DNA of 41,388 nucleotides, taken from positions 1 through 41,388 of the forward strand of contig DYDG01000012.1 in the NCBI GenBank assembly GCA_020717845.1. Direction: 5' to 3'. Numbering within the stretch: the first letter of the stretch is position 1; each line of letters starts with the position of its first letter. A program made the translations under genes and the position numbers. This document shows positions 1 to 41,388 of the stretch, in pieces. The notes under the pieces are model-generated. The model saw only the letters and a program-made list of their open reading frames with translations, was not told the origin of the DNA and made no database searches. The stretch comes from Marinifilum sp. Lineage in GTDB: Bacteria; UBA9089; CG2-30-40-21.

Positions 1-116
1 CCGCTTGATTCACCCTTCCATTTCCGCACTCTGTTCCTAAACACCGATCACCTGATTACCGATTACCGATCACCCTCTCCTGTTTGTTTCCCTTCCGTTC
101 ACTGACCCATTACACT

Positions 117-250
117 ACTGTCGCGTCAAGCTTAATCTGTCGCATGTAGTAGAGACGCGATTAATCGCGTCTCTACATTGGGAAAAGGCAGGGACAAGCC
201 CTGCAGCTACATTAATAAACCATTTGACACTTGAGACTTGACACGACACT
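117..250. repeat. 134-bp dispersed inverted-repeat element, copy A
   Basis: The ends are imperfect terminal inverted repeats: ACTGTCGCGTCAAG on the left, and CTTGACACGACACT on the right (reverse complement AGTGTCGTGTCAAG, 12 of 14 matching). Inside is a perfect palindrome starting GTAGAGACGCGATT, then a GGGACAAGCCCTGC hairpin. A copy of the same length with only about three differences lies at 29171-29304, and a diverged copy at about 34385-34510. It has no coding capacity. It looks MITE-like, and it sits just downstream of rodA on that gene's strand. Confidence 0.75.
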
Positions 251-1574
251 ACATCAAATACCTTCTTAAACGAATGTTCAGCACTATTCCTAAAGAGATC
301 ATGGTAATGAAGAGGGAAGAACCGCCATAACTTACTAAGGGAAGGGTTAAGCCTGTAACCGGCATGATCCCTGTGGCAATACCGATATTGATAAATATCT
401 GTATTGCAATCATGCTTATTATCCCTGCTGCAAGCAGGCAGCCAAACATATCCCTGGAAGAGAAGGCAATGGCTATCCCGCGATAGATGATAACGCAAAA
501 AAGAAATAATAAAATTATAGCACCAATAAACCCTAATTCTTCACCAAGCACAGAAAAGATAAAATCTGTCTGCCGTTCAGGTAAAAAGCCCAATTGGTTC
601 TGTGTGCCATTCAATAATCCCTTGCCAAAGAGTTTACCTGAACCTATGGCAATCTTTGATTGGATAATATTATAGCCTGCTCCAAGTGGGTCAATATTGG
701 GATCAATAAACACTAATATCCTTTTTCGTTGATATTCTTTTAAGAAGCTGTCTATTATCAGGGAAAAAAACATGCTTACGCCTATAATCATATAACTGAG
801 CAGGAAATTGGTGAATTTTATCTCTGCATTATGAAACATTTTTATCGCATAATATATCCCTACGATGATAGCTATGAGAACTATGAGAAAGATGATACTG
901 TATTCAAAAGTTCCAAATATCTTGTATAAAAACGAGACAATGCCAATACTGGCAATCTTTGGCTGAATCTCTACCCAGCTTACAAAAAGGGTGATCATAA
1001 TTATAAGAACACCGGTTGATGTTAGAGTGACCAGATATATGGTGCGTATTCCGGTAATATATAGCATCATCAGATATATGGGCAAAAACACCAGGGTTGT
1101 GCCCAGGTCTGGCTGCATCAGGATAAGAAGAATGGGTAAGCCAATCAGTCCTATCGTTGGCAGTAACTCATAGAGGGTGTTTAATCCCTCTCTTTTAGTC
1201 GAGAGATATTCTGCCAGGACAATTATTGTTGCTAATTTTGCAAATTCAGCTGGCTGAAAGGAAATGGGTCCCAAAAGAAACCAGCTTTTTGCTGACCTGA
1301 CACTCGGCCCAAAAAGGACACAAATTAGCATAATAATCGCAATGATAAAAATAAGCCTGGAATATTTCCCTAAGAGCTGATAATCAAAAAGAATGGCACC
1401 AATCATTCCTGCCAGCCCCAGTCCAAACCATATTGCCTGTCTTATCCAGATATTCTGAGCCCACTCAATAGCATGGGTTCCACTATAGATCAGGGTAATC
1501 CCTATAAGAACAATGAGAATAATAGAGCCAAACATGATATAATCAAACCCGCGATGCAAATTATAGTTAAGCAT
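249..1574 (-). CDS. RodA, SEDS-family peptidoglycan glycosyltransferase
   Basis: This polytopic inner-membrane protein (441 aa, about ten hydrophobic segments) polymerises glycan strands from lipid II during cell elongation, working with PBP2. Family signatures are visible: FLPERQTDFIFSVLGEELG in the large extracytoplasmic loop region, and the C-terminal TGLTLPLVSYGGSSL motif shared by RodA, FtsW and SpoVE. Length is somewhat above the usual 370-420 aa. The ATG overlaps the PBP2 stop codon (TAATG), so translation is probably coupled. It is the last gene of the mre-mrdA-rodA operon. RodA rather than FtsW is chosen because of the mreBCD-PBP2 neighbourhood. The stop codon lies at the edge of the dispersed repeat element at 117-250. 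Confidence 0.95.
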   Translation of the reverse strand: MLNYNLHRGFDYIMFGSIILIVLIGITLIYSGTHAIEWAQNIWIRQAIWFGLGLAGMIGAILFDYQLLGKYSRLIFIIAIIMLICVLFGPSVRSAKSWFLLGPISFQPAEFAKLATIIVLAEYLSTKREGLNTLYELLPTIGLIGLPILLILMQPDLGTTLVFLPIYLMMLYITGIRTIYLVTLTSTGVLIIMITLFVSWVEIQPKIASIGIVSFLYKIFGTFEYSIIFLIVLIAIIVGIYYAIKMFHNAEIKFTNFLLSYMIIGVSMFFSLIIDSFLKEYQRKRILVFIDPNIDPLGAGYNIIQSKIAIGSGKLFGKGLLNGTQNQLGFLPERQTDFIFSVLGEELGFIGAIILLFLFCVIIYRGIAIAFSSRDMFGCLLAAGIISMIAIQIFINIGIATGIMPVTGLTLPLVSYGGSSLFITMISLGIVLNIRLRRYLM

Positions 1575-3499
1575 TACTCACCTTTTCCTTCTTCATCTGT
1601 CTCTTCCTTTTTGTCTGTATTCCCTTCTGTTTGTGGTATACTTGAAGCTGTTCCCTGCGTCATATCTTGAGGTATCTCCGGCTTTACCTGTGTCTCAGTC
1701 GGTTGCAGCAGGTTCATGGGTTCTTTTCTTTTCACAGATGAAGTCTTTACATATTGAAGAATCTTTCTGGCAATAGGTGCTGAAATTGCTCCACCCTTTC
1801 CGCCATGTTCAACAATAACAGCAATAGCTACCTTTGGGTCATTAACCGGAGCAAAGCAAACAAACCAGGCATGGTCATCACCCTGTGGATTCTGAGCTGT
1901 GCCTGTTTTTCCAGCAACCCTCATATCCCAGATCATTGCCTTCTGTCCGGTACCTCGTAAGACTGCGTTCTCAAGTGAGGTATGCAAGACCTCCTTGCTT
2001 TTGGCTGAGATAGGAACAATATCCAGAATATCAGGATTGGAATTTATAACCTTTCCAGATGAGTTAATCATCTTTGTTACTAAGTGCGGCCGGTATACTC
2101 GTCCACCATTAGCAACAATAGACAGTAGATTGGCCATCTGAATGGGTGTAACCAGGACATATCCCTGACCAATACTTAAATTAATGGTATCCCCTGTATA
2201 CCAATCTGTTTCAAATACCTTTTTCTTCCATGCAGGTGTTGGGATGAGCCCTGATTTTTCACTTGGCAGATCAATCCCTGTCGGCTTTCCAAAACCAAAC
2301 TTTTTAGCAAACTCGTTTATTCTACTTACCCCAAGCTTGTAGCCAAGCTGGTAAAAATAAACATTGCATGACATGGTTACAGCATTTATAAATCCTATAA
2401 GCCCATGTCGTTCCTTTTGAAAGCAGCTAAACTTTTGTTTGCCTATTTCATATATTCCGCTGCAATCAATGGTATCTTCAGGAGCGATAACATTATTCTC
2501 CAGAGCAGCAGTAGCGACAACTATCTTAAAGACTGATCCTGGTGAATATTGAGCCTGAATAGTTCGATTCAGGAGTGGATGTCTTGGGTCAGTGAATAAG
2601 GCTGTTGCCTGGCTGCCGCTCATCCGATGCAAAAACATATTTGCATCAAAACTCGGCTTACTGACACAGGCTAACAGCTCTCCATTCTGTGGGTTTATAA
2701 CCACTACTGCCCCGCAATTATTCTCAAGGGCATCGTAGGCTATCTGCTGCATCTTCAGATCAATACTCAAGAAGAGATTATTGCCTGGTACAGGTTCTTT
2801 CATACCCAATATCTGTAACTGTCTGCCTCGCACATCTACCTCTATTTGTTTCCCCCCGTTTGTCCCCTTAAGATAACTGTCATATATACTCTCAATCCCT
2901 GATTTTCCAAGCCATTCGCCGCTCTTATAATTCTTTCGCACCTTTAGTTCCTGCTGACTGATCTCCCCAAGATAGCCTAACACATGAGCACATAATTCGC
3001 CATGAAGATAATTGCGTTTTGGTGTCACCTGAATAATGACACCGGGTAAATCAGGTGTCCTTTCGGCTACCTTTGCCAGTGTAATCCTGTCTACATCAGA
3101 GACAATCACTGCCGGCTCAAATGGTCGATTATGTTTCTTTTTTATATCATCCCGTGCCTTTTCTATGTCAATATCCAATAATTTGCTCAAGTTTGACAGG
3201 GATTGTTCGATATCATTTTTAGACAATCCCAGCTGAATAATAGAGATATCAAAGGAAGGCTCATCTATGGCTAATATTTCCCCATTTCGATCAAAAATCA
3301 TCCCTCTGGATGCAGTTATCGGGATTAATCGTATTCGATTGTTTTCTGAGATGTTACGGAAATATCCGCCTTTTATTATCTGGAGATAGCCGATTCTAAG
3401 CATTAGGATGCCAAACAGGATCAGAACCATCATGGTAATGGCTATTAATCGTTGTTTAAGAAAACTTACTTCCATCTCAGATTGCTGTTGCTGAAGCAT
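1574..3499 (-). CDS. Penicillin-binding protein 2, class B transpeptidase
   Basis: This is the peptidoglycan DD-transpeptidase of the elongasome. It has one N-terminal membrane segment (IAITMMVLILFGILMLRIG), a dimerisation domain and a C-terminal transpeptidase domain. The three active-site motifs are intact: SPGSVFK (SxxK, about residue 318), SCN (about 376) and KTG in VAGKTGTAQN (about 531). A low-complexity acidic tail of about 50 residues ends the protein. I place the start at 3499 (MLQQQQSEMEV, 641 aa), which has an AGAGGT ribosome-binding site. An in-frame ATG at 3571 would add 24 residues read through mreD and has no good site. It lies 4 bp after mreD and overlaps rodA by 1 bp. Confidence 0.95.
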   Translation of the reverse strand: MLQQQQSEMEVSFLKQRLIAITMMVLILFGILMLRIGYLQIIKGGYFRNISENNRIRLIPITASRGMIFDRNGEILAIDEPSFDISIIQLGLSKNDIEQSLSNLSKLLDIDIEKARDDIKKKHNRPFEPAVIVSDVDRITLAKVAERTPDLPGVIIQVTPKRNYLHGELCAHVLGYLGEISQQELKVRKNYKSGEWLGKSGIESIYDSYLKGTNGGKQIEVDVRGRQLQILGMKEPVPGNNLFLSIDLKMQQIAYDALENNCGAVVVINPQNGELLACVSKPSFDANMFLHRMSGSQATALFTDPRHPLLNRTIQAQYSPGSVFKIVVATAALENNVIAPEDTIDCSGIYEIGKQKFSCFQKERHGLIGFINAVTMSCNVYFYQLGYKLGVSRINEFAKKFGFGKPTGIDLPSEKSGLIPTPAWKKKVFETDWYTGDTINLSIGQGYVLVTPIQMANLLSIVANGGRVYRPHLVTKMINSSGKVINSNPDILDIVPISAKSKEVLHTSLENAVLRGTGQKAMIWDMRVAGKTGTAQNPQGDDHAWFVCFAPVNDPKVAIAVIVEHGGKGGAISAPIARKILQYVKTSSVKRKEPMNLLQPTETQVKPEIPQDMTQGTASSIPQTEGNTDKKEETDEEGKGE

Positions 3500-3503
3500 A
3501 ATC

Positions 3504-3974
3504 TTACCTCTTAATCTTATTGAATAACAAGAATAATATTCCTCCCAATACCATATTATATATGGATTCAATAAGAATGGTTTGTGTTATAATCAAAAAG
3601 TTATAGGTAATGGGTGTAAAAATAGATTTAAGAATAAGCATCAAAATCTCATGAATAATGGTAAATAAAAAGAGAGAGAGCATAATAGAGATGAATTTCT
3701 CTGCATATGTCTGTTTGATAATAGAGGTAGCTATGCCAACTATGGTCTTGGCAAAGGCATTCATTCCTAACATACCTCCGGACAGACTATCTTCAGCAAT
3801 ACCACAGATAAAACCAAAGATTCCGCTTTGAAACCGTTCCCTTCTGAAGGCAAAAAAGACAATGATGATAAGAAGAAGGTCAGGCTTTACTCTCCAAATA
3901 GTCAAGAAATTGCCAAATATTGTTTGTAGCACAAGGCATAAAAGTATGATTCCTATCCAGATTATCCAATACAT
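3504..3974 (-). CDS. MreD, rod-shape-determining membrane protein
   Basis: MreD is a small inner-membrane protein (156 aa) of the MreBCD complex that positions the wall-elongation machinery. The sequence is almost wholly hydrophobic, with about five membrane helices. It has the typical MreD features of an early KPDLLLIIIVFFAF segment and a glycine-rich stretch (GFICGIAEDSLSGGMLG). The start is preceded by GGAGG at good spacing. The gene lies between mreC and mrdA. A hairpin repeat element at 4046-4175 separates it from mreC, so it may be translated or transcribed at a different level from mreBC. Confidence 0.92.
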   Translation of the reverse strand: MYWIIWIGIILLCLVLQTIFGNFLTIWRVKPDLLLIIIVFFAFRRERFQSGIFGFICGIAEDSLSGGMLGMNAFAKTIVGIATSIIKQTYAEKFISIMLSLFLFTIIHEILMLILKSIFTPITYNFLIITQTILIESIYNMVLGGILFLLFNKIKR

Positions 3975-4045
3975 GTATCCTCCGAGACTAACAGTTTAAC
4001 AGCCTGCATAGGCTATCTAACATAGACGAGCTATAGATAGAAATA

Positions 4046-4175
4046 GGTAAGTGGTGATCGGTGATCGGTGATCGGTGATCGGTGATCGGTGATCGGTGAT
4101 CGGTGATCGGTAATCAGATAATATAGGATACCGCTTTCCCAATCACTGATCACTGATCACCGATTACCACTTACC
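4046..4175. repeat. GGTGATC tandem/inverted repeat element between mreC and mreD
   Basis: The left arm holds eight perfect head-to-tail copies of the heptamer GGTGATC (4053-4108) plus one GGTAATC. The right arm holds the complementary units (CACTGATCACTGATCACC). The outer 16 bases, GGTAAGTGGTGATCGG and CCGATTACCACTTACC, pair with one mismatch, so the whole element can fold as a long hairpin. It contains the mreC stop codon (4171-4173). Related elements are at 35269-35341 and, partially, at about 43-94. All share GGATACCG or GATTACC modules. Confidence 0.85.
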
Positions 4176-5109
4176 TTTCCCCACCATCAGCTGTGATTGT
4201 CCCTACTGTTGCTGTTGCTATTTCTGGGATAATGATGGTTGCAGGCTGATTTTTTATCTTCACAGCCTTTTTCGGAAATACAGTAGCATTTTTATTAATA
4301 ATAACCATAACCTCTTCCAGCTTTGAAAACTTGACAAATGGTAAAACAGTCACATCCCGGAACAATCCCCTCTCTTTACTGCCGACATTAACCACAAACC
4401 CTATAAACAACCCATTAGGAAAGATGTCTCCATCACCTGAGGTAATGATGGTATCCTTTTTTTTCACATCAGCATCATAAGGAAGGTATTTAAGATTGCA
4501 ATACCGATGATTATCGCCCTCTATAATTCCTTTATATTGGGTTCGTAATACCTCGCCGCCAATCATACTATTCTGGTCATAAAGCAAGAGTATTGATGAT
4601 GAGTTAGTATTTACATCCAATACCCTGCCGACAAGCCCTTCCCTTCCATTCTGATAAGCGACTACAGGGGCAAGGCGATAGATGCCATCCTTTTTCCCTT
4701 TATCAATCATGATAGTATTTTCCCAATTGCTCGGGTCATAGGATATAACACGAGCGACAATACTTTCATAAGGAAGCTGCTCTTTGTAATTCAATAAACT
4801 TTTTAATCGTTGATTTTCATGGAGGGCTTCATGGTATCTTTGCTTTTCTGCATTAATTGAGCGTATAGCATTTCTCAGTCGTTTATTTTCTAATTTTACA
4901 TCCCTGAGTTCTTGAATGCTAAGAAAAAAATCTCTTGCAGAAAATTTTACCTGACTTGCAAACATCTGAAATGGAAGCAAGACATTAGCAATACCATTTT
5001 TCAAGCAATTGACAGAAAAAGAGGTATGGGTAATCATCAACGCAATAGAAATGAACAACAAAAGAATGATTATATTTTCTCTCCCATGTTTCCAAAAGAA
5101 CCTGACCAA
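4171..5109 (-). CDS. MreC, rod-shape-determining periplasmic protein
   Basis: This bitopic protein (312 aa) has a short basic cytoplasmic N-terminus and one membrane helix ([16 protein letters not shown]). A periplasmic coiled coil follows ([17 protein letters not shown]...), and then the two MreC beta domains with the family segments [15 protein letters not shown] and [18 protein letters not shown]. It scaffolds PBP2 and the wall synthases. The start used overlaps the 3' end of mreB by 40 bp. No alternative start near the membrane helix is better, so the overlap is probably real. The C-terminal 30 residues (alanine/threonine/valine-rich) run into the GGTGATC repeat element, which supplies the stop codon. 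Confidence 0.93.
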
Positions 5110-6143
5110 TTATATCCTCCCCGTTTTCGAGCCGTCTGGAAATGTTTCAATTCATCCAAATATTTTCCAGTTCCAAGGACTACACATCTAAGCGGATCAT
5201 CTGCTATAACCACAGGGAGTCTTGTTTCTTGGGAGATAAGCCTGTCTAATTCTCTTAACAATGCCCCGCCACCGGCCATAACAATACCCCTGTCAACAAT
5301 GTCTGAAGCCAATTCAGGTGGTGTTTCTTCCAGTGCAGTCTTAACAATTTCAACAATAAAGCTGATAGGCTCTTTCAATGCTTCACGAATCTCTTCGGAT
5401 GTAATCCTTAATGTTCTGGGCAATCCGGTCATGGTATCCCGTCCCTTAACCTCCATGTGCTGCTCCTCAGGAAGCGGATAGGCTGAGCCTATTTTAATTT
5501 TTACCTCTTCAGCGGTTCGTTCTCCAATCAAGAGGCTGTGTGTTTTTTTTGTATACTGGACAATCGCCTCATCCATCTCATTACCGGCAATGCGGATGGA
5601 TTTACTTACCACCAGACCACCTAATGAGATAACAGCCACCTCTGTTGTTCCGCCGCCAACATCAATGATTAAGTTTCCGGCTGGTTCATGAACAGAGATG
5701 CTTGCTCCAATTGCTGCGGCCATTGGTTCTTCAATAAGATAGACCTCTCTGGCACCAGCCTGTTCAGCTGCTTCTCGAACCGCCCTTCTTTCCACCTCTG
5801 TAATCCCTGAAGGGACACCAATAACAATTCGTGGTCTGACCAATGCCCTTCGATTATGCACTTTAGTGATAAAATGTCTGATCATTCGCTCTGTAATTTC
5901 AAAATCAGCGATAACCCCATCCTTGAGTGGTCTGATAGCTACGATATCACCTGGTGTTCTGCCAAGCATCCTTTTAGCTTCCTCTCCAACAGCCAGTACT
6001 GCTCTGGTATCCTTCTGGATAGCCACTACTGACGGTTCACTCAAAACAATCCCTTCGCCTCTCACATGAACAAGGGTATTGGCTGTCCCCAGATCAATTC
6101 CGATATCGTTTGAAAAAAGACCAATGATAGAACCAAATAGCAT
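5070..6143 (-). CDS. MreB, actin-like rod-shape protein
   Basis: MreB is a cytoplasmic, membrane-associated actin homologue that polymerises and guides lateral wall synthesis (357 aa). ATPase-fold signatures are clear: phosphate 1 [15 protein letters not shown], the VVAI segment, [29 protein letters not shown], phosphate 2 [15 protein letters not shown], and the adenosine motif [10 protein letters not shown]. The start at 6143 ([10 protein letters not shown]) follows AAGGAGG at 8-nt spacing. An ATG 21 nt upstream would lie in that ribosome-binding site region and is rejected. The C-terminus carries a short basic/glycine tail ([13 protein letters not shown]) overlapping mreC. Confidence 0.97.
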
Positions 6144-6186
6144 TACTTTTCCTCCTTGCAGCAAGAACAGTTGTCCCCGTTCTCTA

Positions 6187-7119
6187 CTAACTTTTGTTTA
6201 ATCGTGTCAACTCATTCCTTGCTTCTACATGATTTGGTGAAAGCCTTAGCACCCTTCTCCATTCCTTTTCTGCATCCCTAAAATTTTCCTGCTTTTTGTA
6301 AATACAGCCAAGCTGGTAATGGGTTTCCACAGAATTACGGTCTAACTTTAATATTTTCTTATATTCCTCTTTAGCATAATCCAATTCATTCTTAAGAGAA
6401 TATATATCTCCCAGAATAGAATATATCTTTATCTTAAACTCATCATCCAATCCTCTGACGCTTAGCACCTCTTGAAAGGCATTTATGGATTCGTGATAAA
6501 GCCCTTTTATCTTATATGTCCAGCCAAGGTTATACCAGGCTGAGATATCATTTGGATTAAGCTCTCTTGCCTTTTTATACTCTTCTATGGCATTATCAAA
6601 GGCATTCTTTTTAAAGTAAAGATGACCTAAGTAGAGATGAATATCTGCATGTTTAAACCCTTCGTTAATAGCTGTCTCAAACTCTTCCTCAGCTTCACGG
6701 TAATATGTCTTTTCCGGGGTTAACCTGCTCATCTTAAAATAGGTCAGTCCCAATTGATAATGAGTCTCAGATGTTAGTTTCTTATCCTTATCAATAATGA
6801 TTGCTCTTTGAAAAAAACCAATAGCCTCCTGAAAAAACTTTCCCTTTTCTTCAGGGTATTCACTTGCAATTGCCTTAGAGGTAAACGATTTGCCAAGGGC
6901 AAGGTATGCCTCTACGCTTGTTGGATCATTTTCCAGATTTTTCTTATACCTTGCGGTAGCATCATCTGGCGGTGTGCATGCCTTATTTGCTCCCAGGAAG
7001 ACCAGGGAAATAAATATTACCACCAATACACCGCGTCCAATAAACTGTTTTTTCCTTGCTTTTGACCGATACGAACGAGAACTTCCCCATTGTTTAACAG
7101 GATGGGAATAATAATTCAT
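6187..7119 (-). CDS. Membrane-anchored TPR-repeat protein heading the mre operon
   Basis: This protein (310 aa from the chosen start) has a basic N-terminus, one hydrophobic segment ([23 protein letters not shown]) and then at least six tetratricopeptide repeats. Examples are [35 protein letters not shown] and [24 protein letters not shown]. The segment ending LGANKAC could be a lipoprotein-type cleavage region, though the N-terminus is long for one, so a transmembrane anchor is equally possible. TPR domains mediate protein contacts, and the position directly before mreB suggests an elongasome partner; that role is inference. The start at 7119 (MNYYSHPV) has a strong GGAGGAAAGG site. An upstream in-frame ATG (7152) lacks one. 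Confidence 0.85.
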
Positions 7120-7164
7120 TCCTTTCCTCCTCAGATTTATCCCCCTCCCCAATATATTTATACT

Positions 7165-7194
7165 TTTATACTATTTTAGCAGAATTTTGTCCAA
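7165..7194 (-). promoter_or_regulatory. Promoter of the TPR-mreBCD-mrdA-rodA operon
   Basis: Read on the minus strand, TTGGAC and TATAAA are separated by 18 nt. A second TATAAATAT lies just downstream. It is 46 bp upstream of the chosen start of the TPR gene and is the only good sigma-70-type match in this gap. Confidence 0.6.
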
Positions 7195-7384
7195 ATTTCA
7201 AGTGTTTTTTTTAGAAATATTACTTATGGATAATTACATCAATTTCTTCTTCCCCTATGGAACGCAGATGACACGGATTTTTGCGGATTTTTTGGTGGTG
7301 TTTGAGAATAGCTTAGCTTGTTAGTTGCCGGATAATTTCTGCCACAAAGGCACGAAGACACGAAAGTTCTCTAAGATATATCTT
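7195..7384. other. Intergenic stretch with junk-like repeat fragments and a palindrome
   Basis: There is no gene here. The stretch contains an AACGCAGATGACACGGAT fragment and a CACAAAGGCACGAAGACACG fragment. Similar CACGGAGA-type fragments are seen at about 34333-34370 and 34530-34560. It ends in the perfect 16-bp palindrome CTAAGATATATCTTAG (7371-7386), into whose right edge the insertion sequence relic is inserted. Confidence 0.5.
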
Positions 7385-7412
7385 AGGACTTACGCAAAAA
7401 CAAAAAAAATAG

Positions 7413-7441
7413 TTGACAAAAAAAACGGTAATGTGTATACT
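7413..7441 (+). promoter_or_regulatory. IS-borne consensus promoter directed toward the cas operon
   Basis: TTGACA (7413-7418), a 17-nt spacer and TATACT (7436-7441) make a near-perfect sigma-70 promoter on the plus strand. It originally served the transposase: the predicted start point nearly coincides with that ATG at 7449. With the transposase destroyed, the transcript would run about 500 nt into cas3. Whether it is used for cas expression is inference. Confidence 0.65.
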
Positions 7442-7448
7442 TGCTACT

Positions 7449-7724
7449 ATGAAACTAACAAAGCAAGCTATTACTCGTTTGGACTATTGTCAATATTTGC
7501 TTAGTAGCCAGATTAACTATACTCTGACCAATTTTTGCAGATCACACTGAGGTATTTAGTCATGACAGAATCAACCGATTGGCTGTGCCATTTTGGTATG
7601 GATACGTCTTAAACAAGTGGCCAAAGAAACCAAACGCACAATTTATCAGGTCAAACACAACTTATTGTCAGACTACTTACGTTGCCAACTTAAATCACCT
7701 TCCATCAAGATGGTTTTTGTGTAA
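7449..7724 (+). pseudogene. Transposase remnant (DDE type, IS701/IS4-like), frameshifted and internally deleted
   Basis: The 5' part translates as MKLTKQAITRLDYCQYLLSS followed by QINYTLTNF. The reading then shifts by +1 to continue as FADHTEVFSHDRINRL. Next comes a large deletion. The 3' end reads WIRLKQVAKETKRTIYQVKH and finishes with SPSIKMVFV and a stop. These two ends match the start and end of IS701/IS4-like DDE transposases as I know the family. The catalytic core is absent, so the copy is dead. The family name rests on memory of these termini and could be refined by a search. Confidence 0.75.
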
Positions 7725-7770
7725 GTCTCATTGAACTCAAAACTTACACAAGATGATGGATTGCTTGCTA

Positions 7771-7930
7771 TACCTCGAGCGGTCATAGATTGTGAATTTT
7801 TTCGGTGAGCAATGGGCATTGTTAGCAAGGCGTGAAGGTGAGTAATAGCCTATGCTATTTCGAACCTGAGCAACGCAGCTATCGATGTTCAGAGCCAGCG
7901 AAAAATCACAATTTGTGGCCGCTCGAGGTA
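7771..7930. mobile_element. 160-bp MITE-like element nested in the IS relic
   Basis: The ends are long imperfect inverted repeats: TACCTCGAGCGG(TCATAGATTGTGA...) on the left, and (...TCACAATTTGTGG)CCGCTCGAGGTA on the right, about 30 bp each. The flanks read TATA on both sides (GCTATACC and GGTATATA), consistent with a short AT target duplication. It has no open reading frame of its own. It lies between the dead transposase and cas3, and its right end supplies a GAGG followed seven bases later by an ATG. Confidence 0.7.
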
Positions 7931-7983
7931 TATATATGACGTTTTTGAAAGGTAATGGTCAGACGAGGTTTTGCGTAAGTCCT

Positions 7984-10620
7984 ATGAATAATATTTTCAA
8001 GTATTGGGGTAAAGTAAAACAAGATGAAAAAGACAGATGGAATTGCCATTTGCTACCGTATCACTGTCTTGATGTGGCAGCAGTAGGTGAGGTGTGGTTG
8101 GAACAAGATAAGGCACTACGTGAGCGTATTGCCTGTTCAATTAGAATAGATAAAGATGGCAGGCAACTTGACAATATTATTGGCTTTTTTCTTGCTCTTC
8201 ATGACCTCGGGAAATTTGACATACGGTTTCAGTCCAAGGTAACTGAAGTGAGCAATCTTGTTTGGCATGATCTGAACCAGAACGACTTATTTTTAACCAC
8301 AAGCCATATTACCGAGTATAACCACGGCAAGGCAGGGTACGATATTTTCGTCAAATTCTATACTCAGTTTCTCGACTTAGAATCTCAGGATGAAGATATT
8401 CTTGATAAATGGAAGCCGTGGATCTCAGCGGTTACAGGGCACCATGGAATCATACCCAGTCAGGCGAATTGGCATAAACCCAGCTCTGAGCAAAGCATAA
8501 TCGAGCACGACCATCAGGCACGAATGGAATGGTTCAAGGACTTGAGAATTCTCTTTTGGGGTCATAACGAAAGCATTCCTTTAATCCCTGAACTATCTCA
8601 AGAGAGTATCGCATTTATTGCTGGTTTCTGCTCGGTTGCAGACTGGATAGCCTCTAATGATTTGTTTGTCAGGTGGATTGACGATGAAATTTCATTGGAG
8701 CGTTACTTTGAAGAATCAAAAGAGCATTGCCGAAAAACAGGCATCCTTAAAGAAATCGGGGTGGTTGGGTGTCAGCCTTCACGATATGTGGGTATTGCGT
8801 CTCTTCTCTCAAATAAAGACAAACCCCGGCAGGTTCAGACACTCATTGATGATATGTTGCCTGAAACCGGGCTTTTGATTATCGAAGCTCCCACTGGCTC
8901 AGGCAAAACAGAATCTGCTCTGGCAATTGCATGGAAGTTGATTGATAGCGGTCAGGCGGATTCAATTATATTTGCCTTACCTACTCAGGCAACAGCCGAT
9001 GCAATGCTTGAACGACTACAGAATCTTGCACCTGTTTTATTTGAAGGCGGCGATGCCAATTTAGTACTTGCTCATGGCAAAGCGAAATACAATGAAATCT
9101 TTGCTAATCTTAAGGCGGCAGGCAGGCCTGGTGCTGCACAAAAAAGAGATGAAGGTGCTGTCCAGTGTGCACAGTGGATATCTTCAAGCCGCAAGCGTGT
9201 TTTTCTCGGTCAGATTGGAGTTTGCACTATTGATCAGGTGCTGCTTTCTGTTTTGCCTCTACGCCACAATTTTATCAGAAGTTTTGGTGTGATGAAAAGC
9301 GTTCTGATTATTGACGAAGTGCATGCTTACGACCGCTATATGTATGGTTTACTGGAAGAGGTGCTCAAACGGCAGAAATCAACAGGAGGATCTGCTATAC
9401 TTCTTTCGGCAACGCTCCCGGCTGTCCAAAAGCAGGAATTATTCAAAACATGGCATGAAGATAGTGGTGCAATGATAATTGATAATGCCACATATCCACT
9501 CATAAGCAAAATCTCAGTATCCGGTGAAAGTTCAGCCATTTCTCCTGCAACTGATGAAATGCCGCCGGAGCGTGCAATCCATATTGAGCTTGTTATTTCG
9601 GATAAGATGCAGCCCGATGAATCCATTATTACCAGATTACTCGAGGCTGCCAAAAGCGGGGCACTGGTGGCTGTTGTCTGCAACCTTGTTAAGGATGCCC
9701 AGCAAACAGCAAAAACCGCAAAAAAACTCTCTTCAATCATCTCGAATTCAAGTGTTCAGGTTGATATTTTTCATGCCCGATATCGGTTTAAGGATCGTCA
9801 GAAAAAAGAGAAGATTGCAAAAGAAATGTATGGCAAATCAGCCCCCAGAAACAGCGGTAGAATCCTTGTAGCCACGCAGGTTGTAGAACAAAGCCTTGAT
9901 CTTGATTTCGATTGGCTTATTACTCAACTATGTCCTGTGGATTTACTCTTTCAGCGTATGGGTCGTCTGCACCGTCACTATCGTTTAAGACCCACAGGAT
10001 TTGAAAAGCCGATATGCACAGTGCTTATATCCGAAAAAGATGATTTTGGTACACATGAATATATCTACCAGGATACGCGTGTCTTGTGGCGGACGCGGGA
10101 ATTGCTCAAAAAACAAGGCGATGAAATTCGCTTTCCTGCGGCTTATCGGGAATTAATAGAAGCTGTATATGGAAAATCAACATGGGATGATGATGAACCG
10201 GATTCAGTAATTGGGAAAAGCCTTGCGTTTAAGCAAGAACAAGAACTTCTGTGGTATACGGCTCAACAGCGAGCAACCAATGGAATGAACCCCTTTGCTG
10301 ATACTGATCAAAATGCAGCCAGCCTGACCCGCGGCAAAGAAATGAGTCTAACTGTGGTACCAATACAAGCCAAAGCTGCAAAGAAAACCTTATTGGATGG
10401 CGAATGTATAATTGATGTAAATGAATTCCAGCGGGATGAATTGCTGAATATGAATGCTGTTTCTGTCCCGGCTGGATGGAAATGGCTGCCATCGTTTGAA
10501 GACGGATATATCTACCTTCCCATGGAGAATACTTGCGAAGGTTGGGTTTGGAGGCACGGAAAGTATTCATTAAAATATACAAAAGATTTTGGTTTGGAAC
10601 AATTGGAGGAGGAAGAATGA
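7984..10620 (+). CDS. Cas3 helicase-nuclease, type I-E
   Basis: Cas3 is the effector nuclease recruited by Cascade to unwind and degrade target DNA. It has an N-terminal HD nuclease domain with YHCLDVA (about residue 27), LHDLGKFD (about 72) and TGHHG. A superfamily 2 helicase follows: Walker A EAPTGSGKTES (about 301), DEVH box LIIDEVHAYD (about 443), SATLP (about 475) and QRMGRLHRH (about 655). An accessory C-terminal domain ends the protein. Length from this ATG is 878 aa, normal for type I-E. The frame is open to 7885. An alternative ATG at 7936 has a better ribosome-binding site and would add 16 residues encoded by the IS relic. The stop overlaps the cas8e ATG. Confidence 0.96.
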   Translation: MNNIFKYWGKVKQDEKDRWNCHLLPYHCLDVAAVGEVWLEQDKALRERIACSIRIDKDGRQLDNIIGFFLALHDLGKFDIRFQSKVTEVSNLVWHDLNQNDLFLTTSHITEYNHGKAGYDIFVKFYTQFLDLESQDEDILDKWKPWISAVTGHHGIIPSQANWHKPSSEQSIIEHDHQARMEWFKDLRILFWGHNESIPLIPELSQESIAFIAGFCSVADWIASNDLFVRWIDDEISLERYFEESKEHCRKTGILKEIGVVGCQPSRYVGIASLLSNKDKPRQVQTLIDDMLPETGLLIIEAPTGSGKTESALAIAWKLIDSGQADSIIFALPTQATADAMLERLQNLAPVLFEGGDANLVLAHGKAKYNEIFANLKAAGRPGAAQKRDEGAVQCAQWISSSRKRVFLGQIGVCTIDQVLLSVLPLRHNFIRSFGVMKSVLIIDEVHAYDRYMYGLLEEVLKRQKSTGGSAILLSATLPAVQKQELFKTWHEDSGAMIIDNATYPLISKISVSGESSAISPATDEMPPERAIHIELVISDKMQPDESIITRLLEAAKSGALVAVVCNLVKDAQQTAKTAKKLSSIISNSSVQVDIFHARYRFKDRQKKEKIAKEMYGKSAPRNSGRILVATQVVEQSLDLDFDWLITQLCPVDLLFQRMGRLHRHYRLRPTGFEKPICTVLISEKDDFGTHEYIYQDTRVLWRTRELLKKQGDEIRFPAAYRELIEAVYGKSTWDDDEPDSVIGKSLAFKQEQELLWYTAQQRATNGMNPFADTDQNAASLTRGKEMSLTVVPIQAKAAKKTLLDGECIIDVNEFQRDELLNMNAVSVPAGWKWLPSFEDGYIYLPMENTCEGWVWRHGKYSLKYTKDFGLEQLEEEE

Positions 10621-12170
10621 ATCTATTGAAAGACCCTTGGATTCCGGTAAGAAACGGGGCTGACTTCCAACAGATAACTTATAAAGACTTGCTTTGCTTG
10701 GAACAGCCGATGTGCCGGGTGGCACTGTCTCGGGATGATTTGGAACTGGCCTGCATCCAGATGCTTGCCGCGTTGACACAGGTTATATTCATGCCTGCGG
10801 ACAAAAAGGAATTACGCACAAGAATTCAAACCCCGCTTACAGAACAGGAATATGAGACCAGAGTGAAAGAATATGAGGACTGGTTTGATCTGAATCATCC
10901 GAAGTGGCCGTTTATGCAGGTTCTTGAGCCTGGAACCGATGAAACAACCCCGATACAGAAGCTATTTTTAGGTTTGCCGGCAGGAAATAGTCATGCCTTT
11001 TTCAATGAGAGCAATGAATGTGAGAAGGTTTGTCTGCCATGTGCGGCAATAGGTCTTTTTAATTCTTGCACTCATGCCCCGAATATCTCTGGTAAACATA
11101 AAGGTGGGTTGCGGGGAAACGCACCGATATCCACTATGATTTACGATGGGTCGTTGCGAAAGATGATCTGGATGAATGTGCTATCACAAGAAATGGTTGA
11201 TCGAATAATGTTGGGTAATCGTCAGGAAATCCCTGTTTGGGTTGAAAAGATCAAAGGAGCAAAGAAGCAGGAGGATGGAGAGCAGATTCAGGCGACAAAC
11301 ATTGGCATGGCGCGCGGGCTCTTCTGGACACCAATTCTTGTCCGGCTCCTTTTTCATAACGAACCGATTGTTTGTGATTGTTGTGGATTGACCTCTAATG
11401 TAGGAATTAAAGGGTTTCGGCTTGGCAGTGTTTTTATGTTCATAGTAAAAGGTCTTTGGCCGCATCCGTATAGCCCTCGGCAACTGAACCTGCAAAAAGA
11501 GAATAAAAAGGGAAAAGAAATCCCAGAGGAATCTGTTGTGTCCTTCACAACCACTGAACCGGCATGGACGCAATTTTCAGAATTGCTCTTTCACTCAGAA
11601 AAAACTGATAAAAAGGAAGGATATGTCCCGGCTACTGTTATCTCTCAATATCACGACCTTTTCAGTGATAAAACTATGTATCTCCTTATAGGAGGTTATC
11701 GTAATAAACAAGCCTCGATTCTCCAGCGTCGGCATGAACTTTATTCAATACCTGCAGGTTGGAGTGATGATCTTCGTGACAGGATTATTGAAATTATCGA
11801 TATCGGGTTATCGATGAAAGAAATTTTGGTGAATAAAGTTCTGTATCCGGTAGTTAAGGGTGATGAGAAGAAAGGACTGAAAGGTGTTGGGGTTGCTATA
11901 AATACGAAGGCATCAGTTCTCTACTTTTATCTTACTGAATCACACATCCACAATATGCTTCGAGAAACCAGCCTGCGGGAATTTGCTCAGGCTAAAATTG
12001 TTTTTCTTGAAAACATTTCTCAAATTTGCCTTGATATCTTTGAGCGAGTTACTCAAGCCTACATCCATAAGCCCGAACTTATCGGCACAGTGGCTCTGGG
12101 CCGTGTGAAACTTAGGAGGCTTCTAAAAGAACTCAAAAACAAGCATAGTGTTAAAGGAGGTGTTGTATGA
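10617..12170 (+). CDS. Cas8e (Cse1/CasA), large subunit of Cascade
   Basis: This is the type I-E large subunit that reads the PAM and positions Cas3. It has 517 aa from the ATG at 10617, close to the roughly 500 aa of the family. The diagnostic N-terminus MNLLKDPWIPVR is present, as is the cysteine-bearing region CLPCAAIGLFNSCTHAP...CDCCG, which resembles zinc-ligand pairs. The helical C-terminal bundle ends in LRRLLKELKNKH. The start is set by GGAGGAGGAAG and by the ATGA overlap with the cas3 stop. Its end overlaps cse2 by 4 bp, so cas3-cas8e-cse2 are translationally coupled. Confidence 0.94.
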   Translation: MNLLKDPWIPVRNGADFQQITYKDLLCLEQPMCRVALSRDDLELACIQMLAALTQVIFMPADKKELRTRIQTPLTEQEYETRVKEYEDWFDLNHPKWPFMQVLEPGTDETTPIQKLFLGLPAGNSHAFFNESNECEKVCLPCAAIGLFNSCTHAPNISGKHKGGLRGNAPISTMIYDGSLRKMIWMNVLSQEMVDRIMLGNRQEIPVWVEKIKGAKKQEDGEQIQATNIGMARGLFWTPILVRLLFHNEPIVCDCCGLTSNVGIKGFRLGSVFMFIVKGLWPHPYSPRQLNLQKENKKGKEIPEESVVSFTTTEPAWTQFSELLFHSEKTDKKEGYVPATVISQYHDLFSDKTMYLLIGGYRNKQASILQRRHELYSIPAGWSDDLRDRIIEIIDIGLSMKEILVNKVLYPVVKGDEKKGLKGVGVAINTKASVLYFYLTESHIHNMLRETSLREFAQAKIVFLENISQICLDIFERVTQAYIHKPELIGTVALGRVKLRRLLKELKNKHSVKGGVV

Positions 12171-12667
12171 CACAAAATGAAAAAGGAGGCGGCTTGCCGA
12201 ATTTTGCAGAAGTCAGGAAGCGATATGAAAAATTTTCTCCGGGGAACAAGGCACAGATTGGCAAGAGAATAGGAACGCCGGAAGACCTGGCGATGATCCC
12301 GGCATTCTATAAGCTCTTTCCTGGTATTCAGCCGTCTGAATGGCACTACCGAGTAGCTTTTCTTGTTCCGTTTATTCGCTATTCAGATGTCGGGCCTACT
12401 TTGGGTGAATACATAGGCGAGCAAGAGCGATTGAAGAAGGTTGGCGGTCTTGAAAAAAGGGTCTTACAGGTTGCTCGGGCGAGCTCACCGCAGGATATGG
12501 TTTATCTTCGCAGGCTTTTAATGCGATTTGATGAACCAGCGGTTAATTGGGTTAAATCAGGGTTGGCAAAACTCTTTTCTGTAAATGAAGAGAAAAATGC
12601 TGAGGGGAAAAAGAGGTTTGTTGAACAATACTTTATATCCCGTTACAAGGAAAAGGAGGAAAAATAA
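12167..12667 (+). CDS. Cse2 (CasB/Cas11e), small subunit of Cascade
   Basis: This all-helical small subunit (166 aa; the usual range is 150-200) forms the belly dimer of Cascade and stabilises the displaced DNA strand. The sequence is basic and helix-rich (AEVRKRYEKFSPGNKAQIGKR...) and ends in a lysine/glutamate-rich tail. A conserved pattern in this family, a segment like FLVPFIRYSD followed by LRRLLMRFDE and an aromatic-KxxLAKLF region, is present. It overlaps cas8e by 4 bp and its stop overlaps the cas7e ATG by one base. Assignment rests on length, composition and fixed operon position together. Confidence 0.9.
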   Translation: MTQNEKGGGLPNFAEVRKRYEKFSPGNKAQIGKRIGTPEDLAMIPAFYKLFPGIQPSEWHYRVAFLVPFIRYSDVGPTLGEYIGEQERLKKVGGLEKRVLQVARASSPQDMVYLRRLLMRFDEPAVNWVKSGLAKLFSVNEEKNAEGKKRFVEQYFISRYKEKEEK

Positions 12668-13779
12668 TGTCTGAACAGAAAAATTTCGTTAATTTTCATG
12701 TGCTTATTTCGCATAGTCCGTCATGCCTTAATCGGGATGACCAGAATATGCAGAAACGAGCAGTCTTCGGGGGAGTTGAAAGGATACGGATATCAAGCCA
12801 GAGTTTGAAGAGAGCGATGCGAACCTCTTCATACTATGCAAAGGAATTTGGGTTGCCATCAATAAGATCAAACAAACTTGAAAAATTGGTCGCGAAATTC
12901 ACCGATGCCTTGAAAAATGAATATTCGGTTGACCTTGTCAAGAAAGCTGTCGAATGGATCTCTGGAAAAAGTGGATTTGAGGCAGGTGGCGAAGCAGATT
13001 CTGTCGCTCCGTGGGCGATTGCTGAAGTCGCCATGTTTTGCGATAGAATTAAAGAGGCTGAAACTGCCGGTATAGACCAGGACAAACTTAAGAAACAGAT
13101 TGAAAAAGATGCCTCGCCATTTCGGAAGAACTTTGAGCAAGCCATAGATATAGCACTCTCTGGTCGAATGGCAACATTTGGCCTTATGAATGCGATTCCA
13201 GTTGACGGCTCGCTCGCTGTTGCTCATGCTATCACTACTCATGCCGCTCAGGCTGATACCGACTGGTTCACCGCGGTTGACGACCTGGTGCAGGAATCAG
13301 GCGAAGTAGGTGCCGGTCATCTTGATACGCAGGAATTCTCCTCTGGCGTATTTTATCGTTATGCCAGCCTTAACATTGCTCAGTTGCAAAAAAATCTTGG
13401 CGGAGCTGATCGTAAAAGGGCACTTGAAATTGCAAAACATGTATTTCACATGCTTTGCACCGTAGTGCCTTCAGCAAAACAACAGTCATTTGCTGCACAT
13501 AATCTTGCTGATTTTGCTATCGTTACCCTTGATGACCAGCCCATATCCCTGGCTAATGCCTTCGAACAACCAGTAGAGAAGGAGAAAAACGGCGGGTATC
13601 TGAAGCCATCTGTCTCTGCACTCGCCAATTACTTCAGCCGTATGAAGAAAGTGTACGGTCTTGATGGATCGGCATCTGGAACACCAGCAGATATTGGTGT
13701 CACTATCCCCAGTGATTTGACTATGCTGACTTCGTTTCCAGCGATTGAAACATGGATTGCCAATGATGGCAGCAGATAA
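12667..13779 (+). CDS. Cas7e (Cse4/CasC), Cascade backbone subunit
   Basis: This RRM-fold protein (370 aa) polymerises as six copies along the crRNA. The family signatures are evident: VNFHVLISHSPSCLNRDD near the N-terminus, RAVFGGVERIRISSQSLKRA, ALSGRMATFGLMNAIPVDG, and the late VVPSAKQQSFAAHNLADF segment. Length and motifs match E. coli CasC. A GGAAAAGGAGG ribosome-binding site precedes the ATG. Twelve bases separate it from cas5e. Confidence 0.95.
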   Translation: MSEQKNFVNFHVLISHSPSCLNRDDQNMQKRAVFGGVERIRISSQSLKRAMRTSSYYAKEFGLPSIRSNKLEKLVAKFTDALKNEYSVDLVKKAVEWISGKSGFEAGGEADSVAPWAIAEVAMFCDRIKEAETAGIDQDKLKKQIEKDASPFRKNFEQAIDIALSGRMATFGLMNAIPVDGSLAVAHAITTHAAQADTDWFTAVDDLVQESGEVGAGHLDTQEFSSGVFYRYASLNIAQLQKNLGGADRKRALEIAKHVFHMLCTVVPSAKQQSFAAHNLADFAIVTLDDQPISLANAFEQPVEKEKNGGYLKPSVSALANYFSRMKKVYGLDGSASGTPADIGVTIPSDLTMLTSFPAIETWIANDGSR

Positions 13780-13791
13780 GGAGGAAACTAT

Positions 13792-14481
13792 ATGCCTCAA
13801 TTTCTTATTATAAAACTTGACGGTGTAATGCAAGGATGGGGTGGGCATACTTACGAAGACTGGCGGCCTACTGAGCTTTTTCCTACACGTAGCGGATTAT
13901 TGGGTCTACTTGGAGCTTGCCTTGGTATTGACAGGCAGGATATAGAAAGGCTTAATGCTCTTGCTGTAAGCGTCTGTTTTACTATTCGGGCAGATTGCCG
14001 GGCGGATGATACCGGCAAACCCATTGCATCCTTAAGGCTCTGTGATTATCACACTATTGAGCATGCTCGAAAGGTTGATGGTTCAGAAAACAAGAATCCA
14101 GTTCAGTCTTACCGCTGGTATCTTTTCGACACACTGTTTACAGTAGCGATAGAAGCCACCATAGATGCGAAGGTAACATTGGACGAGATTGCAGAAGCCT
14201 TGAAAAAACCGGTCTATACGCCGTTTCTTGGCAGACGAAGTTGTCCTATATCTTGTCCATTATTGGAACCGGGTTTATCTGAACCATTTGAAGCGGTAAA
14301 TGCCAAAGAAGCGATTGCTCGAAGCGGTTCAGGGGGTTCAGTTATTTATACCGAGTCGCAGGATTGGATGTCTGAGAGCCGTCTGCGTATGCGAGATGTT
14401 CCTATGTATGGACGAATTAGAACATTTACTACGCGAGAGGTTTATATCCATTCCGAAAAGGAGGTGGACAATGTATCTTAG
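13792..14481 (+). CDS. Cas5e (CasD), crRNA 5'-handle binding subunit
   Basis: This RAMP-fold protein (229 aa) caps the 5' handle of the crRNA in Cascade. The N-terminus (FLIIKLDGVMQGWGGHTYED) and the following RPTELFPTRSGLLGLLGACLGI are the standard Cas5 family beginning, with the glycine-rich helix that follows the first strand. The C-terminal YTPFLGRRSCP and MRDVPMYGR segments also match Cas5e. The start follows AGGAGG. Its last 11 bases overlap cas6e. Confidence 0.94.
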   Translation: MPQFLIIKLDGVMQGWGGHTYEDWRPTELFPTRSGLLGLLGACLGIDRQDIERLNALAVSVCFTIRADCRADDTGKPIASLRLCDYHTIEHARKVDGSENKNPVQSYRWYLFDTLFTVAIEATIDAKVTLDEIAEALKKPVYTPFLGRRSCPISCPLLEPGLSEPFEAVNAKEAIARSGSGGSVIYTESQDWMSESRLRMRDVPMYGRIRTFTTREVYIHSEKEVDNVS

Positions 14482-15127
14482 TAAAATTGTGCTTTCCTGG
14501 CCCGCTTGCCGAAATCCGTATCAATGGCATCGGACAATATGGCAGTTGTTTCCCAATCATCAGGAAGCAGAACGGAGCTTTCTCTTTTCCTGTATTGACC
14601 ACCGGCCCGGCAAAAATATTTCCGCATTGCTTTTTTCGATAGAAAAACCGGAGAGAATACAATCAAAGGAGGTAACGCTATCTGAAGAACCGAAATCACT
14701 GGCTGGTTTGTCATTCAAGCCGGGACAGATGTTAGGCTTCCGCTTAACGGCTAATCCGACAAAAGTCATCACCGAGCAGACAGATGAAATACACATGTCC
14801 CCCACAGGCGCGGGGATGAATCAACGCAAGATTCGTGTTCCGTTGATTAAAAGAGAACAACAAGAGGATTGGCTGAAGCGGAAACTTGATGGACTCGCAG
14901 TTGTTGAAAATGTAATGCCGCAAAATGAGCCTCCGCTTTACTTCAACCGAAAAAATAGAGGCGGTAAGATTGTCCCTGTTACCTTTGAAGGAATTCTCAG
15001 AGTAGTTAATCCTGAAAAGTTTAAAGAACAAATCTACGAAAAATATAACGAAAAAGGTGAATATATTGCTGGCATTGGTCCTGCTAAAGCATTTGGCTGT
15101 GGGCTGATGATGGTGAAAAGGATATGA
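14471..15127 (+). CDS. Cas6e (Cse3/CasE), CRISPR RNA endoribonuclease
   Basis: Cas6e cleaves pre-crRNA at the 3' base of the repeat hairpin and stays bound to it in Cascade. Length is 218 aa. The N-terminus MYLSKIVLSWPACRNPYQWH matches the family. Catalytic histidine H20 follows Tyr-Gln-Trp, aligning with Tyr23/His26 of the E. coli enzyme from memory. The C-terminal glycine-rich loop GIGPAKAFGCGLMMV is intact. The start at 14471 has AAAAGGAGG upstream. Unusually, 14795-14823 is a near-copy of this locus's CRISPR repeat, encoding HMSPTGAGMNQ. This replaces, with a few added residues, the loop that in E. coli lies just before RCRVPLIK. Confidence 0.94.
   Translation: MYLSKIVLSWPACRNPYQWHRTIWQLFPNHQEAERSFLFSCIDHRPGKNISALLFSIEKPERIQSKEVTLSEEPKSLAGLSFKPGQMLGFRLTANPTKVITEQTDEIHMSPTGAGMNQRKIRVPLIKREQQEDWLKRKLDGLAVVENVMPQNEPPLYFNRKNRGGKIVPVTFEGILRVVNPEKFKEQIYEKYNEKGEYIAGIGPAKAFGCGLMMVKRI
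14795..14823 (+). repeat. CRISPR-repeat-like sequence embedded in cas6e
   Basis: Aligned with the 29-nt array repeat on the same strand, this stretch matches at 25 of 29 positions. Within the core GTCCCCCACAGGCGCGGGGA, only two bases differ (T to C at the third position and in the loop-closing pair). The hairpin arms CCCC and GGGG and the AGGC loop are kept, and the 3' handle reads ATGAATCA instead of ATGAACCG. One A-C mismatch weakens the stem. Confidence 0.9.
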
Positions 15128-15155
15128 CTATGGTGTTACGCAAAGGAGGCAGCTA

Positions 15156-15987
15156 ATGGAAACTAAACTGGCAGTATTTAAGGGCAAGGAAATACGGCGG
15201 ACACTTCATAATAACGAGTGGTGGTTTTCTGTTGTAGATGTATGTGAGGTGCTCACTGAAAGTCCTGATCCAGGAGCATATTGGCGAAAAATGAAACAAA
15301 GACTCAAAGAAGAGGGAAGTGAACCCGTGACATTTTGTCACGGGTTGAAATTGATTGCCCCCGATGGAAAGATGAGAGAGACTGATTGTGCCAATACCGA
15401 AGGGATTTTCCGAATCATCCAGTCTGTTCCCTCTCCCAAAGCCGAACCTTTCAAACGCTGGCTGGCAAAGGTTGGATATGAGAGGGTCCAGGAGATAGAA
15501 GACCCAGAACTTGCCACAAAGAGGACAAGGGCTTTATACAAGGCAAAGGGATACTCTGATGACTGGATTGAGAAGAGGATACGCGGTATTGCCATTAGAG
15601 AGGAGCTAACGGATGAATGGAAAAAGCGAGAGATAACACAGCAGAAGGAGTATGAGATACTTACTGCTGAAATAGCCAGAGCCGCTTTTGGAATAACACC
15701 GAGTCAGCATAAGAGCATAAAGGGGCTGAATCGGGAGAATCTGAGAGACCATATGACCGATCTTGAATTAATATTCTCAATGCTCGGTGAAGCTGCTACT
15801 ACAGAGATAACCAGGGTCGATGATGCCAAAGGATTTCACGAAAACAAGACAGCAGCCCGAAAAGGTGGAGAGGTTGCAGGAAAAGCACGAAAGGATCTTG
15901 AAGAAAAAACCGGCAAACGGGTCATTTCTAAAGAAAACTACCTGATAATCTCTCAGAGTCAGAAGAAATTGGAGAAAAGGAGGGAAA

Positions 15988-15995
<8 letters not shown>
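15156..15995 (+). CDS. Bro-N domain (phage antirepressor/DinD-like) protein inside the cas operon
   Basis: This 279-aa protein has an N-terminal Bro-N DNA-binding domain (about residues 5-110; KEIRRTLHNNEWWFSVVDVCEVL, EGIFRIIQSVPSPKAEPFKRWLAKVG). A conserved C-terminal region follows (GYSDDWIEKRIRGIAIREELT, HKSIKGLNRENLRDHMTDLE, TARKGGEVAGKARKDLE). This architecture is widespread in bacteria as a BRO-family or DNA-damage-inducible D-like protein; its molecular role is poorly defined. It follows cas6e by 28 bp with its own AAAGGAGG, and its last 8 bases overlap the cas1 start. It is therefore part of the operon rather than a neighbour. It is not a recognised type I-E component. A transcriptional regulator or damage-response link is inference. 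Confidence 0.88.
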
Positions 15996-17221
<1,226 letters not shown>

Positions 17222-17225
17222 AAAT

Positions 17226-17756
17226 ATGGTTAATATTGAAAGCATCCTATTGCCCAGCAGCCGATACCGTGCATTCCTTGATATTGAAACTACTGGTTTG
17301 AGCCCAACGAGGGGGGATTTGACCGTAATTGGAATATGTTTGGAGAATGATGCTCATCAAGAGTTTATTCAATTGCTTGAAAACGATATATCCTCGGCAA
17401 TGCTGTTTAAGATAATTGAAAATGTGGATATACTTTATACCTATAACGGCACAAGATTTGATTTACCCTATATCAAGGCAAAATTAGGCGTAGATTTGAC
17501 TGAACATTGCCTTCATATAGATTTGATGTATGAATGCTGGCGAAAAAGGCTATATGGCGGACTTAAAAGGGTGGAAAAACAACTTGGGATTAAAAGAAAA
17601 TTGATAGAAATAGATGGAAGAATGGCAGTTAAATTATGGTATGAGTATAAATTTTATGGAAATAAACAGGCTCTGGTTACCTTGCTGGAATATAATAAGG
17701 AAGATGTGCTGAATCTAATGTTGATACGAGAAAAATTATGTGTGGATAGGAGATAG
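17226..17756 (+). CDS. Stand-alone DEDDy 3'-5' exonuclease (YprB/RNase_H_2-like) next to cas2
   Basis: This 176-aa ribonuclease-H-fold exonuclease domain has all four acidic residues: FLDIETTGL (Asp19, Glu21), TYNGTRFDLPYI (Asp79) and EYNKEDVLNL (Tyr156, Asp160). The Y-x3-D form makes it DEDDy, distinct from the DEDDh DnaQ domains. It resembles the single-domain YprB-like nucleases (COG3359 as I recall). The start at 17226 follows GAGG at good spacing and lies 4 bp after the cas2 stop. An in-frame ATG at 17211 lacks a site. It is the last gene before the leader. By analogy with Cas2-DnaQ fusions and Cas4, it may trim prespacer ends, which is inference. Confidence 0.85.
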   Translation: MVNIESILLPSSRYRAFLDIETTGLSPTRGDLTVIGICLENDAHQEFIQLLENDISSAMLFKIIENVDILYTYNGTRFDLPYIKAKLGVDLTEHCLHIDLMYECWRKRLYGGLKRVEKQLGIKRKLIEIDGRMAVKLWYEYKFYGNKQALVTLLEYNKEDVLNLMLIREKLCVDRR

Positions 17757-17816
17757 ATTTTTGGTAGAATTTGAAGTATCAAAATAATCCAGTAATTTCA
17801 AGGGAGTTGAAGAAGT
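17757..17816 (+). promoter_or_regulatory. Short CRISPR leader
   Basis: Only 60 AT-rich bases separate the exonuclease stop from the first repeat, so the array promoter may lie inside that gene. TATCAAAATAATC at 17777-17789 partly matches an IHF site (WATCAANNNNTTR, last triplet off). It falls within the distance window where IHF binds type I-E leaders. Treat the IHF reading as tentative. Confidence 0.45.
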
Positions 17817-20224
17817 ATGTTCCCCACAGGCGTGGGGATGAACCTCGCCCTAATCGTCGTGCCAGTAAAATCCATAAATGTTCCCCACAGGCGTGGGGAT
17901 GAACCGCATACCCCGATACCGCAGTGCTCGGACGTGTGATGTTCCCCACAGGCGTGGGGATGAACCGATTACATCCCGCTGCTCACGTAGGGCGATAGCA
18001 TGTTCCCCACAGGCGTGGGGATGAACCGATATTTTTGTAGGGAAAAGCTGGAAAGCGTGCATGTTCCCCACAGGCGTGGGGATGAACCGCTAATGTTAGT
18101 TGATGTGATTGCTGAGGTCAAATGTTCCCCACAGGCGTGGGGATGAACCGCCCACCAGTGATGTCATTGTTAGCTGCTTCCGATGTTCCCCACAGGCGTG
18201 GGGATGAACCGTTACCGCAAGAAACACGGCAACGATTTCTTGAATGTTCCCCACAGGCGTGGGGATGAACCGTATATTTTCCCCAATAGCGGCATACTCG
18301 GCAGATGTTCCCCACAGGCGTGGGGATGAACCGACGCGGGGGGATGTCGGCGTGTGTCCTTGCCCATGTTCCCCACAGGCGTGGGGATGAACCGGTCACG
18401 GAGCAGGGACGACGGCACAGCTCCCTATGTTCCCCACAGGCGTGGGGATGAACCGCAGGATATTCTGTGATGCCTAACGATACTGAGATGTTCCCCACAG
18501 GCGTGGGGATGAACCGTACTTTCCGTTAACACTGTTAATCCGTTAATTATGTTCCCCACAGGCGTGGGGATGAACCGGGCTAAAACGGATGAGATGGGAT
18601 AAGTTTTGCATGTTCCCCACAGGCGTGGGGATGAACCGCTATACGCTATTGGTCGAACAGTAGCAGGCAAATGTTCCCCACAGGCGTGGGGATGAACCGC
18701 TACGGATTTTAGCATAACTGCGGATTATGCTATGTTCCCCACAGGCGTGGGGATGAACCGGCTGTCTGGGATAGCCAGCATTGGGCGATAATATGTTCCC
18801 CACAGGCGTGGGGATGAACCGTATATCGGTAAGAGCAGGGGATACCACCTCTGATGTTCCCCACAGGCGTGGGGATGAACCGTTGATGAAAGGCTTGCGG
18901 CTCAAAGGGTTACGATGTTCCCCACAGGCGTGGGGATGAACCGATATACAGGCAGATAAGGAGGTTGACACAGCCATGTTCCCCACAGGCGTGGGGATGA
19001 ACCGCTGGATATGTTATTAAAGCTGGTCATATTGTTATGTTCCCCACAGGCGTGGGGATGAACCGGGTGATGGTATTGCACGGATAAGAGAACTTGTATG
19101 TTCCCCACAGGCGTGGGGATGAACCGTTTATTGCCATGACAGGTGCTAAAAACTTTATATGTTCCCCACAGGCGTGGGGATGAACCGCTGGAAAGGACTA
19201 ATTGAGGATACGAGTGCAGATGTTCCCCACAGGCGTGGGGATGAACCGGATTATGGTTATTGCGGTAAATGTGGACAGCAATGTTCCCCACAGGCGTGGG
19301 GATGAACCGTACTCTGCCGATGTCATTCCGGTGGAACTAACATGTTCCCCACAGGCGTGGGGATGAACCGTTGAATTACTCGGTCACTCGTTCGATTGTC
19401 TGATGTTCCCCACAGGCGTGGGGATGAACCGCACTCTGAGGAGAGAGACCAAACATTGACACGATGTTCCCCACAGGCGTGGGGATGAACCGGCAGAGGG
19501 TGTTATTCTCAGGGGTTTTTCGCAATGTTCCCCACAGGCGTGGGGATGAACCGTGATAATGGACGCAAAAATAAACGCTGGGGCAATGTTCCCCACAGGC
19601 GTGGGGATGAACCGGTCAACCATCCTTTTTTTGTGCCTAAATTCTGATGTTCCCCACAGGCGTGGGGATGAACCGACACGCTGTGCCGTCGTCCCCTACT
19701 CCGTGCCATGTTCCCCACAGGCGTGGGGATGAACCGGGATTCTGTCCGACTCCAACGTGCTGTCTATCATGTTCCCCACAGGCGTGGGGATGAACCGAAG
19801 GAGGAAGATCATGGAAAACTGGGCACAAAATGTTCCCCACAGGCGTGGGGATGAACCGATATTGCTTTTAGGGTTACTCTTATATGGTATATGTTCCCCA
19901 CAGGCGTGGGGATGAACCGCAGTTTGAGAGCAAGCACAAAGAGGTTCTAAAATGTTCCCCACAGGCGTGGGGATGAACCGGCAGGTAGGATCAAGGGGTG
20001 TCCCGCTCGTCCATGTTCCCCACAGGCGTGGGGATGAACCGCATCATAGACGACTATGTTGCATTGGTCGAGAATGTTCCCCACAGGCGTGGGGATGAAC
20101 CGAGGGAGACGGATACCCCAGCAAGATAGAGACTATGTTCCCCACAGGCGTGGGGATGAACCGTTCTCTGAGGTATCCCCGCTACCCTCTGGCTTATGTT
20201 CCCCACAGGCGTGGGGATGAACCC
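17817..20224 (+). CRISPR. Type I-E CRISPR array, 40 repeats and 39 spacers
   Basis: The 29-nt repeat begins ATGTTCCCCACAGGCGTGGG and ends with the 8-nt handle ATGAACCG. It folds into a 7-bp hairpin (TCCCCAC/GTGGGGA, loop AGGC). Starts fall exactly at 17817+61n for n=0-39, so every spacer is 32 nt. The first 28 nt are identical in all 40 copies by inspection, with no decay at the distal end. The 29th base is G after 38 repeats, T after the leader-proximal repeat and C after the last. Transcription is left to right from the cas side. I recognise no spacer target. Apparent minus-strand reading frames across the array are artefacts of the repeat. Confidence 0.98.
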
Positions 20225-20586
20225 AGGTCAAACGTATCTAAATCCCACAATTACATCTGACGATAAAGTTTTGCTGATTCTATCCATAATTGTAGGCACA
20301 GTCGTTTTAACTCTGCTCAACGACCAGGTTGTCTATATCGCCATCTTTTGTGCAGTCTTTACCCCAAGTTTTACTTTCTCACCTAACAACATTTCACCTG
20401 CTATTCCTGGCAAACAATTTAAAAATCAACAAATCGTAGCCTTCCACACCAAGCTCTGTATTTCAATATTATGAATTAAGTGCATCAAGTGGGCTGAAAA
20501 GCAATCGCAAAAATCGCAAATCATGCCAGTATTAAATATAATTTACCAAATTTGATCATTAATTTAAAAAAATATTAAAATTTTAC
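20225..20586. other. Array trailer, no gene recognised
   Basis: About 360 AT-rich bases follow the last repeat. A plus-strand open frame to 20474 starts inside the last repeat and has no ribosome-binding site or recognisable domain. I see no further degenerate repeats and no RNA gene. Confidence 0.5.
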
Positions 20587-20615
20587 TTGCTTTTTTGAAA
20601 AAGATATGCTATGCT
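20587..20615 (+). promoter_or_regulatory. Promoter upstream of the 31-codon reading frame
   Basis: TTGCTT (20587-20592) and TATGCT (20610-20615) are spaced by 17 nt, with a TGC extended -10. About 30 bases downstream, TAATGC-N8-GCATTA can form a small hairpin (about 20645-20664) in the leader of the small reading frame. Confidence 0.45.
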
Positions 20616-20732
20616 AATAAAAGTTTAATAAAAAAGTGCAACTAATGCTTCGGGCTGCATTAAATAATCGGCAATAATTGCAATTGTAAAATCTTTAGAT
20701 GCCTTAATGTTAAGGTAAGAGTGAGGTGCAAG

Positions 20733-20828
20733 ATGCAAATGTTATTTCGGTACACCATTCTGGCAAGCTTTGTTTATGGATTAGGGATGCTGTTTGTTGT
20801 TAGTATTCCACATCTGGCAATGTATTAA
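20733..20828 (+). CDS. Possible 31-aa membrane peptide
   Basis: The short frame begins at ATG 20733 after GTGAGGTG, a plausible ribosome-binding site. It encodes MQMLFRYTILASFVYG followed by LGMLFVVSIPHLAMY, a single hydrophobic helix with one arginine near the N-terminus. A good promoter lies about 120 bp upstream. I do not recognise the peptide. It could be a small membrane protein, such as a respiratory-complex accessory peptide or a type I toxin, or chance. Evidence is limited to promoter, ribosome-binding site and composition. Confidence 0.35.
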   Translation: MQMLFRYTILASFVYGLGMLFVVSIPHLAMY

Positions 20829-20962
20829 GATAGGTGTTTAGTTGTCAGTTGTCAATATTTTAGTTTCTACGGCTGGAGTTCAGGTTTGAGCTTTCAATTG
20901 TTGACAATTAACAGCTGGACACTTACAAAAATTGTCTTCATCCTTTTCCACTTCAAAACAAA

Positions 20963-21000
20963 TGGCAGGGTTGCCAATCATCAAGATTGGGACCCTGCCA
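20963..21000 (-). terminator. Hairpin terminator after thiC
   Basis: TGGCAGGGT pairs with ACCCTGCCA, and an inner CCAATC pairs with GATTGG around a five-base loop. On the minus strand the stem is followed by ATTTGTTTTG. A second hairpin (ACAGACA/TGTCTGT, about 21025-21045) lies between it and the thiC stop. Confidence 0.6.
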
Positions 21001-21075
21001 GGCGTTTACAATCAATTCCTTGTGACACAGACATTCTTGTCTGTTCTGTGTTTCTTAGGTTGTTATGCACATAAC

Positions 21076-22350
21076 TTAAGTAATCATCCGTTCCTTCACC
21101 ATCTTAATGGCACAAAAGCTGCCGCACATGCCGCAGGTATCATCATTGACATGTCCCCTGATCTTGTTTACCGTATCAGGGTTAATGGCACATTCAGCCT
21201 GTTTTTCCCAATCAAGCTGAGCTCTTGCCTTAGCCATTTTAATATCCCTGTCAAGTGCCCCTGGTATTTGTTTGGCAATATCACCAGCATGGGCGGCAAT
21301 CAAGGCAGCAATGACACCATTTTTAACATCATCTATAGTAGGAAGGTTAAGGTGTTCAGAAGGGGTAACATAGCATAAAAAATCAGCCCCGGCTGCCGCA
21401 GCTATTGCCCCGCCAATGGCTGCGGTTATATGATCGTATCCAGGGGCAATATCTGTCACCAATGGCCCAAGAACATAAAATGGGGCATGATTGCAAAGCT
21501 GTTTTTGCAAAAGCACATTGGCTGTTATTTGATTCATCGGAACATGTCCTGGCCCCTCAATCATCACCTGCACTCCTGCCTTATATGCCCTCTTTGCCAA
21601 TTCCCCCAGGATAATCAACTCTTGAACCTGTGGTCTATCAGTAGCATCCATCAGACATCCCGGACGAAGCCCATCCCCAAGGCTCAAAACCACATCATAC
21701 TCTCTGGCAATACTCAAGATATTATCAAACAGCTCATAAAAAGGATTTTCTTTATTATGATAAAGCATCCATTCAACAATAAATGTGCCGCCACGGCTAA
21801 CCGTGTCCATACACCTGCCCTGCTGCTTTAATCTCTCAATAATCTCGCGAGTAATCCCGCAATGAACGGTTATAAAATCTACCCCATCCTCAGCCTGCCG
21901 AGTAATCACCTCAATGATATCCTCAGCAGTCATGGCCATGATAGAGCCATCCCTTTCAACAGCATTCAACGTAGCCTCGTATATTGGCACAGTCCCAAAG
22001 GGAACAGCTATCTTTTCCAGCAATGTTTTCCTTATCTCCCTGACATTACCGGCAATACTCAGATCCATAATAGCATCTGCCCCGGCAGCTATAGCTACCT
22101 CTGCCTTTTTTATCTCCTCATCAATCTCAATATGCTGTGGTGATGTGCCGATATTGGCATTGACCTTTGTCCGAAGCCCCTGTCCTATGCCTGAATATGT
22201 CTTAGTGTGATGGTTGGTATTATGCGGAATAACTATCCTACCATCAGCAATACCCTGCCTGATAAATTCAACATCTCGGCCCTCACTGCTTGCAACGTAT
22301 CTTACTTCGTCAGTGATTACACCATTTATTGCCTGTTCTAATTGAGTCAT
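21076..22350 (-). CDS. ThiC-family phosphomethylpyrimidine synthase
   Basis: This radical-SAM enzyme of the ThiC family converts aminoimidazole ribotide to hydroxymethylpyrimidine phosphate for thiamine. Length is 424 aa, the short form without the N-terminal domain of E. coli ThiC. Signatures include KVNANIGTSP, AGADAIMDLSIAGN, EGPGHVPMNQI, FYVLGPLVTDIAPGYDHITAAIGG and SEHLNLP. The C-terminal cluster motif reads TCGMCGSFCAIKM, giving CX2CX3C; the enterobacterial enzyme has CX2CX4C as I recall. No TPP riboswitch is visible, since the gene overlaps its upstream neighbour by 4 bp. A benzimidazole-forming paralogue (BzaF-type) is an alternative given B12 genes elsewhere in the window, but sequence alone does not decide. 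Confidence 0.9.
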   Translation of the reverse strand: MTQLEQAINGVITDEVRYVASSEGRDVEFIRQGIADGRIVIPHNTNHHTKTYSGIGQGLRTKVNANIGTSPQHIEIDEEIKKAEVAIAAGADAIMDLSIAGNVREIRKTLLEKIAVPFGTVPIYEATLNAVERDGSIMAMTAEDIIEVITRQAEDGVDFITVHCGITREIIERLKQQGRCMDTVSRGGTFIVEWMLYHNKENPFYELFDNILSIAREYDVVLSLGDGLRPGCLMDATDRPQVQELIILGELAKRAYKAGVQVMIEGPGHVPMNQITANVLLQKQLCNHAPFYVLGPLVTDIAPGYDHITAAIGGAIAAAAGADFLCYVTPSEHLNLPTIDDVKNGVIAALIAAHAGDIAKQIPGALDRDIKMAKARAQLDWEKQAECAINPDTVNKIRGHVNDDTCGMCGSFCAIKMVKERMIT

Positions 22351-22808
22351 TTATTTCTCCTTAATTCTGAAAAAGATACGCCACATCTTTTAATCTTAAT
22401 CTGATAAGAGATGCCCTTAAATTCGATCTTAGTCTTTCCTATCTTTTTACATTCTGTTACATTCCATGCCTTAGCTAATACAACAAGATACACTGGAAAT
22501 TTTGTAGATGCAGCCTTACATTTTTGCTCTAAAATATCCAGTGCAAGTCGTAACCCATTATTAAGCTTTTCACGAATCTCTGTTGCATGTACAGTTTTGC
22601 TTTTTAACTCTACAAGACAGATGCAATCCTGCATAAATATGATACAATCACATATGCTTTGTTTCTGACAAATCTGCTCACCCTTTAATACAACATAATC
22701 TGTCTGGCCATCAATTTCTATCCGACAACCCTGTTCCTCACACCGACGACGAATAATTTTGGCATCACTAAACTCTTCTCTAATACAATCTGGGATATGC
22801 ACTGCCAT
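22347..22808 (-). CDS. Small PD-(D/E)XK-like nuclease paired with the upstream ATPase
   Basis: This 153-aa protein is not recognised by name. The central segment SICDCIIFMQDCICLVELKSK has the spacing of a PD-(D/E)XK nuclease core: Asp54 after a strand, then Glu67-x-Lys69. A helix with conserved-looking NNGLRLALDILEQ follows, and a late strand YLVVLAKAW. It is rich in cysteine. Its ATG overlaps the stop of the ATPase gene (TAATG), and its end overlaps thiC. A two-gene ATPase-nuclease unit, as in several anti-phage modules, is inference from fold motifs and coupling. A non-nuclease DNA-binding role cannot be excluded. Confidence 0.6.
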   Translation of the reverse strand: MAVHIPDCIREEFSDAKIIRRRCEEQGCRIEIDGQTDYVVLKGEQICQKQSICDCIIFMQDCICLVELKSKTVHATEIREKLNNGLRLALDILEQKCKAASTKFPVYLVVLAKAWNVTECKKIGKTKIEFKGISYQIKIKRCGVSFSELRRNK

Positions 22809-24289
22809 TAATTCCCATCCTCTGATTGCAAACTGAATGTTTCATCATAAAGAGCATCATAGATCCGAATAAATTCTTCTTGCGATATTCCGTCTTTCTC
22901 AGTAACCTCTACTGGATGTATCTTATACCCACAACTTTTCTTATCATAATCAAACACATAAGCAGCAATCTCATCATATTTCAAATAATCTTCTTTGCTA
23001 TAGCTATATTTTTCTACTCTTTTTTGTGGATCAACCTTACTCAGATGTATAAAATTGCTAAGCTGTTCCAGTAAATACTCGCTATGGGTAGTAATTATCA
23101 ACCTAATTCCTTTCCTGATCAGTCTAACCAGAAACTTTGCTAAGATTCGCTGATTTCCTGGATGTAAATGTGCCTCTGGTTCTTCAATAATTAAAACATC
23201 TCCTTTGTAGACAAGATACTTCAAATAGAGAAAAAGTGGGGCTAATTCAGAGACAGTAGATGAACTTCTATGTAATGGAATATCTGTATCGTGAAATTTA
23301 TATCGTAATTCTGGAGAATATCCATCCGCAACACGGATAACAATCTCACCATTAATTAATTCATTCTCCAACTCTCTGACAAGCTGATAAAAAACCGTTT
23401 GTTCTTCAGGCAAACAAAAAAGATTAGAAATAAACTCAGCTGCTATCTCTGGCAACAATGGGGTATCTATTTTATTTGCACTCTTCTTGATTATACCCGC
23501 TACTACTGCTTTATATATCTGAAGAATGCCAGATCTTCCTGCAGGGAGATAATGAGATATTCTCCCTTGATGTCCTTCTTCTGTAGTTGCCAGTTGCAAT
23601 AGTAGCGTATATTCCCTTTGTATTAAAGCAGCAAGAAAACTTCCGTCTGAGTCGATTTCACTCATTCCAATGGAAACATTTCCATCATTAGTATCCCTCC
23701 AATAGCGAGTGCCACCGAGTTGTATAAGGGCTTTATCAAGTATGATTTTTGTCCCAATATGTGGATATTTTTTGACACTTAACCTATCATTGCCTGTTAA
23801 GCAGATATTACAAGAGCCCAAATTAATCTTCAAGGAAAAAGATTCTTTACCTGACTTGACTAATTCCTTTAATTTGCAACTATACTTGTCTTCAAGTTCT
23901 TTAGCTAACCCGTTTTCGTATATTCCATTTGTGATATAAGTTACTATTTTTTGCTCAATCTCTCCTGGAACACAGATCTCTTTCCCTTGTTCCATAATTT
24001 GTTCTAATTCATAGAGTTGATTGTTTAACAGGATGTCCTTATTAAACATATCATTCCAAGACAAGGAGGAGAATATAGCTGAAGATGCTTTCTCGAAAAG
24101 CGATGCTCTATATATCGAATGAATTAGCAATGCTGCGTAAGATTTCCCTGAGTTATTTGGTCCGATAAATAGAACAAGGGGTTTTAACGCTATTTTGCCG
24201 CTACTTATAGGACCAAAATCTTTTATTTCAATGCTAATAGATTTACTTGTTTTGCCATCTTTTTCATCTATCATGCTCTTTTCCTTCAT
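22808..24289 (-). CDS. OLD-like AAA ATPase (AAA_15/AAA_21 type)
   Basis: This 493-aa ABC-type ATPase of the SMC/OLD group has Walker A FIGPNNSGKSYAALL (about residue 47), a signature-like SSSTVSELAPLFLYLK, Walker B VLIIEEPEAHLHP and the switch histidine in RLIITTHSEYLLEQL. No TOPRIM domain is seen after the ATPase, so it is not a classic OLD nuclease. The nuclease-like function may be supplied by the next gene, whose start overlaps its stop. The start at 24289 has GAGGAGATTGG upstream and overlaps the phosphorylase gene by 26 bp. Homologues are common in defence and other mobile modules. The substrate is unknown. Confidence 0.82.
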   Translation of the reverse strand: MKEKSMIDEKDGKTSKSISIEIKDFGPISSGKIALKPLVLFIGPNNSGKSYAALLIHSIYRASLFEKASSAIFSSLSWNDMFNKDILLNNQLYELEQIMEQGKEICVPGEIEQKIVTYITNGIYENGLAKELEDKYSCKLKELVKSGKESFSLKINLGSCNICLTGNDRLSVKKYPHIGTKIILDKALIQLGGTRYWRDTNDGNVSIGMSEIDSDGSFLAALIQREYTLLLQLATTEEGHQGRISHYLPAGRSGILQIYKAVVAGIIKKSANKIDTPLLPEIAAEFISNLFCLPEEQTVFYQLVRELENELINGEIVIRVADGYSPELRYKFHDTDIPLHRSSSTVSELAPLFLYLKYLVYKGDVLIIEEPEAHLHPGNQRILAKFLVRLIRKGIRLIITTHSEYLLEQLSNFIHLSKVDPQKRVEKYSYSKEDYLKYDEIAAYVFDYDKKSCGYKIHPVEVTEKDGISQEEFIRIYDALYDETFSLQSEDGN

Positions 24290-25004
24290 CCAATCTCCTC
24301 ACTGCATCCAACGCTATCTGCACCTCATCCTCGATTGCCAGAGCTATCTCCTCTGTCTCCATAACCTGCTCGCCGTAAAGGATATTACCTGTAGCAACAA
24401 GCACTGCCCCAACCCTTACTCTACGAACAAGCCCGAGGCTGAACAGCCCGGCACACTCCATCTCAAAAGCAAGCACATTCTTATCCTCCCATTCCCTTGC
24501 TTGAGGGATTTCACGATAAAAGGCATCGGATGTAGCAATTATACCCACACTATATTCTTTTTTAAGGGCATAGGCAGAGTCTACAATTGCCCGCAAAACC
24601 GTATAATCTGGCACAGGCGGCAATGGTTCCAGTCCGTATGCCCTTAAAATGCCGCACAATGGGACTGCTCCATTGGGAATAATTATTCTACCCGGAGAAA
24701 TATCTTTTTGGATTGCACCGCATGTGCCGATACGGATAACGGTTTTCACCCCAAGCATCCTTAGCTCTTCAAGAACAATGTCAGCTGAAGGACAACCCAT
24801 TCCAGTAGTTACAACAGAGACAGGGATATCCTCATACCTTCCTGTATACGATACGAGCCCTCTGAAATCACTAACCAATCGGGCATCTTTGAGATATTTT
24901 CCAGCAACCATTTCTGCACGGCCAGGGTCACCAGGAAGCAGAACATATGGGGCAATATCAACTGACTGGCATTTAAGGTGATGAGGTTTCAATTGTTCTA
25001 CCAT
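24264..25004 (-). CDS. Nucleoside phosphorylase (uridine/purine phosphorylase family)
   Basis: This phosphorylase cleaves the glycosidic bond of nucleosides with phosphate. Family motifs are LLPGDPGRAEMVA at the N-terminus, TTGMGCPSADIVLEEL, RIGTCGAIQ and the ribose-binding FEMECAGLF. Size is about 246 aa, normal for the DeoD/Udp group. I cannot tell uridine from purine specificity. The start at 25004 is favoured because GGGGAGGA lies ten bases upstream; an ATG at 25013 is too close to it. The gene overlaps the phosphatase stop by 7 bp and the ATPase start by 26 bp. Confidence 0.85.
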   Translation of the reverse strand: MVEQLKPHHLKCQSVDIAPYVLLPGDPGRAEMVAGKYLKDARLVSDFRGLVSYTGRYEDIPVSVVTTGMGCPSADIVLEELRMLGVKTVIRIGTCGAIQKDISPGRIIIPNGAVPLCGILRAYGLEPLPPVPDYTVLRAIVDSAYALKKEYSVGIIATSDAFYREIPQAREWEDKNVLAFEMECAGLFSLGLVRRVRVGAVLVATGNILYGEQVMETEEIALAIEDEVQIALDAVRRLDEGKEHDR

Positions 25005-25642
25005 GTTTCGCATTCCTCCCCAAGATGACAGGTATCATTGAATAATGTTAAACAGGCTCTGTCACCCCAACAATCCAATATACTTACAGATGCGTTTTTT
25101 AGAGCGACAAACCATATCCGATTCAAGTTCATTTCCAGCAGATGGGCAATATAGATACTAATCACCCCGCCATGAGCCACAACCATTATTTTTTCGCCCT
25201 TCTCACCCTTTTCGTCCTTTTCATGCCTTTGGACAATCTTGTCCATAGCAGCGACAACCCTATCCCGAAACTCAATCACTGTTTCTCCACCCGGCACAGA
25301 CACGCTTAACGGCTCAGAATACCACAGTTTTAGCATTTCTGGATATTCCTGCTGTAATTGGCTGAAATGCTTTCCCTCCCATTCTCCAAGTTGTATCTCT
25401 CTAAGGTCATGGCAGATATTGATAGGCAGGTTATGTGTGCGGGTAATAATCTTAGCAGTGGAATGGGCACGGGCAAGTGGACTGCTATAAACAGCATTAA
25501 TCGTATGCTTCTGATTAAGCTTAGCCGCAAGCATCTCAGCCTGCTTGATACCACGTTTGCTCAGGTCAGGATTACTTGTCCCCTGAACCTTCCCTTCTTC
25601 ATTCCAGACAGACTCTCCATGTCGTACGAGAATTAATTGCAT
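24998..25642 (-). CDS. Histidine phosphatase family protein (CobC/phosphoglycerate-mutase-like)
   Basis: This 214-aa branch-1 histidine phosphatase has the RHG motif LVRHGESVWNEEGKVQG (catalytic His8). It also has VYSSPLARAHSTAKII, the EIQLGEWEGK loop and the second histidine in VVAHGGVISIYI. Such proteins include alpha-ribazole-phosphate phosphatase (CobC) of B12 nucleotide-loop assembly and various sugar-phosphate phosphatases. The B12 genes in this window (cbiB, a riboswitch) make CobC possible, but it is 2.5 kb from them in another operon. A segment EKDEKGEKGEK forms a charged insert. Confidence 0.82.
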   Translation of the reverse strand: MQLILVRHGESVWNEEGKVQGTSNPDLSKRGIKQAEMLAAKLNQKHTINAVYSSPLARAHSTAKIITRTHNLPINICHDLREIQLGEWEGKHFSQLQQEYPEMLKLWYSEPLSVSVPGGETVIEFRDRVVAAMDKIVQRHEKDEKGEKGEKIMVVAHGGVISIYIAHLLEMNLNRIWFVALKNASVSILDCWGDRACLTLFNDTCHLGEECETW

Positions 25643-25651
25643 ATTGTTACA

Positions 25652-25933
25652 CTACCTTTGACAGGATGGCTCAGGTTGAGCCATCTTTGCAAGAAAATAT
25701 CCTCCCAATGCCCCTAATCCAAGCATAATTAATGTTCGTATACCTTCATCTGAATTGCGTATTATAGGATCCTTATTTAAGAGATCAAATAGTTCATAGG
25801 TTTCAGATGTTGTTATATTACGGCATTCTACTTTTTTAAGTAAATATTTTTTTCTTTCCTCTGCTATCTGAAAACTCTCTGAAGATATTGTATTTGTCTT
25901 CTCTTTAGATATTTCTTGCATTGTCGATGACAT
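25652..25933 (-). CDS. Hypothetical small membrane protein
   Basis: This 93-aa protein has a polar, charged N-terminal two-thirds and one C-terminal hydrophobic helix (TLIMLGLGALGGYFLAKMA). It has no recognised domain. The start follows GGAGGGTATGTAAA. It lies between another small membrane protein and the histidine phosphatase on the same strand, so it may be part of the same transcript. I see nothing that shows its function. Confidence 0.6.
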   Translation of the reverse strand: MSSTMQEISKEKTNTISSESFQIAEERKKYLLKKVECRNITTSETYELFDLLNKDPIIRNSDEGIRTLIMLGLGALGGYFLAKMAQPEPSCQR

Positions 25934-25960
25934 TTTACATACCCTCCTTTAATTATTTGT

Positions 25961-26233
25961 TTATCCTGTTTTTAGTTCGAAAAAAATCTCCCGAAATGCA
26001 TATAATTGACCTTCCATACAATAACTTTTCTCTTGGATAGTTTTAACGGTATCTTTCAAGTTTTCAATTTCCTTTATTTTTTCCTCAAGCATTATTAATC
26101 TTTCTCTAATAGGTGGTGTAGACTCTATTTCTTTCTCTATTCCTTTGAGTTGTATCGCAAACCGTATAATTATACCCAGCACAGTTATTATGCCTATTGT
26201 GATTGCTACTATATTACTCACATTTGAAAGCAT
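25961..26233 (-). CDS. Hypothetical membrane protein with coiled coil
   Basis: From the ATG at 26233 (GGAGAGATTG upstream) the product is 90 aa. It has an N-terminal membrane helix ([23 protein letters not shown]), then a coiled-coil region ([28 protein letters not shown]) and a short tail. An upstream in-frame ATG at 26293 would translate the tRNA-Pro gene and is rejected. Phage-holin-like or membrane-adaptor proteins have this shape, but no family is recognised. Confidence 0.6.
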
Positions 26234-26257
26234 CAATCTCTCCTTATTAACAAAAAC

Positions 26258-26334
26258 TGGTCGGGGCGACTGGATTCGAACCAGCGGCCTCATCGTCCCG
26301 AACGATGCGCGCTACCAAACTGCGCTACGCCCCG
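26258..26334 (-). tRNA. tRNA-Pro (CGG)
   Basis: On the minus strand it folds as a full cloverleaf: acceptor CGGGGCG/CGCCCCG, D arm GCGC-AGTTTGGTA-GCGC, anticodon arm CATCG-TTCGGGA-CGATG with anticodon CGG, variable AGGCC, and T arm with GGTTCGAATCC. A73 and an encoded CCA end are present. C1-G72 with A73 is typical of bacterial tRNA-Pro. Confidence 0.97.
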
Positions 26335-26339
26335 ATACC

Positions 26340-27011
26340 TCACTCACTCCATCCATACTTTCCAATCAAGGGAACAAAAACACATCCACCCTCATATGAG
26401 GTAATAAATTCACCCCCTTTTTTATCAATAACAGTCAATGTTTGGATATACCTATCTCCTTTAGGGATAACAAGACGGCCGCCATCGGCTAATTGAGACA
26501 ACAATGCCTTTGGGACATCAGGTGGTGAGCCAGCTGTAACTATAATCCTGTCAAAAGGAGCATACTGTGGCAAACCATAGCTTCCATCACCAATGATAAG
26601 GACAATATTCTTGGACTTTAGCTTATGAAGCAATATATCCTCAGCCCGTTCGCTTAACTTCTTGATTCGTTCAACAGAATAAACCTTTTCAACCAGCCCT
26701 GAGAGGATAGCAGCCTGATACCCTGAGCCAGTGCCAATCTCCATAACCCGTTCGGTCCCACTTAATTGTAAAACTTGAGTCATAAGAGCAACCATATACG
26801 GCTGAGATATTGTCTGTCCAAGTCCAATAGGCAGAGCATGGTCACCATACGCTCTATCCTGGAAAGCATCCTCTACAAACACATGCCTGGGCACCTTTAG
26901 AAAAGTATCCAGCACCTTCTGGTCAGTAATCCCTTTTCTTCCTAACTCAAGCACCATTTGTTTTCTTTCAGAATCAAATCTTGTTTTTCCCATTTTTTCC
27001 ATGTTTTTCAT
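26340..27011 (-). CDS. Protein-L-isoaspartate O-methyltransferase
   Basis: This SAM-dependent enzyme (223 aa) methylates isoaspartyl residues for protein repair. Motifs are [33 protein letters not shown] before the Rossmann domain, motif [46 protein letters not shown], and the C-terminal VFVPLIG segment. Length is normal for bacterial Pcm. The start is uncertain: ATG at 27011 or the ATG six codons later ([10 protein letters not shown]), neither with a strong ribosome-binding site. It ends 5 bp from the tRNA gene. Confidence 0.94.
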
Positions 27012-27111
27012 AATTAGTTTTATTATACACTACAAGTCAAGGTTTGTCTATAATTTTTTTCAAGATTGTCCCACAATCGCTCAAGCTGAAAGATACGAGA
27101 GACAAGGGAAG

Positions 27112-28038
27112 TTAGTAGCGTAATCTTGCTGAGATCTGATGGCTTGGTTCTGGGGAGTTAAGGGATACGCCATAATCTATCTGCCATTGGCCTGTGATTA
27201 TTCCGGTCCCAAGAGCAATATCCCCATCGTTTGTGCCCATTCTCCAGAAAAATTTCTGGTTAACAAACATCTCTGTTCCAAACCTAACCTTAAGGGATTC
27301 CCCTTCTGGATGGTCTGCATCAGCAGAAAGGATAATATTACTCAATTCGATTCCTTTCCCAAGGTTTATCTTTTTATCCATGAGAATACCAAAGCCAAGA
27401 TTGAATCCTGAAGCAGGCTTCGCGGAAGCAAGCTTCTCAGAAGCTATCTTTGTCCTTAAAGGATTTCGCAAGGTCATCCCTATCTTGATCTCTTTTGTGC
27501 CAGGAAGTATCTCTTTTGGCTTCAAAAGAAGACCAATGTCCATAGCTGCTCCTCTGGATGTATTGTTAAACTCCCCTGTTTTCAACAGCTTCAGGTTTGC
27601 TCCAACAAGGAGTCCAAAGGGCATAGCCTCAAAGCCGCCATTCATCTTCTTTCCCCAGCCAATGCTAATAGTAGTTTCCTCGATCCCTTTTCTTTTAGGG
27701 ATATTATCCTTAATCTCGACAATATCTTCTTGCAGGCAAAACAATCCCCATGTCCCTCCAGCAAGGGATGTTGATGGCTGAACCAGACCAAAGAAATTAA
27801 TGCCACCCTTATTATACCTGCGACCATACAAATAGACAAGTTCTACATTTTTTAATTCATCCAATCCAGCTGGATTCCAATAAGCAGTAGAAGCATCGTC
27901 ACTAATCCCGACAAATGCCCCTCCCATACCTGTTTGTCTGGCACCAATTTCAGCATCAAGAAAATTTGCTGCAGAGATAGAAGGCAATAACACAAATAAT
28001 ATCATCAGGAGAAATTTCTTTTTTATCTGTATATTCAT
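27112..28038 (-). CDS. PorV/UPF0164-like outer-membrane beta-barrel protein
   Basis: This 308-aa protein has a signal peptide (KKKFLLMILFVLLPSISAANF) and the family start AEIGARQTGMGGAFVGISDDASTAYWNPAGL. That motif is shared by PorV/PorQ, UPF0164 and FadL-like proteins. Alternating beta-strand segments follow (NLGFGILMDKKINLG, KVRFGTEMFVNQKFFWRMG), with a C-terminal aromatic/arginine end (HQISARLRY). The start at 28038 follows GGGGGTTATT. It lies alone between cbiB and pcm. Substrate is unknown, and no type IX secretion genes are seen nearby. Confidence 0.82.
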   Translation of the reverse strand: MNIQIKKKFLLMILFVLLPSISAANFLDAEIGARQTGMGGAFVGISDDASTAYWNPAGLDELKNVELVYLYGRRYNKGGINFFGLVQPSTSLAGGTWGLFCLQEDIVEIKDNIPKRKGIEETTISIGWGKKMNGGFEAMPFGLLVGANLKLLKTGEFNNTSRGAAMDIGLLLKPKEILPGTKEIKIGMTLRNPLRTKIASEKLASAKPASGFNLGFGILMDKKINLGKGIELSNIILSADADHPEGESLKVRFGTEMFVNQKFFWRMGTNDGDIALGTGIITGQWQIDYGVSLNSPEPSHQISARLRY

Positions 28039-28110
28039 AATAACCCCCATTACTCAAGGTAAAACTTTGAATAAGTGTATCATAATTGTCTCTTGTTTGC
28101 AAGCATTTTT

Positions 28111-29130
28111 TTAATAATTCTGAATAATCACCATACCAATGACAATTAACTCAAGAGAGCTGATAAAGCAGATAACCAATGCCTGATTAATAAGGCTTGG
28201 GACAACCTCTCTTTTTTGTTCACCCATAAATGGTCTTTGATGAAGATGTCCCTGATACCATGCATCTCCGCCCAATCTTATTCCTAATGCACCAGCCATA
28301 GCTGCTTCTGGGATACCGCTATTAGGTGAGGCATGTTTTTTATGGTCACGAAGCATGATCTTGAAAGTGGAAGAAAAGGAAGAAAAGGAGAAAAAGCCAT
28401 TGCCCAAAAGAAAGGATGCTGCAGGGATTAAAAAACCACAGATTCGGGCTGGAATAAAGTTTGCTGCATCATCCAATCGTGCAGAAAACCATCCAAAATT
28501 TATATACCGTTCATTTCTATAGCCAACCATAGAATCAAGGGTGTTTATTGCTCGATAGGCAATAGCAAGCACAGGTCCGCCCAATATTAAATAAAATAAA
28601 GGGGCAATAACCCCATCATTAATGCTTTCGGCTACACTTTCTATTGTTGCTGTAACAATCTCATCCTTTTGTAGATGCTGTGTATCCCTGCCTACAATCA
28701 TAGAGAGCCTGTCTCTGGCACCATCTATTGAACCTGTCTCTAACTCTCTTAAAACAGCTCTTGCCTTAACCCACAGATCTTTTATGGCAAAGGTAGTGCA
28801 AGCGGTGTATACCCATGCCAATGCTCCTAACAATGGGTGAAACTTTTTGGAACCCTCTATGAATAAATATGCCAGGCAGGCACTTGTCCCAATAACTGCC
28901 AGACCAAGAGCTATCCCCTTTATCCGCACAAACCAGTCAATGTCTCTGCTGGAGAACTTTTTTTTACCATCTTTTTTACCAAATGTGCCAGGACAATTGT
29001 TCCATTTTTTATCCAGAAAGCCTATCAACTTGCCCATCCATCTCACAGGATGCGGCAGCCACTCAGGATCCCCTATGATCAAGTCAGCAATATATGCAGA
29101 GATTAATAATATAACAGAAATTTCACACAT
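28111..29130 (-). CDS. CbiB/CobD, adenosylcobinamide-phosphate synthase
   Basis: This integral membrane enzyme attaches the aminopropanol arm to adenosylcobyric acid in B12 synthesis. The 339-aa protein has the family N-terminus (YIADLIIGDPEWLPHPVRWMGKLI). It also has the conserved VGRDTQHLQKDEIVTATIESVAESINDGVIAPLFY, the AYRAINTLDSMVGY and FGWFSARLDDAANFIPARI segments, and SPNSGIPEAAMAGALGIRLGG. It lies downstream of the CobN/HmuS-like gene on the same strand, with a 134-bp repeat element in between. Cobalamin-linked function fits the riboswitch at the head of this region. Confidence 0.95.
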   Translation of the reverse strand: MCEISVILLISAYIADLIIGDPEWLPHPVRWMGKLIGFLDKKWNNCPGTFGKKDGKKKFSSRDIDWFVRIKGIALGLAVIGTSACLAYLFIEGSKKFHPLLGALAWVYTACTTFAIKDLWVKARAVLRELETGSIDGARDRLSMIVGRDTQHLQKDEIVTATIESVAESINDGVIAPLFYLILGGPVLAIAYRAINTLDSMVGYRNERYINFGWFSARLDDAANFIPARICGFLIPAASFLLGNGFFSFSSFSSTFKIMLRDHKKHASPNSGIPEAAMAGALGIRLGGDAWYQGHLHQRPFMGEQKREVVPSLINQALVICFISSLELIVIGMVIIQNY

Positions 29131-29170
29131 TTCCTCAACCTTACCTACTTTTTACCTGCATTTGACCCCT

Positions 29171-29304
29171 ACTGTCGCGTCAACCTTAATCTGTCGCATG
29201 TAGTAGAGACGCGATTAATCGCGTCTCTACATTGGGAAAAGGCAGGGACAAGCCCTGCAGCTACATTAATAAATCATTCGACACTTGAGACTTGACACGA
29301 CACT
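29171..29304. repeat. 134-bp dispersed inverted-repeat element, copy B
   Basis: It has the same length and ends as the copy at 117-250, with about three base differences over the full length. It fills the gap between the CobN/HmuS-like gene and cbiB and carries the perfect palindrome beginning GTAGAGACGCGATT, so it could act as a transcript hairpin there. Confidence 0.75.
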
Positions 29305-29307
29305 ACA

Positions 29308-32300
29308 TTATTTTCGTCTAAATCCCCAGGCAATAAGCCCAACAAATACCAGAAATCCAGCCAGAAACAGATACGGGATTGGGGCGGATGAGCCGCCTTG
29401 TTGAGCAGTCTCAACCTCCTTCATCTCATAACCAGTAACATCTGAGGTCGTATCCTTGGCTGAGGTAGCACCTCTGGCAGAGGTAGCACCTCTGGCGGCA
29501 TTAGGTGCTGGTGCTGGATTTGCCGTTGTTTTTGTTGGCAATGTTTTCTGCGTTTTCTGCTGACTGCTGACTGCTGACACCTGCCTACCCTTTGCTACCT
29601 GCGAGCTGCGTATTGCCTTTGTAGCCTTTACCAGCCCATTGGCAGTAGACTGCAGCCCAGGCACAGACATCAATATTTTTGAGGTAAACTTTGTCAGCGA
29701 TGGGTTATTACAGGTATGGTCACAGCAGGCAAGCCCAACCTCCTGGACTGATTCAGCATACTCTTTTGCCAGTGTTTCCATGACCTCCTTTTCAGGTTTC
29801 CAGTATTTCTTACGAACACACTCAAGCATTCTGGCGACAACAGATTGATATGCCCACATATTCTTTGAGCCGCGAAACATATCCTTTATCCCCAGATTGT
29901 TCCTATCCAGCACATAAGTCTCATACATCTCATTCCACTTGGCAGCGTCCACTGCCTCAGGCACGGTTACCTGCCAGCCCCAGAGATGCTCAACAACCTT
30001 ATCAACAAATCGGCTGCCGGCATATCCTTCCTTGAACATGGCTGTTATCCATTCAGGGTTAAGGTATCTTGTCCTCATCTCTCTGCCCATCATCTTTTGA
30101 AGGGTTTCTTGCTCTGGCTTCCTCGGATTGGACATATTGGTCACATAAACCTCTGGTGTCTTGCCGTCTATTACCCGAATTGCCATTGCCGTTGCACCAA
30201 GATATTGAAAGAAATCATCGTTATCCAATGTTTGAAAGACATTCCCTGAGCGGCTATGGACAGCCATCTTTGAGCCTGAGAGGGCATCCTTGAATACCTC
30301 AAGGCTGATATCCTTATAATCCTTCTCTATCCTTTCCCCCCAAAACCCATTGCCATACAGATGGCTCATTCTCATGAAATACACATCGGCTACCTGCTTT
30401 TCATTATCCCATGTGTTGGATAAAGGAATGACATTTGCCAGATTTGTTCCGTAAGCACCTGATGGCACGGTGAATAATCTTACCCCGGCTATTCGCTCAG
30501 CCATATCCTCAGATAAGCCTTGTTTCATCAGCTTCTTCTTCATCCTTTGCATATTCAGCCGCAGGATATTACCCTTCTCATCCTGTTCACTGGCCAGCCT
30601 TACAGCCTTGTCAAGCAATGCCATGAGGTTGGAGAACAGGTCGCGATAAAGCCCGGATGGGACAATAGTAACATCTATCCTTCCCCGACCCAGATCCTTT
30701 TCCGGAATAGCCTCAACCCCGATAACGCTTTGTCTCTCATCCCATCTTGGTTTTATTCCCATCAAATACATAATCTGTGATTCCATCACCCCTTCATGCC
30801 TGATGGTCTCTACACCCCATAGATTAAAGGTGAGTTTGTCAGGATAGATGCCATGCCTCTGTTTGTAGCCTTCGATCAATTCCCTTGCCAGACGGACACC
30901 CATTTCATAGGTAGCCTGGGATGGTATCTTTGATGGGTTAAAGGAATAGAAGTTTTTACCGGTTGGCAATGATGCCGGGTTTCTGATGGGGTCGTGTCCC
31001 GGACCTGCTGGGATGTATCTGCCGGCAAGGGCAGCTATAAATGAGTCAAGCTCTCTTTGTCCGCTTTTAAGTATCCTTTCCTCCATCTCTGCCAGCCGCG
31101 ACTCCCTCTCTTCCCTGCTCAACCCCTCCTCAATAGAAAGCATTGCCTCAGCAGTGCTTTTTCTGTATTTCTCGTCTGGAGATTTTCCAAAGGTATGCAA
31201 TCCAAATGGTGTCTGCTTCTCGGCTATCTCCTTTATGTAATGTTCAAGCATTCCCACATCATCATCGGATTTTATTGACGCAAGGTTGAGGTCAGTCAAT
31301 ATGCCCATCTTTTTTGCAAGCTTATTGATCTCCTCAAGTCTTAACTCAGCCAATGTCAGGCTTTTATCCTTTACTACAAGATAATCATCAATAGCTGCTG
31401 CCAGCCCTTTTAATTCATTGTTCAATCCTGCCTTATCAAATGGCGGGGTCATATAGTCAACAACAACAGCCATGCCTCGTCTCTTTGCCTGCAGCCCCTC
31501 ACCCACATCATCCACAATATAGGGGTAGATATTGGGCAGGTCATCAATCAATACCTCAGGCGGGTCTTGATTGGTAAATCCTACCTCTTTGCCAGAGAGC
31601 CATTCATGAGTGCCGTGAGTGCCGATATGGCTAACAGCATCTGCCCCAAAACCCTTTTTCAGCCACAGGTAAAAGGCTATGTATTGATGATGCGGCGGCA
31701 GGGTAACATCATGATACAGCTTTTTCACATCCTGTTCCCAACCCCTTGACGGTTGCGGGGTAAAGAGTATGTTGCCATACCGAACAGCGGGGATAACGAT
31801 ATTCCCCTGCCAGACCATAATATTGCTCCGATCCACACTCCCCCAGCTTTTAAGGACAGACCTTTGAAACCCTTCAGGCAATTCTTCAAACCATTGCTTA
31901 TACACATTGATAGGGATAAGTATTGCCTGACCGCTTCTGGCCAATTTGTCAATCTCAGAGGCTGCCCAATTGCCAATATTCCGGCCATGCTTGTGAATAT
32001 CATTAAAAAGCCCATCCTTTGTCTCTGGATGTCCTTGTGCATCATAGCCCTCTTGCTCCAGTCTCTGCAATATCTCCCACAGGCTTTCTGGCAGCACATT
32101 GAGGTAAGCCGCACCAATATTCTGCTTGCCAGGCGGATAGTTGTAATAAATAACTGCAACCCTTTTGTCCTTGTTTGGCTTCTCCTGAAGGTTTGTCCAT
32201 GCCTTCACTCTGGCAACCAGCCTGTCTACTCGCTCAGGGATAGGTCGTTCCTCAACATACTCAATCCCTGTTTCTCTGTCCAGCACATTTTCTTTTGAGG

Positions 32301-33432
32301 CAATGACCGTAGGTTGAATCAATCCGCCAAGCTCTGCACAAGCTACCTGCCATGTTCTCTCAAGGATATCAAGACCAACCGGTGACTTCTCCCATTTTTC
32401 CCTTGATTGGGTGTAAAGGGTGATAGCATTAATCACAGGAACGCCTAATCTGCTTAAAATCGGGTTAGCGGCTTGAGGATTCATCCCCACTTTCAAGGAC
32501 ATGCCAATGACCGCATGGACTCGGCTTGCTCCCTTTTCATCAAAGAGGAACATCTCTATCGGCTTTTCTGATGGATACCCATACACAGGCAGGACATTAA
32601 AACCCTTGCTTTCAAAGCGGTCAATAATAATATCAAGATGGCTGGTATTGCCTGAATCAAGATTATGCTTCCCAAAGGCAATGCCTATCCAGGGACAATC
32701 TGGTTTGGAAGCATAGCCTGCCAGGAAATCCTCAAAGCTGGATACTGTCTTCTTCCCCTTTTTCAAGTATATGCCAAAATCAGGCACAGGCAGAGGCTCT
32801 TCATAGGAAACATTCAGCCTCAGATCACGATTCATGACCATAAGCACCATGTTTTTTATGTTTTCCACACCGTTTTCCTGATAATATTTGCAGATTAGGT
32901 TATCGTTTATAAGCCCAAGGTTTTCGTGTTCTTTTGTGAGCATACCCCCGACAGCATAACATTTGCCCCTTAAGTATGGCTTAACCCTCTCAATCGCCTG
33001 CCTATCCATGATAGACAGGATGAAGATAGTCTTTGAGGAGGCAATGCTGCTTAAATCAACAGCCTTTTCCTTATCCATAATGGCTCTGCTGGTCAAAATC
33101 TGGAACTCAACCGCATCCTTTAGCTGTGGATATGTATCCTTAATCTCCTTAGTTGCCTCAACAAGTATCTTGCCGTAGGTATCGCCGAGTAAAAAGGTTA
33201 TCTTTGCTGGTGAGGCGTGAGCAGAGGAGAGAAGGCAGAAAAATAGGAGGTAGTAGACAGTAATATGGTAGCACAAGCATCTTGCTTGTGGTCGTTGAGC
33301 AGAGTCGCCCTTCGACATCTGCTCAGGGAACGAATGTGGTCGTTGAGCGAAGTCGAAATGTGGTCGTTGAGCGGAGTCGAAATGTGATTTATCATGCTCA
33401 AGCTGGAAGCTTGAGTTGCTATTCCGGCACAT
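29308..33432 (-). CDS. Exported, membrane-anchored CobN/HmuS-like chelatase-family protein
   Basis: This giant protein is homologous to CobN/ChlH, the tetrapyrrole-binding chelatase subunit; YYNYPPGKQNIGAAYLN, SHIGTHGTHEWLSGKEVGF and VPSGAYGTNLANVIP are typical segments. Unlike cytoplasmic CobN, it has a signal-peptide-like stretch (VYYLLFFCLLSSAHASPA). A low-complexity linker and a C-terminal membrane helix (IPYLFLAGFLVFVGLIAWGF) end it. With ExbB, DUF2149 and DUF2162 partners this matches the HmuS group, an anaerobic heme dechelatase in Bacteroidota as I recall. No CobS/CobT genes are present. The start is doubtful. ATG 33432 has GGAAGGTGG upstream but reads through inserted repeats (FDSAQRP units). 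TTG at 33276 would start directly at the signal peptide. Confidence 0.88.
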   Translation of the reverse strand: MCRNSNSSFQLEHDKSHFDSAQRPHFDFAQRPHSFPEQMSKGDSAQRPQARCLCYHITVYYLLFFCLLSSAHASPAKITFLLGDTYGKILVEATKEIKDTYPQLKDAVEFQILTSRAIMDKEKAVDLSSIASSKTIFILSIMDRQAIERVKPYLRGKCYAVGGMLTKEHENLGLINDNLICKYYQENGVENIKNMVLMVMNRDLRLNVSYEEPLPVPDFGIYLKKGKKTVSSFEDFLAGYASKPDCPWIGIAFGKHNLDSGNTSHLDIIIDRFESKGFNVLPVYGYPSEKPIEMFLFDEKGASRVHAVIGMSLKVGMNPQAANPILSRLGVPVINAITLYTQSREKWEKSPVGLDILERTWQVACAELGGLIQPTVIASKENVLDRETGIEYVEERPIPERVDRLVARVKAWTNLQEKPNKDKRVAVIYYNYPPGKQNIGAAYLNVLPESLWEILQRLEQEGYDAQGHPETKDGLFNDIHKHGRNIGNWAASEIDKLARSGQAILIPINVYKQWFEELPEGFQRSVLKSWGSVDRSNIMVWQGNIVIPAVRYGNILFTPQPSRGWEQDVKKLYHDVTLPPHHQYIAFYLWLKKGFGADAVSHIGTHGTHEWLSGKEVGFTNQDPPEVLIDDLPNIYPYIVDDVGEGLQAKRRGMAVVVDYMTPPFDKAGLNNELKGLAAAIDDYLVVKDKSLTLAELRLEEINKLAKKMGILTDLNLASIKSDDDVGMLEHYIKEIAEKQTPFGLHTFGKSPDEKYRKSTAEAMLSIEEGLSREERESRLAEMEERILKSGQRELDSFIAALAGRYIPAGPGHDPIRNPASLPTGKNFYSFNPSKIPSQATYEMGVRLARELIEGYKQRHGIYPDKLTFNLWGVETIRHEGVMESQIMYLMGIKPRWDERQSVIGVEAIPEKDLGRGRIDVTIVPSGLYRDLFSNLMALLDKAVRLASEQDEKGNILRLNMQRMKKKLMKQGLSEDMAERIAGVRLFTVPSGAYGTNLANVIPLSNTWDNEKQVADVYFMRMSHLYGNGFWGERIEKDYKDISLEVFKDALSGSKMAVHSRSGNVFQTLDNDDFFQYLGATAMAIRVIDGKTPEVYVTNMSNPRKPEQETLQKMMGREMRTRYLNPEWITAMFKEGYAGSRFVDKVVEHLWGWQVTVPEAVDAAKWNEMYETYVLDRNNLGIKDMFRGSKNMWAYQSVVARMLECVRKKYWKPEKEVMETLAKEYAESVQEVGLACCDHTCNNPSLTKFTSKILMSVPGLQSTANGLVKATKAIRSSQVAKGRQVSAVSSQQKTQKTLPTKTTANPAPAPNAARGATSARGATSAKDTTSDVTGYEMKEVETAQQGGSSAPIPYLFLAGFLVFVGLIAWGFRRK
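29462..29496. repeat. Two tandem copies of GAGGTAGCACCTCTGGC within the CobN/HmuS-like gene
   Basis: The 17-mer occurs at 29462-29478 and 29480-29496, and encodes the ARGATSARGATSA part of the linker. Other copies are at 38301-38317 (inside the TonB receptor), 38921-38937 and, imperfectly, 41364-41377. Each unit contains the palindrome GAGGTAGCACCTC. Confidence 0.8.
33285..33400. repeat. Cluster of dispersed repeats at the 5' end of the CobN/HmuS-like gene
   Basis: Three units of the type GTGGTCGTTGAGC(G/A)(A/G)AGTCG occur here, next to a CACAAGCATCTTGCTTGTG palindrome. Related units are at about 41088-41112 and 41248-41272, and the palindrome recurs near 40925. Read in frame on the minus strand they give FDSAQRP-type peptides, which look like translated repeats rather than protein. 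Confidence 0.75.
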
Positions 33433-33757
33433 AAACCACCTTCCCATCATTTAATTGATATGCTGTCCCCAGCCTTGTCCCTTCGCCGTTCAACATCTTG
33501 TCCGTAACCTTTTTAACCTTGATCTCTTTGCCCTTCTTGGTAATTATCTCTATCTTACCATCCGCAGTCTTTTTGGTAATCGTTACCTCTGATTTTGGGT
33601 CAAGGAGGTCAATCATATCGTAAGCCATGAACAGGGCAATCATCATACTGACAATAAAAACCACGCTGGCATCGAAAAGATTCGCCACCCCGGTAATGGG
33701 GTCTTCAAGTGGCTGTTCGTATTTTTCAAAGCGACGGTGTCTTTTCAAAAATCTCAT
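33419..33757 (-). CDS. DUF2149-family membrane protein (HmuV-like)
   Basis: This 112-aa protein has a basic N-terminus (RFLKRHRRFEKYEQPLEDP) and the family core GVANLFDASVVFIVSMMIALFMAYDMIDLL, with one membrane helix. A lysine-rich, strand-forming periplasmic part ends in GTAYQLNDGKVVYVPE. The topology resembles ExbD/TolR, and the gene overlaps the ExbB-like gene by 4 bp, so it probably forms the second subunit of the proton-driven complex. DUF2149 genes accompany CobN/HmuS-like genes in archaea and Bacteroidota as I recall. Confidence 0.85.
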   Translation of the reverse strand: MRFLKRHRRFEKYEQPLEDPITGVANLFDASVVFIVSMMIALFMAYDMIDLLDPKSEVTITKKTADGKIEIITKKGKEIKVKKVTDKMLNGEGTRLGTAYQLNDGKVVYVPE

Positions 33758-34305
33758 TTTTTTGCTCCATTCCGCAAAGTCAGCTCCGTCAGATATTCCA
33801 TTTCACGCATATCTGCTCTCAGCCATTTTTCTTTTACCGTAGACATCAGGTAGGCAGCCACACTACAGGCAAGTCCAACCACAACGGTTGTAAAGGCAGT
33901 AACCATACTTCCAGCCATCTTGGGCATATCACCCTGTGCCATAGCAGAGAGGGCAATACCCATAGGTATCAATGTTCCCATCAGACCAAGGGCAGGACCA
34001 ACCCGGATGACAACCCTAACCTTGTCTAAGGATTTGACAAGTTCAAGCTCTGCTGCCTGAAGCATCCTTTCCAGATTGATGTCCAATTCTGCTTTACCAC
34101 TGTCCTTGCACTCACCTTCAAGCATCTTCTGATACCTGCGTAATGGCAGCGAGATACCCTGTTTACGGTCGATATATTCCCGCAACAGCCCTCCAAACGC
34201 AATAACCATCCAGAATGTAAGCAGAACAAGCCCTGCAATCACTGGATAAAAAAGGGCAGATGAGATGATGTATAAAAATGTCTCAAGTCCTGCAAAGATA
34301 TTCAT
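33754..34305 (-). CDS. MotA/TolQ/ExbB proton channel family protein (HmuU-like)
   Basis: This 183-aa inner-membrane protein has three hydrophobic segments (LFYPVIAGLVLLTFWMVIAFGG; GPALGLMGTLIPMGIALSAM; MVTAFTTVVVGLACSVAAYLM). The last two with VRVVIRVGPALGLMGTLIPMG are the ExbB/TolQ signature. It should use proton motive force to energise the TonB protein or the DUF2149 partner. The start follows TAGGAGGTCAAACA. It is placed between the DUF2162 and DUF2149 genes. Confidence 0.9.
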   Translation of the reverse strand: MNIFAGLETFLYIISSALFYPVIAGLVLLTFWMVIAFGGLLREYIDRKQGISLPLRRYQKMLEGECKDSGKAELDINLERMLQAAELELVKSLDKVRVVIRVGPALGLMGTLIPMGIALSAMAQGDMPKMAGSMVTAFTTVVVGLACSVAAYLMSTVKEKWLRADMREMEYLTELTLRNGAKK

Positions 34306-34384
34306 TGTTTGACCTCCTAATTAATTATTATTCACCACGGAGACACAGAGGCACGGAGATATCACGGAAGTATCAGATGTTTGT

Positions 34385-34510
34385 AGTGCCTTGTCAATCT
34401 TAATCTGTCGCATGTAGTAGAGACGCAAAATGTTGCGTCTCTACATTGGAAAAAGGCAGGGACAAGGAGAGAGCCTCTCCGGCACCTGCCATAGGAGCTT
34501 CCTCCTTGTA
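34385..34510. repeat. Diverged copy C of the 134-bp element flanked by CACGGAGA-type fragments
   Basis: It shares CTTAATCTGTCGCATGTAGT and the GTAGAGACGCAAAATGTTGC palindrome with copies A and B, but the second half is replaced by an AGGAGAGAGCCTCTCC hairpin and a short unit. Fragments of the TTCACCACGGAGACACAGAG type flank it at about 34332-34365 and, inverted, at about 34530-34560 inside the 3' end of the DUF2162 gene. Confidence 0.65.
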
Positions 34511-34511
34511 G

Positions 34512-35243
34512 CTACATTACATTTTTTTTCTTCGCTTTTCTCCGTGCCTTCGTGGTGAATTCTGCGAAAAAACCAATCAACATTGCTGAAACAAGCAAGG
34601 CAAGAACCCCAATGCTGTTAGTTAAATCAACCTTACCTGTCTCTGTCAGAAACGCCTGATATATCCCCCTTGCCTCCTCAATCTTTGCTGGAATGACCAA
34701 TGCTGCCAGGAAGTAAAGACCGATGACTATCATCCCAAAACTAATGCCGATATTGGGCGAAGATTTGCGGCCGACAAACTTTAGAATAAAGCAAAACGAT
34801 AATGACAGAAAGCAAAAGGCAATGCCAAGCCCCAGCCCAACAAGATACGCAGGAAGTTTAATCACATGTAATGCTGCCCAGGTAGAAAAGGTCATGGCTG
34901 TGAAGCAGACAGGGCAGGGGATTAAGAGTAATGCGGATTGCGGCTTGTTGTTTGTGATCTGCTGCTGATGCGAATCCCGCAACAAAAGTATTCCCCAGAC
35001 AATCATACCAATAGCCATTAAGGCATGAAGATACGGCCCCTTTCTTAAGACAGGCTCAAGCAATTTCATCAACCCATCTGAGAATACTGCCACCACAACA
35101 AAAAGGACAATGTACGTAACCAGTGTAAGGGAAATACCTCTCCATCTCATCCCTCCAAACCCAAGCCCAAAACCAACCTTAACAGCAAATATGCTTAAGG
35201 TGAATAGCATACCGCCAATCCAGAGCATGATGTTTATATCCAT
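34512..35243 (-). CDS. DUF2162-family putative transporter (HmuT-like)
   Basis: This 243-aa polytopic protein has about six or seven membrane helices (MLWIGGMLFTLSIFAVKVGFG; LTLVTYIVLFVVVAVFSDGL; AYLVGLGLGIAFCFLSLSF). It has a CPVC motif in LLLIPCPVCFTAMTFSTW, which could bind a metal or form a disulfide. DUF2162 proteins cluster with CobN-like, ExbB and DUF2149 genes. Their transported substrate is not established to my knowledge. The last 15 residues (FTTKARRKAKKKNVM) are read from a dispersed CACGGAG-type repeat and are unlikely to be ancestral. The ATG follows a weak AAGGAGAATCCG site. Confidence 0.83.
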   Translation of the reverse strand: MDINIMLWIGGMLFTLSIFAVKVGFGLGFGGMRWRGISLTLVTYIVLFVVVAVFSDGLMKLLEPVLRKGPYLHALMAIGMIVWGILLLRDSHQQQITNNKPQSALLLIPCPVCFTAMTFSTWAALHVIKLPAYLVGLGLGIAFCFLSLSFCFILKFVGRKSSPNIGISFGMIVIGLYFLAALVIPAKIEEARGIYQAFLTETGKVDLTNSIGVLALLVSAMLIGFFAEFTTKARRKAKKKNVM

Positions 35244-35268
35244 CGGATTCTCCTTGTATCTCTAAACA

Positions 35269-35341
35269 GGTGATCGGTGATCGGTAAATGGTGATCAGGT
35301 AATGCAGGATACCGATCACTGATCACCGATTACCGATTACC
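35269..35341. repeat. GGTGATC-type hairpin element
   Basis: This 73-bp relative of the element at 4046-4175 has GGTGATCGGTGATCGG on the left and CCGATCACTGATCACCGATT on the right around a CAGGATACC centre. It lies between the TonB and DUF2162 genes and can form a strong hairpin in the transcript. Confidence 0.75.
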
Positions 35342-35382
35342 AAAATTCTTGCTTTTTGGGCAAGAATTTTACTGATAAGGGA

Positions 35383-35781
35383 CTAAAGCAGCTTAAACGT
35401 TATCCCCACATTCATATTCAACTCTTCCTTCCCCAGCTCTTCTGGGATACACAAAAAAGGGCTTGCCTTTCGAACACTCATGACAGCTTCATTATCTAAT
35501 ATTGGACAGCCGGATGAAGCAGCTATTGTAACCGTCTTTAACCTTCCATCATTAGAAATGCAAAATTGAACCTTGACCACCCCTTCAATCCCTTTTCTTC
35601 TTGCGATTTGAGGGTAGTTTTTCTTCCTTTCTATCTCTGCTTTAAGTTTACAGATGTATTCCTGCAGAAGGTTGTCTCTATTAACCTGAGATTGTAAAGG
35701 CTGGAAATTCTGAACCACTGCACAGGGTGTATCCTGAACAACACAACTTTCCATGGTCTTCACTGTTAAGGTTCCATCCAC
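35383..35781 (-). CDS. TonB C-terminal domain protein, apparently lacking its membrane anchor
   Basis: The product (132 aa from a GTG start) ends in a TonB domain: NYPQIARRKGIEGVVKVQFCISNDGRLKTVTIAASSGCPILDNEAVMSVRKASPF, the part that contacts TonB boxes of outer-membrane receptors. A normal TonB has an N-terminal membrane helix and a proline-rich linker. Here the frame is open upstream only to an in-frame TGA near 35840, with SAECEDSEATPVPILTG-like linker sequence and no hydrophobic segment or ATG. It is either a 5'-truncated gene or uses an unusual start. It lies between a DUF2162 gene and the TonB-dependent receptor, its expected partner. Confidence 0.75.
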   Translation of the reverse strand: MDGTLTVKTMESCVVQDTPCAVVQNFQPLQSQVNRDNLLQEYICKLKAEIERKKNYPQIARRKGIEGVVKVQFCISNDGRLKTVTIAASSGCPILDNEAVMSVRKASPFLCIPEELGKEELNMNVGITFKLL

Positions 35782-35863
35782 ACCTGTAAGAATAGGTACA
35801 GGTGTTGCTTCCGAATCCTCGCATTCCGCACTTCATTTTTTCTTTGTCTCCGTTAAAATTTTA

Positions 35864-35893
35864 TTGACAAAAGTTCCTCACCTATGCTATTCT
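35864..35893 (+). promoter_or_regulatory. Promoter of the antitoxin-like gene
   Basis: TTGACA (35864-35869) and TATTCT (35888-35893) are separated by 18 nt on the plus strand, 20 bp before the ATG of the small plus-strand gene. GAGGTAATCAAT provides its ribosome-binding site. Confidence 0.6.
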
Positions 35894-35912
35894 TATATAA
35901 GAGGTAATCAAT

Positions 35913-36188
35913 ATGTCTACAAGAAATCTAAAAATCAATACTGTCCTTGAGCCACCCCTTTATGAATGGGTAAAAGAAAGTGCTACAGCTCAAGGGATAT
36001 CTATCTCCTTAAAATTAAGAGATATCATTCAACAAGCCTATGAGTTGTCTGAGGACCTATATTGGGCAAGGGTTGGAGAAGAACGTCTGGCTACATTTAA
36101 TAAAAAAGAAGCCCTCACTCATGCTCAGGTGTGGTTGCCATTGGCACCTGCCCGATTCACTAATATTTCCACCTTACCTCTACGCTAA
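35913..36188 (+). CDS. Orphan ribbon-helix-helix/RelB-like antitoxin, probably 3'-truncated
   Basis: The first 75 residues look like a small DNA-binding antitoxin of the DUF6290/RHH type (NLKINTVLEPPLYEWVKESA, ISISLKLRDIIQQAYE, YWARVGEERLATFNKKEALTHAQVW). The last 17 residues (LPLAPARFTNISTLPLR) are antisense to the end of the TonB receptor gene and probably not original. No toxin gene follows, because the convergent receptor begins at once. It is the only plus-strand gene in this block. It may be a remnant of a toxin-antitoxin pair. Confidence 0.65.
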   Translation: MSTRNLKINTVLEPPLYEWVKESATAQGISISLKLRDIIQQAYELSEDLYWARVGEERLATFNKKEALTHAQVWLPLAPARFTNISTLPLR

Positions 36189-38394
36189 TCGTCCTCCCTG
36201 TTGCCTTGTAGTATTGATAATACTCTTTATCGAGAAGATTATCCACAGCCAGAGACAGCCTCATGTTTTCCTTAAAGGCATATCCAATCTTCATATCCAC
36301 TGTATCTACTGCATCATACGCCCCATAGACACCTTCTACAACATCAATATTATTAGAAGCAGCATACATCTTCTTTGCCCAATGCCATGTGCAGGAGGCA
36401 TCTAAGGCATTTTTATGAAAAGAAAGCCCGAGATTGGACATCTTTTCCGGCACATACTCAAAATCCTTTCCAACCGTGTTAAGGTCAGCTGGATTTGAGG
36501 TAATCTCCGTATCCTGCAGGGTATAATTGACAAAGGCATCTAACCACGCAGCAATCTTCATCTTACCCTCTACTTCAAATCCAGCTATCTGTCCGCATCC
36601 GGCATTCTCCTTGACAGAATAGGTACCAGTAACCCATTTACCATAAATAAGGTCATCTATCCTGCTCTGAAAATATGTTGCCGAAAGTGATATTCTGCCC
36701 AAGTGCTGGTCAATACCTATCTCCCAGCTTTGAGTGGTTTCTGGAGAAAGCTCAGGATTAGACACATAAGTTTTGGTAACGATTTTCGTTGTTCTATATA
36801 ACTCATAGATTGTTGGTGGTCTGAACGCCTTACCCAGAGAGGCACGGATATTGTCCAGTCGGTATAATCCTTTCTCAAATTCTGGTTTGTAGCAAATACC
36901 TGCCTTAGGAGAAAAAAACGCCCTTTTTTTATCTGCATACCTTGTTGAGTTGGTTGAGGCATCGTAATTTTCCCATATATCGTATCTTGCACCCATGAAT
37001 AATTTCAGTGTATCAGCCAATTGAACCTCACCCTGAGTATAAAAGGCAATAGTTCTCACCTTTCCTCCCATCTCGGTTGAATTCCCTGTGCCTGTTGATG
37101 ACTCATCTTTCCAATTACTAACCATCCATTCCTTAATTCTGACAGAATCGTTTCGGCAGCTCATGCCTGCTGTAACGAGATTGTTTTGCATCAAGGGAAT
37201 GTCCACCTGCACCTCACCAAAAAAGGTATCGCGTGGAGATGTCCTGCTCAATTTCCCGGGGCCTCCATAATAATCTGCCCCAGTTTGCGGGGTTACGGAG
37301 AAATCATTGGAATCAATGAGATTAAGCCTTCCCTTTAGGGCAATTTCTCCAGACAAGGTATCATAAACCAGTCCATAGACATTATCCTTTAATCTTCCCC
37401 AGGTGTTTAGAAAATTCGTTGGAGAGATAGTCATCGTGCCTTCCCCTAATAATTCAATTGTCCCGCTACTAACCGGTTTCCCGCCTCCATCCAAAAGATA
37501 ACTTTGTGGGTCATTATAGCCATATTCCCGATTATTTCCTTTATACGAAAAGGAAAGATTGGATACAGGGTTTAAGCAATAGACGAATTTATAACCATAT
37601 TGGTTTTGGTCCCAATAGTTCTTGCCTGTATCCCCAATCAAGTAGGTAGAACTACCCTTGTTATCCATAGTCTTTGTCCAGCCTGTAACCTTAGTCATTG
37701 CAGTGCCTCCTGAAGTTACAGATTTAGTCACCAAATCTGTTCGATCACCCTCACTTGTTTTCTTCTCAAGGTTGATGGCAAAAGACATTTTGCCCACCTT
37801 ATTCCCATAGTTTAGCAAGTGGCAATAAGTATTGTGCTCAGAAACTAAAGTTTTGACCTCAAAGTTTTCTTTTTGCGGCGTTTTGGTGATAACATTTATA
37901 ACCCCACCCATTGCCTCTCCGCCATAAAGGCTGGAAAAAGGCCCCTTGACCACCTCTATCCTTTCTATATTCCCAATCGGCAAATTATTCTCATCTGTCC
38001 CTCCGCTATAGGCATTATTTGTTGGCATTCCATCAAGCAACACCAGTGTCCTCTGCCCACCGCTAAACCCACGAAGTGTAATCTTACCGCTCATTACATC
38101 TGCTAATTTAGGTCGCTTCTGTACCACCCCTGCCTCATATTTTAACGCCTCATCCACAAATGAAACCCTTGCCTTTTTCTCCATCTCATCCCTTGTTACT
38201 ACCAATGCACTCACCGGCAAAGCACTAATTCTTTGCTCTACCTTTGTGGCGGTAACCACAACATCCTCTAATTCGATTATCTCTCCTGCTGTCCCTTGTT
38301 GAGGTAGCACCTCTGGCAGTTCTGCAAAACCAATACCACACCAACCAATAATCAGACTCATCCCCAATCCTGTCCAAAAACAAAATCTTTTCAT
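36160..38394 (-). CDS. TonB-dependent outer-membrane receptor under B12 riboswitch control
   Basis: This 744-aa receptor has a signal peptide (CFWTGLGMSLIIGWCGIGFAEL), a TonB box (EDVVVTATK), and a plug domain (DVMSGKITLRGFSGGQRTLVLLDGMP, NIERIEVVKGPFSSLYGGEAMGGVINVITK). A 22-strand-type barrel follows, with FRPPTIYELYR and a C-terminal LSLAVDNLLDKEYYQYYKATGRTISVEVRWKY. The cobalamin riboswitch upstream marks it as a likely corrinoid or cobalt receptor (BtuB-like). The downstream HmuS-like cluster suggests tetrapyrrole uptake more widely. A GAGGTAGCACCTCTGGC repeat is translated as part of ELPEVLPQQ just after the signal peptide. AAAGGAGAAAG precedes the ATG. Confidence 0.92.
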   Translation of the reverse strand: MKRFCFWTGLGMSLIIGWCGIGFAELPEVLPQQGTAGEIIELEDVVVTATKVEQRISALPVSALVVTRDEMEKKARVSFVDEALKYEAGVVQKRPKLADVMSGKITLRGFSGGQRTLVLLDGMPTNNAYSGGTDENNLPIGNIERIEVVKGPFSSLYGGEAMGGVINVITKTPQKENFEVKTLVSEHNTYCHLLNYGNKVGKMSFAINLEKKTSEGDRTDLVTKSVTSGGTAMTKVTGWTKTMDNKGSSTYLIGDTGKNYWDQNQYGYKFVYCLNPVSNLSFSYKGNNREYGYNDPQSYLLDGGGKPVSSGTIELLGEGTMTISPTNFLNTWGRLKDNVYGLVYDTLSGEIALKGRLNLIDSNDFSVTPQTGADYYGGPGKLSRTSPRDTFFGEVQVDIPLMQNNLVTAGMSCRNDSVRIKEWMVSNWKDESSTGTGNSTEMGGKVRTIAFYTQGEVQLADTLKLFMGARYDIWENYDASTNSTRYADKKRAFFSPKAGICYKPEFEKGLYRLDNIRASLGKAFRPPTIYELYRTTKIVTKTYVSNPELSPETTQSWEIGIDQHLGRISLSATYFQSRIDDLIYGKWVTGTYSVKENAGCGQIAGFEVEGKMKIAAWLDAFVNYTLQDTEITSNPADLNTVGKDFEYVPEKMSNLGLSFHKNALDASCTWHWAKKMYAASNNIDVVEGVYGAYDAVDTVDMKIGYAFKENMRLSLAVDNLLDKEYYQYYKATGRTISVEVRWKY

Positions 38395-38425
38395 TGTTGC
38401 TTTCTCCTTTGTTTGTAAGCGTTCA

Positions 38426-38477
38426 GATTTCAGCTATCAGATTAAGGATAAGATAAAAGCTGATCGCTGAAATCTGA
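38426..38477. repeat. Inverted repeat between the riboswitch and the receptor gene
   Basis: AGATTTCAGC and GCTGAAATCT are the arms of an imperfect palindrome, with internal CTATCAG/CTGATCG pairing as well. It lies in the receptor mRNA leader, after the riboswitch terminator and about 30 bp before the ribosome-binding site. Confidence 0.5.
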
Positions 38478-38496
38478 TTTTTTCCGTGTCTAAAAA

Positions 38497-38664
38497 CAAA
38501 AAAAACCAACCTTCGCCAAGAAGATTGGGTAAACATTCCTTTCCCTATCATTCCCTTATCCCGAAGGTACTTATCAAATGTAAGTAGTCGACCGGACTCA
38601 TGAAGTTTTCCTTCCATTACCGTTGCGGGACAGTGCCTTGAATCTCACAAGGACTTCCTCTACC
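38497..38664 (-). promoter_or_regulatory. Cobalamin riboswitch with intrinsic terminator
   Basis: The minus strand reads GGAAGTCCTTGTGAGATTC, then AAGGCACTGTCCCGCAACGG, then a loop, then ATGAGTCCGGTCGACTAC. These are the conserved core and B12-box elements of a cobalamin aptamer, closed by GTAG/CTAC (aptamer 38583-38664). Downstream, CCAATCTTCTTGGCG/AAGGTTGG followed by eight T residues (38497-38528) is an intrinsic terminator. The arrangement predicts that bound cobalamin turns off the receptor gene. Confidence 0.92.
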
Positions 38665-38688
38665 TATCTGATTCTTTTATATATAAAA

Positions 38689-38717
38689 AGTATATCATGC
38701 CTACATTTTAAAGTCAA
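38689..38717 (-). promoter_or_regulatory. Promoter of the riboswitch-receptor transcript
   Basis: On the minus strand, TTGACT (38717-38712) and TATACT (38694-38689) are separated by 17 nt. The start point would be about 38682, just before the aptamer. Confidence 0.7.
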
Positions 38718-38765
38718 TAGAAATTTTTACCTCGAAGTCAGACCCTTGCTCTCTCATTTTTTTTC

Positions 38766-38794
38766 TTGACACATCCATTATTTTGTGATATTCT
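38766..38794 (+). promoter_or_regulatory. Strong plus-strand promoter before a long inverted repeat
   Basis: TTGACA (38766-38771), a 17-nt spacer and TATTCT (38789-38794) fit a sigma-70 promoter. The start point (about 38800) falls on the first base of the inverted repeat at 38799. It could drive the diguanylate cyclase gene 420 bp downstream or a separate RNA. Confidence 0.55.
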
Positions 38795-38798
38795 TTAC

Positions 38799-39023
38799 AC
38801 TCGATGTTCAAGGTTTTTCAACCTGTGATAGTCAGAATAGAACGGCTTAGCATATTTGTAGCTGCGGGGCTTGTCCCCGCTATCTTTCAATCACACATGG
38901 AAATAAGAAGCGACCACAAGGAGGTAGCACCTCTGGCAGGTCGCAGCTACAAGAATATCAGCAGGCATTTTATCGCTTTATTCTGGTGGTTCCTATGAAC
39001 CACAAAAACCTTGAACATCGAGT
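38799..39023 (+). repeat. 225-bp element with perfect 20-bp terminal inverted repeats
   Basis: ACTCGATGTTCAAGGTTTTT (38799-38818) is repeated in reverse complement at 39004-39023. Inside are GCTGCGGGGCTTGTCCCCGC, a GAGGTAGCACCTCTGGC unit and GCGACC/GGTCGC arms. The module TAGAACGGCTTAGCATATTT (38838 on) recurs at 41334. No convincing gene lies inside. Further on, at about 39062-39095, is a GTAGAGATGTTGCA/TGCAACGTCTCTCTAC hairpin. Confidence 0.7.
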
Positions 39024-39220
39024 TATATCTCTATTATCTCCCTTGACACATTGTCATAATCCGTAGAGATGTTGCATTGCAACGTCTCTCTACACAAAGG
39101 TGAACCATCCCAAGGGGCTCAAGTTAGGGGAATTGTTCTATTATCTTTCAAGCTGGGACAAAGCTCCCAATATATAGAGATAACCGAATCTACCTAAATT
39201 AACCGGAGGTTAATACCAAC

Positions 39221-40834
39221 ATGCACCTTAATTTCCCACAACGAATGTTCAAGATAGCCAATAAGACCAGATGGCTGATAATGCTAATGGTTGTATTAAT
39301 GGTTGAGCTATTTCCACAGCAGGGGATGTCTCACACCCAGTTATATATCCTCATCAGCTTAACGGCTATCTACAATATTGTGATTAGATTTATTCCATGG
39401 CAAAAGCAGTGGCAGGAGGGTAATGGCTATCGCATATGCTATGCTGAAAGCACATTAGACATAGTATTTATTAGCGGCACAATCTATCTTACTGATGGAC
39501 TTAAGAGTGATTTCTTCTTACTTTACTTTATAGTTATTATATTTGCTGCCATTTATTACAATCCGATACGATGTTTCTTCATAACTACGTGTATAAGTTT
39601 ACTTTATATCTTGATTGGCATCTTAACATCCCCAACATACTCTTGTATACTGCCTGTTTTTCTTGGAAAACTTCCCTTATTATTTGTTATCGCTGGATTT
39701 AGCAGCTATCTAACGCAAGAGATTAAGGCTCAGAGCGAAGAATTGGCTATAGAAAAGGAAAAGTTGCAGGCTCTTCTTGCTACCCTGAAGGTAAACCTAA
39801 AGGAGATTGAGGAAAAGAGCAATGCATTGCGAGAGCTGTATAACCTCTCCTTAAAGATAGGAAGTACTTTAAGTTTAGATGAGCAACTATCTAATATTAT
39901 TGATGTTACGAGAAATTTCCTAAAGGCAGATCTGACCACAATCAGCATGATTGATGAGAAGGGGATAGAGTTAAGGACATGTGTGAGCAAGGGAGTGTTT
40001 TCTGGAGGAATCCTTGCCAGGGACAAAATTAAGATAGAGGATAGCTTATTTGGCAATGTTATTAAAACAGGTGAACTGTTGATTGTTGATGACCTGCATA
40101 AAGCAGGGGAATACTCATCTGGTCAAGAGATGACATCCTTAATTGCGGTGCCCTTAAAGATAGAGGATAATACTATTGGTGTTTTTAGCTGTGCCTATGC
40201 TCAACATAAGAAATTTAGCAAGGATGATATGAATTTTTTAGAGCTTATTAGCTCCCGGGCAGCATTGGCAGTAAATAATGCTAAACTTCACGAAGAGATA
40301 AGAAAATTAGCCATTACCGATGGTCTTACCGGACTTTATAACTACAGGTATTTTCAAGAAAATCTGCGGAATGAGATTGAGAGGTGCAAAAGGCTTAAGT
40401 ATGGAGGATTATCCCTGCTTCTTATGGATATTGATCATTTTAAGCAATTCAATGATCTGTATGGACATCAAAAAGGGGACATGGTTTTAGAAAGGGTAGG
40501 GACTCTTTTGAACATTTATACGAGGAAAACAGATGTAGTCGCTCGCTATGGCGGTGAAGAGTTTGTAGTTATTGCTCCGGGAACACCAAAGGAAAATAGC
40601 CTGTTGCTGGGAGAGAGAATAAGACATGCAATGTCTGAGAAGTTATTCAGTCAGGAAGAAAAAGTGCAAACAGGGATTACCTTTCCAGTAACAATAAGTA
40701 TTGGTGTAGCTACATTTCCAAATGATGCCAGCAACCAGGAAGAGCTGATTAAATGTGCGGATAATGCCCTTTATAGTGCTAAAAGTGCCGGAAGGGATAG
40801 GGTAGTTGGCTGGGGAGTTAAGGCTGAAGGATGA
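39221..40834 (+). CDS. Membrane GAF-GGDEF diguanylate cyclase
   Basis: This 537-aa protein makes cyclic di-GMP. An N-terminal part with about five to six membrane helices (residues 15-170) is followed by a coiled coil (AQSEELAIEKEKLQALLATLKVNLKEIEEK) and a GAF sensor domain (about 215-360). The GGDEF domain is at about 365-530: DGLTGLYNYRYFQ, LLLMDIDHFKQFNDLYGHQKGD and the active-site RYGGEEF. An RxxD inhibitory site (RKTD, five residues before GGEEF) is present, so product feedback is expected. GGAGG lies 11 nt before the ATG. There are no partner genes nearby; a 10-bp-arm hairpin overlaps its stop codon. Confidence 0.94.
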   Translation: MHLNFPQRMFKIANKTRWLIMLMVVLMVELFPQQGMSHTQLYILISLTAIYNIVIRFIPWQKQWQEGNGYRICYAESTLDIVFISGTIYLTDGLKSDFFLLYFIVIIFAAIYYNPIRCFFITTCISLLYILIGILTSPTYSCILPVFLGKLPLLFVIAGFSSYLTQEIKAQSEELAIEKEKLQALLATLKVNLKEIEEKSNALRELYNLSLKIGSTLSLDEQLSNIIDVTRNFLKADLTTISMIDEKGIELRTCVSKGVFSGGILARDKIKIEDSLFGNVIKTGELLIVDDLHKAGEYSSGQEMTSLIAVPLKIEDNTIGVFSCAYAQHKKFSKDDMNFLELISSRAALAVNNAKLHEEIRKLAITDGLTGLYNYRYFQENLRNEIERCKRLKYGGLSLLLMDIDHFKQFNDLYGHQKGDMVLERVGTLLNIYTRKTDVVARYGGEEFVVIAPGTPKENSLLLGERIRHAMSEKLFSQEEKVQTGITFPVTISIGVATFPNDASNQEELIKCADNALYSAKSAGRDRVVGWGVKAEG

Positions 40835-40863
40835 TTGACAATTGTTAATTGCTAATTGTCAAT
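40834..40863. repeat. Hairpin overlapping the stop codon of the diguanylate cyclase
   Basis: ATTGACAATT (40834-40843) and AATTGTCAAT (40854-40863) pair perfectly around a ten-base loop. No T-run follows on the plus strand, so termination there is uncertain. Confidence 0.5.
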
Positions 40864-41388
40864 GAACATCAAGTATTACATAACAACTCGCATTTTTCAG
40901 CTTGAGCATTGCAAACCATAAGAATCCACAAGCAAGGATGCTTGTGCTACTGATCAGAGCAGTGGATGGAAGTTATGTAGCTCTGAACTTCGGAACTTAA
41001 GAACTTCGGAGGTTTAGAACAAGACTTAACCGCTTAGATAAGGCATTGTGAAATTCAGGGGGGCAGGGATGTATTCCCGCTTAACAAAGTGATCATTGAG
41101 CTTGTCGAAATGGGGTTAAGGGGTTGTTGTGCACATTATGGGTTGCCTCTGCGTTGTGACCTCATATTATGCTTTGCCAATTACAGACACCATCAGATTG
41201 CTTTGCTTTGCTCGCAATGTGAGTAAGAAGCCAGCCAGGTATTTGTGGTCATTGAGCGAAGTCGAAATGTTGCCTTGCTGTTCCCAAAGACCACTTGCAT
41301 CTAATTCACGTCAGTATGGCAAGTATAGCCGTATAGAACGGCTTAGCATATTTGTAGCTGCGGGAGGTAGCACTGGCAGCAGACCTTC
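40864..41388. other. Gene-free, repeat-rich tail
   Basis: I see no coding region. The stretch holds dispersed fragments: CACAAGCAAGGATGCTTGTG (about 40928), GAACTTCGG units (about 40986-41012), TTGAGCTTGTCGAAATG and TTGAGCGAAGTCGAAATG (about 41096 and 41254), and TAGAACGGCTTAGCATATTT plus a GAGGTAGCAC unit at 41334-41377. Confidence 0.55.

Follow-up and report, generated by a model that had tools for sequence, protein, structure and literature searches.

The cas6e gene of the type I-E CRISPR-Cas locus in the 41,388-nt stretch of DNA analysed here (the window) carries within its reading frame a near-copy of the repeat of the downstream array. The best reading of this sequence, to which we assign a probability of about 0.6, is that one repeat unit was captured in frame at a striking site and then decayed. 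Because two key pairing positions of the repeat are changed, a captured relic is more likely than a working self-control switch. Ectopic CRISPR repeats between genes and in viruses were known before; the one described here lies in frame within the gene for the very enzyme that processes such repeats, in the repeat-contacting loop.

The type I-E locus in the window is complete; besides its cas genes it has a Bro-N gene, an exonuclease gene of the RNase_H_2 type and an array of 40 repeats. The cas genes are all on the plus strand and follow the I-E order cas3-cas8e-cse2-cas7-cas5-cas6e-cas1-cas2. Profile searches identified cas8e/casA (10611-12170), cas7e (12667-13779), cas5e (13792-14481), cas1e (15988-16911) and cas2e (16892-17221). 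The start of cas3 (7981-10620) is inferred, the ORF opening at 7885, and cse2/casB (12167-12667) has no HMM match and shows 41% identity to the gene at the cse2 position of Methylothermaceae locus L031. The pre-crRNA endoribonuclease gene cas6e (casE/cse3, 14471-15127) matches profile TIGR01907 with 115 bits against a curated cut-off of 45.2; Y17 and H20 are kept, and the catalytic H20 aligns with the E. coli His. The array (17817-20224, plus strand) consists of 29-nt repeats with a period of 61 and would be the source type of the captured repeat. Its copies are identical over 28 nt, the last base alone varying, at the two ends of the array. A 32-nt inverted repeat (88%; 7769-7800 and 7901-7932, 100 nt apart) lies directly upstream of the likely cas3 start.

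The copy, ATGTCCCCCACAGGCGCGGGGATGAATCA, occupies positions 14795-14823 on the sense strand of cas6e. It shares 25 of its 29 positions with the array repeat, ATGTTCCCCACAGGCGTGGGGATGAACCG; coordinates, strand and score are all as an earlier note on this DNA had given them. The differences (T5C, T17C, C27T and G29A) are all transitions and in this resemble plain mutation. The repeat core CCCCACAGGCGTGGGGATGAA was found in the copy with one mismatch and had no match in the shuffled window. By a binomial estimate for both strands of the window, the chance expectation for a match of at least 25/29 is 5.8e-7, and the remaining cas genes of the window do not exceed 17/29. Another match, of 20/29 at position 2223, is probably due to chance (0.07 matches of at least 20/29 are expected with equal base frequencies). 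Codons 14795-14824 read MSPTGAGMNQ, which is the in-frame translation of the repeat after the four transitions. When this peptide was recoded synonymously with local codon usage, the mean match to the repeat was 20.3, and 25/29 or more was reached in 0.03% of draws. Since draws with the peptide held fixed so rarely attain this score, the likeness resides at the DNA level, beyond that of the peptide. The DNA of the copy is thus repeat-derived, or else has been kept repeat-like.

For comparison, cas6e genes were surveyed on plasmids, on 80 genome contigs and in searches around Desulfobacteraceae, Methylothermaceae, Nitrospirae, Chloroflexi and Planctomycetota loci. This yielded 183 other distinct cas6e genes, for 109 of which their own local repeat was found. 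The best match of these 109 genes to their own repeat averaged 15.6 (sd 1.15) with a maximum of 19/29, and the 25/29 of the window cas6e lies about 8 sd from the survey values. Neither the hairpin motif nor the peptide MSPTGAGMNQ was present in any of the 183. Thus, on the homologue comparison that the earlier note had proposed, the insert is unique to the window cas6e and tracks the local repeat; the same peptide beside an unrelated repeat, which that note had named as counter-evidence, was found in none of the 183 genes. Searches of the phylum and beyond found no relative of the window Cas6e above about 47% identity, and a scan of viral contigs for close cas6e relatives found none. In the tree, the protein has a long terminal branch (1.41 changes per column) and no well-supported sister. 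A chimeric origin of the gene was considered and rejected, as both halves have the same nearest groups. Among 19 genomes of the phylum, cas6e occurs in this genome only, so the I-E locus was probably gained by horizontal transfer.

Repeat-like sequences were also seen elsewhere in the loci collected. The I-E loci L013 (3476 and 3526), L028 (5750 and 5811), L016 (4876), L017 (4293), L034 (5959) and L020 (5427) each have one or two between cas3 and cas8e, most of them in minus-strand orientation. The two copies in L028 are 61 nt apart and amount to a one-spacer mini-array. The window has no room for an intergenic repeat at this point, since its cas3 and cas8e overlap. In L021 (Methylicorpusculum), a decayed repeat (10638-10666; 21/29 to its own repeat) directly follows the cas6e stop codon.

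An AlphaFold model of the window Cas6e (mean pLDDT 91.8) has its best match in E. coli Cas6e (5CD4, TM 0.85-0.93). The insert forms the tip of a modelled beta-hairpin, between strands 97-102 and 119-124, where model confidence is lowest (pLDDT about 71). This hairpin, encoded at 14738-14848 on the plus strand (about residues 90-126, with model strands 87-94/97-102 and 119-124), is the groove-loop, the element that in Cas6e reaches into the major groove of the hairpin formed by the repeat (PMC5965380). As placed by the model, repeat DNA encodes part of the very loop predicted to grip repeat RNA. No code is known that would match such a peptide to the repeat RNA, and the overlap is probably coincidental, made likelier by a loop that accepts insertions. 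The window protein resembles E. coli Cas6e (PDB 5CD4, 4TVX, 4DZD) in fold, in His20 and in the position of the groove-loop, but the E. coli loop is 5 aa shorter, basic and unrelated to the repeat. The earlier note had described the E. coli loop as shorter and unrelated, and an unrelated loop was likewise present in every homologue compared.

The copy is flanked by the conserved motifs ANPTK and RVPL. The loop comprises 20 aa in the window protein and usually 15 in the nearest homologues, and its range of 5-26 aa indicates that changes of length are tolerated. Excision of the 30 nt at 14795-14824 leaves QTDEIH/RKIRVPL, flush with QDNPE/RKIRVPL of the Methylothermaceae homologue L031/L097; at the DNA level, the junction reads CAG ACA GAT GAA ATA CAC / CGC AAG ATT CGT in the window versus CAG GAC AAC CCA GAG / CGC AAG ATC CGG in L031/L097. 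This flush alignment supports in-frame insertion of one repeat unit, and we infer insertion rather than convergent change. The loop may equally well have been replaced in part, since L154 and other near homologues have a different 15-aa loop and L031 serves only as a model of the ancestor.

Two of the substitutions fall in the stem of the repeat hairpin. U5 is changed to C, giving C.A at pair 5-22, and U17 is changed to C, giving A.C at pair 10-17, so that five of seven stem pairs are possible. The earlier note's statement that the hairpin arms and loop match holds only in part: the copy retains the AGGC loop and all four C-G pairs, but two of the stem pairs are broken and not one. In the mRNA context, the predicted pair probability is 0 for both 5-22 and 10-17, 0.64-0.96 for the four C-G pairs and 0.40-0.59 for C11-G16; the firmly predicted stem is a 4-bp GC stem only. 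Among array repeats, each of the 60 distinct I-E repeats with correct anchoring has T at position 5 (the sole exception, the L078 repeat, is anchored on the wrong strand). Pair 10-17 is intact in all 61 distinct I-E repeats from 80 loci (A-T in 40, G-C in 19, G-T in 2), and C5.A22 and A10.C17 are absent among about 60 distinct I-E repeats. The copy thus has neither the U5 at the hairpin base nor the seven-pair stem, including 10-17, of a functional I-E repeat. E. coli CasE cuts the Cse3 hairpin strongly, and the single change U5A abolishes cleavage (PMC9095627); a mutation of the stem base abolishes binding of Cas6f to a solitary repeat (PMC10651486). As position 5 is altered here too, cleavage of the copy by the window Cas6e is presumably lost or weak, the published tests concerning other Cas6 enzymes. 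Weak binding at high Cas6e levels, or weak autoregulation, might still occur.

For the capture itself, we envisage that illegitimate recombination or template switching placed an in-frame copy of one local repeat unit (about 28-30 nt) at the groove-loop tip. The protein would have survived since the loop tolerates changes of length and the repeat is open in that frame. The copy would then have been altered at 4 of 29 sites, with two of the changes disrupting the stem, one at the base of the hairpin (5-22) and one close to its loop (10-17), and would probably have lost its status as a Cas6e cleavage site, fully or mostly, by drift or through the cost of cutting its own mRNA. Two of four changes in the stem is the chance level, which makes selected disarming indistinguishable from drift. 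By an eye count, about 3 differences fall at about 22 amino-acid-changing sites and 1 at about 7 silent sites, and all 5 four-fold sites are unchanged; there is no clear constraint on peptide or RNA, and these numbers are too small for a test. The retention of 25/29 positions and of 5/5 four-fold sites could reflect either recent capture or selection. If the copy is not cut, it would demonstrate the ability of array repeats to enter cas genes and serve there as coding sequence, and would offer a clear example of a nuclease's substrate decaying within the gene of the nuclease itself.

Of the origins offered by the earlier note, capture by recombination fits best. Its other suggestion, a landing site for off-array spacer integration, is unlikely. 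No leader-like sequence was found upstream of the copy (19/60; local alignment P 0.85), no second repeat 49-76 nt on either side (best 13/29) and no target-site duplication in 14600-15010. Integration by Cas1-Cas2 duplicates the target and does not copy the repeat. Taken with the lack of a duplication, leader and second repeat, this makes Cas1-Cas2 integration an unlikely route.

The earlier note had suggested negative autoregulation. In this reading, Cas6e would bind its mRNA at the copy and cleave it there, thereby capping its own level. Such a cut would detach the downstream part of the transcript (broN-cas1-cas2-array) from the effector genes on the 5' side, with the mismatches limiting the action to excess free Cas6e, and would constitute a direct autoregulatory circuit for a Cas6. 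The copy is in sense orientation within the gene that encodes the enzyme, its CCCC/GGGG stem is still predicted to form, and control by cleavage has been obtained with Cas6-type hairpins built into mRNAs, self-feedback circuits of CasE among them (PMC9095627). However, both altered stem positions are constant among array repeats, the U5 change kills CasE cleavage in the one pair tested (PMC9095627), mutation at the stem base had the effect on Cas6f noted above (PMC10651486), and none of the 183 homologues has such an element. Cleavage-based control as the earlier note put it is therefore not upheld, and we regard an autoregulatory element as unlikely. A self-limiting circuit, in which the detuned captured repeat senses free Cas6e and the mRNA is cut or masked once uncut pre-crRNA runs out, appears decidedly unlikely; if true, one DNA segment would be both an mRNA sensor and the code for a hairpin-reading loop. 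It is quite unlikely, too, that the copy was kept for reshaping the groove-loop and thereby altering RNA affinity or specificity, its RNA likeness being irrelevant. The insert does sit at the tip of a loop with a role in RNA contact (PMC5965380), and the loop's net charge of -2 is tied lowest of 64 homologues (median +2), but this tip is where the model is least confident, the peptide shows no sign of purifying selection, and nothing indicates a better fit to the window's repeat.

We also considered that the copy might be half of a mini-array or a crRNA-like guide of the CreA or CreR kind, with the downstream cas6e sequence as pseudo-spacer and a Cascade-bound RNA that would start AUGAAUCA. 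Regulators in the form of ectopic repeats close to cas genes are a known class (PMC9458426), and related I-E loci carry them between cas3 and cas8e. Nevertheless, this reading is highly improbable: a second repeat at the proper distance is missing, no plausible pseudo-spacer target was found in the window, where the 8-nt seed occurs only at the copy itself and at 39713 without an extended match, and the bases downstream of the copy encode the conserved RVPL segment. As for an assembly artefact or coincidence, the assembly is in 181 contigs and assemblers can be misled by repeats; yet the reading frame is open through the copy, cas6e is normal on both flanks, and four substitutions relative to every array copy mean that array reads cannot account for it. 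With the chance expectation given above, artefact and coincidence together have very little probability. No spacer matched the window clearly above chance (best 22-23/33, two of these in cas5e), promoter and terminator predictions near the copy were not above those of shuffles, and an Rfam search gave no match.

Shmakov 2023 reportedly describes CRISPR-derived regulatory mini-arrays, stand-alone repeats in type I cas loci that are intergenic, noncoding and guide-producing. The window copy is likewise a stand-alone repeat in a type I cas locus, but it is intragenic and has neither spacer nor second repeat. Other ectopic repeats of type I loci are known as CreA and solitary repeat units and are described as noncoding (PMC9458426, PMC8501985, PMC10651486). 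CreA of CreTA (PMC9458426, PMC8501985) is similar in being an ectopic, partly decayed repeat adjoining cas genes, with decay at Cas6-related positions, but it is noncoding, usually comprises a pair of repeats flanking a pseudo-spacer, and acts as a repressor of a toxin promoter, whereas here a single repeat lies in a protein gene. Solitary repeat units, or Racr anti-CRISPR RNAs (PMC10651486), are also single repeats outside an array that are expected to meet Cas6; unlike the host cas6e coding sequence with its two broken pairs, they are encoded by viruses or plasmids, are noncoding and need their stem. TnpB, which processes its own mRNA into omega-RNA, is another RNA-processing nuclease with a substrate in its own mRNA; its cleavage is shown (PMC10278001), whereas that of the Cas6e copy is doubtful. 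A literature search, mainly of openly accessible papers, found no earlier report of a repeat inside a cas6 reading frame.

The Bro-N domain gene (15156-15995, plus strand) lies between cas6e and cas1. A Bro-N gene adjoins cas1 in at least six further I-E loci, namely L040 (11600), L175 (8679), L170 (8689), L179, L180 and L184. These genes are 53-82% identical and stand alongside two different effector types; the Bro-N gene appears to be a recurring component of the adaptation module. A literature search on a Bro-N gene beside cas1 found nothing. The window cas1 and cas2 are 77-85% identical to those of Nitrospirae and Desulfobacteraceae group loci, and the effector genes 35-59%. L040 has an identical array repeat and an 82% identical Bro-N, but a distant Cas6e. 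These comparisons suggest that the adaptation module and the repeat may move separately from the effector genes. Between cas2 and the array lies the RNase_H_2 (DEDD-type exonuclease) gene (17211-17756), without a homologue among the fetched loci. Outside the locus, GGTGATC/GATCACC heptamer repeats form long inverted repeats at 4045-4184 and 35269-35342, 31 kb apart.

Follow-up and report, generated by a model that had tools for sequence, protein, structure and literature searches.

What does a Bro-N gene do inside a type I-E CRISPR operon? The window, a stretch of 41,388 nucleotides that was analysed as a whole, carries such a gene between cas6e and cas1e. The initial annotation of this DNA had placed it at that junction with its own ribosome-binding site and a close tie to cas1, and had proposed that it might control cas expression, link adaptation to DNA damage, or be a phage-derived element, either domesticated or carried as cargo of an anti-CRISPR kind. 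The features of the locus are as follows.

7981-10620, + strand: cas3 (start re-assigned; the open reading frame opens at 7885)
10614-12170, + strand: cse1/casA (profile matches)
12167-12667, + strand: cse2/cas11e (weak match, PADLOC Cas11e, E 3e-6)
12667-13779, + strand: cas7e (profile matches)
13792-14481, + strand: cas5e (profile matches)
14471-15127, + strand: cas6e (profile matches)
15143-15150, + strand: Shine-Dalgarno sequence of the Bro gene, AAAGGAGG, 6 bp 5' of the ATG (sequence)
15156-15995, + strand: PDC-S13-type Bro-N gene, 279 amino acids, ATG to TGA (open reading frame list, translation and PADLOC profile match)
15189-15470, + strand: Bro-N domain, residues 12-105, winged-helix DNA-binding fold (Pfam PF02498; fold matches)
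15267-15365, + strand: swapped allele segment, residues 38-70, which holds the putative recognition helix 39-53
15435-15992, + strand: C-terminal helical domain, residues 94-279, DdrC-like (AlphaFold model of the domain alone)
15988-15995, + strand: 8 bases shared by the end of the Bro gene and the beginning of cas1e (sequence)
15988-16911, + strand: cas1e (profile matches)
16892-17221, + strand: cas2e (profile matches)
17817-20224, strand not given: CRISPR array, 40 repeats, identical core ATGTTCCCCACAGGCGTGGGGATGAACC, period 61

The cas genes around the Bro gene are a genuine, complete-looking type I-E set, with cse2 matching weakly. Given this set and the 24-base repeat core, which is common to all 40 copies of the array and identical throughout, the locus shows no sign of decay. 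The Bro gene starts 28 bp after the end of cas6e (15127), and the Shine-Dalgarno sequence of cas1 (GGAGGG) sits within its 3' end, ahead of the 8-base overlap; the position, the separate Shine-Dalgarno sequence and the tight coupling to cas1 were therefore described correctly by the initial annotation. No promoter or terminator of its own exceeded shuffled sequence around the gene. Its GC content (0.448) is similar to that of the neighbour genes, so composition gives no support for a foreign origin. In the searched genomes of the window's own genus, no other relative of the window cas1 was found.

Two further elements flank the operon. A gene for an RNase_H_2/DEDD-like exonuclease (17211-17753; PF13482, E 3.9e-39) overlaps the end of cas2 and has the lowest GC content of the operon (0.354); a search of the first 84 Bro loci and of the 40 cas loci read around cas1 revealed no relative of it, and its product may trim prespacers like Cas2-DEDDh or be additional cargo. 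Upstream of the cas genes, at 7381-7987, lies an insertion-element or MITE-like remnant with 19-nt arms (TCTTAGGACTTACGCAAAA at 7381, its complement at 7969) and a 32-nt inverted repeat at 7769/7901. Since the remnant ends at the likely true cas3 start (ATG at about 7981), it fills the upstream region of the operon. By eye, a promoter-like TTGACA-N17-TATACT can be seen inside it at 7412-7441, about 540 bp 5' of the re-assigned cas3 start.

The Bro protein gives a full-length match to the PADLOC profile PDC-S13 (E 1.5e-124; residues 2-276 against profile positions 2-280 of 286), in addition to Pfam Bro-N (residues 12-105, E 7.4e-16, 59.0 bits with a curated cut-off of 25.6) and a PHROG of unassigned function; no curated NCBIfam name was found for it. 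According to PMC12988326, PDCs are mostly unvalidated and were proposed from an analysis of defence operons termed 'guilt by embedding' (a 2024 preprint by Payne et al., cited there). In the literature searched, we found no paper on PDC-S13 or Bro-N in CRISPR operons, and no validation of PDC-S13 was apparent.

A genome scan returned at least 529 confirmed relatives, the best 80 of which span many bacterial phyla and some archaea. The family is strongly conserved at the protein level, with many invariant residues across phyla, and its tree indicates wide horizontal spread; genomes hold up to 6 copies, and pseudogenes or remnants are present (loci L159 and L191). The window's own genome has a second cas1-cas2 pair, of another subtype, on contig C111 (L249, 858-4260); after it come a four-helix-bundle gene and a further Bro copy about 60% identical, so the same cargo set recurs in that genome.

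We then asked which genes surround the family. Among the 80 loci most similar to the window Bro (best 80 of at least 529), the CRISPR neighbours were 19 type I-C, 10 type I-E, 1 type I-G and 1 type V-A/Cas12a, and 8 neighbours were of restriction type (4 RM-I, 2 RM-III, 1 IIG and 1 Drm-like helicase). The type V-A locus, from Candidatus Termititenax (L076, 5968-10858), has Bro between Cas12a and cas4-cas1. A sample of 395 Thermodesulfobacteriota genomes, a single phylum that may not be that of the window, held 55 Bro copies in 53 loci. By tblastn adjacency (same strand, within 1.6 kb), 26 of the 53 lie beside defence genes: 6 type I-E (one locus, duplicated in the adjacency table, was counted once), 11 type I-C, 5 RM type I, 2 RM type III and 2 IIG or Drm-like. 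HMM scans added 4 loci, namely two split IIG systems, one Shango pair and one HEC-06-like neighbour, which brings the defence-adjacent loci to at least 30 of 53, a lower bound because the reference protein set was limited. About 18 of the 53 had no defence neighbour by the tblastn references, 4 of which were those later assigned by HMM; it should be noted that many source genomes are metagenome-assembled, and that contig ends hide neighbours. At L233 (5158-10240), the gene between SngA and SngB of a Shango system is a distant Bro with 48% identity.

For the type I-E slot, about 0.0015 Bro copies would be expected by chance in the 395 genomes and 6 were seen; in type I-C, Bro is often placed beside cas4/cas1. 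The neighbourhood survey that had been suggested to look for cas linkage thus shows a family recurring beside cas genes in many genomes: 17 of the 53 loci lie in cas operons, in many taxa, rather than being scattered away from cas genes or confined to one strain.

Viewed from Cas1, the picture is that of a slot. The 395 genomes contained 36 cas1e loci, whose neighbours were read around cas1; 20 form a close clade (79% or more Cas1 identity with the window Cas1) and 16 are more distant. The cas6-cas1 junction is filled in 12 of the 20 close loci vs none of the 16 distant ones (Fisher P 1.7e-4). Bro is intact in 5 and a remnant in 1 of the close loci and intact in none of the distant ones, which rules it out as a core type I-E cas gene. 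The other cargo consists of Fic, RhuM-Fic, a YhcG nuclease, a 23S_rRNA_IVP four-helix protein, an HI1420-like antidote and DUF433-DUF5615. The junction is therefore, in this clade, a cargo slot with rotating occupants. Spacing between Bro and cas1e is tight, at -8 bp in the window and about 0-16 bp in L161, L164, L168 and L192. At one type I-E locus (L045/L191), an intact Bro lies 5' of cas3 and a broken Bro accompanies Fic in the cas6-cas1 slot, which is apparently in turnover.

Within the close clade, cas1-cas2 are about 80-88% identical and the effector genes often only 25-45%, and Bro-cas1-cas2 together are 70-88% identical between loci whose effectors are at 25-45%. This places Bro, cas1 and cas2 at a module junction, and in some cases the three move together. 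The cas-linked members are nevertheless spread over the Bro tree (11 changes for the cas link, and 9 for type I-E alone on a second tree); a single origin of the link is not supported, and Bro has probably entered the slot repeatedly.

The protein itself varies in an unusual way. Residues 38-70 fall into discrete types, whose borders vary with the clustering threshold, such as DAGAYWRKLKQRL..VVTFCHGLKL, NPRDYWYKMKIR..ELSTICRQLKL, DPRQYIKKMRQRD..YWGTICTPLE, RPRKYWNDLKKKL..ELSEKIGQLKL and GYIKDMRRRDKELSKGWGQIATPL. Across 105 proteins, identity in segment 38-69 is uncorrelated with that of the rest of the protein (r 0.05), as against r 0.7-0.9 for most other windows of the protein and 0.8-0.9 for those from residue 97 to 224. 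For example, L009 and L017 share 38% identity within the segment and 92% over the rest of the protein. When the types are mapped on a tree built without the segment, they require 37 changes, close to the 40.5 obtained with shuffled labels, and pairs of the same type share 0.565 of their silent codons in the segment vs about 0.39 elsewhere (up to 0.47 at the N-terminus), which indicates DNA exchange and not convergence. Alleles of residues 38-70 have thus been exchanged between otherwise unrelated backbones. No association of allele type with host system was visible. In the AlphaFold model, the segment includes helix 39-53, which is second in the winged-helix motif and likely the recognition helix.

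The full-length AlphaFold model (pLDDT 83) combines a Bro-N winged helix with a helical C-terminal domain, the orientation between the two being uncertain (pTM 0.58). Foldseek returned DdrC of Deinococcus radiodurans as the best PDB match over the full length (E 1.4e-6), and the superposition (VIA Z 13.7 over 213 residues) has a large rmsd because the domains are placed differently. Modelled alone (pLDDT 88.7), the C-terminal domain matches DdrC with Z 13.8 over 154 residues (rmsd 5.1), the next unrelated structure reaching 6.8. For the N-terminal domain, the matches are Bro-N/APSES DNA-binding domains (4ye7, Z 9.1), including the PCG2-DNA complex 4ux5 (Z 7.0). A profile search of PDB sequences returned neither DdrC nor any other relevant relative, so that the predicted fold is of DdrC type without detectable sequence similarity. 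Both this fold and the exchange of residues 38-70 seem new. The proposed DNA-damage link, in the form of a DinD-like protein, holds at the level of the DdrC fold but not for E. coli DinD itself, which is not detectably of the same family by sequence (BLASTP E 0.92; hhalign probability 1.1%); DinD orthology was rejected, since pairwise and profile comparisons both fail.

Taken together, we lean towards the view that the Bro gene is an interchangeable accessory defence gene of PDC-S13 type, whose product binds cut or foreign DNA and which borrows the expression of nuclease operons. Such a gene would move between operons of DNA-cutting immune systems and be expressed with whichever operon it enters; in the window it occupies the cas6e-cas1e cargo slot. 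Its Bro-N/KilA-N-like winged helix would bind DNA and its C-terminal helical bundle would pair two subunits, as in DdrC. The presence of a DdrC-like protein beside Cas3, Cas12a and restriction enzymes suggests that the substrate is cut or nicked DNA, and the protein most likely binds the DNA ends or nicked foreign DNA that these partner nucleases generate. By holding or compacting this DNA, it might keep a cut invader from recovering or let the cell survive collateral cuts; harm to the invader, protection of the host from collateral cuts and hand-over of DNA to Cas1-Cas2 would all be compatible with the sequence. Recognition would be tuned by intragenic recombination swapping residues 38-70: the exchanged helix suggests that the recognised target is under changing selection, and an exchanged recognition segment suggests sequence- or partner-specific binding, a poor fit to a general break sensor.

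Other readings have to be weighed against this one. The gene could be addiction or guard cargo, which stabilises the operon or fires on loss or inhibition of the host system and does not act directly on invader DNA. Toxin-antitoxin genes and PrrC in restriction loci are cargo of this kind, Bro is co-directional with the operon, and other genes found in this slot resemble toxin-antitoxin genes (Fic, RhuM, DUF433-DUF5615, HI1420-type antidote). The predicted DNA-binding, DdrC-like fold with no recognisable toxin active site argues against this, as does the lack of any cognate partner gene travelling with Bro, and we regard it as rather unlikely. The tight spacing and overlap with cas1e, the frequent cas4/cas1 neighbourhood in type I-C and the joint conservation of Bro-cas1-cas2 next to divergent effectors would also suit a dedicated cofactor of adaptation or cas expression, binding prespacers or the leader/promoter and regulating cas1-cas2. 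However, the dedicated type I-E role once suggested is not supported, because the same family occurs in I-C, I-G, V-A, restriction-modification and Shango operons, and Bro is missing from most of the close cas1e loci; moreover, allele type does not visibly track the host system, and the short gap to cas6e leaves little room for an operator there. We consider such a cofactor unlikely.

The high copy number, the pseudogenes and the wide horizontal spread are also what would be seen with a neutral or selfish mobile gene that tolerates operon junctions and gains expression without helping the host system. Its strong conservation, a preference for defence operons far above chance and the absence of a mobility domain speak against this, which makes it decidedly unlikely. 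As for a phage-derived antirepressor or anti-CRISPR carried as cargo, Bro-N is indeed a phage regulator domain, and four distant relatives occur in a collection of 50,697 phage records. Yet Bro is not a recent phage insert: the family is nearly absent from viral collections, where 2.9 million viral contigs yielded 4 relatives (63-65% for the best) vs hundreds in bacterial genomes, and the locus keeps its complete cas genes and an array with identical repeat cores; this origin is highly improbable.

A bolder form of the accessory-defence reading is possible but rather doubtful: DNA-cutting immune systems (type I and V CRISPR, restriction-modification, Shango) may commonly share, as an accessory, a DdrC-like protein that binds breaks and carries recognition-helix cassettes open to exchange. 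Recombination of a segment of about 33 residues would rewrite the specificity of this protein, as in restriction specificity subunits, and beside cas1 it may aid the handling of cut DNA for interference or spacer uptake. If so, many unrelated nuclease-based immune systems would share one add-on protein, which would indicate a common weak spot, the fate of cut DNA, and offer a handle on it. The cas6-cas1 slot is a hunting ground for more unknown defence genes, and the exchanged segment offers a direct experimental handle.

Among known systems, the Bro gene shares with PDC-S13 a full-length HMM match and the habit of a single gene inside defence operons. CreTA and PrrC-type genes sit embedded in CRISPR or restriction operons as well; they share the slot logic of an additional gene within an immune operon, whereas Bro has neither an RNA toxin-antitoxin pair nor an anticodon nuclease. 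Phage Bro-N/KilA-N antirepressors (the PHROG anti-repressor Ant families) have the N-terminal domain in common and differ in the C-terminal domain, in genomic setting and in being phage genes, the Bro family being near-absent from phages. E. coli DinD is of similar length and has a short collinear C-terminal similarity, although sequence does not support membership of one family. DdrC (7udi, 8u0g, 7qvb), which attaches to DNA breaks and, as a dimer, bridges or compacts DNA, shares the winged helix and C-terminal helical bundle over most of the length; the Bro protein, without detectable sequence similarity to it, differs in its defence-operon setting and in its additional swapped segment.

What the first reader, a model, noticed from the sequence alone, without database searches (positions are those of the whole stretch)
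17226..17756. Stand-alone DEDDy exonuclease as the tenth gene of a type I-E cas operon
An intact DEDDy nuclease (Asp19, Glu21, Asp79, Tyr156, Asp160) is encoded 4 bp after cas2 and directly before the leader. Type I-E systems lack Cas4, and some instead have a DnaQ-like DEDDh domain fused to Cas2 or recruited from the host for prespacer trimming. Here the nuclease is of a different subclass (YprB-like) and separate. The placement suggests a dedicated prespacer-trimming or PAM-processing enzyme.
Basis: partly seen in the sequence, partly recalled or inferred. Interest (0 to 1): 0.8.

Follow-up and report, generated by a model that had tools for sequence, protein, structure and literature searches.

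The report
Exonuclease gene inserted beside CRISPR cas2
A CRISPR immune locus carries an extra DNA- or RNA-trimming enzyme gene between its spacer-capture genes and its spacer array; close relatives of the locus lack it, but an unrelated locus of the same type acquired a similar gene in the same spot, suggesting that it helps prepare new spacers.

Summary
Window 17226-17756 encodes an intact RNase_H_2 (PF13482, YprB/MrfB-like) exonuclease with a full DEDDy set. It starts 4 bp after cas2e of a complete type I-E operon and ends at the first base of the leader. It is not a conserved cas gene. Of 116 other type I-E Cas1 loci examined, including the 80 closest, only one has an RNase_H_2 gene after cas2. 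The nearest homologue, in a same-order genome (78% identical), stands away from any cas gene. In relatives the leader directly follows cas2, so the gene was inserted cleanly at the cas2-leader junction. The single recurrence carries weight: in G292 (another phylum, distant I-E lineage) an RNase_H_2 exonuclease from the other side of a 100/100 tree split overlaps cas2 by 4 nt and precedes the array. Two further loci carry Cas2-DEDDh fusions, the proven trimmer-integrase architecture. Best reading: independent, probably recent captures of a stand-alone 3'-5' exonuclease for prespacer or PAM-end trimming in a Cas4-less system. Function is inferred. A published screen already reports 'RNaseH' linked to adaptation modules (UAS-3, UAS-45), which I could not compare.

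The parts
17226..17756 (+). DEDDy 3'-5' exonuclease-like gene (RNase_H_2, 176 aa)
   Evidence: Pfam 3.9e-39; catalytic residues
16892..17221 (+). cas2e
   Evidence: Pfam 8.2e-37, NCBIfam TIGR01873 3.2e-35
15988..16911 (+). cas1e
   Evidence: NCBIfam TIGR03638 6.7e-118
15156..15995 (+). Bro-N gene between cas6e and cas1 (PADLOC candidate PDC-S13)
   Evidence: upstream of cas1 in 15 of 116 other I-E loci
14471..15127 (+). cas6e
13792..14481 (+). cas5e
12667..13779 (+). cas7e
12167..12667 (+). cas11e
   Evidence: PADLOC Cas11e 3.1e-6
10617..12170 (+). cas8e
7885..10620 (+). cas3
17757..17816 (+). 60-bp leader, homologous to leaders that directly follow cas2 in relatives
17817..20224 (+). CRISPR array, 40 repeats of 29 nt, 39 spacers of 32 nt

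Best explanation
A lineage-resident, stand-alone DEDDy exonuclease gene of the RNase_H_2 (YprB-like) family was captured between cas2e and the leader of a type I-E locus, with its ribosome-binding site inside the cas2 end, so it is probably made together with Cas1-Cas2. It most likely removes single-stranded 3' overhangs (and the PAM) from prespacers protected by Cas1-Cas2, the job done by a fused DEDDh domain in some I-E systems, by host DnaQ/ExoT in others and by Cas4 elsewhere. Shown here: gene, active-site residues, position, clean insertion before an intact leader, purifying selection relative to its nearest homologue, and one independent recurrence. Inferred: co-transcription, 3'-5' activity on DNA, cooperation with Cas1-Cas2, PAM trimming.
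For: Position and integrity. The 60-bp leader begins right after the exonuclease stop and aligns end to end with leaders that follow cas2 directly in relatives, so the gene was inserted inside the locus rather than standing next to it. Recurrence: G292 contig C67 has an I-E operon ending in cas1, cas2, then a 272-aa RNase_H_2 gene (Pfam 3.2e-29) overlapping cas2 by 4 nt, then the array. Its Cas1e is only 34% identical to the window's and its exonuclease lies across a 100/100 split in the tree, so capture was independent. Of four coding inserts seen at this junction (window, G292, L054/L056, L055) two are RNase_H_2. Two of 116 loci (L150, L180) have Cas2-DEDDh fusions at the same place. In the 35 genomes with a close homologue, it lies near Cas1 in 2 of 4 genomes with a type I-E Cas1 and in 0 of 18 with only other Cas1. 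dN/dS against the G006 homologue is 0.17-0.21. Fused DEDDh trimming and host exonucleases acting in trans are described in PMC10284694 (passages read).
Against: 0 of the 80 closest Cas1e loci carry it. In G006 (78% identity) and in the three other homologue surroundings read in full (G056, G004, G008) the gene stands among unrelated genes. Other inserts at the junction are not exonucleases (a 137-aa unknown; a MazE-like antitoxin). Spacers are 32 nt as in relatives without the gene. dN/dS is a two-branch average and does not isolate selection after capture. No activity test; DEDDy enzymes also include RNases.
Confidence: 0.55

Rival explanations
1. Bystander cargo: the cas2-leader junction tolerates insertions, and a mobile or shuffled housekeeping exonuclease landed there without any role in CRISPR.
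For: 0 of 80 closest loci have it; homologues mostly away from cas; other unrelated inserts at the junction, L054/L056 and L055; GC 36% against 43-49% for the cas genes.
Against: Independent recurrence of the same enzyme family at the same place in G292. The family is about 0.3-0.4 genes per genome (21 of 61 genomes at E<=0.001), so my rough, post hoc estimate is under 0.1% that one of three other inserts would be one by chance.
Confidence: 0.3
2. RNA-side role: the DEDDy enzyme trims crRNA or degrades nanoRNA/transcript ends, like NrnC or RNase D.
For: NrnC is among the weak PDB sequence matches (0.006); the DEDDy subclass includes RNases.
Against: Position beside the adaptation genes; best match is the DNA exonuclease MrfB; I-E crRNAs need no 3' trimming (recalled).
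Confidence: 0.07
3. Interference or repair role: it resects ends of Cas3 products or repairs array gaps after integration, as MrfB acts in DNA damage repair.
For: MrfB is a DNA repair exonuclease (PMC11194089, passages read).
Against: No repair helicase partner next to it (ORFs); position gives no specific support.
Confidence: 0.08

Closest known systems
Cas1-Cas2/DEDDh trimmer-integrase, type I-E (Megasphaera; PMC10284694)
   Same: 3'-5' DEDD-superfamily exonuclease delivered with Cas2 of a Cas4-less I-E system
   Different: fused, DnaQ-like DEDDh; here separate, DEDDy, RNase_H_2
Stand-alone DEDDh ancillary exonucleases of CRISPR loci (PADLOC PDLC01247; PMC10284694 passage)
   Same: separate exonuclease gene linked to cas genes
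   Different: window protein matches the DEDDh model only weakly over 37 residues (7.8e-5)
MrfB/YprB
   Same: best PDB sequence match; exonuclease core alignable along most of its length
   Different: MrfB is DEDDh (His258) with a C-terminal TPR domain; window protein is DEDDy, 176 aa, no TPR
UAS-3 / UAS-45, adaptation modules linked with RNaseH (PMC10910872)
   Same: RNase H-fold protein linked to adaptation genes
   Different: cannot be compared: only the sentence in section 14 was readable; subtype and sequence not seen

Membership tests
RNase_H_2 (PF13482) | profile match above cut-off over the whole domain | tested here: met
   134.7 bits against cut-off 22, positions 1-164 of 165
DEDDy exonucleases | D-x-E, second D, Y-x3-D | tested here: met
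   D19, E21, D79, Y156, D160
DEDDy exonucleases | 3'-5' exonuclease activity | not testable with these tools
   no assay
Cas2-DEDDh trimmer-integrase | exonuclease fused to Cas2 | tested here: not met
   cas2 stops at 17221; separate ORF
Cas2-DEDDh trimmer-integrase | RNase_T/DnaQ DEDDh domain | tested here: not met
   no RNase_T hit, Y instead of H; L150 and L180 do have it
MrfB | DEDDh His and C-terminal TPR | tested here: not met
   Tyr156; protein ends 16 residues after motif III
Type I-E CRISPR-Cas | cas3, cas8e, cas11e, cas7e, cas5e, cas6e, cas1e, cas2e and array | tested here: met
Accessory cas gene of type I-E | recurrent linkage in independent loci | tested here: inconclusive
   1 of 116 other I-E Cas1 loci; that one is independent

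The most novel reading that the evidence does not exclude
The cas2-leader junction of Cas4-less type I-E loci is a repeated docking place for 3'-5' exonucleases of different subfamilies. Stand-alone RNase_H_2 DEDDy enzymes, captured at least twice, are a new class of dedicated prespacer/PAM trimmer acting in trans, and may mirror the step before Cas2-exonuclease fusion.
Probability: 0.42. Interest if true: 0.65.

Novelty: new variant of a known kind. Interest (0 to 1): 0.52.

Why it matters
How Cas4-less systems trim prespacers and remove the PAM is worked out for a fused DEDDh enzyme and for borrowed host nucleases. A separate, operon-encoded enzyme of another subclass would be a clean test of whether any 3'-5' exonuclease suffices, gated by Cas1-Cas2, and would show how such fusions may arise. 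Two independent natural examples (window, G292) make the question directly testable in vitro.

Tried and rejected
Tried: exonuclease in phages (1 hit, 29% identity, record without annotation) and viral contigs (none confirmed): no phage origin shown. Plasmids: only ten haloarchaeal records with either query; four of the ten surroundings viewed, no cas gene within 8 kb, six not viewed. Single-sequence AlphaFold model: mean pLDDT 37, discarded; no fold search made. Idea that the gene merely flanks the locus: rejected, because it sits inside, between cas2 and the leader. Idea that it changes spacer length: no sign. Two phylum-level surveys reached only 2 and 4 genomes, two more the same 8 and one only 5.

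Dropped or limited rows: of 387 confirmed Cas1 relatives only the best 80 were kept by the tool. Of those 80, the script found an array after cas2 in 71; six more show a repeat by eye within about 110 bp; three (L039, L050, L058) could not be read. Of the other 36 loci, the script found an array in 28. L158 is a partial Cas1 under the cut-off and has no cas2 hit.

Full report
What is there. The window carries a complete type I-E operon on the + strand: cas3 7885, cas8e 10617, cas11e 12167, cas7e 12667, cas5e 13792, cas6e 14471, a Bro-N gene 15156, cas1e 15988, cas2e 16892-17221, then the gene in question, 17226-17756, and an array of 40 repeats at 17817-20224 with 39 distinct spacers, all of 32 nt. 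The product (176 aa) is a full-length RNase_H_2 domain (PF13482, 3.9e-39) with D19, E21, D79, Y156 and D160. By sequence its best solved relative is the Bacillus repair exonuclease MrfB (8un9, 9.7e-6), which however is DEDDh and has a TPR domain (PMC11194089, passages). The start at 17226 has GAGGT 8 nt upstream, inside the last cas2 codons (read).

Where the gene comes from. It is single-copy in its genome: the only other hit has E=0.18 and stops inside. In a survey of 61 genomes, 21 have a homologue at E<=0.001. The nearest, in same-order genome G006, is 78% identical and stands between a TPR-protein gene and an EpsI-like gene (names recalled from the sequence), without cas genes. The DNA match to G006 covers 17277-17743, i.e. 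only the inside of the ORF, about 85% identical by my reckoning from the alignment score; dN/dS is 0.17 (NG86) to 0.21 (YN00). Homologues in G056, G004 and G008 are likewise among unrelated genes. The three same-genus genomes have neither the exonuclease nor a type I-E Cas1; G000 is the only one of 19 genomes of the phylum searched with a type I-E Cas1. So the cas system was probably acquired from outside, its nearest Cas1 relatives being in bins titled Deltaproteobacteria, Geobacter, Nitrospirae and the like, while the exonuclease belongs to a family resident in the order and phylum. GC agrees: 36% against 43-49%.

It is an insertion, not a neighbour. In the 80 closest Cas1e loci (75-87% identical best segments) the array normally begins 50-130 bp after the cas2 stop (65 of the 71 loci with an array found by script). 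In the window the 60 bases between the exonuclease stop and the first repeat are a leader: they align from end to end with, for example, the leader of L060, and score above all 20 shuffles in 38 of 65 comparisons. The gene was thus placed between cas2 and an intact leader. None of the 80 has an RNase_H_2 gene there. Exceptions with something else at the junction: L054 and L056 (a 137-aa ORF without family), L055 (MazE-like antitoxin), and longer gaps without a clear gene in L044, L059 and L108.

Recurrence. Among 386 genomes, 35 have a homologue at E<=1e-20 and 25 a type I-E Cas1, both counts including the window's genome. In G292, from another phylum, both lie on contig C67: an I-E operon (cas1, cas2 and the exonuclease confirmed by Pfam; the other cas genes named by me from the ORFs) whose cas2 stop overlaps the start of a 272-aa RNase_H_2 gene by 4 nt (GTGA), followed by the array. 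Its motifs (D-x-E, a second D, YNEED) are again DEDDy, read directly. Its Cas1e is 34% identical to the window's, and its exonuclease falls among the long YprB-like forms, on the other side of a 100/100 split from the window's short form, although on a long branch. The two captures are independent. In all I examined 116 type I-E Cas1 loci other than the window: 80, 25 and 11 new ones. A profile of 33 sequences, among them the G292 domain, run on every ORF of 40 codons or more found only G292 convincingly (4.5e-49; next 0.0037, far from cas1), while it detected all 11 of 11 control homologues that were not used to build it; G292 itself was found before, by the window's protein alone. Two of the 116, L150 and L180, carry Cas2-DEDDh (RNase_T) fusions.

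Weighing. Frequency alone argues against a conserved cas gene: 1 of 116. The nature of the inserts argues for function: four independent coding inserts at the junction (window, G292, L054/L056, L055), two of them the same enzyme family, in a subtype without Cas4, at the place where other I-E loci have a fused exonuclease. Homologues occur at about 0.3-0.4 genes per genome, so a chance match among three other inserts is well under 1% by my rough, post hoc estimate. In the 35 genomes with a close homologue it lies near Cas1 in 2 of 4 that have a type I-E Cas1 and in 0 of 18 that have only another Cas1; G184 has both on one contig but about 168 kb apart. The contigs of many of these genomes are short, so some linkages could be hidden by contig ends.

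Mechanism. The best model is that the enzyme trims 3' overhangs, and the PAM after half-integration, of prespacers gated by Cas1-Cas2, as shown for the fused DEDDh enzyme; that paper also states that stand-alone DEDDh exonucleases are widespread ancillary components and that host exonucleases may act in trans (PMC10284694, passages). Only sequence, position, insertion, recurrence and constraint are shown here; the rest is inferred.

Literature. Searches for CRISPR with cas2 and YprB (0 papers), with RNase_H_2 (nothing relevant), with DEDDy, and type I-E with cas2, exonuclease, RNase H-like and accessory (0) found no description of this arrangement. [quoted passage not shown] its supplement was not available to me, so prior sighting cannot be excluded. 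A 2006 survey lists a 3'-5' exonuclease fused to COG1343, the Cas2 family by my recollection (PMC1462988, passage).

Verdict. Observation confirmed; interpretation partly supported: a real, intact, independently recurring but rare capture of an exonuclease beside cas2, most likely serving prespacer processing. A new variant of a known kind.

Noticed in passing
window 15156-15995: A Bro-N gene (PADLOC candidate defence family PDC-S13, 1.5e-124) sits between cas6e and cas1. Relatives of it lie on the same strand within 1.5 kb upstream of cas1 in 15 of 116 other I-E loci (12 near full length, 3 partial; all among the 80 closest). It is far more recurrent than the exonuclease; also found on plasmids. 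One search (Bro-N, CRISPR, type I-E) found no paper.
   Followed up: partly
window 22347-24289 (-): AAA_15 ATPase (493 aa; PADLOC PD-T4-4_A 4.5e-44, AriA 2e-29) followed by a 153-aa protein without Pfam family: a possible two-gene defence system beyond thiC, about 2.1 kb from the array end.
   Followed up: partly
L054 and L056, 11228-11641: 137-aa ORF without family between cas2 and the array, shared by two related I-E loci.
   Followed up: partly
L055, from 11181: MazE-like antitoxin between cas2 and the array.
   Followed up: no
   Followed up: yes
G000:C111:867-1718: The window's genome has a second Cas1 on another contig, with a full-length PF01867 match (6.9e-97), so not of the I-E kind.
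   Followed up: no
window 4053-4115: Nine tandem copies of the heptamer GGTGATC.
   Followed up: no

Follow-up and report, generated by a model that had tools for sequence, protein, structure and literature searches.

What would a protein of the CobN superfamily do outside the inner membrane, and to which substrate is an operon devoted that carries its gene behind a putative B12 riboswitch? Cytoplasmic CobN and ChlH are powered by AAA+ partner proteins (CobS/CobT and ChlI/ChlD), and there is no ATP outside the inner membrane. In the available part of the 2025 paper on HmuS, most members of the superfamily are described as not reliably annotatable and the use of its archaeal members as unclear (PMC12583661). 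Here, we analysed a locus on the minus strand of a 41,388-nt stretch of DNA (hereafter the window), for which a first-pass annotation had proposed an extracytoplasmic chelatase or dechelatase acting on corrinoids or other tetrapyrroles during uptake. Our analysis of the locus and its relatives suggests, with a probability of roughly 55%, that this operon serves the TonB-dependent acquisition of corrinoids and is repressed by B12.

Results

Profile matches confirmed that all genes assigned to the set lie on the minus strand. It begins with a TonB-dependent outer-membrane receptor of 744 aa (36160-38394; PF00593 1.5e-42, PF07715 8e-24), followed by a TonB C-terminal domain protein (35383-35781; PF03544 1.4e-17), a DUF2162 multi-helix membrane protein with a PCPxC motif (34512-35243; PF09930 9.5e-56), a proton channel protein of the MotA/TolQ/ExbB family (33754-34305; PF01618 1.4e-11), an HmuV-like DUF2149 protein with one predicted long helix and a subsequent strand-rich domain (33419-33757; PF09919 2.6e-31) and an exported CobN-superfamily protein of 1380 aa with a hydrophobic segment at each end (29308-33450; PF02514 1034.8 bits). 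The last gene, cbiB, codes for adenosylcobinamide-phosphate synthase (28111-29130; TIGR00380 256.6 bits, cut-off 165.9) and is indeed present on the same strand, but it falls outside the range 29308-38717 to which the set had been confined. It is separated from the CobN-like gene by 177 nt, in which a same-strand scan detected no terminator-like site. The TonB gene of the window looks truncated: its reading frame aligns exclusively with residues 131-270, the C-terminal half, of the 272-residue TonB of the relative G008, its N-terminal anchor is apparently missing and no anchor was found in the stretch upstream. The receptor is 73% identical to a G008 receptor that adjoins cbiM, cobN and btuF genes. 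Its NCBIfam score was highest for the heme model (191.5 bits), and it stays below the B12, heme and siderophore cut-offs (BtuB model TIGR01779: 168.7 versus 599.7 bits).

Upstream of the receptor gene, the minus strand carries a sigma-70-like promoter (38689-38717; TTGACT-17-TATACT with TG before the second hexamer, 10/12 match), an aptamer of the AdoCbl-type cobalamin riboswitch (38547-38685; RF01482 49.7 bits, E 6.5e-8) and, between aptamer and receptor gene, an intrinsic terminator with a 9-pair stem and a T run (38506-38528). Riboswitch and terminator had been called clear by the first-pass annotation; both are present, but the word is too strong for an aptamer that is 0.3 bits short of the RF01482 gathering threshold (49.7 versus 50). 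RF00174 gave 22.6 bits (threshold 31.5), and at gathering the whole window yielded a tRNA as sole Rfam match and no riboswitch. The promoter is weak when taken alone, three promoter-like sites being found in the scan versus 2.1 expected, and a free-energy test of the leader was uninformative (z = −1.12). Our own covariance model, R1, matched the aptamer with an E value of 1.3e-4. Two relatives have aptamers of this type that pass RF01482 gathering, L032 one and L035 two, and the window aptamer shows close alignment and a common structure with all three. A promoter-like site occupies the same place in L032 (10/12 match) and at the first aptamer of L035 (12/12 match), and near-identical terminator stem sequences form 14 and 11 pairs, respectively. 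Since aptamer type, promoter site and terminator stem recur in these relatives, we take the window switch to be real, and binding of adenosylcobalamin would be expected to stop transcription. We took the other RF00174 match of the genome (C97, E 0.2) to be chance.

How widespread is such control among related loci? With DUF2149 as a small marker, the genomes of 84,980 species were scanned and the best 80 loci were kept, a sample that leans to near relatives. Adding the window, one relative and six loci from plasmids brought the total to 88 loci (65 bacterial, 23 archaeal), in which riboswitches were detected with R1 and Rfam and a rough script rule decided whether the operon start was in view. 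R1 had been trained on aptamers from five of the 21 riboswitch-positive DUF2162 loci. Among the matches listed, a B12 riboswitch heads 21 of the 22 bacterial DUF2162 loci with a visible start (six more were not callable), in line with the B12 control suggested earlier. Bacterial loci without DUF2162 had a riboswitch in 8 of 25 cases with the start in view (17 had none and 12 others were not callable), likewise among the matches listed; these eight comprise seven planctomycetes of the anammox group, five of them with tandem aptamers, and L075. No riboswitch was detected in the 23 archaeal loci among the matches listed (14 none, nine not callable). With Rfam at gathering, eight of 15 loci, namely the five R1 training loci (L042, L049, L053, L054, L055) plus L051, L035 and L079, show a switch heading the operon, as do all nine loci of another set. 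Among 14 loci expected to be negative, L102 alone matched, on the opposite strand before a divergent receptor gene. The link between DUF2162 and the riboswitch gave a Fisher p of 1e-5 with kinship ignored, although the surveyed rows are related; a kinship-aware sign test on approximately four phylogenetically independent pairs gave a median p of 0.25, and an association independent of ancestry is not proven.

The extracytoplasmic location proposed for the CobN-like protein is supported by the hydrophobic segments at both ends: mean hydropathy peaks at 1.94 near the N-terminus and at 2.41 at the C-terminus, and C-terminal peaks do not exceed 1.01 in nine CobN rows taken as cytoplasmic. Its best matches among solved structures are HmuS (9d26, 480 bits), CobN (9uk9, 440 bits) and ChlH (419 bits). 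But, is it an HmuS, as had been implied? Four of the features given as defining HmuS in the accessible text of PMC12583661 were scored on an alignment of 85 proteins, and apart from the histidine that this source describes as common to the whole superfamily these four are lacking. This histidine is kept as H612 in HIGTHG, at the position of HmuS His-538 (HFG(T/A)HG). At the position of HmuS His-1209 (LSLDHxxEFMGG), the window protein carries D1079 in LDNDDFFQYLGA, and Asp is also found here in three plasmid-derived cytoplasmic CobN proteins. The HGR heme-ligand motif of HmuS His-254 is absent, in a weakly conserved region where the alignment is less sure. The methionine-rich domain IV insertion is missing as well: 216 residues, with at most 3 Met per 60, separate the His from PTG, and three Bacteroidota proteins encoded in hmu-like loci have 320-507 residues with 5-18 Met per 60 in this span.

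The NCBIfam cut-offs for CobN (TIGR02257, 620.4 versus 822.05; five other matched CobN models also below) and BchH (TIGR02025, 670.3 versus 829; NF009140 and NF009942 below, too) were missed. In a quick tree of 79 rows, with six partial rows left out and the deep order unsure due to a short search and long branches, the window falls into a supported 15-row clade with T. lovleyi, Nitrospirota, Verrucomicrobiota and deltaproteobacterial MAGs, and both the three HmuS-locus rows and the nine cytoplasmic CobN rows fall outside it. An AU test rejects a single clade of HmuS and the window clade. Identity with HmuS was thus discarded on motifs, tree and AU test. Like cytoplasmic CobN of the CobNST system, the window protein belongs to PF02514 and has Asp at the HmuS 1209 position; it differs in being exported and anchored, in its lack of AAA+ partner genes and in scoring below the CobN cut-offs, and that identity was discarded, too. 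No CobS/CobT (ChlI/ChlD) partners lie beside the CobN-like gene, and no such pair and no second PF02514 protein were found in the window genome, which is approximately 94% complete, so that the case against the proposed role, placement with cytoplasmic CobN and CobS/CobT encoded elsewhere, did not materialise. PF01078 gave one strong match in this genome, a protein of 513 aa, presumably of ordinary ComM-like size, and four weak ones.

Gene neighbourhoods connect the family with corrinoid metabolism. On plasmid pSZ77 of Trichlorobacter (Geobacter) lovleyi, whose CobN-like protein is 61% identical to that of the window, the order receptor-DUF2162-ExbB-DUF2149-CobN-like is flanked by corrinoid gene clusters with cbiMNQO, and cbi genes, cobT and bzaF are nearby. 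Unlike the window, this cluster is plasmid-borne, has two tandem riboswitch aptamers and is accompanied by separate ExbB-ExbD-TonB and cbi genes; in the part of their paper at hand, its authors noted that CobS/CobT are missing and that the role of the cluster is unknown (PMC3403914). In G008, the run TonB-DUF2162-ExbB-DUF2149-CobN-like continues with genes read as cbiQ, cbiO and cbi genes (by blast to T. lovleyi), and the same contig and strand hold btu-like genes, a cytoplasmic cobN accompanied by a ChlI/ChlD-like gene, the receptor that shares 73% identity with that of the window, and a riboswitch-headed cbiM-like gene, the names btu, cbiM and ChlI/ChlD being our reading of the sequences rather than database assignments. 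The genes cbiQ and cbiO also stand right behind the CobN-like gene in L051, cbiM-cbiQ-cbiO lie within the same run in L105, and CbiK follows the CobN-like gene in L053. By Pfam, the corrinoid amidohydrolase CbiZ occurs alone in the operons of L051 and L055; in L053 and L082, it is joined to a BtuF-like periplasmic-binding domain in a protein whose start resembles a signal sequence. BtuF-matching proteins of the same length in L060, L088, L095, L096 and L126 are candidates for a CbiZ part. BtuCDF genes adjoin the operon in several relatives.

Other neighbourhoods suggest that related modules may serve different metals. A NicO protein precedes the L059 set, a HupE/UreJ protein lies beside the L064 module, and a Runella plasmid (L043) carries a receptor, a protein annotated as urease accessory, ExbB, DUF2149 and a CobN-like protein inside a hydrogenase (hyp) cluster. 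In Pseudomonas aeruginosa, PA1922-PA1925, which we liken to the window by description only, comprise a receptor adjoining a CobN-like gene and small genes, one annotated as ExbD; unlike the window, they are Zur-regulated and induced by zinc starvation (147-, 122-, 45- and 56-fold up on zinc depletion according to the available part of PMC4542158), not by B12. Because modules occur both in a hydrogenase locus and in a zinc-starvation regulon, the superfamily does not appear to be tied to one metal.

Within the phylum of the window genome, seven of 19 sampled genomes encode the exported CobN-like protein. The corrin-ring marker CbiC is present in three of these carriers and absent from four, including the window genome, and CobS is present in all seven, again including the window genome. 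A strong CbiQ was found in four carriers (weak or absent in the window genome and two of its genus) and a strong FecCD permease in four (weak in the window genome). CbiZ was found in none of the 19 genomes and a strong BtuC-type permease was not found in the window genome, for which absences are provisional at the given completeness. Since CbiC is absent and CbiB and CobS are kept, the likelier task of the operon in the window genome is to salvage ready-made corrinoids rather than to supply cobalt for new synthesis.

In 36 DUF2162 sequences, P109, C110, P111 and K22 are invariant and C113 is nearly so. An AlphaFold2 model (mean pLDDT 88.5) had no Foldseek match at E ≤ 0.001, and its VIA-align Z scores of at most 8.5 (half of an MFS transporter) are within the chance range for helical models; the structure searches thus back neither a CcdA-like electron conduit nor a metal carrier. 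DUF2162 is unrelated to HmuT by profile (hhalign probability 1.7%), which contradicts the claim that the set without its riboswitch is that of hmuRSTUV. The hmuYRSTUV system of Bacteroidota is alike in its exported anchored CobN-superfamily protein, receptor, ExbB-like protein and HmuV-like DUF2149 protein (PMC12583661, available part); the window lacks HmuY, has DUF2162 in place of HmuT and adds a B12 riboswitch and a downstream cbiB. The DUF2149 model is of low confidence (pLDDT 68.6) and gave no fold match, and hhalign against a small ExbD alignment gave a probability of 0.3%. In the portions available, HmuV is called ExbD-like (PMC10100974), HmuU and HmuV are assigned to powering the outer-membrane receptor (PMC10100974, PMC12583661), and HmuT, HmuU and HmuV are said to possibly affect activity, with nothing more claimed (PMC13227078).

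None of 12 archaeal genomes searched gave a TonB-dependent receptor match, and ExbB and DUF2149 lie beside the exported CobN-like gene in many archaeal loci. Anchors were counted in 30 PF02514 loci, from which four cut by the locus edge inside the gene (L164, L165, L166, L180) were dropped. Among the 26 left, 14 have no C-terminal anchor and none of these has ExbB or DUF2149 in its flank; the 12 anchored ones include six with ExbB or DUF2149, two with DUF2162 alone and four with none of them within approximately 1.5 kb. Two of the latter four, L167 and L178, are partial; L163, one of the anchorless loci, is stop-broken and probably exported. In the plasmid matches examined, ExbB and DUF2149 stand beside seven of nine exported and none of six cytoplasmic proteins. 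The pair is not universal beside exported members, as both Cupriavidus plasmid loci are without it in the stretch examined.

Discussion

In the corrinoid-acquisition reading, plentiful adenosylcobalamin would make the aptamer favour the terminator and switch the operon off, and scarcity would allow it to be read. The receptor would then bring a corrinoid (or cobalt-tetrapyrrole) into the periplasm, where the exported membrane-anchored CobN-superfamily protein may bind the tetrapyrrole and act on the metal it holds. ExbB-DUF2149 would be the proton-driven partner and DUF2162 a partner in the inner membrane; the product would go to CbiB and CobS for completion. The sequences show the genes, the switch layout, the export and anchor segments, residues closer to CobN than to HmuS and a link of the family to B12 riboswitches and corrinoid genes; which substrate is bound, what reaction follows and how ExbB-DUF2149 and DUF2162 contribute are inferred. 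For the window genome, we favour corrinoid work (metal insertion, exchange or hand-over) over cobalt stripping for de novo synthesis. The original preference for a corrinoid or cobalt substrate over heme gains support from B12 control; the equation of the gene set with hmuRSTUV does not. Against a corrinoid substrate stand the receptor, which scores below the B12 cut-off and highest with a heme model, the absence of CbiZ from the 19 phylum genomes, the lack in the window genome of a strong BtuC-type permease for entry into the cytoplasm, and the fact that cobalt bound in corrin is very hard to remove. Besides, riboswitch control shows what an operon responds to, not what it transports. The truncated look of the TonB gene and the occurrence of related modules in hydrogenase and zinc contexts count against this reading as well.

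But, why should the operon not simply harvest cobalt? In the periplasm, an exported protein might strip the metal from a cobalt-porphyrin or another non-corrin complex, much as HmuS does with heme iron, and CbiMNQO or DUF2162 might import the freed cobalt for making B12 de novo. This would fit the cobalt transport genes directly behind the CobN-like gene in G008 and L051, within the run in L105 and near the T. lovleyi cluster, as well as NicO or HupE/UreJ alongside the sister modules, and B12 riboswitches often control cobalt importers. However, four of the seven phylum carriers, the window genome included, are without CbiC and three of these without a strong CbiQ, and free cobalt would be of little use to them; moreover, other loci pair the protein with CbiZ or BtuF-CbiZ, which points to corrinoids, and we consider cobalt harvest unlikely. 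A further step down in probability is capture of a corrinoid by the tetrapyrrole-binding domains without catalysis, followed by transfer to an inner-membrane route of DUF2162 and an ExbB-DUF2149 motor. The lack of a strong BtuC-type permease in the window genome, archaea that keep ExbB-DUF2149 without TonB receptors, and the non-substrate heme that HmuS holds between head and neck (available part of PMC12583661) all speak for it; the retained chelatase histidine H612 and the BtuCDF genes beside the operon in several relatives make it improbable.

Least credible is a heme de-chelatase, an HmuS relative that harvests heme iron under incidental B12 control. It is true that HmuS is the best solved-structure match, that hmu loci share ExbB, DUF2149 and a TonB-dependent receptor, and that BtuS1 and BtuS2 of Bacteroides fragilis are needed for heme-iron use (PMC6460266, available part). 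Yet the methionine-rich insertion, HGR, His-1209, HmuT and HmuY are absent, the AU test rejects one clade with HmuS, most near relatives among the matches listed carry a B12 riboswitch and corrinoid genes are neighbours, so that we regard a heme substrate as very improbable.

The archaeal loci bear on how such proteins might be powered. As archaea without TonB receptors keep ExbB-DUF2149 beside the CobN-like protein, a proton motor may drive the chelatase itself. We tentatively propose, with considerable doubt, that exported class I chelatases have swapped the AAA+ ATP motor for an ExbB-DUF2149 proton motor driving the chelatase instead of the outer-membrane receptor. The exported branch would then consist of proteins that process metal-tetrapyrroles in the periplasm, with the metal set by regulation: iron in hmu, cobalt or corrinoid under B12 riboswitches, perhaps nickel in hydrogenase loci and zinc under Zur. 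Against this, the in vitro activity of HmuS depends on NADH and not on ATP, with no proton gradient supplied (PMC12583661, as far as available). Our literature search found no statement that ExbB-DUF2149 drives the chelatase.

Parts of this picture are in print. BtuS was described as a third CobN-related type (Rodionov 2003, as cited in the available part of PMC6460266), and the BtuS/Hmu-like operons of Bacteroides share the exported CobN-like protein with the window. A cobalamin riboswitch at the Hmu-like operons of B. fragilis was already reported and a role in cobalamin suggested (PMC10100974, available part); two HmuR copies are reported there, compared to one receptor, DUF2162 and cbiB in the window. 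The available text of PMC8620254 repeats a speculation that in Chlorobaculum, cobalamin that has been taken up may receive its cobalt from chelatases located next to a TonB receptor. A literature search combining anammox, cobalamin riboswitch and CobN found nothing. New here are the DUF2162-bearing variant and its breadth, the non-HmuS active site, the corrinoid-salvage partners and the archaeal ExbB-DUF2149 argument.

Our sequence comparisons suggest that in some microbes, a relative of the gut heme de-chelatase that is distinct from this enzyme may process corrinoids, or cobalt bound to tetrapyrroles, as they are taken up. A broad exported branch under B12 riboswitch control would give poorly annotated superfamily members a testable substrate class, raises the possibility of a proton-driven chelatase and bears on the corrinoid supply of organohalide respirers, anammox bacteria and sulfate reducers. 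HmuV/DUF2149 would not be diagnostic of heme transport, contrary to a suggestion in the available part of PMC10100974.

Elsewhere in the window, a ThiC-family gene (21076-22350) was considered as a candidate for making the lower ligand of B12; it failed the BzaB cut-off and passed the ordinary ThiC cut-offs. A T. lovleyi gene annotated as BzaF, with which it shares 47% identity, is likewise not set apart by these models.

Results and discussion

In the region 35383-36160, the TonB gene located in the same operon as the exported CobN-like gene appears to lack the part that would encode the N-terminal half of the protein. We regard it as N-terminally shortened because only its C-terminal domain could be aligned to the TonB protein of the relative G008, and because the frames upstream of its ORF in this region are interrupted by stops.

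Three in-frame 24-nt repeat units were found within the beginning of the CobN-like gene (33285-33380), ahead of its signal-like segment. This stretch has approximately 50 matching places across the genome and is a dispersed repeat that has moved into the coding region. The units are absent from the relative L030.

On Cupriavidus megaplasmids (loci L132, 5542-14606, and L144), a cytoplasmic cobN lies downstream of the exported CobN-like gene; in L132, a putative cobW-like GTPase gene is found between the two. Neither ExbB nor DUF2149 was seen in the examined vicinity of the exported gene at either locus. Cytoplasmic CobN proteins of the window's phylum (L032, L035-L039) carry the Cys-rich stretch GCC[CG]YFG[TA]HGG, whereas SDD or SSD occupies this position in other CobN proteins; the stretch is possibly a metal or cluster site. 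In five anammox-group genomes (L067-L070, L072), cobalamin riboswitches occur in tandem upstream of the receptor gene. The window also harbours a CRISPR-Cas set resembling type I-E on the forward strand (7885-17756; Cas3, Cse1, CT1975-like, CRISPR_assoc and Cas1).
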